A stretch of DNA of 49,742 bases from Fragilaria crotonensis (Eukaryota > Bacillariophyta > Fragilariophyceae > Fragilariales > Fragilariaceae), in contig JAKSYS010000475.1 in assembly GCA_022925895.1 (NCBI GenBank), forward strand, positions 1-49,742. Reading direction: 5' to 3'. The position numbers were made by a program, and so were the translations under genes. Below are positions 1 through 49,742 of this stretch, one piece after another. The notes beneath the pieces are model-generated. The model did not search any database. It was not told the DNA's origin and was given only the letters and a program-made list of their open reading frames with translations. The first letter of the stretch is position 1; the number at the start of each line of letters is the position of its first letter.

Positions 1-823
1 CATATGTCCCAGAATTGGATATCACTGAGGAATTGAATGAGAAGGACGTAACGCTCTTTCAAGAATTGATTGGCATACCCGATGGGCCACAGAGATTGGT
101 CGAGTCGACATCCTATTGGAGGTCTCCTTATTGTCTCAATATCAGGCAAATCCTCGAGAAGGACACTTGGAACAGTTGCTCCATATCTTTGCTTTCTTGA
201 TGCGTCATCCCAAGCTGACCTTGTATTTATCTCCGGAATTACCGATCATCGATTACGGTGAGTTTCAGACCAAGAAAGAGGATTTTTCTGAAATATACCG
301 CGATGCCGATGAGCCTCTACCGCATCGCATGCCAGTTCCCCGTGGACGAAGTGTCGTGACGACAGCGTATGCAGATGCATCGCATGCTGCGAACAAGAAG
401 ACTCGCCGATCCCACACTGGTTACGTGATCTTTCTCAATCGAGCGCCGGTTGTGTGGTACAGCAAGAGGCAGCAAACAGTCGAGACAAGCACATGTTCTT
501 CTGAATTTATTGCCTTGAAAGTCTGCTTGGAGGCGATCGAACATTTGCAATTCAAGTTGAGATGTTTTGGAATCCCCATGCCGAAAGGGGAACCCACTCA
601 TGTACCCTGCGACAATGAGAGTGTGGTCAAGAATACCACTAATGTGGAATCGACTTTGAACAAGAAGCATTCGTCTGTCGCATATCACCACTGCCGATGG
701 TCGGTGGCGGCCGGAGTGATTTCTCTTGCCCATATTTGGACGGACGATAATATCGCGGATTGTTTTACCAAGCGCCTGCCTATACTGAAACGCAATTATT
801 TGTTTGGTGAATGGACCTATTGA
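1..823 (+). pseudogene. Copia pol 3' fragment (RT end and RNase H)
   Basis: This is the last part of a Ty1/copia polyprotein, cut off by the window edge. It starts in the region after the reverse transcriptase (ELIGI followed by RWATEIGRVDILLEVS) and carries the RNase H domain: the AYADASHAANKKTRRSHTGY block, the QTVETSTCSSEF block, the CDNESVVKN block and the final DDNIADCFTKRLP. A one-base deletion near position 78-80 splits the ELIGI and RWATEIG segments into different frames; after it the frame stays open to a TGA at 821-823. The RNase H would degrade the RNA strand during cDNA synthesis in the retrotransposon particle. It resembles the RNase H of elements B1 and D1 more than that of families A and C. 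Being a fragment with a frameshift, it cannot be functional here. Confidence 0.85.
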
Positions 824-859
824 GGCGAATTGAGTCTACTCCATGATCAGTCTCTATTC

Positions 860-1045
860 GAGGGGACCAGATAAAGTCTACTGGAGTACGGTCCTTCGTA
901 AGTACTGTATCCCGAATCCTATGGTGACACGTTCTTTCTTTGCGTGATTGCAGGTTCTCGATAGATACGAATACGCTATGATAGCACACAATAACAATCT
1001 AATCTCTTTTAGCAACGCAATCATCATCATTTTCATCATCACTCT
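860..1045 (+). repeat. Probable 3' LTR remnant after the left-edge copia fragment
   Basis: A purine-rich run (ATTCGAGGGGACC, about 855-867) follows the RNase H stop, at the same place and with the same look as the polypurine tracts before the 3' LTRs of B1 (ACCGAGGGGAC) and D1 (TACGGGGACC). The sequence after it should be the start of the LTR. No second copy is in the window, so the LTR end is unknown; a short ATC-rich run lies at about 1019-1042. No gene was seen here. Confidence 0.4.
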
Positions 1046-1048
1046 GGC

Positions 1049-4000
1049 TTATTTCACTTGGTGCCGCAAGTCTAGAAGCATATGCTCAATTGTTTTCCCT
1101 TGAACAATGTTTGACGTCATCGAGTAGCGAGGACGGAGTGGAAATTGATGCCTTGAGATTTTCAGTGGCGACTTGGAATTGATGTGCTGTATGAAGCAAA
1201 TGCGAGGAATTTCATCTTCAAGTCCGGTAGTATAGTTATAGACCGTGATGTACTTGTCTGTCATGCTTACAATGAGTACAATTGTACCATTCATTAACTT
1301 GCGCCCAAAGTTAATGCTCCCTACACGAGTAGATGCCGTTCACTTTCAGGAGTAACTTGCTTGGAGGCATGCTATTATGCGTCATGGCATCTGCAAAATC
1401 TGCGATTATGCATTTGACGTCAGTAGGCATCTCCGACAGAATCTGGTCTGACGATTCCATAACACGACTTTCGCCGTTAACTTTGCTTAGAAGTAGTTGT
1501 TGTGTTCGTCTACCTGCTTGTTGGTCATAGCAACTAAAGCAGACATAATTACTGCATCGTAGTTGTTCACGTCCGGGTGAACCCAGTCGCGCGCTGCCTG
1601 TAATTGTGTCTCTGCATCATAACACCATATGGTTTGCGGAAGGTCAACCCATTTCGACAGACCTATTGATGTCCAACGGCCATCTGTATCTGGTACAACT
1701 GGTTGAACTTTCCCATTTCCTAAATCATCACATACTTTTGTCCATTCCTTGTCGTTTGCAGTTCGAATAGGTTTGTAAGATGGAGGACTGTGAACTTTTG
1801 AAAAACAGGCCAAGACTTGACACTTGCATTGTAAATGTCTCAATCATCGCATGATTTGATAGGTGGTGGGATCTGACGGAAATCACCTGCCGTTATGACA
1901 CGAAGACCGCCGAAAGGGCTTCTGTTTTTCTTATATCTCTGCAAGCTCGTTCTAATGATTCCCATATTCGACGATGCGCGTTTGGGCCTTCTTCAATAAT
2001 CAGGTAATGCGCTCCGCGAATAAGAGCGGCACGTCGAGAATTGTCACCAACATGATATTGCAACCGGTCGGCATCGTCAGGTTCAATATCCATCTTAACA
2101 ATTCCGTGCATCGTGAACCCTCCACGTGCAATAGCCATTACTCCTGTTGGTGCCACGGCAAGTGCGATCATAGACTTCCGAACTCGAATATGACCAAGAA
2201 TGTAATCCAGGAGAAAAGATTTCCCGCGACCAAACGGTGCATCAATGAAGATGTTGTCTGTATGCCTGAAAATGTATTTAACAATCTTTTTTTGTTCTCT
2301 GTTAAGAACGACGCTATCAAGCATTCGCGTTATAGCGTCAATATTGTACTTTGTCTTCTCACGCTCGAGCTCAGCCTCAGCAGGTGCTTTTGGTAATGGA
2401 AGGCCATAAGCTTCCATTTCCAGATTGTTTTCAACGAACATTTCTTGAATTGCTTGTAACAGATCTTGTTGGATATCGTACGGCATATCGTAAAACGTGA
2501 ACTGGTACAGCAAAGCCATCATAGGTTTACCTTGACAAACGGGTGTAATCATGTTGCGTGCTTCATAGAAATCCAATGACATGTATACAGCATACTTGAT
2601 GAAATTTGCTTTCGATTGAGCATACTTTTGGAGGACAACCATTACGAATAGGCGCCGAAGCTTGTCTGAGACAATCAGGTTTGCGATAGCTTCCTTCATA
2701 ATCACATCAAATTCAGTGTTATTGGATACGATGCTCATGGCAACGCAGGCGTCATGACATGTGTCATGAACATTGCCGTTGGCAGTCCGTGCATCTACCC
2801 AAGAGCGTGACAGGTAGTGTCGAAGTAACATGCGTAGGTAATACAAATCACCGCATGCAGGGGATACAAACTTCATCCTGTTGATCGTTTGTGTTAAAGA
2901 CGATGTTGTCTTCCGTCTTGAATACACAAACAACTGCATGTCTTGTTTACGCTGAAGAACCTCGCTGCGTGGTATGAAAATTTCGCCCCTAAGGCTCTTG
3001 GTAGACCTACGTTCAACATGTTCAACCACATAGGTGTCGAAGAACTTCTCTAACGTCAACATGTCGAATTCTTCTCCTGCTGGGCGGTTCCAATAGATGT
3101 CCTGCGCACTAACTTTGTTGGCAATCGTCTCTTCCATGCTGGTAATATTGTTTGGCTTAAAATGGACCACCTCATTTCCTGGAAGTTCAATATCAATATG
3201 GATGCCTGGTTGATTTTGTGAAGTCCGGTAACCGAGAACTTCCATGTTGCTTGCGTTGCAGGAATGCAGTGCATGAGCTCAAATCGGTTGATTTCATTCT
3301 TTTCGTATAACGTGAAATTGTTTTTCATTTCTTCCTTCACATGTTCCATCACAATATTAGGGATTCGGGAGTCCATCTCGTTATCGACAAACGTTGAGAC
3401 ATTTTGAACTTGGAGACGTACGTTGCCCTTGTAAATATACTTGAACAAATATTCAATAATGAAGACGTCCGAACAGACTTCTGTCTTTTGAACAATGAGG
3501 AGCATCGAATGTCAGAGAATACGCATGGTATGGATGACATCAATGCTTCGTCTTACATTAACATGACAGTTGTACTTTGTGATCATGTCAAGAACACACG
3601 GGATGATGCGCCGATCCTCCTCATTAAGGCGCATGTACAAAGGATACCCACGATCACCAATCTGATACGTCGAATTAAGCTTTTTTGGATAGAACAGACA
3701 ACACGGCTTTCCATCTTTCAAGCATAGGTCTCGTTTACAATGATGGGTCATGAACGTCTCTAACAACTTTCTTTCCTTGTGTCTTACATTGCGTGTAAGA
3801 GGTCGTTATCATCCGATTGATTTCATCAGCCGTTAACCTATCACCTTGTAGCCTATGTACAATATGTGCGTGAGGATGTCCTCGCCATTGAAACTCGACA
3901 ACACTGAGAGATGTATACAGCTTCCCGCTCTTCAAAAAAAAACCCAGCACGCAAGTCATCCAAGAACAAAGCCAGCTTTTCCTTAAACACACGATCTTCT

Positions 4001-6087
4001 ACAACCATATTGTCTTCCACGTACGGGGTGTTACTGGTACTGTCACAAAATTCCAACCAAGTAGGCAATGTTGTGAAGGTTGTAAACAGATGAGGACCTC
4101 CTAGCTTAGCAGCAGTTGTCATCGCATCAGCAAACTTCAGCATCTGGCTTCGTGGTCCACCAGGATAACTTGACGGCAAATACGTATAGCCAGGAAGGTA
4201 TTTCAAGTCGCTTGCTGTGAACGTTTCGTTTGTATCCTCATGATGATGATCATGACCTTCGATGATAAGAGATTCAAAGTTAACGCGTTCTTTGATGTCT
4301 TCCGGCAATGCCTCAAGATATGACACCTTAGCTTGTTCGTCCTCAGACAGTAAGTTAATTGCCATTTCTCTTTGCCTTATCATATTGACCGTGTAGAGTG
4401 CACCTTCAACAACACTTCTTGGAGCCCTCTTCAATAGTGTGTTGTTTCGCCGAAGGTAGTCAAGTGTGTTATGTTGATCACGTAGATATTGTTCCAACAC
4501 CCATGCCTGGCAAAGCCGACCTGCGTGTGAAATAATAGGACTATGCAGCAGTAGATACTTTGTGTATTCATGGAGAGTAATGCCGTTCTTTGTATGTAAC
4601 TTGGTGAAGATTGAAGTGCCGTCTGGCAAATGACCCCAGCCAATTTGCCCATCAAGAAAAAGCAAAGGATAAGCAAGCGTCTCCCAGAACCCGCTATGGT
4701 AGTGAATTCTATTCGACAATCGGTATGTTTCAGATTTTCTTTTTGGTATAACTGTTGCAAACAATTCTGTATTGTCATTCCGATGCATTGTACTGTGAAC
4801 TAATGCCAGTTCCTCACTACTCAATCGTTTCTGTTCCATGTGCTTTGAACGATGCGTAAAATTAAACTTAATGGCTTCGATAGCGTTGTCTTGCCCCATA
4901 CTCATTAACGACAATGCAAAGGGATTAAACCGCTGTAAATAGTCCGAAATTGTTGCTGTCCATGACTTTGCTTGTGTTATATGGCGTGTAGGACGACGCT
5001 CTTCCGGAAGATTATCAAATTCTTGTAGTTGCAATGATGTATCATTAATCCATGCGCGCAGAGGCCCACCGACATCTCCGTTCAAAACCCTTGTGTATGT
5101 TTGCCCACAACAGCGAAGATGAGCTGGCTGTGGAGGCATAAACATTCCACCACGAACAACACTTCCAGGCGATGAAAATCGCAACGTATTGTTAACCATA
5201 CGTGACCATGGTCCAAACCATTTGTTGGTGTACACGGACATAAGCTCTTCTGGGATCTCAAAGCATTGACTGTCAAGAGAAGTTAACGTGCCCTTACCAC
5301 AACAAAATCCAGCTGATTCATGAGCATATAAGAGGAAGTTGTTATCGCAGTACTTGCATAACTTTGCTGGTTTCACATTAACAGGCTCGAGACGCTTTTT
5401 GAAATTAACGTGACGACGACTCGTATTGGGATTACGCTCTCTATAGCGCTGCTTCCTCTCACGATCAAATTGTCGAATACGATCAATCACTTCGCTGTTT
5501 CTATGTGCATTCCTAACATGGCTTTTCCTCTCACGATCGAGGCACCGACGGCGATCAGCCAAATTGCTGTTTCCATCTGCATGCCTAACACGTCTTTTCC
5601 TCTCACAATCAAGTCGGCGTTGGCGATCTTCTATCGTCTCGTGTCTTTCTCCCGGATCTGCCGGAGAAAAAGCAGTCACATCGCTCTTTCTGTGTGCATT
5701 TTCAATCATAGCTCCACTGTTATTCTGTAACAATTCATCATCAGCTACATCACCTGCCGTCACATTAGCAGGACATGAAAGGAGACGGTTGCGTTGTCTT
5801 CTCCTTCTATATGTGTTGTTACGGCTCAGACGACGGCCACGCTCGCAACGTGTCTCCTCATTTTCTCGAAGGGGAGAATCAGACAAATCACCGCTTACTC
5901 GTCGCTTCTTGGCTGTACTAACAGGATCACCTCGCCTAACATGTCTTATTGTATTACGACGTAAACGAAGGCGTCGTTCGTTGTCAGTCTCCTTAGTCTC
6001 CGGCGTAGGGGAATCAGTCAGATCACCCCTTGCCCTCGTTTCTGGCCTGTAACAGCACTTGCTGAGGACGAAGCGTACATAGTGTTG
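1049..6087 (-). pseudogene. Helitron Rep-helicase (RepHel), decayed
   Basis: Read on the minus strand, this is a rolling-circle transposase joined to a Pif1-type helicase. From the start there is an arginine-rich N-terminus with repeated units around DRERK (5400-5700) and an earlier duplicated GDLxDSP block (5830-6040), then a CKYC...CCGKG zinc-type motif (about 5290-5360) and the Helitron-like N-terminal domain. The Rep HUH motif is in FQWRGHPHAHIV (3840-3900), and the two-tyrosine motif is EYLFKYIYKG (3420-3460). The helicase follows: a P-loop APFGRGKS (2210-2240), motif II-like IIEEGPN (about 2000), GDFRQIPPP (1865-1890), and the C-terminal NSMPPSKLLLKVNG and FPLRPRYSMTSNIVQGKT blocks. Frameshifts lie near 3943 (a run of nine A), 3755, 3510, 3238 and 1930. 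The open frame has no ATG near its start; it reads back to a stop at 6088-6090. It is inactive as it stands. Confidence 0.85.
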
Positions 6088-6144
6088 TCAGTTCAAGAAG
6101 GATGCACAGAACACTCAATACTAATGGAAATTAACAATTCTAGT
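1049..6144 (-). mobile_element. Helitron (ends not located)
   Basis: The RepHel gene defines an autonomous-type Helitron lying on the minus strand, so its 5' end should be to the right (beyond about 6090) and its 3' end to the left (before 1049). I looked for a CTRR end with a nearby hairpin on the left and a TC start on the right and could not fix either. The left neighbour is a copia LTR remnant and the right neighbour is a tandem repeat broken by a small DNA transposon. Confidence 0.55.
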
Positions 6145-6166
6145 CCTGTAAACAACGTGACACAAT

Positions 6167-6188
6167 GGCGCAACCCTGAAAACACAAA
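6167..6188 (+). repeat. Left terminal inverted repeat
   Basis: It begins GGCGCAACCCTGAAAACAC and is the reverse complement of 6997-7018 except at one base (GGCGC here, GGAGC there). It directly follows an AAT. Confidence 0.85.
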
Positions 6189-6473
6189 TACACATTTCTC
6201 AACTGACGGCGCGCCAAGAATTGGCACTCAACGCATGTGAAATGACCACGGGGAAATGGAAATGACTCAAAATGACGATGAGATTTTTTTAAGATGTGGT
6301 TGCACCATATTTTGGTTTTTCACATGTAACCATGGCCTCTATATCAGGTTATGTTGACAAAAAAACCTGTACCAAATGCCCACCCCCCCCCAACACTTTT
6401 GGGCTACGATGGGCGTCCACGTCGAGCATGTACCACGCACCCAAAATTGTGCACGACGAAGTCTACACGACAA

Positions 6474-6851
6474 CTATACAAGCCATTTGTGACCGACCGT
6501 CGGAGGGACCTTTCCCGCTCTTCTCAGGGCCTGATCTTGTCTGGCTAAATACAGAACACGCCAAGCCGACATGGATGGAAGGTGAAGGGACGGACGAAGT
6601 ATATAACGTCGTCTGAGTCGACGTTTGTACGCGTCCAGACGTCTCATAAAATCCTTCCTGTACCTGGAATGAGGACGGACAGCATCCTCATCAAGTAGCT
6701 TCAACTGATAGCATCGAACAATTGCCAGGATAAGAATCAAATCATCATCCTTATCGTTCATGGTGGCTGACGACACTTGCCATGACAAAGGAATGAAATC
6801 TGATGACAAACACACATACAAAAGAAAATCATGTACTCGCCCAAAACACAT
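6474..6851 (-). pseudogene. Harbinger-like transposase N-terminal fragment
   Basis: The open frame is 125 codons, with ATGs at codons 1 and 31; the second (MNDKDDDLILI...) looks the better start. It has an acidic, leucine-rich helix, then a basic run (RRLDAYKRRLRRRYILRPS) and then MSAWRVLYLARQDQALRRAG. The pattern of a basic stretch, SxWxxLY and a few residues later a D-x-AL resembles the region before the DDE domain in PIF/Harbinger transposases. No DDE residues follow, so the catalytic part is missing. It is the only plausible coding frame between the two inverted repeats, which supports the assignment, but the protein match is from memory of the family pattern and is tentative. Confidence 0.45.
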
Positions 6852-6996
6852 ATCCTGAAACCAATCGCATTTCAGGGCTAAATGTTACTCAAATCTATAA
6901 CAACCTAGCGATACACATACAGACCAGATTTGACAAAAACCGAGACATGATCACACATGGTTGTTTCATGTGGTGAGACACACACACAAAATAGAT

Positions 6997-7018
6997 TTTG
7001 TGTTTTCAGGGTTGCTCC
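6997..7018 (-). repeat. Right terminal inverted repeat
   Basis: On the minus strand it begins GGAGCAACCCTGAAAACAC, matching the left repeat at 21 of 22 positions. It is directly followed by AAT (7019-7021). Confidence 0.85.
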
Positions 7019-7021
7019 AAT

Positions 7022-7165
7022 TATGAGCTTCGTCTGACACAAAATAATGAACATGACACCAAAATAATGACATCATCTGACACCAACTTCCTGTAAACAA
7101 CGTGACACAATTATGAACTTCGTCACATGACACCAAAATAATGACATCATCTGACACCAACTTCA
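7022..7165. repeat. Tandem repeat, one unit split by the inverted-repeat element
   Basis: A unit of about 75-90 bp beginning CCTGTAAACAACGTGACACA occurs twice. The second unit is whole (7090-7165). The first is divided: its beginning is at 6145-6166 and the rest at 7022-7089, with the small transposon between. The first unit also has an extra 16 bp (GACACAAAATAATGA type). Short GACACCAAAATAATGA words recur inside both. It may belong to the 5' part of the Helitron, but that is not shown. Confidence 0.8.
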
Positions 7166-7187
7166 CAACCGACCTTCCGTTCAGCAA

Positions 7188-7773
7188 TACTTTCGTGGTC
7201 TAAAATGCATTGTTCTGTCAGGAACAATCGTGTGGCCGAGCATACCATTCATGCCTACGGCAATCAGTACAGAATAGCTTCGTCCGCCAACAAAAACGTT
7301 TTATAACCGGCGTGAGGAAACGACAAAAGTCTGGCCGAGATTTCGGTATGTGGGCTACGCCAAGATTTCGTCCGGACGTACATCCGGTCCGGATGGAAAC
7401 GGTCCATGGGAGCCGAATTTCAGGTATGAATACTTTTGATAACGACGTCTGGCCGGGGCGTGACGGTACTGGTACACGCCGTTCCGTATACATGAACGCC
7501 TTCGTTGTCTTCATCTATTTCGTCCGGTTCTTCATGTCTTTGGAATTTTTTATCTTACCGGACACAAGACAATCTTATTACTTAAAAAATAAAGTAAACG
7601 TAATCTCACAACCCCCCATCACAACTATCTACTACTACTACTACTAGCCCACTAGCTACCGTAGATCCCGAGGACCGTACAGTCAAGCAGCCGCTGAGGA
7701 GGGAGAGCGGCGAATCCCGCACTCCTCGGCCTCAAGTCTCACGCCTCAAACTCTGTTTCTCAGGTCAACAAAC
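7188..7773. other. Upstream region of the GT92-like gene
   Basis: No supported gene. A TAC microsatellite lies at about 7629-7648. The last 100 bases are GC-rich and then CT-rich up to the ATG at 7774, and would hold the promoter and 5' UTR. One long frame on the plus strand (7210-7647) has no recognisable domain and ends in a run of tyrosines coded by the microsatellite; I treat it as chance. Confidence 0.5.
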
Positions 7774-8991
7774 ATGGTTAAATTCAAGTATCATTATGCA
7801 ATTCTTCTGGTATTGCTCGCCTGCTCTGTCTTGACATGTTTTCACGTGTATAGCATGGCGTCACGGCCATTTCAATATGAGACGAAAGAATCCAATTCAT
7901 GGTTGTCCGTGGTGCAACGGGGACAACAAGTAACCCCGTTTGCTGGGAAACGGATGACTGTGCGTGCTTGTCTCCTCTTCTATGATGGTATTCCCAATTA
8001 TGCAATATTCAAAGCTTGGATTGAGTATCACAACAAACGATGGGGGCTTACCCATATTGATGTGTTCGTTACAGAAAAAATGTCTGAAATGAGTGATATT
8101 TTGAACTTTGCCTTTCAGGATTCTGTGAAAGTCGACATGTTCTACACCCATCTTCACGAGAAACCAGTTTTGCAACATTACTTTGGACCACGTCAAACGG
8201 TGATGATGAATCGTGTCCTTCAGAATGCGAAACTTGATAACAACACCTTTGTGCTTTACACGGACCCAGACGAGTTTCTTGTTTCTCAAGATTTTCGAGA
8301 TTTTGAAGAAATGTTCGAACGTGGTCATGACGCAGTCTCATTCCCGCTGTTCAGTTCCAGCTACCACTTATGCTCTGACAATGCCTTGCATTTTGGGTCG
8401 CTAGGCTATCAAAGCCTCTGGCCACATAGTTCGAGTTTCAGTACGAACGCATCGCTTGACCACTACACCGATCCTAAATTGGCCTGTGGTGGAAACAGAA
8501 AATTTGTTGTTCGAGCAGAGAAGTGGGATCACATTGACTTTGTCCATGACCCGATCAGTTGTTCAAGAACTGAGATGGATAGTCGGATCCTCGACCTTAC
8601 TGGACGTCATCAAGATGGACAACACGCCCGGTTGCTTCATTTGCGCAGCGGAGTTGGAATTCATTCTGACCTGTCTATGGCAGCCTGCATGAAAGTTCGT
8701 TCCTGCAAGTATTTACTGTACGATGGAGATTGTACGAATGAACTGGAAGGTGCCACGTGGGAACTCAAGAACTCGGAGATGACTGTATTACTGAAGGATA
8801 GTCCGCTTTTTCCTGATGTTGCTCAAGTTTCTCTTGATGCGGTTTGCTACGCCGAAAGATACCCATCTGTTCGTAAAGAGAATTGCGACGACGATATCTC
8901 CAAATGTCGATATGGATCATTGTATCGACATTTTCAAGATACCGGCCAACAGAATAATCTTTCATGGGGCTGCAAGGTGTACCAACAGTAG
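7774..8991 (+). CDS. Glycosyltransferase, GT92/GT2-like, type II membrane protein
   Basis: A 405-residue protein in a single exon. Residues 9-26 form one hydrophobic segment close to the N-terminus after a short basic stretch, giving a signal-anchor with the catalytic part in the Golgi or ER lumen. Residues 63-100 (ACLLFYDGIPNY... AWIEYHNKRWGLTHIDVFVT) match the start of a GT-A fold of the GT92 (former DUF23) kind. The metal-binding motif is DPDEF at residues 164-168, in YTDPDEFL. Cysteines are scattered through the C-terminal half, as in secreted or lumenal proteins. The family transfers a sugar, often galactose, to glycans, but donor and acceptor cannot be read from the sequence. It is intact and, with the epimerase gene, one of only two intact host genes in the window. 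The ATG at 7774 follows a CT-rich leader and gives a well-placed anchor, so this start is likely. Confidence 0.85.
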   Translation: MVKFKYHYAILLVLLACSVLTCFHVYSMASRPFQYETKESNSWLSVVQRGQQVTPFAGKRMTVRACLLFYDGIPNYAIFKAWIEYHNKRWGLTHIDVFVTEKMSEMSDILNFAFQDSVKVDMFYTHLHEKPVLQHYFGPRQTVMMNRVLQNAKLDNNTFVLYTDPDEFLVSQDFRDFEEMFERGHDAVSFPLFSSSYHLCSDNALHFGSLGYQSLWPHSSSFSTNASLDHYTDPKLACGGNRKFVVRAEKWDHIDFVHDPISCSRTEMDSRILDLTGRHQDGQHARLLHLRSGVGIHSDLSMAACMKVRSCKYLLYDGDCTNELEGATWELKNSEMTVLLKDSPLFPDVAQVSLDAVCYAERYPSVRKENCDDDISKCRYGSLYRHFQDTGQQNNLSWGCKVYQQ

Positions 8992-9032
8992 ACTACTGCC
9001 ACGTAAAAAGTGACTGGAGCCGTTACTTTAAC

Positions 9033-9104
9033 TGTTAAACATCCAGTATCTCCCTATATATTTTTATCTTATCCCTATCCCTAATTACTGTCGCCAGAGT
9101 GCAC
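9033..9104 (+). repeat. LTR relic in the 3' flank of the GT92-like gene
   Basis: About 70 bp starting TGTTAAACATCCAGTATC closely match 37192-37261, the start of the 3' LTR of element E1. The match includes the TATTTTT...TTATCCCTATCCCTAA core and then stops. It begins about 40 bp after the gene's stop codon, so it may contribute to its 3' UTR. Confidence 0.75.
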
Positions 9105-9587
9105 AGCAGAGACGGGCCCACCCAAACTCATTGGGTTAAGGGTTAAGGGCCGTGTTAAGTTCGTGTCGTGCTCGTTACTTGTGGCCACTACAAGTTCGTG
9201 TACTTTATCTCAATATTCGGTATGAGTAGTGGTCCAGTACGCGGGATCCAGACGAACGAATATCACTTCTTTAACTTTAAAATAGATATCACCATGCCGC
9301 CCCAATTGGTCAATCCACCCCAATAGATTTTCCATTCAGTCGGGGATCGTAGATGGCATGAACGTATGTTAATAGTTTATCAGACCCAAACTCTGATTAG
9401 CATGCTACGATGTGAGATACTGCAGAAACCCATCGTTTGGTGTATGGCAGCTTGACTGAGCTGAATCCAATCATCGGTGCGGTACAATCTTGTGACCATC
9501 CCGCGGCACAATACACCACGAGTCTCAGTCCTCGTTATTCCAGTGACAGGGATTCCATTATTATTATAAAATCCAGTGGAAGAGTTG
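9105..9587. other. Retrotransposon debris with a primer-binding-site relic
   Basis: No gene seen. The 14 bases GTTTATCAGACCCA at 9375-9388 are identical to the primer site next to the 5' LTRs of B1 and D1, so the sequence before it (to about 9374) is probably an old LTR and the sequence after it an old leader. A TTAAGGG doublet at about 9135-9149 is noted but not interpreted. Confidence 0.5.
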
Positions 9588-9863
9588 TGTTATGATACTG
9601 GTACCTGAGTGTACTGTACCGTCACAAGCGCAATACCAACATAATGTGAGCGCCGAGACGTGCATTCATACTCAGTCGCGGTTTGTCGCGTATGTAGTCG
9701 CGCGTAAGAGTTTTCGGTCGTTCCCCGTATGAAACCACGGGAACACGACTACCAGATTGACTTTTAATCCAAACATAACTCCTAGAAACCTACTTTCGTT
9801 AAAGCCCTTTACTTCGTAGTTTTGTTCGCACTAGTAGCTTAGCACGACACCAAGTAAATCACA
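9588..9863 (+). repeat. 5' LTR of A1
   Basis: It starts TGTTATGATACTGG and ends AAATCACA. It carries one copy of the ATACTCAGT motif where the A2-type LTRs have an 18-bp tandem duplication, so it is a separate LTR subfamily. It would hold the promoter and polyadenylation site of the element. Confidence 0.9.
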
Positions 9864-9880
9864 CGCTTCCTCTGCGCGAG
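9864..9880 (+). other. Primer-binding site, D-arm class
   Basis: CGCTTCCTCTGCGCGAG lies directly after the 5' LTR. Its reverse complement resembles the D arm of an initiator tRNA-Met (GCGCAGxGGAAGCG) and not a tRNA 3' end, since it does not start TGG. The same core sits next to the 5' LTRs of A2, C1 and the C-related element. Confidence 0.7.
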
Positions 9881-9907
9881 TTGAAAGAAGAAACAAGGTA
9901 AAGTACC

Positions 9908-11197
9908 ATGGCTGACGAACCGGACGAAGCGGAAGTTGTATTCGCGTTCTCCCCAGCGTTGGCTGTCCAGGGACTGCTCGACTTCACGAAGAGCGAACAC
10001 TCCAAGATCTACAAGTCTGCCATCCGAGAAGTCTGCAAGGAACCCTTTGACTGCAAAGCCAAAGGTCTCTTCCAGTTCCTTAAAGACGTCCAGGACAGAG
10101 CGGACGAGATGGGGTGGTCCGATGGCATCCTAAACATCACATTGGAGGTGACGGATGACAACGAGCCGGTACAGGAGAGGCTCATTGAGAACTACGGCAC
10201 GATCTCATTGGAGAAAGTTGTCGAGTCCGAGTTGCAGTACATCAACAGAAAAGATCGTGAGGCGCAGGACACATACATGCTCTACAAGTGCCTCATGGTG
10301 TCCTTGACGAATGCTGCGAAGAAGAGAATCTCTCTGTGGTCGGACCAGTACAGGATCGGCGACAAGGATCTGTGCAGCGGCGTGGCTCTCTTGAAGATCA
10401 TCATCCGAGAGAGCCACCTTGACACGAACGCAACCACCAACCAAATTCGTACGAAGTTGTCAAACTTGGACAGTTACATACTCACGGTGGACAGCGACAT
10501 CGGCAAGTTCAACCAGTATGTGAAACTTCTGCTCCAATCGTTGACGGCGAGGAATCAGAAGACGTCGGATCTCCTCATCAACCTGTTCAAGGGATATGGA
10601 GCCGTGAGCGACGAAGTCTTCCGAGCGTGGCTCATGCGCAAGCAGGACGACCATGAGGAAGGAGAAGAGCTCACACCTGACGACCTGATGATAGCCGCCA
10701 AGAACAAATACGATACGGTGGTTGAGAAGGGCACATGGAATGCGCCGACGGCCGAAGAAAAGATAGTGGCGTTGGAAGCGAAATTCAACTCCACGATGAA
10801 GTCGCTTAACAAGAAGGTGTCTTCCGAGAGCTCGAAGAAGAAAGCGGCCAAGTCGGGAGGTGATAAGCAGTCTTTGAAGAAGAAAGAAGGCGATCACCCG
10901 AAGAAGTAGAAGGCACCGAAGCCGGGCGACAAGAAAGAAGTCGACTTCCAGGGTCACATGTGGTACTGGTGCAGAAAGGACACCGGTGGGAAGTGCGAGA
11001 AGTGGCGAGCTCACAAGCCAAAAGAATGCAAGGGCTTAGCCGCTGATGCAGCCGGTGACAAACGCAAGCGCGAGTTGACAGGATCAGACAAGAAGAAGGC
11101 GATTGAGAAGAAACTCAAGGTCGCGAAGGCCTACGTCGCCAAGATGGAGCAGTCGATCGAGAAGGACACAACGGAGGATGAGGACAGCGACGAGTGA
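9908..11197 (+). pseudogene. gag: A1 gag, one in-frame stop
   Basis: Gag of 429 codons beginning MADEPDEAEVVFAF. It forms the particle and binds the RNA. The body is helical; the C-terminal part is lysine-rich and contains a zinc-knuckle-like motif, WYWCRKDTGGKCEKWRAHKPKECKG (10967-11035), with a C-x7-C-x6-H-x4-C spacing. Codon 334 is TAG (10907-10909) where copy A2 has TGG in the same KKxKAPKPGDKK context, so one G-to-A change truncates the protein before the zinc knuckle. The natural end is TGA at 11195-11197, followed directly by CGG; pol continues in the same frame. The primer site and LTR lie just upstream, and the ATG follows GTACC with no other ATG between. Confidence 0.85.
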
Positions 11198-11200
11198 CGG
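11195..11200 (+). promoter_or_regulatory. UGA CGG stop context between A1 gag and pol
   Basis: Gag ends TGA and the next codon is CGG. From there the same frame is open with no stop through 11198-11518, before its first ATG at 11519, and then into the protease. UGA followed by CGG is a known leaky-stop context in plant RNA viruses. Copy A2 keeps the same six bases and the same frame. Confidence 0.6.
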
Positions 11201-14200
11201 GGAGGGTGGACTAACACGATAGTAGTGCGGACTTTACTCACATTGTGTTCGTCTATACCCACCATCATTGCGACCATTCTTCGATCAACGAAACAAACAC
11301 TCGACACCGAGGAGTGGAACAGGGCAGGCCGAGGGATTGCGAAGAGAACGGACACACTCGTAACGTCAGCATGGTCGTACGGCTGGCGAACAATCGAGTC
11401 CATCTCGAGCAAACTGCGAGACTGGATCCTGCGAAACACCAAGCCACGCAATCACTCGGGAACTGCACACCATCGAATCAATCGCAAACGAGCAAGCTGG
11501 GGGCGAAGGGGGACCGTCATGGTGATGACGGTACTTGCCAGGCAAGCGAATGCTACGATTGCGACCGAAAGGAAAGCCCAATTCGACACCGATTTGGAAA
11601 CGATCGGAATCGACAACCAATGTTCGGGGTGCATCTCACACGTGAAGGAGGACTTTGTTGGGAAACTGAGGCCGACGGATCGGGTCGTGAAGGGATTCGC
11701 GGGAACGCGAACGACGAACGTGCAAGTCGGCACGCTACGTTGGAGTTGGGAGGACGAGTTGGGAAGGAAACACACCTTCACAATTCCGAACTCATACTAC
11801 GTTCCCGACGGACGAGTTCGACTATTGAGTCCGCAACACTGGTCCCAGACCCAGACGACAGGTCCCGAACGTGACAAGTGTGGAGAATACACCAACGGAC
11901 GGGAGTGCGTTTTGTTTTGGGAGGTGGAAAGTACAAAGTAGAATTCCACTTGGTAAGAACGACAACGTTGCACCTTTACGATGGCATCAGGCTTCGAGAA
12001 ATTTCGAGGCCTTCTGTTGTGAAGCTGAACTGGATGAATCGACTCGGGACGTCATCGCGATGCCTTCGGGTCTCGTATCAGACGACGAGGAGGACGACGA
12101 AGTCGAGACAGGAAACGATGAGATGCTAACGAACGCTTGGAAGCACTCGAACGAATCCAACGCCGACGACTCACACCTCGACGGACCATCCAGTACTCCT
12201 TCAAAGGGGGAAACAAGCAAGGCAGCAACAAACAAACCGCCGCAAACGGGCGAGCAACCCACAACGACCGACATGGAACTGCCGCGAACGACGAACGTGA
12301 ACATCATCCTTGACGAGGAGGACCGACAGCCAGCCAATGACCTGGCAGAGCTGTTGGCGATCCACCATCAATTCGGACACATCTCAATGAGAAAGCTCCA
12401 AGAGATGGCCAAGCAGGGAATTTTGCCGCGACGTCTATCGAAGTGCAGAGTTCCAACATGTTCGGCATGCCTCTACGCGAAGGCGACGAAACGACCTTGG
12501 CGGAACAAACCAAGGAAGGACGGCGACGACGAGGATTCCAAACCGACAAAACCAGGACAAGTGGTATCGGTGAATCAACTCGTCTCACCCACGCCAGGGT
12601 TGATTGCCCAGATGACTGGCTTCCTGACCACGAAGCGATACCGCTACGCGACTGTCTACGTCGACCAAAAGACAGCGTCAGCGGAGGAGACAGTGGAAGG
12701 GAAGCGTGCGTTTGAGGCATACTCCCATCGGCATGGAGTGAAAGTGGAAAACTACCACGCCGACAACGGAATCTTCAAGGCTTACAAGTGGGTGGACGCA
12801 TGCAAGTTGGACGGACATGGAATGACGTTCGCAGCTGTAAACGCGCACCACCAAAATGGTATCGCGGAAAGAAGAATTCGCGAACTCCAAGAACTGGCAC
12901 GCGCGATGCTGACACACGCGAATGCGAGATGGAGCGATACGATAACTGCGAACTTATGGCCGTACGCCATTCGGAACGCAAACGACGCGGTCAACCATAC
13001 TCCAAGCATGCAAGACGCAGCCAGAAGGAGCCCCATCGAAATATTCTCCAACTCGAAAGTGGCAACCAACCCAAAACACTGGAAACCATTCGGGTGCCCG
13101 ACCTATGTGCTCACAAACGAACTTCAGAGCAACCGACCTTTTCACAAATGGTCGCAACGGTCGAGAGCGGGAGTCTACTTGGGGAGATCACCGCAACACG
13201 GACGAAACGTTGCACTCGTGATGGATAGGGACACAGCCTTGGTGAGCCCTCAATTTCACGTCGCGTACGATGCAACATTCGATACCGTGAAGAACGTCAA
13301 GACGAAAACGTCGTGGCAACTGAGAGCGGGATTTGTCACGTCTCGGAAGGAGCTAACGACGAAGGGCGCAACGTCACCGTCGAGTCAAACGACGAGCATG
13401 ACACCGTCCAGCAGAAAGCGAAAACGCCACACACCAAACGAGAGAGCAAGGGCAGGCGAACCGGTGCCTTCAAGACAGAAGGAGCCAGCTGCAGCAAACG
13501 TCGGGGACGACGGTCCACCGATACCCATCGACGCGACAGAAACGGGCAACATCGCGACGGGTGTTGCGAATCGAATTCAAAAGACAAGATTCGGGCGCAC
13601 GATCAAGCCTACTCAGAAATATCTCGCGGCGATGTGCACGGAGATCAGCGAGGCAACTCGGAATGATGTCGAAGGGGAAATATTTTGCTACGTGGCAATG
13701 TTCCCGAACGACGATCAATGGGCCTATCGCAACCCGTTGATGGCATACAAGGCGGTGTCAGACCCGGACTCACTGTACTATCACCAGGCGATGAAGGAGT
13801 GGGATAGGGCGAAGTTCAAGGAGAGCATGAAGAAGGAGGTGACAGACCAATTCAACAATGGCAACTTCACCATCATTCCGAAATCACAAGTTCCCAAAGG
13901 ACAAACCATGCTACCCGCCGTCTGGCAGATGAAACGAAAACGCGATGCGAAGGATGGTTCAATCAAAAAGTATAAAGCGCGATTGAACATCGACGGGTTG
14001 CGGATGAAAAGAGGTGAGCACTATGATGAGACGGGCGCGCCGGTCGCTTCTTGGAACTCGGTGAGGATGCTCCTGACAATGACAGTCGCGCACGGGTGGC
14101 ACACGAAGCAGATTGACTTTGTTCAAGCATTCGCTCAAGCTCCCGTGGAGAAGACGCTGTACATGAAGGTCCCAACAGGGATGGAACTTGAGGATGATTC

Positions 14201-15384
14201 GAATCCAAACGACTTCGTCCTCAAGATCCACAGGAACATCTACGGCCAGAAGCAAGCGGGACGCGTATGGAACCAATATCTTGTGCAAAAACTGGTGAAA
14301 GACTTGGGTTTCCAACAATCGGCGATGGACGAATGCGTTTCCTACAGAGGGTCAACGTTGTACGTCCTATACACCGATGATAGTTTATTGGCTGGCCCTG
14401 ACAAGAAAGAGATTGACAAGATAATTGACGAGCTTCAAAAGAAGGCCAAGTTGTCCATAACAGTTGAAGGCGACCTTGCCGACTTCCTCGGCGTCAGCAT
14501 CGATCCGAGGACGGATGGCACAATACATCTGTCGCAACCACATCTCATTGACCAGATTCTGGAAGATTTGAGATTGAACGGCACGAATGTTAAATCGCGT
14601 TCGACTCCGGCGGCGTCATCGAAACTACTGACAAGACAGTCGGACTCTGAAGTATTCGACAACTCGTTCAATTACAGATCGGTCATTGGGAAGCTGAACT
14701 ATCTCGAGAAGGCGACACGAAGTGACATCGCGTACGCCGTCCACCAATGCGCCAGATTCGTATCCGACCCCAAGAAAGAACACGGGGACGCAGTGCGATG
14801 GCTGGGACGCTATCTGTTGGGGACCAGAGACAAAGGTACGATTATGCAACCGATGACGAACAAGGACTTGGAGGTCTTCGTTGACGCAAGCTTCTGTGGT
14901 GATTGGGATCCAAAGGAGGCAGCGAGCGATCGTGATACAGCGAGGTCACGCCATGGGTATATCATCAGGTACGCCAACTGCCCCCTTGCTGTGGAAATCC
15001 CAATTGCAAACGGAAGTGGCCCTCCTGTCATTGACGGAGAGCGAATATACAGGTCTGAAATACGCACTAAGAGACGCGATCCCCATAATGGAGCTGCTTA
15101 AGGAGATGAAGGATCGAGCGTACCCGATATCGACGACGCAGGCTCGAGTACACTGTCGTGTATTCGAAGACAACAGCGGAGCTTTGGAAATGGCTCGTGT
15201 CCACAAGTTTTGACCTCGAACGAAACATCTCAACGTCAAGCTGCACCATTTCAGGGACTATGTCGAGCGAAATGAGATCAGCATCCATCACATCCGAACA
15301 AACAATCAACCAGCGGACTTCCTAACAAAGCCGTTGAATGAGGAGTCACATTGCCGCCATCGAAAGACAGTGATGGGATGGTAA
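11198..15384 (+). pseudogene. pol: A1 pol (protease, integrase, RT, RNase H), frameshifted
   Basis: The order is the copia order. The protease region has FDTDLETIGIDNQCSGCISH (11580-11640). The integrase has an HHQFGH...CRVPTCSAC zinc part (12364-12470), HADNGIF (about 12760) and GIAERRIREL (12860-12890). The reverse transcriptase has LYTDDSLLAGP (14370-14400), and the RNase H has VFVDASFCGDWD (14870-14910). Compared with A2 it has single-base losses near 11920, 11943 and 11975, a gain near 12007, a 27-bp deletion near 12668 that removes FSRLGFIYL from the integrase core, a one-base gain near 14985 and a TGA at 15211-15213 replacing an arginine codon. The natural stop is TAA at 15382-15384, and a purine tract (GCGAGAAGGAG) precedes the 3' LTR. 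Confidence 0.9.
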
Positions 15385-15417
15385 GGACTTAACATTTATG
15401 TTGGCAGCGAGAAGGAG

Positions 15418-15565
15418 TGTTATGATACTGGTACCTGAGTGTACTGTACCGTCACAAGCGCAATACCAACATAATGTGAGCGCCGAGACGTGCATTCATA
15501 CTCAGTTGCAGTTAGTCGCGTATGTAGTCGCGCGTAAGAGTTTTTGGTCGTTCCCCGTATGAAAC
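15418..15565 (+). repeat. 3' LTR of A1, first part
   Basis: It matches 9588-9735 of the 5' LTR and stops at CCGTATGAAAC, where B1 begins. The last four bases (AAAC, 15562-15565) are repeated at 22556-22559. Confidence 0.9.
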
Positions 15566-15826
15566 TGAATGAATTCTATCATGAGTTCGGGTTATTCGGA
15601 CACCCGGACAAGCCGGACGAGCTAGGGATTTATGCCGATCATGTTAGGGATCGCTAAATGACCGCATAAGCCCTCCAGGCGGTGTCAGAATTTTTCCTAG
15701 ATTTGTAGACTCACTCTTTTTATAATTGATCAAGTTGTAAGCTGTTACTACTAGTGATTAATCTTAATGTTAGGAGTCAAACACCGGCAAGGGCGGATGT
15801 ACCGCACTTGCGACGGGTTTTATTCA
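15566..15826 (+). repeat. 5' LTR of B1
   Basis: 261 bp, TG...CA, with a partner of the same length at 22295-22555. Confidence 0.95.
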
Positions 15827-15840
15827 GTTTATCAGACCCA
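15827..15840 (+). other. Primer-binding site, anticodon-arm class
   Basis: GTTTATCAGACCCA follows the LTR directly. The reverse complement, TGGGTCTGATAAAC, reads as the 5' side, 7-base loop and first bases of the 3' side of a tRNA anticodon arm. The next bases extend it (TTGAGCGCG before TGGGT), which looks like the end of a D stem. The same 14 bases occur at 9375 and 40332. Confidence 0.65.
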
Positions 15841-16887
15841 CGCGCTCAAGGGCGGCGCGGTGGATCACTGCTGTCATCAAAGGTTGATGATGGGGCCTGA
15901 TCAGCCTGAGCAGGAGCCCGAATTCTGCGCACAGAGGCTGCGGATCGTTGCGGTCGAATGACCCATGCCTGCAGTAGCGGCTCATAGGCGGTAACGCTAC
16001 CGTCGGCGTGTCGGAAGACCCTTCCTGAACGCAAAGACCATTCTCCGATGGCGGGGTCCTCACTGAAACGCCAAAAGGCGGCGTCATGGGTGAGGGTTAA
16101 AACCGACTTCAGCAAACGTCGTTTTGCGTAGAAAAGTGCCTTGTCGCACGTCATGTTTGCAGGTTGTATTAATGCGAATACGAAACCTTAAGTGCAAATC
16201 GGTTTTGTTGTTTCTTCCAGTACATTTCCTACGGGAGTGACGTACGTTGGACGAATTAAAAACAATGCTTGTTACTTAGATACATGTGCCCAATGCTGGG
16301 CATATTTGAGAATGATTTAAGCTGGTCGGCATATTTGCCCTCGGGACTAAAGAATTCGATAACCGCAGACATATATGCCTGCCGGCATAATTATGGACGG
16401 TTGTCACTGACGCATGTGGCAACGGATGCCTGCATGAATGTGAAAGCCGCATGGGCATAACAAAGTTTGTTATGAGTACCCGTTTGAAAAATTTAATTAG
16501 ACCGTTGGGATTTATTGAACGTTGCATTGGCGAGTCACGATTGGCGAGTCATTCCGCGGGCTTATGTAAGCCGTTGTGCGGATGAACGTTTGTCACGATT
16601 ACCCCGAAATTTCGTTTCTAAACAGTAGCCGGGGCTACTGTCAACTTAGACGATTTCGCAACGTTATTCACAGCAAACACGATCGAAAAAATGCGTATGA
16701 CTTCAGGTAACGATGTTCCACGTTGGAAACATACCAGACTTCACGTACCTCGCTGGAAATTGTTTCCAGAGTTTTGAGCTCACTTTTTTCAGAGTTTTGC
16801 TGCTATTTCCCAAGTCACTGGTAACTATACTTTTCACTCCCCTCCACCCTGGCAGAGCACAGGTCATTCACTGCTTGTCTCACCCGC
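15841..16887 (+). other. Long leader of B1
   Basis: About 1 kb between the primer site and gag. The first 310 bp are GC-rich and hold an antisense open frame of 102 codons (16154 down to 15846) with an ATG start; I do not recognise the product. The rest is AT-rich and shows no gene. The leader of B2 is much shorter (about 415 bp) and shows no obvious match to it. Confidence 0.5.
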
Positions 16888-18221
16888 TTGGGGTTTGATG
16901 TACCCACTCGTGAACTACTTGATGGGCAGGGGATTCATACTATCCATGACTTGACTGACCTCCCTTTTCCAGAGATCGACAAGATGATCCAGCATCTTTC
17001 CAGGTGGAAGCCCAGGGCGGCTGACGTTGAAGACGACGAAGAGCCCGCGCCTACCCCTACGTTTCCCTACCTCGCAGTTAGGAAGTTCAAGGCCCTTCGC
17101 TCTTGGGCGGACTACTGTATCCTTCGCGGCGATGCTCCGAACCCCGCTCACTTTGATGAACGCGCCGTCACGCGCTTCCTTAATCGGTTGACGGAGTTGG
17201 AGGAGATCGATCGAGCCAAGAAGGATGGGGATGATACGAAGGATCCACCAAAGCTGGCGTCGATGACGGCTTGGCCTACGTGGGTCGAACTGTTTACGAC
17301 TTATTTGTCCCAACACAGGAGCGTTGTTGCTGGAACGCCATTGGTCTACATCATCCGTGACAATGATGAGGTCGCACCTGATGATCTTGCTCGCAACGAC
17401 TGGGACTCTGTCGACAACGACTTGGTTGCCACGTCGATCTTGGAGGGTGAAACCTTCTCGCGCGATAACAAGAGGGTGTTTGATATCCTCAAACCTTTTG
17501 TCATGGAGGGACCCGGCTGGCCTTTTGTTCAACCCTTTAACAGGAAGCGCGACGGTCGTGCTGCCTTCAAGGCCTTGAAGTCCCAGGCCGAGGGGAGATC
17601 TGCGATTGCCACCCGGAAGGCCAAGGTGTATGCCATGGTGACTACCGCTGTCTTCACTGGGAAAGGAAAGTTCTCTTTGACCAGTACGTTGGCAAGCACC
17701 AGCAGGCGCATAATGAGTTGTTGTTCTTGGAGGAACCAGTTGCGGAGACCAAGAAGGTTACTGATTTCCTTGCCGGCATTCGTGACCCAAAGTTGGAGAC
17801 TGCTATCCAGACTTGCATGGGCGATGAGCAGAAGCTGACTAACTTCGAGTTGTGCCAGCAGTACTTCAAGACGATTGTGGAGAACACCAAGACCAGGACG
17901 AAGTCGCCCTCCGACATCCGTGAGATTGCAAAGGTTGGAATTGTCAAGGATAAGAAGAAGGCCAAGCAGAAGAAGAGCAAGTCGAACAATGATGACAAGT
18001 CGCCAAGTGGAATTGCGATTCACTCTGGGCAGTATTCTGCCAAGGATTACAACAAGCTGAAGCCTTTTGAGAAGGCGAAAGTCAAGCAGCTCCGTGAGGA
18101 AGCAAAGAAGAAGGAGAAGAAGGAGAAGTCTGAAGCTCGAAGTGTTGTGGCTGACACTACTCAGGAGGATGCTCCACCTGACAATGAAGGGAAGGAGACC
18201 CCGTGGATGTCACTCTGCTGA
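16840..18221 (+). pseudogene. gag: B1 gag, frameshifted and 3'-truncated
   Basis: Homologous to the intact gag of B2. Recognisable blocks are FKALRSWADY, TWVELFTTYLSQHRS, TPLVYIIRDND, VMEGPGWPFVQPFNRKRDGR and then, after a frameshift near 17660, QAHNELLFLEEPVAETKKVTDFLAGI and the lysine-rich tail. The first ATG of the frame (16888) lies inside the conserved N-terminal helix; the frame continues upstream (ACLTRLGF), so the real start has probably been lost. The end of gag, its stop and the protease catalytic part are deleted: KETPWM runs straight into protease-end sequence SLLNPNQLRANGV in another frame. There is no zinc knuckle, in B1 or in B2. Confidence 0.8.
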
Positions 18222-21200
18222 ACCCAAATCAATTACGCGCAAATGGTGTCATTGTTGAGGATGTTCCACGACAGTTTAACCCCAAGTCTTCGCATTCTAT
18301 TTTTCACCCAACCGCAAAGTTGCGTATTCCTTTATCCTTGACGTGTTTATCTCTTCTGGGTTTGTGAGTCGTAAGCCAGCGTGGGCAGAATACGAGCAAT
18401 ATCCTCACGTGGAATTGACATCCCCGATGCGGTGGGATCCCTCTTCTGACCAGTTTGCCAAAAAGGAGGAGACATATGTTTCCAGCGTGTGCGTTGCTGA
18501 AAAGTTGTTGGCAACTGATCATGCGCGGAATGCTTCAAGGTTGGTTTCTGCGGTGCAATCTTTGCGTGCAATGCACATCACCATCGGTCAGGAGGATGGC
18601 TCTCTGGCGGATCGCTTGGTGGCTGCAGTCAATGTCGCAGCAGATGACACTGTTGGAGACGGCTTGTCCGGTCGCAACGACAATGATGTTTATCCGATGG
18701 ACGACGAAAGCCGAAAGTTGTTTGCCCTTTCTACGAGCGACAAACGATCAGTCATAACACCTGAGATCCTTTCTCGGAGGTGGGGAGTTGGCCTTGACAC
18801 TGCTAAGAGGACATTGAAAGTGACAACGCAATCCGGAATCAGGAATGTTTTGGCAAAAGGCGAAAGGAAAGTGCGTCAGAAACTCGATCATCTTGCGTTC
18901 CCAAACTTGAGCGGTAAGTGGTACTCGGATACTATGTTCTCGAAGACGCAATCGGTCAGGGGACACTTGACGGCGCAAGTGTTTACGAATGGTCGAGGGA
19001 GCGATCACTTCTATCCCATGAAGAGCAAGAGCATGGCTGGACCAAATGCTCTGATGCCCTTTATCCAAGAGGTTGGGATACCCCAGACGGTTGTGACTGA
19101 CAATGCACCAGAGGAAGTCCACGGGGAGTTTGGGAAGATCTGTCGCCAATTTCGAATTCGGCAAGAGCAAACAGTTCCTTACAGTCCATGGTCGAACCTG
19201 GCGGAGTCAACGATTCGAGAGCTGAAGGTTGGGATCCGGAGAACCTTACGTCGTTCGAAGGCACCGAGACGCCTTTGGTGTTTCTGCGGTAAGTGGGTGG
19301 CGGCGATTCGACGATTGACGGCACTTGATATGCCACAACTCCAGGGAAGAGTTCCCGACGAAGACGTGTTGGGATCTACACCAGACATCTCCCAGTATGC
19401 CCAGTTTGATTGGTATGAGCCAGTCTTGTATTGGGATCCAGTTGGTACCTTCCCACATGAGCAGAAGTTGCTTGGACGGTGGCTTGGAGTTGCCGAAGTC
19501 TCAACAGACCTGATGGCATTTTACCTTCTGACCAAGACTGGGAAGATTATTGTCCGCAAGTCTGTCTGGGGACTGAGCGAAGATGACTTTGCTAATCCTG
19601 ACATAAAGACTCGGCTCGTGGAGTTGGATGAGGGCATCCGCTCCAAGATTGGGGATGATCTCAAGGAGGAGGACATCGACCCAGAACTGAGAGGTTCCAT
19701 GCCGGAAATCTCAGATGATGTCTTCGACGATGAAGACGAAGGTCGTAACGATCCAGGGGACACGCCAAGTCCTGATGAGGGGACCGATGACCACACCCCT
19801 GAATCTTATGATGAATATTTGACTGCTCAGGTGCTCCTTCCCCAGGGCGGTGAAGCCAAGAAGGCAACCGTCGTTGGGAGGAAGCGCGACCATGATGGTC
19901 GGCCGATTGGCAAGCGTCACGCAAACCCGTTGCTGGATACTCGTTTATACGAGGTGGAATTTCCTGACGGTTCGACAGAAGCAATTGCGGCTAACCTGAT
20001 CGCGGAGAACATGCTGTCCCAGGTCGATGACGAGGGACGAAGCTATTCTGTGTTGAGCGAGATTGTCGACCATCGGACCAATGGCCACGCTATATCAAAG
20101 GATGATGGCTTCGTGGAAGACCGATATGGTAAGAGACATCCGCGGATCACTACGCGAGGCTGGGATTTGCAAGTCGAGTGGCGCGATGGTTCAACGACCT
20201 GGGTTCCATTGTCAGAATTGAAGGAGTCAAACCCGGTGGAGGTCGCGGAGTATGCTGTCGCCAACAAGATTGCTGAAGAACCGGCATTTGCTTGGTGGGT
20301 ACGCAAGGCTCTGCGCAAACGGGATCGAATCATAAAGAAGGTCAAGGCCAGATACTGGGCTAAGACGCATAAGTTCGGAATTGAACTGCCGAAGACGGTG
20401 GCGGAGGCCCTTAAGATCGATGAACGAACGGGGACCGACTTTTGGAGAAAGGCAATCGAGCAGGAAATGAAGAATGTTATGCCGGCATTCGAGTTCATTG
20501 ACGGCGACGAAGCGCCCAAGTTCTACAAAAAGATTGACTGCCACATGATCTTTGATGTCAAAATGGATTTGACGAGGAAGGCGCGTTTGGTTGCCGGAGG
20601 GCATCAAACTGATCCGCCGAAAGAGTCAACATATTCAAGTGTTTCACGCGACAGCATAAGGATTGCTTTCACGTTGGCAGCGCTGAATGACTTGGATGTC
20701 CTTTCTGCCGATGTGCAAGGGGCATACCTGAACGCTCCTACGAAGGAGAAGGTCTACACAATCGCAGGGTTGGAATTTGGAGCGGACAAAGTTGGCCGAC
20801 CAGTTCTTATTGTCCGGGCGCTCTATGGACTTACGTCAAGTGGTGCTTGATGGCGAGACCACATGGCGTCCACGTTACGTGAAGGAGGCTTTGTCAGCTG
20901 CAAAGGTGATCCTGACGTGTGGATGAGACCTAAGGTGAAGCCGAATGGGGACAAGTACTGGGAGTATGTCCTTTGCTATGTGGATGACATTCTTTGCATC
21001 TCACATGAGCCGCAAGTTGTGATGGACTATCTCGCTTCCAAGTATACCTTGAAGAAAGGGAGTGTAAAGGAACCTGACGCTTACTTGGGCGCTGAAGTCA
21101 AGAAGTGGACAATTGATGGTGCAGAGAACCCAACAAAGGTAAGGTGGGCAATGTCGTCTGATCTTTATGTGAAACGGGCTGTGACCGAAGTTGAACGCGA

Positions 21201-22068
21201 GCTTGAGGAGATTGGTGAACGTCTGAGCACGAAAGTGTCGACACCCATGAGTCAAGGTTACCGACCTGAAATTGACACTACTCCGGAGTTGGATGCAAAG
21301 CGTGCAAACTACTTCCAGGGTTTGATTGGAGTATTGCGTTGGATTTGCGAACTTGGTCGGATTGACATCCTGGTAGACGTTGCAATGTTGTCGCGTTTCC
21401 TGGCTTCTCCAAGGCGGGGACATCTTGATCAGGCTTTCCATATCTTTGCATACTTGAAACGGTACAACAGGTCAAGCATGGTCTTCGACGATACGGAACC
21501 AGTGTTTGATGAGAGTCGCTTTCAAAAATGTGATTGGAGCGAGTACTATCCTGGCGCGTGTGAAGCTTTACCGCCGGATGCGCCCGAAGTCCGGGGACAA
21601 TCGGTATCGATGAGTTGTTTTGTTGACGCTGACCATGCTGGTTGTCGCGTCACTCGCCGCTCTCATACTGGAGTCTTGATTTTTGTGAATCGAGCACCAA
21701 TCCTTTGGTATTCGAAGCGACAGAACACTGTTGAGGCTTCTACCTTTGGATCTGAGTTTATCGCTGCAAAGATTGCAGTTGAAATGGTTGAAGGGTTGCG
21801 TTACAAGTTGCGCATGATGGGCGTCCAAGTGGATGGACCTACGAATGTCTTCTGTGATAACGAATCGGTTGTGAAGAACTCAACCAAGCCCGAGTCGACT
21901 TTGAAAAAGAAGCATAACGCAATCGCGTATCACCGCGTGCATGAGGCGCAAGCAGCTGGTATTGTGAGGATTACGAAGGAAGACGGAGAAACCAACTTGG
22001 CAGATGTTCTGACTAAGTGTCTTCCGGGACCGCGACTAAGAGAGTTGTGTTCTCGCGTTCTGTGGTAA
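18222..22068 (+). pseudogene. pol: B1 pol (integrase, RT, RNase H), premature stop
   Basis: It begins in the protease end (LLNPNQLRANGVIVEDV) and shifts frame near 18340. It then runs open to TGA at 20848-20850 and continues in the same frame to TAA at 22066-22068, so a single stop splits it. The integrase has an RRWGVGLDTAKRTLKVTTQ block where other copia integrases have the HHCC finger, then KWYSDTM, VTDNAPEEV and NLAESTIREL. Between integrase and RT are two small beta-rich blocks, the second (20145-20260, RGWDLQVEWRDGSTTWVPL) resembling a chromodomain. The RT has CYVDDILC (20976-21000); the RNase H has FVDADHAG, NTVEASTFGSEF, CDNESVVKN and NLADVLTK. Confidence 0.9.
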
Positions 22069-22294
22069 AGTGTCCAAAACGGACATGATACTGGCGTGCA
22101 AAATGTCCAGGTGTGACATGATGCGAGTGGAGTACACGACGTACGTGGAACCACTAACCCCAGCTTTATGTAAGCGAATGGGTGGACGTACGCGTGATGA
22201 CACGTGGAACCACCAAAACTAGCCAATGGTGGCCGGCCTCTGCATGATGAATACGGGTCGGACTAGTTGTCTGTGACGCCTAGACCGAGGGGAC
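22069..22294 (+). other. B1 3' untranslated region and polypurine tract
   Basis: No gene seen. Two ACGTGGAACCAC words lie at about 22143 and 22202, 59 bp apart. ACCGAGGGGAC at about 22284-22294 is the polypurine tract, right before the LTR. Confidence 0.6.
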
Positions 22295-22555
22295 TGAATG
22301 AATTCTATCATGAGTTTGGGTTATTCGGACACCCGGACAAGCCGGACGAGCTAGGGATTTATGCCGGTCATGTTAGGGATCGCTAAATGACCGCATAAGC
22401 CCTCCAGGCGGTGTCAGAATTGTTCCTAGATTCGTAGACTCACTCTTTTTATAATTGATCAAGTTGCAAGCTGTTACTACTAGTGATTAGATCTAATGCT
22501 AAGGGTCAAACACCGGCAAGGGCGGATGTACCGCACTTGCGACGGGTTTTATTCA
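22295..22555 (+). repeat. 3' LTR of B1
   Basis: 261 bp, the partner of 15566-15826, followed by the AAAC target duplication. Confidence 0.95.
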
Positions 22556-22687
22556 AAACCACGGGAACACGACTACCAGATCGACTTTTTAATCCAAACA
22601 TAACTCCTAGAAACCTTCTTTTGTCAAAGCCCTTTACTTCGTAGTTTTGTTCGCACTAGTTGCTAGCACGACACCAAGTAAATCACA
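22556..22687 (+). repeat. 3' LTR of A1, second part
   Basis: It continues the A1 LTR (CCACGGGAACACGACTACC to AAATCACA) after the B1 insertion. The first four bases are the AAAC duplication. Confidence 0.92.
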
Positions 22688-22688
22688 G

Positions 22689-23064
22689 TGTCGAGGATCA
22701 GCGTGCCGTTCAGTTGTTGGATAGCATGGCCAGATTTGAGACCATACGAGCTACCCATCACATTGTCACCAATACAGCACCATACAACGGACTACCGAAA
22801 GTCGAATCTTTCGGCAGAATTTTCAATCCGACAACGTTGCTGCGAACGAATGTTACCGTATACTGTATACTGTGCACTACACCCAACATGGAATGGCGAG
22901 CCGATACGGACGGCGATATGTATGAACAACGATACGGACCGTATATCTATGAATGTACGTGGTCGTTGTACAGTGATACACATATGAACGAATAACATGA
23001 TAGTATGTACAGATCCGAAAGGAATCGGATCTCACTCTTTTGTTGTTAACATCTTGTTATGTAA
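22689..23064 (+). repeat. Probable 5' LTR of B2
   Basis: Placed by the primer-site-like sequence that follows and by gag downstream. It starts TGTCGAGG right after the A1 LTR, but since no second copy is present neither end is certain; the 3' end (TTATGTAA) is not the usual CA. Confidence 0.45.
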
Positions 23065-23079
23065 GTTTAACCAGACCCA
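23065..23079 (+). other. Primer-binding site of B2, variant
   Basis: GTTTAACCAGACCCA differs from the B1 and D1 site (GTTTATCAGACCCA) by T changed to AC. It is at the expected place, about 415 bp before gag. Confidence 0.55.
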
Positions 23080-23494
23080 CGGCTCAATGATATGAATGGC
23101 GCCATCCGGACGACAATAAGGGGATTATCGCCCGATCGCTTCATCATGGTCAACAGAGACGACCGGAACATGTGATGATGGCGATATTGAGCAGATTCGT
23201 GCAGATTTGATCCATTCGAATCAACATATTCGAATAGAAGCATATTGGGCCTAACGATAAAGACCCTAAAAATGCGTACTTAGGGAGATGCGTTGCAAGA
23301 CGCAGATTCAACGGACACCAACACCAAAAACGTAATCATAACGAATGTGTAATGGTGAATCTCCTAAGAAAATAAGGCAAGTTTAAACGGCACACTGAAT
23401 GATGCCGCACAGACAGAGCAAACTTTGACCCCAAGTTACTCACTTTACGCTTGAAAAACGCTCCAGAAAGAGAAGACAGAAGGATCTCTTAGCC

Positions 23495-24853
23495 ATGAAT
23501 CAAGCCCTCCAACGATGCGGATTCAACGCCACAACCGTCAACTACTTTATTGCTCAAGGATTCGCTCCGCCATCAGACCTGTTGCTCGCATCCGAGTCCG
23601 ACCTTGATTCGATTGCCAGATCCATTGCCAGAACTCCACCAAGAGGAGCTGGTAATGTGTTGATGCCATTCATTGCACTCAAGAATCTAAAAGGCTTTCG
23701 CTTCTGGGCTGATGAACGCAAGCGCACAGGTTTCGATGCGGACCCACAACACTTTGACGCAGAACTCGTACCGACGATTACTGCGAAGTGTCAGGAATAT
23801 CAGGAGCAAAAAGAGGCGGCCAAAGATGAAGATGCATCTAAGCCCGACGGGTTGAAAAAGTTGGTAAACTGGGCTCTCTGGAACGAATCCTTTCAAAACT
23901 ACCTTCGTCAAATCCTCGGCGCCGCCAAAATTCCCCTCATCTACTTAACTCGGGATGAGAGGGAGACGCCAGTTGTCCTTGATCCAGCAGATTTTGGGAG
24001 TCCAACGGAATACCTTATCGAAGCGACCGTACTTGAAGGACGCCATTACGAACTGGATAATCCTCGCTTTTATCGCGAGTTAAAGTCTTTTGTCGTAAAT
24101 GGAGAAGGGTGGTCGTATATTAAGAAGTTCGAGAGGTCACAAGATGGTAGGAAGGCATATTTGGCATTGAAGACGCAGTGCGAAGGTACGGCTTCGAAGA
24201 TTACGCGTAAGAATAGGGCTTACGCATCACTCTCGAACGCCACCTACAGCGGCTCGCGTCGCCAGTATAAATTCCAGGACTATATTAATACACATCAGTC
24301 CGCTCACAACGAAATACTTGATTGCGACCCAACCGAAGCAGTCCCTGAATCGAAGAAAGTATCGGACTTCCTGAAGGGAATAACGGACCCCAAGCTGGAA
24401 TCGGCAGTGTCTGTCGTACTGGGCGACCCGAAGATGTTAAACAACTTCCAGATGTGCCAGCAGTATCTCTCAACAACAGTCGAGAATCGGGCAACTCTCG
24501 AGAAGAGTAAGGAAAGAAACATCTCTGGCTTAAAAAGCAGCGACAAAACCGACAAGAAGACGAAAGGAGGTAAGCTCCCAAAAGGATTCAAACTAGAGAA
24601 CAAATGGTATCCACCATCTATCTTCCGCCACTTAACTGAGGAACAAAGAGACCAACTTAAGGAATGGAATGAGAAGAAGGGCAAGAGATCTGTCGCTGCG
24701 TTGAAGAAGCAAATTAAGGAGGAGCTCAAAAGCGAGATGAAGAAAAAGAGTGCGGACGAGAAGGATAGCGACGATGGCGAGTCAAGCGCAGATGAAGCGG
24801 CCGGCAAGGAATTCGGCCGTGGCGCTCACAAAAAGAAGCAGAAAAAGGACTGA
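23495..24853 (+). CDS. gag: B2 gag, intact
   Basis: A complete 452-residue Gag, the best preserved retrotransposon gene here. It starts MNQALQRCGFNATTVN after a leader without a better ATG. The N-terminal 60 residues form a small helical, SAP-like block, followed by the capsid-like body (FRFWADERKR, LVNWALWNESFQNYLRQIL, PLIYLTRDE, FVVNGEGWSYIKKFERSQDGRKAYLALKTQ is the most conserved stretch against B1, given here only as short blocks). The tail (from about residue 340) is lysine- and glutamate-rich and probably binds RNA; no zinc knuckle is present. It ends TGA (24851-24853), immediately followed by CAA TTA and an open pol frame in the same phase. Gag would assemble the cytoplasmic particle. 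Confidence 0.9.
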   Translation: MNQALQRCGFNATTVNYFIAQGFAPPSDLLLASESDLDSIARSIARTPPRGAGNVLMPFIALKNLKGFRFWADERKRTGFDADPQHFDAELVPTITAKCQEYQEQKEAAKDEDASKPDGLKKLVNWALWNESFQNYLRQILGAAKIPLIYLTRDERETPVVLDPADFGSPTEYLIEATVLEGRHYELDNPRFYRELKSFVVNGEGWSYIKKFERSQDGRKAYLALKTQCEGTASKITRKNRAYASLSNATYSGSRRQYKFQDYINTHQSAHNEILDCDPTEAVPESKKVSDFLKGITDPKLESAVSVVLGDPKMLNNFQMCQQYLSTTVENRATLEKSKERNISGLKSSDKTDKKTKGGKLPKGFKLENKWYPPSIFRHLTEEQRDQLKEWNEKKGKRSVAALKKQIKEELKSEMKKKSADEKDSDDGESSADEAAGKEFGRGAHKKKQKKD

Positions 24854-24859
24854 CAATTA
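24851..24859 (+). promoter_or_regulatory. UGA CAA UUA stop context between B2 gag and pol
   Basis: The gag stop is followed by CAATTA, which fits the CARYYA rule for readthrough as in tobacco mosaic virus (there UAG CAA UUA). The frame continues without a stop through the protease, up to the solo LTR at 25492. The first ATG in that frame is at 24872, so internal initiation is not excluded. Confidence 0.65.
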
Positions 24860-27800
24860 ACTACCGTCGCTATGGTCTCGAGGGCTGTGTACTCCATAAA
24901 CTACGATGCAATACGAGGAGAGGACCATCGTTCAGGACGGTGCGAGATGGATTCTCACGCCGACACCTGCGTGGCCGGCAGTTATTGCGTAATTTTGGAA
25001 AACACAGGGAGGACGGCCGAGGTTCAGGCTTACTCTCCAGATTACCCCTCGAAGAAGGTACCCATCGCGACGGTTGCAACAGCATATGATTGTCCGACCT
25101 CTGGAGCCACATTTGTACTGATAATTAATGAAGCTCTTTACTTCGGAGATTCGCTCCCATTTTCGCTCCTCTCTCCGAACCAACTTAGGGACAACGATGT
25201 GCAAGTTGATGAACGCCATCGTCAGCACGCACCAGAATCGATATCCGGTATCCTTGTACCCACCGAACCACTCCTCATCCCATTCAACCTGGACGGCGTC
25301 GTTACCGGTTTTGAATCAAGACCCCCCACCCAAGAAGAACTTGATGACGAGAACCTGCACGTCGAACTAACTTCAGACGTCGAGTGGGTTCCCAGTACCT
25401 TCCCCCTCTCGCTTCCGGAGGAGGAACATGCTCAATCCAACGACGATGAACGGAGACTTTCGCAATTGCAAGCTCGACGCGTGAAGGTCCTTGTAATGAT
25501 ACTGGTACCTGCGTACCGTCACGTGCGCAGAACCAACAGAATGCGAGCGCGAGACGTATATTCGTACTCAGTCGTGGATTCGTACTCAGTCGTGGATTAG
25601 TCGCGTATGTAGTCGCGCGTAAGAGTTTTCGGTCGTTCCCCGTATGAAAACACGGGAACACGACTACCAAATTAAATCATAACATCTAAAAACCTACTTT
25701 CGTCAAAGCCCTTTACCTCGTAGTTTTGCTCGCACGTGTTGCCAGCACGACACCAAGTAAATCACAGGTCCTAGCCTCCAAAACGACAAAGCATCGTATC
25801 AGGAGTTGCTTACAAACCCTGGCTACAGCACAGTTCCCATTCGAGATCCAGATTGCTGACGAGATTGACACTCGCGACGAAAACGATCCAATCCTGAGAA
25901 GGGTTGCGGCTGTAACGAAAGCAGGATACAACTCGGAGGAGACGACAACACTTGCAGCAATCAGAACAGGAGACGTAACTTCATCTGTAACCCCGGAAAA
26001 CGTTGCGCGTCGCTGGATGATTGGGATCAAAACTGCTAGGGCATCCCTGAAGGTGACCACTCAGAGAGGTATCAGGTCGATCCCAAACCCAGCAACGCGA
26101 AGGTTTAAAACTCAGATGGCACACTTGCGCTATCCAAGATTAAGGGGTATGTTCTACGCCGATATCATGGAGCCCAAAATCAAGTCAGTAGATTCGCAAC
26201 GGTACGCTCATGTAATCGGAAACGGACGAGGCTTTTCGAAAGTTTACCCGATGGAGCGGAAAAACGAATCGATTTACGCTTTGGATGACTTCGTAAAAAA
26301 GGTTGGCATTCCCGAAGTTTTGTTGTGCGATGACGACGCAACAATGGAGGGGTTGGGGAAGGGAAAAAGAGAATTCGGAAGTACTCAATTGGACCGAAGT
26401 ATACTGAACCGTATTCACCTTTTCAGAACAAAGCGGAACTTGATATCCGTGAGCTGAAACGAATGATACGACGGTTCCAGGATAAGACGAAATCCGCACG
26501 CAGACTTTGGAATTACTTGGCGAACCTCTGCGCGAATATAAGGTCATTTGTAGCGGGGACACACCCCGATTTACATGGAAGAAGCGCATTCGAGCAAGTT
26601 CACGGATGGACACCGGATGTATCGTCGTACGTCATGCATAGTTGGTACGAGGTGGTCGCATTCCTCGACAACGATAATGAACGAAAATTGGCATGCTGGT
26701 TAGGACCAGCGGAAGACTACGGCGGAGGGGATGCGGCATTCCTCTTACCAAAATCTGCAAGACCGATCGTACGGAGCACATTCTGGGCCCTCACACCGAA
26801 CGAGCGCGCTGACCGCAAGGAGGAGATCGACGACTTACTGACGTCAATCAATAATAAGATCGGAGATGATCGAACAAACGATGAAGTAGCAGTTGAGATT
26901 GGAAACGATCAGCTTCCACACATCGAAATATTCGGGGAGTTGAATGACTCGGACGTCGTGGATTCTGAGGAAGAGGCCCTCAGGCGATCAGACGCCGATG
27001 AATATACACCCGAAGCGTTTGACAGGTATTTAACAGCTGAAATTGTTACCGATCGTGGAGGAGAATTACTCCGCGGAACTGTGAAAAGCCGAAAGAGAGA
27101 TCATGATGGAAAGCCAATAGGTTCATCACATTCGAACCCATTACTTGACACTAGAGAATATTTAGTATGTTTCGAGGATGGAACGGAAGATACATACACT
27201 GCGAATTTAATTGCGGAGTGCTTGTACTCTCAAATTGATGATGCAGGTCGTCGATTACAAGTCATGAAAGAGATTATCGACCATGAAAAGGGAAGACATG
27301 CACTCAACGAAGAGGATGCTTATTACTCCACGAAGGCCGGTCCTAAGCCTAAAAGAACGACGCGCGGATGGCGTCTTCTTGTCGAATGGAATGATGGCTC
27401 GAGTTCGTGGATACCCTTGAGCGACTTGAAAGATTCCTACCCGGTTCAAGTCGCTGACTATGCTGTGGTTAATAACCTAACGCAAGAGCCCGCCTTTCGG
27501 TGGTGGGTCCCGTTCGTCCTTAAGAAACGAGAACGAATATTGAGGAAGGTTAAGTCCAAATACTGGTCAACTTCGCACAAATATGGGCTGGAGTTGCCGA
27601 AAAGTGTCGCACAGGCACTTGAGATCAACAAGAGAACGGGGACGGACTTTTGGAAGAAAGCAATTGAAAAGGAGATCCACAACGTGTTCCCTGCTTTTGA
27701 CTTCATCAAAGGCGACGACGCTCAGGTCCCACCGGGCTACGAGTTTGTTGACACTTACTTCGTATTCGATATCAAAATGGACCTTACACGCAAGGCCAGA

Positions 27801-27869
27801 CTGGTAGCGAGAGGAAGTATGACCGAGGCAACAAAAGAGGAAACATTCGCGTCAGTCGTTAGCAGAGAT
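24854..27869 (+). pseudogene. pol: B2 pol, split by a solo LTR and truncated in RT
   Basis: In phase with gag it reads through CEMDSHADTCVAG (protease region, 24940-24985) and SLLSPNQLRDNDV. The solo LTR interrupts it at 25492-25766. Afterwards come the RRWMIGIKTARASLKVTTQ block, MFYADIM and a damaged stretch near 26340-26465 (frameshift, with the second integrase aspartate region altered to LLCDDDAT). The C-terminal integrase region and two beta-rich blocks follow, the second (27355-27470, RGWRLLVEWNDGSSSWIPL) being chromodomain-like. The reverse transcriptase begins (FDIKMDLTRKARLVARG) and is cut at SVVSRD where A2 starts. It cannot make a full enzyme. Confidence 0.88.
25492..25766 (+). repeat. 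Solo LTR of family A inside B2 pol
   Basis: 275 bp, TGTAATGATACTGG to AAATCACA, in plus orientation. GGTCCT flanks both sides (25486-25491 and 25767-25772), a 6-bp duplication, or 5 bp if the LTR begins one base earlier. It has the 18-bp tandem duplication (GTACTCAGTCGTGGATT units at about 25564-25599) also found in the A2 LTRs. It is the result of LTR-LTR recombination that removed the rest of the element. Confidence 0.92.
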
Positions 27870-28144
27870 TGTGATTTACTTGGTGTCGTGCTGGCAACAC
27901 GTGCGAGCAAAACTACGAAGTAAAGGGCTTTGCAAAAAGTAGGTTTTTAGGTGTTATGATTTAATTCGGTAGTCGTGTTCCCGTGTTTTCATACGGGGAA
28001 CGACCGAAAAATCTTACGCACGACTACTTACGCGACTAATCCACGACTGAGTACGAATCCACGACTGAGTACGAATATACGTCTCGCGCTCGCATTCTGT
28101 TGGTTCTGCGCACGTGACGGTACGCAGGTACCAGTATCATTACA
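27870..28144 (-). repeat. 3' LTR of A2
   Basis: 275 bp. On the plus strand it begins TGTGATTTACTTGG and ends CAGTATCATTACA. Just beyond it, on the element strand, the purine tract GCGAGAAGGAG precedes the LTR. Confidence 0.93.
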
Positions 28145-28177
28145 CTCCTTCTCGCTTCCAACCAGAATGTTGAGCCC

Positions 28178-31100
28178 CTACCATCCCATCACTGTCTTAC
28201 GATGGAGGCAATGTGACTCTTCATTCAACGGCTTCGTAAGGAAGTCCGCTGGTTGATCATTCGTTCGGATGTGATGGATGCTGATTTCCTTTCGCTCAAC
28301 GTAGTCCCTGAAATGGTGAAGCTTGACGTTTAGATGCTTCGTACGAGGTCGATACTTGTGGACACGAGCCATTTCCCAAGGCTCCGCTGTTGTCTTCGAA
28401 TACACGACAGTGCACCCGAGCCTGCGTCGTCGATACCGGATATCCTCGTTCCTTCATCTCCTTCAACAACTCCATTATAGGGATCGCGTCTCTCAGCGCG
28501 TAACTCAGACCTGTGTATTCGCTCTCCGTCGACGACAGGGCCACTTCCGTTTGCAATTGGGATTTCCACAGCAAGGGGCAGTTGGCATACTTGATGATAT
28601 ACCCATGGCGTGACCTCGCTGTATCACGATCGCTCGCTGCCTCCTTTGGATCCCAATCACCACAGAAGCTTGCGTCAACGAAGACCTCCAAGTCCTTGTT
28701 CGTCATCGGTTGCATAATCGTACCTTTGTCTCTGGTTCCCAACAAATAGCGTCCCAGCCATCGCACTGCGTCCCCGTGTTCTTTCTTGGGGTCGGATACG
28801 AATCTGGCGCATTGGTGGACGGCGTACGCGATGTCACTTCGTGTCGCCTTCTCGAGATAGTTCAGCTTCCCAATGATCGATCTATAATTGAACGAGTTGT
28901 CGAATGACTCCGAGTCCGAATGTCTTGTCAGTAGTTTCGATGACGCAGCCGGAGTCGAACGCGATTTAACATTCGTCCCGTTCAACCTCAAGTCTTCCAG
29001 AATCTGGTCGATGAGATGTGGTTGTGACAAATGTATCGTGCCATCCGTCCTCCGATCGATGCTGACGCCAAGGAAGTCGGCAAGATCGCCTTCAACTGTT
29101 ATGGACAACTTGGCCTTCTTTTGAAGCTCGTCAATTATCTTGTCAATCTCTTTCTTGTCAGGGCCAGCCAATAAACTATCATCGGTGTATAGGACGTACA
29201 ACGTTGACCCTCTGTAGAAAACGCATTCGTCCACCGCCAAATGTTGGAAGCCCAAATCTTTCACCAGTTTTCGCACAAGATATTGGTTCCATACGCGTCC
29301 CGCTTGCTTCTGACCGTAGATGTTCCTGTGGATCTTGAGGACGAAGTCGTTTGGATTCGAATCATCCTCAAGTTCCATCCCTGCTGGGACCTTCATGTAC
29401 AGCGTCTTCTCCACGGGAGCTTGAGCGAATGCTTGAACAAAGTCAATCTGCTTCGTGTGCCACCCGTGCGCGACTGTCATTGTCAGGAGCATTCTTACCG
29501 AGTTCCAAGAAGCGACCGGCGCGTACGTCTCATCATAGTGCTCACCTCTCTTCATTCGCGAGCCGTCGATGTTCAATCGCGCTTTATACTTCTTGATCGA
29601 TCCATCCTTCGCGTCGCGTTTTCGTTTCATCTGCCAGACGGCGGGTAGGATGGTTTGTCCTTTGGGAACCTCAGACTTTGGAATGATGGTGAAGTTGCCA
29701 TTGTTGAATTGGTCTGTCACCTCCTTCTTCATGCTCTCCTTGAACATCGCCCTGTCCTCCTCCTTCATCGCCTGGTGGTAGTATAACGTGTCCGGGTCCG
29801 ACACTGCCTTGTATGCCATCAACGGGTTGCGATAAGCCCATCGGTCGTCGTCTGGGAACATTGCCACGTAGCAAAATATTTCTCCTTCGACATCGTTCCG
29901 AGTGGCGTCGCTGATCTCCGTGCACATCGCCGCGAGATATTTCTGAGGTGGCTTGATCGTGCGCCCGAATCTCGTCTTTTGAATTCGGTTCGCATCACCC
30001 ATCGTGCGGTCGCCCGTTTCTGTTGCATCGATGGGTATCGGTGGACCGTCGTCCCCGACGTTTGCTGCAGCTGGCTCCTTCTGACTTGAAGGCACCGGTT
30101 CGCCTGCCCTTGCTCTCTCGTTTGGTGTGTGGCGTTTTCGTTTTCTGCTGGACGATGTCATGCTCGTCGTTTGACTCGACGGTGACGTTGCGCCCTTCGT
30201 CGTTAGCTCCTTCTGAGACGTGACGAATCCCGCTCTCAGTTGCCACGACGATTTCGTCTTGACGTTCTTCACGGTATCGAATGTTGCATCGTACGCGACG
30301 TGAAATTGAGGGCTCACCAAGGCTGTGTCCCTGTCCATCACGAGTGACGTTTCGTCCGTGTTGCGGTGATCTCCCAGGTAGACTCCGGCTCTCGACCGTT
30401 GCGACCATTTGTGGAAAGGTCGGTTGCTCTGCAGCTCGTTTGAGAGCACATAGGTCGGGCACCCGAATGGCTTCCAATGTTTGGGATTGGTCGCCACCTT
30501 CGAATTGGAGAATATCTCGATGGGGCTCCTTCTGGCTGCGTCTTGCATGCTTGGAGTATGGTTGACCGCGTCGTTTGCGTTCCGAATGGCGTATGGCCAT
30601 AAGTTCGCAGTTATCGTATCGCTCCATCTTGCATTCGCGTGTGTCAACATCGCGCGTGCCAGTTCTTGGAGTTCGCGAATTCTTCTTTCCGCGATACCGT
30701 TCTGGTGGTGCGCGTTTACAGCTGCGAAGGTCATTCCTTGTCCGTCCAGCTTGCATGCGTCCACCCACTTGTACGCCTTGAAGATTCCGTTGTCGGCGTG
30801 GTAGTTTTCCACTTTCACTCCGTGCCGGTGGGAGTATGCCTCAAACGCTCGCTTCCCTTCCACTGTCTCCTCCGCTGACGCTGTCTTTTGGAGGTAGATA
30901 AACCCCAGTCGACTGAATTGATCGACGTAGACAGTCGCGTAGCGGTATCGTTTCGTGGTCAGGAAGCCAGTCATCTGGGCAATCAACCCTGGCGTGGGTG
31001 AGACGAGTTGATCCACCGATACCACTTGTCCTGGTTTCGTCGGCTTGGCATCGTCGTCGTCGCCGTCCTTCCTCGGTTTGTTCCGCCAAGGTCGTTTCGT

Positions 31101-32397
31101 TGCCTTCGCGTAGAGGCATGCCGAACATGTTGGAACTCTGCACTTCGAAAGACGTCGCGGCAAGATTCCCTGCTTGGCCATCTCTTGGAGTTTTCTCATG
31201 GAGATGTGTCCGAATTGATGGTGGATCGCCAACAGCTCTGCCAGGTCATTGGCTGGCTGTCGGTCCTCCTCGTCAAGGATGATGTTCACGTTCGTCGTTC
31301 GCGGCAGTTCCATGTCGGTCGTTGTGGGTTGCTCGCCCGTTTGCGGCGGTTTGTTTGTTGCTGCCTTGCTTGTTTCCCCCTTTGAAAGGGTACTGGATGG
31401 TCCGTCGAGGGTGTGAGTCGTCGGCGTTGGATTGGCTTCGTTCGAGTGCTTCCAAGCGTTCGTTAGCATCTCATTGTTTCCTGTCTCGACTTCGTCGTCC
31501 TCCTCGTCGTCTGATACGAGACCCGAAGGCATCGCGATGACGTCCCGAGTCGATTCATCCAGTTCAGCTTCACAACAGAAGGCTCGAAATTTCTCGAAGC
31601 CTGATGCCATTGTAAAGGTTGCAACGTTGTCGTTCTTACCAAGTGGAATATCTACTTTGTACTTTCCACCTCCCCAAAACAACACGCACTCCCGTCCGTT
31701 GGTGTATTCTCCACACTTGTCACGTTCGGGACCTGTCGTCTGGGTCTGGGACCAGTGTTGCGGACTCAATAGTCGAACTCGTCCGTCGGGAACGTAGTAT
31801 GAGTTCGGAATTGTGAAGGTGTGTTTCCTTCCCAACTCGTCCTCCCAACTCCAACGTAGCGTGCCGACTTGCACGTTCGTCGTTCTCGTTCCTGCGAATC
31901 CCTTCACGACCCGATCCGTCGGCCTCAGTTTCCCAACAAAGTCCTCCTTCACGTGTGAGATGCACCCCGAACATCGGTTGTCGATTCCGATCGTTTCCGA
32001 ATCGGTGTCGAATTGGGTTTTCCGTTCGGTCGCAATCGTAGCATTCGCTTGCATGGCGAGAACCGTCATCGCCATGACGGTCCCCCCTTCGCCCCCAGCT
32101 TGCTCGTTTGCGATTGATTCGATGGTGTGCAGTTCCCGAGTGATTGCGTGGCTTGGTGTTTCGCAGGATCCAGTCTCCCAGGTCGCTCGAGATGGATTCG
32201 ACCGTTCGCCAGCAGCATGACCATGCTGACGTTACGAGCGCGTCCGTCCTCTTCGCAAACCTTCGTGCTGTCCTGCTCCACTCCTCGGTGTCGAGTGTCC
32301 GTTTCGTTGATCGGAGAATGGTCGCGATGATGGTGGGTATAGACCAACACAATGTGAGTAAAGTCCGCACTACTATCGTGTTAGTCCACCCTCCCCG
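28178..32397 (-). pseudogene. pol: A2 pol, nearly complete
   Basis: The least damaged pol in the window: 1,259 codons are open from 32075 to 28296. The protease region has FDTDSETIGIDNRCSGCISH. The integrase has HHQFGH...CRVPTCSAC, VDQFSRLGFIYL, HADNGIF and GIAERRIREL. The RT has LYTDDSLLAGP, and the RNase H has VFVDASFCGDWD, SSTESEY and FEDNSGAL. Two single-base gains break it. One is in a run of six G (32082-32087) between the gag stop and the protease, where A1 has five. The other is near 28377 (CTTGGG where A1 has TTTGG), just before the final RNase H block, which then reads on in another frame to TAG at 28178-28180. The protein would integrate and copy the element. Confidence 0.9.
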
Positions 32398-32400
32398 TCA
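32395..32400 (-). promoter_or_regulatory. UGA CGG stop context between A2 gag and pol
   Basis: On the minus strand TGA (32400-32398) is followed by CGG, as in A1. The frame after it is open to the one-base gain near 32085 and has no ATG over about 100 codons. Confidence 0.6.
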
Positions 32401-33687
32401 CTCGCTGTCCTCATCCTCCGTCGTGTCCTTCTCGACCGACTGTTCCATCTTGGCGACGTAGGCCTTCGCGACCTTGAGTTTCTTCTCAATCGCCTTCTTC
32501 TTGTCTGATCCTGTCGACTCGCGCTTGCGTTTGTCACCGGCTGCATCAGCGGCTAAGCCCTTGCATTCTTTCGGCTTGTGAGCTCGCCACTTCTCGCACT
32601 TTCCACCGGTGTCTTTTCCGCACCAGTACCACATGTGACCCTGGAAGTCGACTTCTTTCTTGTCGCCTGGTTTCGGTGCCTTCCACTTCTTCGGGTGATC
32701 GCCTTCTTTCTTCTTCGAAGACTGCTTGTCACCTCCCGACTTGGCCGCTTTCTTCTTCTTCGGGCTCTCGTGGGACACCTTCTTGTTGAGCGACTTCATC
32801 GTGGAGTTGAATTTCGCTTCCAACGCCACAATCTTTTTCTTCGGCCGTCGGCGCATTCCATGTGCCCTTCTCAACCATCGTATCGTATTTGTTCTTGGCG
32901 GCTATCATCAGGTCGTCAGGTGTGAGCTCTTCCCTTCCTCGTGGTCGTCTTGCTTGCGCATGAGCCACGCTCGGAAGACTTCGTCGCTCACAGCTCCATA
33001 TCCCTTAAACAGGTTGATGAGGAGATCTGACGTCTTCTGATTCCTCGCCGTCAATGATTGGAGCAGAAGTTTCACATACTGGTTGAACTTGCCGATGTCG
33101 CTGTCCACCGTGAGTATGTAACTGTCCAAGTTTGATAACTTCGTACGAATTTGGTTGGTGGTTGCGTTCGTGTCAAGGTGGCTCTCTCGGATGATGATCT
33201 TCAAGAGAGCCACGCCGCTGCACAGATCATTGTCGCCAATCCTGTATTGGTCTGACCACAGGGAGATTCTCTTCTTCGCAGCATTCGTCAAGGACGCCAT
33301 GAGGCACTTGTAGAGCATGTATGTGTCCTGCGCCTCTCGTCCTTGCTCGTTGATGTACTGCAACTCGGACTCGGTGACTTTCTCCAATGAAATCGTGCCG
33401 TAGTTCTCGATGAGCCTCTCCTGTACCGGCTCGTTGTCGTCCGTCACCTCCAACGTGATGTTTAGGATGCCATCGGACCACCCCATCTCGTCCGCTCTGT
33501 CCTGGACGTCTTTAAGGAACTGGAAGAGGCCTTCGGCTTCACAGTCAAAGGGTTCCTTGCAGACTTCTCGGATGGCAGACTTATAGATCTTGGAGTGTTC
33601 GCTCTTCGTGAAGTCGAGCAATCCTTGGACAGCCAACGCTGGGGAGAACGCGAATACAACTTCGGCTTCGTCCGGTTCGTCAGCCAT
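32398..33687 (-). pseudogene. gag: A2 gag with two opposite frameshifts
   Basis: Same length as A1 gag (1,290 bp). A one-base loss near 32932 and a one-base gain near 32836 cancel each other, so only about 30 codons in the middle are read out of frame and the tail returns to the gag frame. The zinc-knuckle motif is WYWCGKDTGGKCEKWRAHKPKECKG, with tryptophan at the codon that is a stop in A1. It begins MADEPDEAEVVFAF, next to the LTR and primer site. Confidence 0.88.
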
Positions 33688-33715
33688 GGTACTTTACCTT
33701 GTTTCTTCTTTTCAA

Positions 33716-33732
33716 CTCGCGCAGAGGAAGCG
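33716..33732 (-). other. Primer-binding site of A2, D-arm class
   Basis: On the minus strand CGCTTCCTCTGCGCGAG directly follows the 5' LTR and is identical to the A1 site. Confidence 0.7.
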
Positions 33733-34006
33733 TGTGATTTACTTGGTGTCGTGCTGGCAACACGTGCGAGCAAAACTACGAAGTAAAGGGCTTTGCAAAA
33801 GTAGGTTTTTAGGTGTTATGATTTAATTCGGTAGTCGTGTTCCCGTGTTTTCATACGGGGAACAACCGAAAAATCTTACGCGCGACTACTTACGCGACTA
33901 ATCCACGACTGAGTACGAATCCACGACTGAGTACGAATATACGTCTCGCGCTCGCATTCTGTTGGTTCTGCGCACGTGACGGTACGCAGGTACCAGTATC
34001 ATTACA
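33733..34006 (-). repeat. 5' LTR of A2
   Basis: 274 bp, nearly identical to 27870-28144. Confidence 0.93.
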
Positions 34007-37000
34007 CGGATCCCTACATCACGCTTGAAATGATCATACACTCTTGCCTGCAATCGACAAAAACACTTGGCCAATTCGTATCTCGATCAGCCAAAAGCAC
34101 GCTCGCAGCAAAATCCCTCTTAGACAAGGCTCAGAACCGTTTCACCAACTTCACCTTGATCTCATGCGAAGCCCCTTTCGGTTTGGACTCACCACTGCAA
34201 CAAACTATTCAGCCTATTGTCACAACACCTGGCAAACTGACTGGCTGGATAGGACTCCCAACTGAAAGCACCACATCCATCATCACAGCCCTTAAGTCCT
34301 GGCTTACTCAGACAGAACTACTTGGCCACACAAAGTCCGTCCGCTTCATCCGTACTGATGCCGGATCTGCCTTTACATCTGCAAAATTCATCACAGAATG
34401 CACCCACCTTGGAATTAAACTTGAAGCTGCTGCTCCAGAACACCAAGAAATGAATGGCATCTGTGAAGCAAAATGGCGAGAAGTCCACAACACTGCAAAT
34501 GTACTTCTCAACACTGCCCAACTTGGCGGTGCCTTCTTCCATCATGCACATGCCTATGCTGTTAGCATTATTAATGCTTGTCCAGCCAAGAATGTGACTG
34601 ATCAACATGGCAACCCAACCACACCATTCCAATACAGCTATGGCAGAAAACCAAGCCTTGCCAACTTCCGCGTATTTGGATGCCCTATCTACTTCAAGTG
34701 CTACAAACCGACCTTCCGCAACAAGCTCATTACCTATAAGCAACAACTCCAACGTGCTTCCCGTGGTATCTTCATCGGATTTCCAGAGAACTCAGCTGGC
34801 TGGCTAGTTTACTCTCCTGATCATCCGCAGCGCATCGTTATCACTCGCGACGCCTACTTTGATGAAGGCTTCAGCTCTGCCCTTGCCTTCGATTCAAAGC
34901 CCTTTGCCGGAGCCATTCCCATCCGATCTCACTTGGATCCCAATGGACTCCAATCTTTGGACAATTCTGAACCATCATTTACCCACCAAACTGGATCTGC
35001 TGCCAATCTAGGCATCACACCATCCACTTTTATTGAAGAACTCCATGACCCTGAACCCCTCTTACAGGTACAAGACAATGGAACTCCAAGCCCTGCCCAT
35101 CCAGAAGATGATATTAATGACACTGATCCCATCACAGAATCTGACATCTCTCCTGGACCAACACCACCAACTCCTCAGCTGATCAACTGGACCTTTCACC
35201 AACTGAGACACACCCCACTTCACAAGGAAATGACCTTATACTTCCAAGAGTGTGCTGAATCTCTGCCATCAGTTGATCCCATCCACACTGCCATGCTTGC
35301 CGTTGATGCATCCACAACTTCGCCCACCAACGATCCAGTGGACAAGCATCTTCCTGAACCGCAATCCTTCAAAGCCGTTCTCAAACTTGACGATGACGTC
35401 CGCAATGCCTGGCTACATGCTATTTGCATGGAAATCAAGAACTTAATCGACCATGATACCTTCATCCTGGGTGAACAACCCCGGAAGGATGAACTTATCA
35501 TCCCTGTCAAACTTGTCTTGAAAGCAAAACAAACTGCAACTGGTAAACTTGAAAACCTTAAAGCTTGCCTTGTCGCCCGTGACAACTTGGAGAAACGACA
35601 ATTGAAGAAAACTAAAGCTGCTTACCAGCAATTTCTCCAACAACAAAAACAAGACAATGCTGAAAACAATCCTGAATCCAGCAAGCCAACTAACACAATC
35701 CCAATTGAGGTACCTCAACCTTTTGAGGACACATGGTCACCCTGTGCATCTTCAAGAGGGGTCAAGCTACTTCTCTCAACAATCTGTGCATCCCACCGCA
35801 CAGTCAAAAGTGCCGACTTCATTGGCGCGTATCTACAAGCCATAGTCATTGGTTGCCACTTTGTCAGACTTCCACTTGAGTATGCATATTACTTCCCTGA
35901 ATATGCTAAATACTTTGGAACTCCAGCCCTTTGAACAAGGGAATCTATGGACTTGTTTACTCTGGAAAATATTGGAACATTGAATTCTCTGAATGGCTTT
36001 ACTCCAAAGGATTCATCCAATCCCAGTCTGAACCTCCTATTTTGTCTTTTACAACAAACACAACCAATGGTTACACCTTCTCTTCTTTGTCGACAACATG
36101 CTCTACGCTGGCAGCAATGACGCCATCGAAAAAGAATTCGAAGAATCCGTCCGCAATCGCTTCGACGTCAAGTTCCTTGACCTGCTCAATGGTTCTTGCA
36201 AATGCGTATCCATCAACACAAAGACAAAACCTACACTCTTGACCAACATCGCTACGTTCTCAACACTTTGCAACGTTACGATCCCAACTCCGAGTTCCTG
36301 AACGTGAAACGCCATTCCCACCGGATTACTTTCAGTAAAGACAATCGACCTGTCACCGATCATGACAAACAAGTTGCGAACAACACAAGAAACGCCTCCC
36401 ATTCCGCTCCGCTGTATGTACGCTACTCTACTTGCCTACAACACCCGTGCTGATATCCTCTTCGCAGTCTGCAAACTTGCAAAAGCCTGCGTCTGCCCTG
36501 GCAAACTCAACTCTCGTGCTCTTATCTGGCTGATTGGCTACCTACGCCATCGCCCATACTATGCCATCAAGTTCTACCCGAATGCCACGACCAACCCTGT
36601 TTACGACATATGTCGTCAACACCGCATTCCCATTCCGACTTAACCGTATTTTCCGACGCCAGCTGGCAAGATTGCCCTGACACTGGCCGCTCTACTGTCG
36701 GTTATATGATTTTTCACAACGGTGCTCTCATCGAAGCCAACTCTACGATGCCAACACCAATTGCTATGTCAACGTCCGAGGCCGAATACATGGCCGCATG
36801 CTCTGCATCCATGGCCACAGCTCACATTCGGATGTTACTCTACGACATGACATATCTCGAACCAAACATTGGCGTGAATCTATGCAGCGTCTTCCAACCA
36901 TTCCATCGATTCTCATGATCGACAACGAAGCCACTGTGCAGATCGCCAAGAACGCAAATTAACCCGCAAGACTTGTCACATCGAATGACGTTTCCACTAT

Positions 37001-37180
37001 GTCTGTCAAGGCCAACAAGACGGTATACATCAACTACATTGGATACCTTGCGATTCTCAACTTGCTGACATCCTCACAAAAACACAAGTCTCTTCCAAAA
37101 TTGATCAACACATTGACAAAGTCTTCTGTACACTGCCTGATCACATGCTACAAGCTACAAGTGAATCTACAGAGATTTGA
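34007..37180 (+). pseudogene. pol: Element E1 pol (integrase, RT, RNase H), truncated
   Basis: A copia pol of another lineage, cut at its left end by A2 shortly before the integrase core. Recognisable are FHQLHLDLMRSPFRFGLTTA, then (after a frameshift near 34225) RTDAGSAF and PEHQEMNGICEAKWREV, RVFGCPIYFK and the RT start ENLKACLVARDNLEKR. The RT core GIYGLVYSGKYWN follows another frameshift near 35930. The active-site block is FFVDNMLYAG in place of the usual YVDDMLYAG, so a catalytic aspartate is changed. The RNase H has VFSDASWQD, STSEAEYMAA and, at the end, DNEATVQIAKN and LADILTKTQ. Further frameshifts lie near 36090, 36330, 36630 and 36920. The stop is TGA at 37178-37180. Confidence 0.88.
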
Positions 37181-37191
37181 CTCAAGACGGG

Positions 37192-37430
37192 TGTTAAACA
37201 TCCAGTATCGCCCTACATATTTTTCTATTATCCCTATCCCTAAACTGTCGCTCGCATGCACTGTAAAACATTACATCCGTGCTCCAGTAACCAGTGCAAC
37301 ACTGCACGACTGGAATCAAAACTCACGTCGATTCAAATCATGTTCATCTCGTTCCTCAAGTTTGAACATTGATTTTCAAACGACGCTCAACGCCTCGTTT
37401 ACGAAAAACAACGCAGCCGTACGCTGCTGA
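37192..37430 (+). repeat. 3' LTR of E1 (end not located)
   Basis: It begins TGTTAAACATCC right after the purine-containing stretch CAAGACGGG, at the usual place behind RNase H. The first 70 bp recur at 9033-9104. The far end is not defined because the 5' LTR is missing. Confidence 0.65.
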
Positions 37431-37437
37431 CCGTGAT

Positions 37438-37486
37438 AGATGTGAGGAGTGTTCCTGAGTGTTCCTTGGAAGCACTCCTCACATCT
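37438..37486. repeat. Hairpin, perfect 14-bp arms
   Basis: AGATGTGAGGAGTG (37438-37451) is the exact reverse complement of CACTCCTCACATCT (37473-37486), with a 21-base loop. It lies near the expected 3' end region of E1 and could be a transcript-end structure or part of a small inverted-repeat element. Confidence 0.7.
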
Positions 37487-38215
37487 CCCTTCCCCTTTTC
37501 CCACTCTTCTCACAATTGTCAATTTTCATATTTTTAGTGCCACTTACCCTTTTTGTTCTTCTACATATTTTTCTCACGATGATGATGATTGACCATGACG
37601 CGTTTTTACCCGCCGTCGTCATGACATCATACACACCGTGCTGTTCAAATATTAGTAGACAGTACGACGGTACTCACTACTATGACAACACAACACAACA
37701 CGGTAACGAGTACAACAGTACTCATCGCACATCACTTCCTCTGCCCATCGATAGTACGCGCACGTCTGACTTTACCGTTACTGTACATAACGATAAACAA
37801 ATAGACAGTGCCCACTATACGACACACGATATTTCTACTAGTCAGTCTCTCGCACATTCATGTAGCAATAGAACGACAGATAGTACATGTATCGTCATCT
37901 GTAGCGGTAGACAGCACTGCGTAGCTGTACCGTTTATAGATGAACTAAGCAGTAGTCAGTGTCGTACTAGACACTTACCTACTGGGGGCGTACCCCGTAA
38001 CGGTTACGTCCTGGTTCTTAACCCGAACCCTATGCCGACCTGCGCGTCGCTAGGTTCCGTTAACCCGAACCATATCACCTACCGTTTACGGTACTGTAGT
38101 TTTTCTGTTGTACAGTAGCACACTACAGTGCCTAGTTGAACAGCGGTGAGCATGCGACTGGTGCAGGCGGGAAAATCCCGCGCAGACGTACAAACCAGAC
38201 GCACAAACGCAGACG
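37487..38215. other. Intergenic stretch rich in GTAC and ACAGTA words
   Basis: A CT-rich start (37487-37570) is followed by about 500 bp crowded with TAC, GTAC and ACAGTA words. An open frame of 219 codons (37459-38118) runs through it but has no recognisable domain and a strongly biased, repeat-driven composition; I do not call it a gene. Confidence 0.45.
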
Positions 38216-38302
38216 GATAAAAGCACACGCACAAAAGCATACGCACAAAAGCATACGCACAAACGCTTGTGCACAACATACGCACAAAAGCATACGCGCA
38301 AC
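38216..38302. repeat. Minisatellite, 14-bp unit
   Basis: Units of the form GCATACGCACAAAA repeat about four to five times with small changes. One part (CGCTTGTGCACAACATACGC) breaks the register. Confidence 0.75.
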
Positions 38303-38511
38303 TGAATACAATATACTGGTATAGTTTAGTAGTGTACGGAGTATAATACATGTTCTTCTGTTCAGCATCTCTACAGTTCTGGTCAAGACTAACAATTGAT
38401 ATCATGACAAAATGACACGGGTGCGGTCTCGGTTTTTGGGTTACAAGGATTGTAAGCAGGTTCTACGCTATCAAACTTGTCAGCCCGAATTCTCGAAGAT
38501 CAACACAAAAA

Positions 38512-39860
38512 ATGACGACTTACAAAACTATTTCATGTCGAGGCACTTCAACATCCGGAATCGCCGGGTGCTACCGTAGGCAAACATGGATTCTCCTTTT
38601 TTTGTTTCTCTATCTAGCGATAATTGCCAAGCGGAGCGTCCCTTTCGACGTGATTCATGATGATAACAAGGCTTCCTTACTTTCGAATCCAAGAAGGGAC
38701 TTCTTACACGAGAAAGTGGAACCTCACGTCGGCTACAAGAAAGTTCTTGTCACCGGAGGAGCAGGCTTTATTGGAAGTCATGTTGCGGAATTCTTGCTCG
38801 CTAGAGGTGACGATGTCGTTATCGTGGACGAACTGAACGACTATTATGACGTTGGAATCAAACAGCAGAATCTCAAATTATTGCGTTCCAAGTATCCTTC
38901 ACGCGAGCGTCTCTCCATACACATTGGAGACGTCTGCGATTCCTCCTTCATGCTTCGGATTTTCGAAAAGTTACGCCCTCAATGGATTTGTCATATGGCA
39001 GCACGTGCGGGCGTGCGACCATCGATTGAAGATCCCTACATTTACATTCATTCCAACATTCAAGCAACAACTCGATTGATGGATTTGAGCCACAACTTTG
39101 GAATTCAAAACTTTGTCTTCGCCTCGTCGTCGTCTGTCTATGGTGGGAGCAAGTCCGAAGTCTTTTCCGAAGACGAACCGGTCGATCACCCTATCTCGCC
39201 CTATGCCGCCACGAAAAAGGCATGTGAGCTGCTGGCGTACACGTATCATCATTTGTACCATTTGAATGTTACGGCACTTCGATTCTTTACTGTCTATGGA
39301 CCGCGTGGACGTCCGGACATGGCCCCGTAAGTTGCTTTGAAAACAGGGGAGGCATTCTATAGATTTCGTCAATTCCAACAGGGTTCGGTATTATTGATCA
39401 TTGCAGTGCACTGTATCTAACGACTCATTCTACACCAAAAAAATTAAACAGGTTCAAATTCATTGATCGCATCAGTCGCGGAGTTGAAATTCAAAAATTT
39501 GGCGACGGCTCCTCCAGTCGAGATTACACCTACATCGATGATATTGTCAATGGTGTTGTTCGTGCGCTCGATCGGCGTCACAAGTACGAAATTTTCAATC
39601 TCGGCAAGGGATCTGGAACATCTTTGAAGGAGTTTATTGAGTTGATTGAAAAGCATGTGGGTCGGACCGCCAATGTTCGAGTCATGCCGGACCAACCAGG
39701 GGATGTCCCTTACACCTGTGCGAATGTGACGAAAGCGGAAATTATGTTGGGCTACCGACCCATGGTTCAGTTTGAAGAAGGCATCATGCGGACTGTAAAA
39801 TGGCACATGGAGGTATATGCCGATAGGATTCAGAACATAACTACTCGGAGTACTGTTTAA
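38512..39860 (+). CDS. UDP-glucuronate 4-epimerase, membrane-anchored; two exons
   Basis: Exons 38512-39326 and 39452-39860 join in phase 2 to give 407 residues. The enzyme interconverts UDP-glucuronate and UDP-galacturonate using tightly bound NAD. A hydrophobic segment at residues 25-38 after a basic start makes it a type II membrane protein, as in plant GAE enzymes of the Golgi. The short-chain dehydrogenase fold shows GGAGFIGSH (residues 82-90) for NAD, the SSSSVYGG strand (205-212) and the catalytic YAATK (Y231, K235). HMAARAGVRPSIEDPY and RFFTVYGPRGRPDM are typical of the UDP-GlcA 4-epimerase subgroup. The C-terminal exon has the substrate-binding part (DYTYIDDIVNGVVRALDR). The gene is intact. 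It could also serve another UDP-uronic acid, but the subgroup blocks favour glucuronate. Confidence 0.9.
39327..39451 (+). other. Intron of the epimerase gene
   Basis: 125 bp, GTAAGT at the 5' end and ACAG at the 3' end after a run of A and T. Splicing restores MAP-FKFIDR; without it the frame stops at the TAA inside the donor site. Confidence 0.92.
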
Positions 39861-40136
39861 CTCTACTAGTCAATATAGCGTGTATACTTACAATAAATGG
39901 TTGATCAAAGATGAAAAAAACGAAGATAACAAGTCAAAGCATATAATTGTACGTGTTAACAATCACTCTGATTTCTATCTCGTACATCATGCGTACATGC
40001 TCGTATATACCCAGATGAATCCGGATCTTCATGTCAACGAATGATGACATGATGACGCACCACTTTGTCATCACCGTATACAGTAGCTAGTATGAAACAG
40101 TCCCCGCGATTCGGAATCCATCTGATTTCATAATCT
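39861..40136. other. 3' flank of the epimerase gene
   Basis: AT-rich at first (AATAAATGG at about 39892 could serve polyadenylation). No gene seen before the D1 LTR. Confidence 0.45.
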
Positions 40137-40331
40137 CCGTTTAAGTATGGATACTACGAGGGAATACGGTGTACGTAGGATTTGGTATATCCTACTCCGC
40201 AAGCAGGTGTCAACCAAAGCACGTAATCACTCTTTTATCTTTACATCCTTTTTACTTGCCCTTTTGCTCTTCCTCTCGATTACCCGTAGCACACTAAGGT
40301 AAGAATCCGCCACTACGTACGAATTCGAACG
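40137..40331 (+). repeat. 5' LTR of D1
   Basis: It begins CCGTTTAAGTATGG and ends GAATTCGAACG, without the usual TG...CA ends. Its partner is 41445-41640. Confidence 0.88.
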
Positions 40332-40345
40332 GTTTATCAGACCCA
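40332..40345 (+). other. Primer-binding site of D1, anticodon-arm class
   Basis: GTTTATCAGACCCA, identical to the B1 site and at the same place behind the LTR. Confidence 0.65.
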
Positions 40346-40738
40346 CCGAAACGACAATGGGCGTGAAACGTAAGAACAGAGGGGAGAGTGACGGAGAGTG
40401 TTATCCTCATTGTCGTTGAAGATTTTGCATTTCGTTTCTCCTCCATGAACACGGTGTAAACCATGCACTACTGCGGAATACGTAGAAATCAGAATTTCAC
40501 GAATACGATATACGCTGTTCGTAATACACTACTTGGCCACATGGCGGGCATCAGCGATCGATATCATGTGCTCACGTTCTATAATTGTCCGCTGGCGCCG
40601 TGAGGGAACAAACACGCTGAGGTCAGGACTGATCACCCTGTACCGACCGGATCGTGACCCGCCTCACACCCTACCCACTGTGGTACGGGCCGGACGAACC
40701 AAACAAATACGTACTAACGTACAAGCACTTCCACGCAG

Positions 40739-41005
40739 ATGGACGCTGAACCAGTTGCCGCCGTTGCGGATGACGCTGTTGTCGTTGAGGTTGAACCACC
40801 AAACCCCATTCATGACGTACTTGTGACTTGTGGTGTTACAAACGCTGCACATCGTACTACGCTTATTGAAATTGAAGGGCTTGACTTGATTGCTGCATTC
40901 ACGTCCATGGGTGGTGATGGTGATATCACCGAGATGGCAAAATGCATGGCATCGCAGCCATCAGTTGCAGCAGGGAGGGTAATCCTCGGAACAATGCAAA
41001 TTAAG
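40739..41005 (+). pseudogene. gag: D1 gag N-terminal fragment
   Basis: It starts MDAEPVAAVADD and contains HDVLVTCGVTNAAHRTTLIEIEG (given as a block around 40815-40880) and the RVILGTMQIKKHQ motif of diatom-type copia gags. After KKHQ the gag match ends and RNase H sequence begins in another frame. A full gag would be several hundred residues, so only about the first 90 remain. The 5' LTR and primer site lie about 400 bp upstream. Confidence 0.75.
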
Positions 41006-41300
41006 AAACACCAAGATCATTGTCACGTTGCGATACAAGCTCCGAATGTTTGGCGTACCAATTGACGGTCCGGCCAACGTCTTTTGTGATGACAATGGCG
41101 TCGTCAAGAACACAACTATTCCGGAATCAATGTTGTCAAAGAAGCACAATGCTATCAATTATCATGTCGTCCGCGAAGCCGTTGCAGCTCGCATCATGCG
41201 TGTCGGGAAGGAAGATGGGATGACAAATCTTGCAGATTTATTCACGAAGGTATTGACTGCCGATCGACGTCGCAGCTTGTGTCGGCACATTATGTATTGA
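41006..41300 (+). pseudogene. pol: D1 RNase H C-terminal fragment
   Basis: It reads RYKLRMFGVPIDGPANVF, CDDNGVVKN, KKHNAINYHVVREAVAA and NLADLFTKVL, ending in TGA at 41298-41300. It is closely similar to the minus-strand fragment at 41653-42640, so both belong to one family. Only the last third of RNase H remains, joined to gag by a deletion. Confidence 0.85.
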
Positions 41301-41444
41301 AGTATGCCCTGGGTTATTGGTCATCTGTGTGGGCAGGGCCTTTTAACCCCTGGAACGGATACGATCCGTGGGCTCATTGTTACCAGGTCGCGGAGGAAGC
41401 AGTTTAAATTATTTGCGTGTACGGTTCATAATTTACTACGGGGA

Positions 41445-41640
41445 CCGTTTAAGTACGGATACTACGAGGGAATACGGTGTACGTAGGATTTGGTATATCC
41501 TACTCCGTAAGCAGGTGTCAACCAAAGCACGTAATCACTCTTTTATCTCTTACTTCCTTTTTGCTTGCCCTTTTGCTCTTCCTCTTGTTTACCCGTAGCA
41601 CACTAAGGTAAGAATCCGCAACTACGTACGAATTCGAACG
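41445..41640 (+). repeat. 3' LTR of D1
   Basis: It follows the purine tract TACTACGGGGA and matches 40137-40331 with about ten differences. Confidence 0.88.
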
Positions 41641-41652
41641 TTTCGATCTAAC

Positions 41653-42640
41653 CTACGAGTTTAAAGCCCACGACTTCTTCGTCGCGCAGGAGGTACCTGA
41701 ACCATCCGATGGCCGGAAACCTTGGGCATTTACAGATTGTATGTCATAAAATATTGATCCAAGTAATTCACATTGTCTGTCTGCATTGAGAACTTTCGTG
41801 AAAAGGTCTGCCAAGTTCGTCTGCGTATCCTCTGTATGCACCCGTAATATTCCCGCAGCGACCGCTTCCCGCACAGCATGGTAATTGATAGCGTTGTGTT
41901 TCTTCGTAAGTACTGATTCAGGAATGCTCGTATTCTTTACCAAGCGCTGATTGTCACAGAAAACCTGAGCAGGCCTGTCAAGTGGCACACCAAACATTCG
42001 TAACTTGTATCTCATCGCAATTATCAAATCTCGCACATTTCGCAAGGCCACAAATTCACTGCCAACGGTTGATGTTTCGACTGTATTCTGTCGACGACTT
42101 AACCATACAACGGGTGAAATTTGCACAAACAACAAAATACCAGTATGTGATCGTCTCGTGACGACATTCCCGGCATGGTTAGCGTCAACGAACGTATACA
42201 AATTCACCGGGTTTCCCAAGGGTTCAGGCAGGCATTCGCGGCGGTAATTCCTCTTCGGCATCTGGATAAAATGACGACTAATCAGAATTGCTTATCGCTG
42301 GAGTCGGAGGCAACGGGTCAGTGGGATCAAAGATAATTCTCAATTTGTCATGTTTGTTCAAGTATGCGAAGACGTGATAAACAGCCTCGAGGTGTCCCAC
42401 TCGGGGCAATGCAAGGTGCTGAGAGAGTAAGCAACTTCGGTATATATGTCAATTCGCCCAAGTTCCACTGCCCATCTCAACACGCCAATCAGTTGTTGAT
42501 ACCTTGCTGATTCATTGCTATTGCACTCGTCAGTGATGTCCGTCTCTGGTTTGTATGTTGTGCTTGAGAAAGGTGTTTTTGCTGTTGATTTGAGGTTCCG
42601 ATTCTCTTCTTGCAACATGAGCTTAACGTTCTTGAAACGT
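41653..42640 (-). pseudogene. pol: Copia pol fragment of family D (RT end and RNase H)
   Basis: On the minus strand it reads the end of RT (KTPFSSTTYKPETDI, ARYQQLIGVLRWAVELGRID), then after a frameshift near 42430 SQHLALPRVGHLEAVYHVFAYL, and after another stop or shift near 42270 the RNase H: FVDANHAGNVVTRRSHTG, NTVETSTVGSEF, MRYKLRMFGVPLDRPAQVF, CDNQRLVKN and NLADLFTKVLNAD. It lies between D1 and a family C-type LTR, and its 3' LTR is not evident on the left. Compared with D1 it shares the KKHNAINYH and TNLADLFTKVL blocks almost exactly. Confidence 0.85.
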
Positions 42641-43249
42641 ATACTGGTATCATGCCGTACTGCGCTGTGTTAAGTACCGTCGAAATCGCGTACTGGCGTA
42701 CCGTTGTACGGATTACTGTTTACCGCTACTCCAACTTCGTCACCGTGTTGCACGTCAGAGAATGTCCGGATGTCGACGTCGCCATGACGTGTCGTCCATT
42801 CGGGACTCAAAATTGATGCGAACCCTGCGTCACTTAAGTAATTTTGATGACGCACCTAAGTAAGGAAGGGACCATCTGCCAGAGATTAAGCGCAGGCAGA
42901 GCCTACGGAAATTCGAAGACTCAGATCATCGCGTACCAGGATTTTACGAACATGACAGTACACGGTACGTCTAGTACAGTACCTCGAAACTCATCAACCG
43001 CAAACAGCGTTACTGGTCATCTACATTGATCACTACATTCTACACATTCTGATACCAGAAGATCTCTCCATCATATATTTCCAAGTGCAAATCTACATCA
43101 GATGCACTTTCATTCACAAGGTTCACAAGGGAGCAGATGGAGAATTCATTTTAGGTTAGTTTAAGCCTCACAATTAGTTAAATTGCTCACAGCAAGCTAA
43201 TTCGTCATCGAGCCTACCTCGTTGCGACATTGTAACGATTAAAACTACA
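42641..43249 (+). repeat. Probable 5' LTR of a family C-related element
   Basis: The right end (ATTAAAACTACA) is fixed by the primer site that follows, and CTCACAATTAGT near 43170 is shared with the C1 LTR. The left end is not known; it is put at the border with the minus-strand fragment. No gene seen in it. Confidence 0.5.
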
Positions 43250-43267
43250 CGCTTCCTCTGCGCTAAG
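43250..43267 (+). other. Primer-binding site of the C-related element
   Basis: CGCTTCCTCTGCGCTAAG, D-arm class, the same core as in A1, A2 and C1. Confidence 0.7.
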
Positions 43268-43278
43268 TTTGGTACACA

Positions 43279-43366
43279 ATGGCCAATCGCCCCGTCGCTT
43301 TTGCACTAACACCTGCGCTCGCCAACAGAGAGATTTTGAACTACAGCGATCCCTCGGACACGAAAC
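43279..43366 (+). pseudogene. gag: Gag start of the C-related element, cut by C1
   Basis: The first 29 residues (MANRPVAFALTPALANREIL...) match the start of C1 gag (MAAPAPHFALAPAFANPDVL). At 43367 the C1 LTR begins, so the gene is interrupted; the remainder would lie beyond the window, after C1. The reading frame runs on by chance into the LTR. Confidence 0.8.
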
Positions 43367-43929
43367 TAAAAGAAAAGATACAGTATTGGCGTCTACCGTC
43401 GTGGATCATACTCTACCTCTCCTTCCGTCCGTTCGTCAACCAAAGTTTCTGTGAGTCACGGTTCGGTTCTCTTTCGCACGATTGAGTCACGCTTCGCGTT
43501 CGCGTTCTCGTAAGTGTTTGCGTCATTGTTCTTCGGTCATTGTCGGATGTTCCGCGGACACATAAATGGGAAGCACAATCGCCAGCCGACATCACAAGAG
43601 AACACAAACTGGTGCATCATCAAATCTACATTTTACATGCTTTATATTTCATTATATTCATCTGGGATTCAGTATCTTTCAACCAACCATTCTACCATGG
43701 GATTCTGAAGAACTAACAAAGAACAATCAAGGAACAACCAGAGAACAGAGAGAACAAGGAAAGTGCAGCTTCAGAGCTCTCATTCAGTCATTCCAATTTC
43801 ATTTTCTGCATGTTTTATACATCTCACAATTAGTAAAACAAATTTCTACCAAAGAGTACAAACGCTCCTGCGATAACTAATTCGCGTTAGCCCTTGTTTG
43901 CAGTCTCAAACACTGCGAATAAAACTTTA
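43367..43929 (+). repeat. 5' LTR of C1
   Basis: About 563 bp, TAAAAGAAAAGATACAG to AATAAAACTTTA. The ends are TA...TA and not TG...CA; the start is fixed by comparison with 49414 and the end by the primer site. Confidence 0.85.
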
Positions 43930-43947
43930 CGCTTCCTCTGCGCTAAG
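43930..43947 (+). other. Primer-binding site of C1, D-arm class
   Basis: CGCTTCCTCTGCGCTAAG directly after the LTR. Confidence 0.7.
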
Positions 43948-44066
43948 TACAAGCCAAGTGCTTTATTCTTTGACCTTTCAAGCTCACCTGCAAGCCCAGT
44001 GCTGCTTTCCTTGATCAATCAGGATCATTTCAAGTCAAGTACTTCATTTGAGCTTCAAGGTCAACC

Positions 44067-47000
44067 ATGGCTGCTCCAGCCCCTCATTTTGCATTGGCTC
44101 CAGCCTTTGCTAATCCTGATGTCCTCAACTACTCTGAGCAGGCTGCTGCCAAGCTCTTCAAGTCTGGTACTGAGGCTTTGTCCATCAAGTTTGACTGCAA
44201 GTCAGACAATCTTCAGCTCTTCCTTGATCAAACCAGGGATAGATCCATAGTCTTTGATTGGCTCAACATTCTTAGCATTCCCATTCAAGGCAATGTGGCT
44301 AATTCCAAGGATCTCATTGAGTCTTATGGAGAGATCTCCTATGAGGAGGTCAGAGCCCATGCCCTCACCTACATGCATGAGGATGCCAGGAAGCTCAAGA
44401 TTCCTTCATGATGTACCATTGTCTCATGAACTCTTTGACTGATGCTGCTCAAAGCAGGTCAGGACCAGAGGCAATGTTCATCCCTTCATCTTTGGAGGTA
44501 AAGGATCAGGTCCAGTCCTCCTCAAGGTCATTATCATGGTCTCACATGTGGATACCAGAGCCACCATCACTAGTGTCCGACCAAGCTCCAGTCTTGATCA
44601 TGCCATGCGCGATATCGATTCTGACATTGAACTCTTTAATGACTATGTCCTTGGATTGGTCAGCAAGCTCTCTGCCAGGGGTGAACAAACCCAAGATCTC
44701 CTGGTGAATCTGTTCAAAGGTTACAAGGCCTGCAAGGATGCTGAGTTTGTGGACTACATCAAGAAGAAGGAAGACTTCTATGAAGAAGGTGGCCAAGTTG
44801 AGTATCAACAGCTCATGGACTGGGCTCTCAACAAGTTCAAAACCAGGAAAGAGTCAGAGCAGTGGTGCCTCAAGACTACAGAGGAGGAAACTATCATTGC
44901 CTTGCAATCCCAAGTCAAAACCCTCATGTCCAATCAGAAGAAACCTAATCCAGCAAGTGGCAAGTCCAGTGGAGGAGGAAAGAAGGACAACAAGCAGGGA
45001 AACAAGAAAGACAAGGGTAAAGGCAAGTTCAGAGTTGAGGATCTTCCAGCATGGGTACATGTTCATCCCAAGGAAGAGAGAAGCAGTCCAAGACTGTTGA
45101 AGGCAAGGACTACCATTGGTGCCCCAATCACAACAGGTGGACCAGACACAAGCCTTCTGACTGTAAGGGTATTGGTTTCAAAGGTGGTCCCAAGAAGGAT
45201 CAAGGCAACAAGGGTCAAGACTCCAAGCAGCCTAGCATGAAACTGGCCAAAGCGCCGCAGCCATCTCCGATGATGATGAATGATGGGGACGCCCAATGGA
45301 CTGCGTGTTCATTGGGCTTGGATTTTCAAGTGGTGGCAGAGATGGTGCGCAGACGTGTGCTACCTCTTCAGCCATGGCTTGGAGGCCATTGTCCAATCTG
45401 TTCAGGTGTGGGTTACCAATCCAAATTCAAGGCCTCAGGAAAGGTGAGAAATTGGAAGGTACACCCAGTCACAGTGTCTGAATATGTCAAGTCATGGATG
45501 CATGATGGGAGTTTCAGCATGCAACCAAGACCAAGACCTTGGATGAAGGGCAAAGGGCCAAGATACAAAAGGAATTCCACCCAACTCAACTGCCTGACAG
45601 CAGTCATTGCAATGAAGGCAAGGCAAGCCCACCAAGATGAAGCAGCAAGCTTTGATACTGATTCCAAGGCTAGGATTGACAACTGTGCATCCTATTGCAT
45701 TTCCAATGACAAGAAAGACTTCATCACTCCTCTCAAGAGGGTCAACAAAAAGTTGAAGGGGTTGGGTGGAACACTTACTGAGATCTACTCAGGGACTATC
45801 AAGTGGTCAATTGAAGATGATACAGGAGTTCCTCATGACATTGTCATTCCACATGGGCTCTATGTCAAGGATTCACCTTCAAAGCTGTTGTCTCCACAGC
45901 ATTGGGCCCAGACTGCCCAAGACTTCAAGCCTTTGCCAAGAGGCACATGGTGTGCAACATACCATGACAGCATTCAACTACACTGGGCCCAAAGACAGCA
46001 CACCAAAACAGTGAGGTTGAACCAGGGGAGTGGCAACATTGCAACCATGTATACTGCTCCAAGCTACAAGGCTTTCAACACCTTCTGCAACATGTGTGAG
46101 GTGGGACTGGATGAGGATGACCCAATCATTAACATGGAAACCCATCTCATCCCTGATGATGAAAATGAAGACTGTCAGGAACCTCTTCATCAACCAGAAG
46201 CACCAGATACCTCATCCCAAGGGGTGGATTGGAGTCATCCTCCAAATACACCAGTCTCATTTGACCTTGATGCTACTGACCGCACCGACTTGCCAGTCGT
46301 CATTGACGACGAAGAGGACACTGCCGTTCATGAGAACCCTGCTGCAGAGTTCCTTCGCTGGCATCACAAGTTGAATCACATGTCGGCTGCCAAAATGCAA
46401 AGCATGGCCAAGCGCGGTTTGCTCCCGAAGAAGTTGGCCAAGTGCCAAGTTCCAACCTGCACCAGCTGCTTATATGGAAAGGCCACCAGAAGACCATGGA
46501 GAACCAAGCCAAAGGGTGGTCAACAAGGTGGAAAACTTCGAACAGCCTCAGAGCCGGGACAGTGCATCAGCATCGATCAGTTGGAGTCCAGTACTCCAGG
46601 GCTCATTGCCCAAATCAAGGGTTGGCTCACCAAGAAAAGGTACAAGGTGGCAACAATCTTTGTGGATCACTTCAGTGGTTTGTCCTACATCCACCTTCAG
46701 AAGTCAACCAATGCAGATGAAACTCTTGAAGCAAAGCTGGCCTTTGAGAGGTATGCTTCAAGTTCAAGGTCCAAGTCAAGAGTTATCAAGCTGACAATGG
46801 CAGGTTTGCAGAGAACAAGTTCATGGCAGCTGTCAAGGAAGCAGGTCAGACAATCACTTTCTGTGGAGTCAATGCTCATTTTCAGAATGCTGTGGCAGAA
46901 AGAAGGATCAGGACTTTGCAAGACCAAGCAAGAACTATGTTGATTCATGCTCAGCACAGGTGGCCTAAGGCTATTGATGCACATCTCTGGCCTTATGCTC

Positions 47001-49383
47001 TCAGAGTGGCCAATGAAATTCACAACTCTACACCAACAATTGGAAGAGTGGATCACAAGTCTCCCTTTGAGTTGTTTGCAAGGTCTGAAGTCACTCCAAA
47101 TCTGAATCATTTTCAACCTTTTGGATGTCCTGTGTTTGTCCTCGACAACAAGATGCAATCTGGCCAGAAATTGCCCAAGTGGGAGGTCAGAGCTCGCATG
47201 GGAGTCTACCTTGGCATATCCATGCAGCATGCCCGCAGTGTGGCTCTTGTTCTCAACCTCAAGACTGGCCATGTCTCTCCCCAGTTTCATGTCACATTTG
47301 ATCCCAAGTTTGAGACAGTCAGGCAGTCACTGGGCAACCTGTCACCTCCATCAGAATGGCAGAAGCTTTGTGGATTCAAGGCCTCATCACCTTCCAGGCT
47401 TCAAGGCATCAAGCAATCAGCTCAAGCTCAAGGTTTGCAACGTGATGTCCCCTTCATGGAATTTGATCTGGAACCTGGAGAATCGGTCAATGAGGGAGAG
47501 GCTCAAGCATCTCAAACACCACTTCCAGTTTCTGAGGGAGAACAAGGGGGAAGAACTTCCTGTCCAATTCAGGAGGTCCCCCAAGGCTCAACAAGATCCC
47601 AGGGGCTGCATCAACAAAAGTCTCTGATGAACCTTCCAGCAAGGCAGGATCCAAGGTCTTTGATGTGTGGCACAACTTTGAAGCCAAGTTGGAGGACAAG
47701 CTTCCTTATTATGTGGCCTTTGAAGCTATCAAAGAGTGGATGGACATTGAGGGAGAGCAGCATCCCATGCTGGCTTTCGCCGCCTCCGCAGATCCCGACA
47801 CGATGTACTACCATGAGGCCATGAGGGAGCCAGATCGCCGAATTCATCAAGGCAATGGAGAAGGAGGTCAAGAGTCACACCGAAAACGAAGTTTGGGAGT
47901 TGGTCCCAAGGTCATCAGTCCCTCCAGGAACCAAGATTCTTCCAGCAGTGGCTATGAAGCGCAAGCGCAGAATTGCCACAAGAGAAGTTTACAAGTGGAA
48001 GGCAAGGCTCAACATTGATGGATCCAAGCAAGAGGAAGGTGTCAACTACTGGGAAACATTCTCACCAGTGGCATCATGGGCAGCCATCAGGATGGTGCTC
48101 ATCACAACCTTGATTCATGGATGGCACACCAAACAAATCGATTTTGTGTTGGCCTACACCCAAGCAGAGGTGGAGTGTGAACTCTACATGGCCGTCCCAA
48201 AAGGCTTTGAGGTGGAGGGGGACTATGTCCTCAAGCTGAAGAAGAATCTCTTTGGTCAGAAGCAAGCTGGCAGAGTGTGGAACCAGCATCTGGTGGACAA
48301 GCTCAAGGAGGTTGGTTTCATTCCAAGTGAGATTGATGAATGCCTCTTCTACAAAGGGAAGTCAGTTTTTGTTCTCTACACGGATGATTCCATTCTGGCA
48401 GGACCAGATGAACAAGAGTTGGAGGACATTATCCAAGAGATGAAGTCAGTTGGCCTTAACCTTACAGTGGAAGGAGACATCTCAGACTTTCTTGGAGTTC
48501 AAATTGACAGAGTCAATGCAACCACCTTCAACCTCTCTCAACCTCACCTCATCAATGATGTCATCAAAGAGCTCAGACTGGATGGGAAGAATGTGGCAAT
48601 CAAGAAAACCACAGGAGCTTCAAGCAAGACTCTCACCAGGCATCTGGATTCTCCACCATTTGATGATCACTTCAATTATCGCCGTCATTGGTCAGATGAA
48701 CTATCTGGAGAAGTGTTCAAGGCTTGACATCTCATGTGCAGTCCACCAAGGAGCAAGGTTTGTGTCCAACCCAAGGTTCCAACATGGCAAGGCATTGAAG
48801 TGGTTGGGGAGGTACCTGGTTGGTTCAAGGGACAAAGGCATGATCTATTCCCCAGCAATCAAAGCTTTGATGTCTATGTGGATGCATCATTCACAGGGGA
48901 TTGGGACCCAGAGAATGCAGGATGGGATCCAGACACAGCAAGGTCAAGAACTGGCTATGTCATCCTTTATGCCTCATGTCCAGTCATATGGGCATCCAAG
49001 CTTCAGTCTGAGATTGCTCTATCAACAACAGAGAGTGAATATTTGGCAATTTCAACAGCCACAAGAGAAGTGCTACCATTGATGGAGTTGGTGCAAGAAA
49101 TGCAAGAGCATGGATGTGGATTGACAGCGACAACACCAAGGCTCCATTGTCGGGTTTTTGAAGACAACAGCGGCGCCATTGAGCTACAAGCGTCAAGAAT
49201 CCGAAGATGCGTCCCAGAACGCGCCATATCAACACCAAATACCATCATTTCAGGAACAAGGTTCAAGATGGCACTATTTCTATTCATTCTGTATCAACTG
49301 AGGACATGCTTGCAGATATCCTCACCAAGATCTGCAATGAAGAGACTCACACCAAGTTGCGCAAGCAATTGATGGGTTGGTAA
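44067..49383 (+). pseudogene. C1 fused gag-pol, many frameshifts
   Basis: Gag starts MAAPAPHFALAPAF and resembles family A gag (LVNLFKGYKACKDAEF). Its zinc knuckle is HWCPNHNRWTRHKPSDCKG (about 45115-45165), and the same open frame runs from there into the protease region (RIDNCASYCIS, about 45670), so gag and pol are one frame without a stop between. The integrase has WHHKLNH...CQVPTCTSC, FVDHFSGLSYIHL and NAVAERRIRTL. The RT has LYTDDSILAGP (48375-48410); the RNase H has VYVDASFTGDWD, STTESEY and FEDNSGAIEL. The stop is TAA at 49381-49383. Frameshifts lie near 44403, 44520, 45072, 46770-46820, 47620, 47840 and 48690, and more at the end of RNase H near 49190. The tract GAGTGAGGGAG precedes the 3' LTR. 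Confidence 0.9.
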
Positions 49384-49413
49384 TCGAAGGACTTCGTCAA
49401 GCGAGTGAGGGAG

Positions 49414-49742
49414 TAAAAGAAAAGATACAGTATTGGCGTCTACCGTCGTGGATCATACTCTACCTCTCCTTCCGTCCGTTCGTCAACCAAAGTTTCTGTG
49501 AGTCACGGTTCGGTTCTCTTTCGCACGATTGAGTCACGCTTCGCGTTCGCGTTCCGTAAGTGTTTGCGCATTGTTCTTCGGTCATTGTCGGATGTTCCGC
49601 GGACACATAAATGGGAAGCACAATCGCCAGCCGACATCACAAGAGAACACAAACTGGTGCATCATCAAATCTACATTTTACATGCTTTATATTTCATTAT
49701 ATTCATCTGGGATTCAGTATCTTTCAACCAACCATTCTACCA
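49414..49742 (+). repeat. 3' LTR of C1, first 329 bp
   Basis: It matches 43367-43697 with two single-base gaps and is cut by the window end. Confidence 0.93.

Follow-up and report, generated by a model that had tools for sequence, protein, structure and literature searches.

Is the UGA codon that ends the gag gene of a copia-like element in the diatom Fragilaria crotonensis a plain terminator, or is it a leaky stop behind which pol is translated as part of a Gag-Pol fusion, and if so, what makes it leaky? The element, a copy of family B, lies in a stretch of 49,742 nucleotides (contig JAKSYS010000475.1), here called the window. A preliminary description had proposed that the UGA is rendered leaky by the hexamer CARYYA following it, the tobamovirus signal. 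The stop proved to be real and conserved, and it is very probably leaky by design, but the CARYYA motif is not the reason. The features concerned are as follows:

23495–24850, + strand: gag of the family B copy, open for 452 sense codons from the ATG at 23495
24851–24853, + strand: UGA (TGA) at the gag end, the proposed leaky stop; UGA in 39/39 junction clusters
24854–24854, + strand: position +4, the C next to the UGA and the base conserved in the proposed signal; C in 37/39 clusters
24854–24859, + strand: CAATTA, which fits CARYYA; only its first base is conserved, and the fit occurs in 1/39 clusters
24854–25491, + strand: first part of pol, in zero frame and including the DSHADTC protease, as far as the solo LTR insertion
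24885–24912, + strand: 5′ arm of a predicted extended stem-loop (columns 38–65 of alignment A10)
24984–25007, + strand: 3′ arm of the same predicted stem-loop (columns 137–160 of alignment A10)
25492–25766, − strand: solo LTR inside pol of the family B copy, an inverted match to 27870–28144
25767–27869, + strand: remainder of pol in the family B copy; its frame changes, and it extends as far as the next LTR-like repeat

The layout given in the preliminary description was confirmed: gag is intact for 452 codons and followed by TGA and CAATTA, and the same frame stays open through the protease, as far as 25600. Of these 248 codons (24854–25600), which include the protease motif DSHADTC, about 212 are element sequence, the solo LTR starting at 25492. 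This LTR (275 bases, belonging to another family) is flanked by a 6-base duplication, GGTCCT, at 25486–25491 and 25767–25772. Because of the solo LTR within pol and the frame change in the rest of pol, the window copy is not a working element. The second family B element of the window (about 15.6–22.6 kb) was found by reading to have no gag-pol junction and is uninformative in this respect; its integrase precedes the reverse transcriptase, both Pfam matches being below the curated cut-off (28.8 bits for RVT_2, with 31.6 required; 17.6 for rve, with 32.6 required). In the close copies, the protease lies before integrase and reverse transcriptase; Ty1/copia elements have the order protease, integrase, reverse transcriptase.

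All evidence stems from one genome, at the level of DNA. Searches of the 62.1-Mb F. crotonensis assembly yielded at least 108 matches to gag and at least 151 to the protease; for the latter, 150 matches of 437 candidates were scored, and not all were fetched, those omitted being mainly near-identical copies and short pieces. Junctions were recognized either from the UGA itself or from whichever in-frame stop lay closest upstream of the protease; copies carrying other stops were checked separately. With duplicates of a single place and loci judged decayed or unclear removed, 105 gag-end junctions of related copia-like elements were kept, which clustering at 88% over positions −45 to +75 condensed to 39 clusters. 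Three of the 105 (L063, L065, and L117) have a TAG or TAA nearer the protease, yet the family UGA is present, with a frame change after it. Outside the 105 are places fetched twice (L009, L010, L012, L016, L017, L020, and L053, as well as L094, which is the place of L161); copies decayed or unclear by eye (L007/L039, L052, and L128, together with L048, L050, L058, L103, and L135, which have TAA and look decayed); the relatives described below that lack the stop at this place (L055–L057, L086, L090, L106, L112, L113, and L134), with L084 and L085; pol ends, short pieces, and host genes (L119–L127, L129, and L139–L158); and pattern matches without copia junction or hairpin (L163–L165 and L168–L171). 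L007/L039, which are one place, contain an in-frame UGA-U 29 codons upstream of the protease. L061 (UGA-U, clade K) is also outside the 105; its inclusion would bring UGA-U to 7 of 106.

Whether TGA and zero frame are conserved in other copies, a question raised by the preliminary description, was addressed by this census. UGA marked the end of gag in 39/39 clusters, and pol followed in open zero frame in 91 of the 94 junctions with the protease in view (11 loci were too short). A chance or decayed stop was, thus, rejected, UGA being common to all 39 clusters. The next base (+4) was C in 37 of the 39 clusters and U in the remaining two, both of clade K; counted by junction, TGAC was present in 99 and TGAT in 6 of the 105. 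Outside the stop, +4 was the most invariant position between −15 and +24 (95%, next best 79%; 39 clusters). The codon 3′ of the UGA varies in amino acid (L, R, Q, H, or P) while its first base stays C. Position +5 among the 37 UGA-C clusters was U in 26, G in 7, A in 3, and C in 1, that is, mostly UGA-CU. The triplet CUA or CGG followed the UGA in 10/39 clusters (the window copy has CAA), and GAA was the last gag codon in only 13/39.

Stops of two other kinds, from the same genome, were used for comparison. The pol ends of nine elements have TAA (4) or TGA (5), with C, A, G, G, T, G, G, T, and C as the next bases (one of the nine stops lies two codons past its printed place), and UGA-C was found in none of these nine. 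The same holds for the ends of host light-harvesting genes, 19 of 20 loci being readable (TAA 17, TAG 1, TGA 1; C next in one; UGA-C in 0/19). The closest PDB chains to a light-harvesting protein of this genome are named FCPI-7 and Lhcr11, which are diatom chains. Fisher's test for UGA-C gave p = 3e-8 against the pol ends and p = 2e-13 against the light-harvesting genes, values that serve only as a guide because related clusters are not independent. We consider more telling that the C is kept while the amino acid changes, and that synonymous sites in gag are at or near saturation: among five family B copies, dS in gag was 1.8, 1.9, or beyond measure, with dN between 0.07 and 0.18.

Is the stop accompanied by RNA structure? 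For family B, seven sequences were examined from the UGA onward. Among 19 windows of 180 nt along gag and pol, the one at the UGA was the strongest (z = −6.5 versus column shuffles), the other 18 ranging from −3.4 to +1.5 and leaning negative; in a separate run, z was −3.9, with 0/200 shuffles as low. The extended stem predicted there consists of 23 pairs, six of them changed on both sides; none of 500 shuffles reached its score, and 91% of cells pair, compared with 37–47% when slid, although derivation of the stem from the same alignment used for testing favours it. The best folds of the single sequences contain 17, 19, 0, 20, 6, 15, and 21 of the 23 pairs, and the window copy folded alone is unremarkable (z = −1.0). 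The stem starts 31 nt after the UGA, whereas the usual distance is ∼8 nt.

In clade C3, a 10-pair hairpin is predicted to start 7 nt 3′ of the stop; across ten distinct sequences, 93% of cells pair, and two pairs are changed on both sides. Its score was matched by 1/500 shuffles and its number of pairs changed on both sides by 165/500, and the alignment z was −7.3 (five sequences). The clade K hairpin begins 9 nt after the UGA. All 20 pattern matches in the genome combine either UCUUG with CAAGA (9) or UCUCG with CGAGA (11), none being mixed despite the fact that the pattern allowed mixing; this covariation amounts to a single double change. The alignment z was −2.7 (three sequences), and 158/500 shuffles scored as high. 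For clade C1, pair counting yielded 0 pairs changed on both sides (500/500 shuffles as high) and RNAalifold 5 pairs, again none changed on both sides, while 5 of 10 copies fold strongly alone. By alignment z, no conserved structure was detected in clades C1, C2, and S. In an 80-nt single-sequence scan of 37 junctions, mean z at the UGA was −0.92 and, 20 nt upstream of it, −0.87, the 13 remaining offsets lying between −0.48 and 0.08; this signal is carried by C3 and the 5 of 10 C1 copies, nothing being seen for family B in windows of this size. Taken together, the alignments show covarying predicted structure 3′ of the UGA in two clades (family B and C3), with weaker support in a third (K) and none in three (C1, C2, and S). 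Just after the gag UGA, GGCUC pairs with GAGGCC in both clade S (L070–L073) and clade K (L059–L064), possibly one old hairpin.

Some relatives manage without the stop. In a group near family B (L055–L057), gag runs into pol in one open frame with no stop at the junction, and this is also so in a more distant group (L086, L090, L106, L112, L113, and L134), of whose family L085 has a stop elsewhere. A C2 copy (L084) has TGG at the place of the UGA, and a decayed clade K copy (L128) has lost it. Given these single-frame sister groups and the two single copies, a leaky stop is dispensable in some relatives, and the pattern of similarity suggests that the UGA was gained or lost more than once. Beyond this genome, scans of IMG/VR (with an alignment of the RNase H region and with gag) and of GTDB contigs found no relative. 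A protein search with gag returned 117 proteins, the window's own included, of which 43 were read, mostly near full length: in 40 of the 43, an FG-type motif is located near the end and the stop follows 12–22 residues after the motif's first letter, as in the window gag, and of the three off this pattern, one (P0019) is alike by eye. The search is limited to proteins with 0.55 to 1.75 times the length of the query, which excludes any fused Gag-Pol, and it does not reveal the stop codon.

Other elements of the window are organized differently. In two copia-like elements of family A (28296–33693, − strand; 9902–15101, + strand), the frame of pol differs from that of gag and begins about 170 bases past the gag stop; either gag and pol are joined by other means there, or the copies are decayed. 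A further copia-like element (44443–46943, + strand) has gag and pol overlapping in different frames, as in frameshift elements. Long frames at 1893–6087 (− strand) resemble, by eye, the helicase of a Helitron-type element.

In favour of readthrough governed by CARYYA, the type I signal invoked in the preliminary description, CAATTA of the window copy fits it, and CARYYA can, according to the account in PMC3542737, also act on UGA. The preliminary estimate that such a fit occurs in about 1 of 500 sequences is sound (1 in 512 by base choice alone). However, the fit is confined to 1/39 clusters, namely the window copy. In the seven sister sub-families of family B, the UGA is followed by CTCGTA, CTAGCA, CTCGCA, CGCAAC, CATGAA, CAATGC or CAGTGC, and CTCATA, none of which fits. 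With the C fixed, chance alone would produce about 0.3 fits (39/128), and one was found; the match is, thus, no more than chance, whereas UGA, C, and zero frame exceed it. CARYYA is refuted as a conserved signal, and the view that it is what the junction depends on has become extremely improbable, although it may add to leakiness in the window copy alone. The absence of a conserved CARYYA, which the preliminary description had itself named as evidence against its reading, disposes of the motif and leaves the leaky stop standing. Equally hard to credit is that the UGA is recoded otherwise, by selenocysteine insertion, by RNA editing of UGA to UGG, or by a reassigned code. The TGG of L084 speaks for such recoding, but gag and protease of the window copy contain seven TGG and no TGA, which argues that UGA is not an ordinary codon here, and among the Rfam matches with E 0.5 or better between 15400 and 28200, which cover the window's copies only, there was no selenocysteine element family.

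Two further explanations leave the UGA a true stop. Ribosomes could terminate and reinitiate at a nearby downstream AUG, yielding Pol without Gag; all seven family B sequences have an AUG 18 or 21 nt past the UGA, a favourably short distance. Yet the codons between the UGA and this AUG preserve their amino acids, ending T-V-A with third-base changes only in all seven sequences, and a three-base difference in length in two of the seven keeps the frame. Moreover, 12 of the 34 clusters with the protease in view have no AUG ahead of the protease motif (counted strictly; one more has an AUG directly before it), so that reinitiation cannot serve those, and neither the zero frame, nor the choice of UGA over other stops, nor the C would be required. 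Reinitiation is very unlikely to be the answer. Alternatively, a separate RNA for Pol, made by splicing or from an internal promoter, could bypass the UGA, as Drosophila copia splices and a minor promoter has been described at the Tca2 junction (PMC2194720). Against this, coding sequence extends up to the UGA and resumes directly after it in the same frame across clusters, and neither splicing nor a promoter would explain UGA-C, which leaves little room for such an RNA.

A programmed leaky stop is, by contrast, the best explanation of the UGA, and one in which we have high confidence. Most ribosomes would terminate at the UGA and release Gag, whereas a minority would decode it by a near-cognate tRNA, stay in frame, and produce Gag-Pol. 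The signal would consist of the UGA and the following C, as in type II viral readthrough, presumably assisted by an RNA stem-loop farther 3′ in at least two clades, the window's family included; the CARYYA of the window copy would then be one form among those taken by the loose sequence 3′ of the C. What the sequences themselves show is the UGA, the C, the zero frame, coding on both sides, the AUG-less stretch ahead of the protease in many families, and covariation in two clades; readthrough itself, its rate, the amino acid inserted, and any stimulation by the structures are inferred. Since one genome offers many divergent UGA-C junctions, clade-specific structures, and single-frame relatives, the roles of stop, next base, and structure are directly testable. 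A UGA that closes the gag frame of such an element ought not to be counted as damage, and automatic gene prediction will break these polyproteins apart.

Readthrough in alphaviruses, UGA-CUR in fission-yeast Ty3/gypsy elements, and UGA in the copia element Tca2 are already known and are precedents for these junctions. The CoDi elements are likewise copia-like and from diatoms; their authors accepted one or no stop codon or frameshift between gag and pol, and in the available part of PMC2806351, compared here by description rather than by sequence, no recoding claim or stop context was noticed. Among titles and abstracts, no report of readthrough in diatom elements was recognised, most subscription journals being outside this coverage. 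Stop-codon suppression has been described for SIRE1, a Ty1/copia element of soybean. Its suppressed stop reportedly lies between pol and an envelope-like gene, not between gag and pol as here. Tca2 of Candida albicans, also Ty1/copia, shares, as portrayed in PMC2194720, the in-frame UGA between gag and pol, an 8-nt spacer, and a possible 3′ structure, but differs in being a single element, in its purine-rich spacer, and in its pseudoknot; 300 nt of its junction gave no readthrough in S. cerevisiae, and its mechanism is unproven.

As to signals, type I differs in that its natural cases use UAG, whereas the diatom junctions have UGA throughout. Type II, as defined in PMC3542737, has CGG or CUA directly after the UGA and, as a rule, a stem-loop some 8 nt farther 3′. 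The diatom junctions resemble those of the alphaviruses, tobraviruses, and furoviruses in having UGA-C throughout most clusters and UGA-CUA or UGA-CGG in part of them, and in the 3′ stem-loop of some clades, 7–9 nt after the stop in two (C3, and K with weak statistics). They differ in lying at the gag-pol junction of a retroelement and in the 31-nt distance of the family B stem. Since CUA or CGG is limited to 10/39 clusters, the diatom junctions would work like type II with a looser triplet, and the window copy, with CAA, is not claimed as a strict member. The fission-yeast Ty3/gypsy elements Tj1, Tosmo1-3, and Tcry1 carry GAA UGA CU(A/G) between gag and pol, where readthrough has been proposed (PMC10085805), and for Tj1 the stop is described as required for transposition (PMC4600332). 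Judging from these accounts, they have the same in-frame UGA-CUA/CUG at gag-pol, but they are Ty3/gypsy, few in number, and fixed for GAA UGA CU. It is likely, though less firmly held than the leaky stop itself, that UGA-C readthrough serves to make Gag-Pol in an entire radiation of diatom copia elements, kept over saturating divergence, with clade-specific 3′ stem-loops and repeated transitions into or out of a single frame: a natural series of a recoding signal built, remodelled, and lost, convergent with the fission-yeast Ty3/gypsy elements and with RNA viruses.
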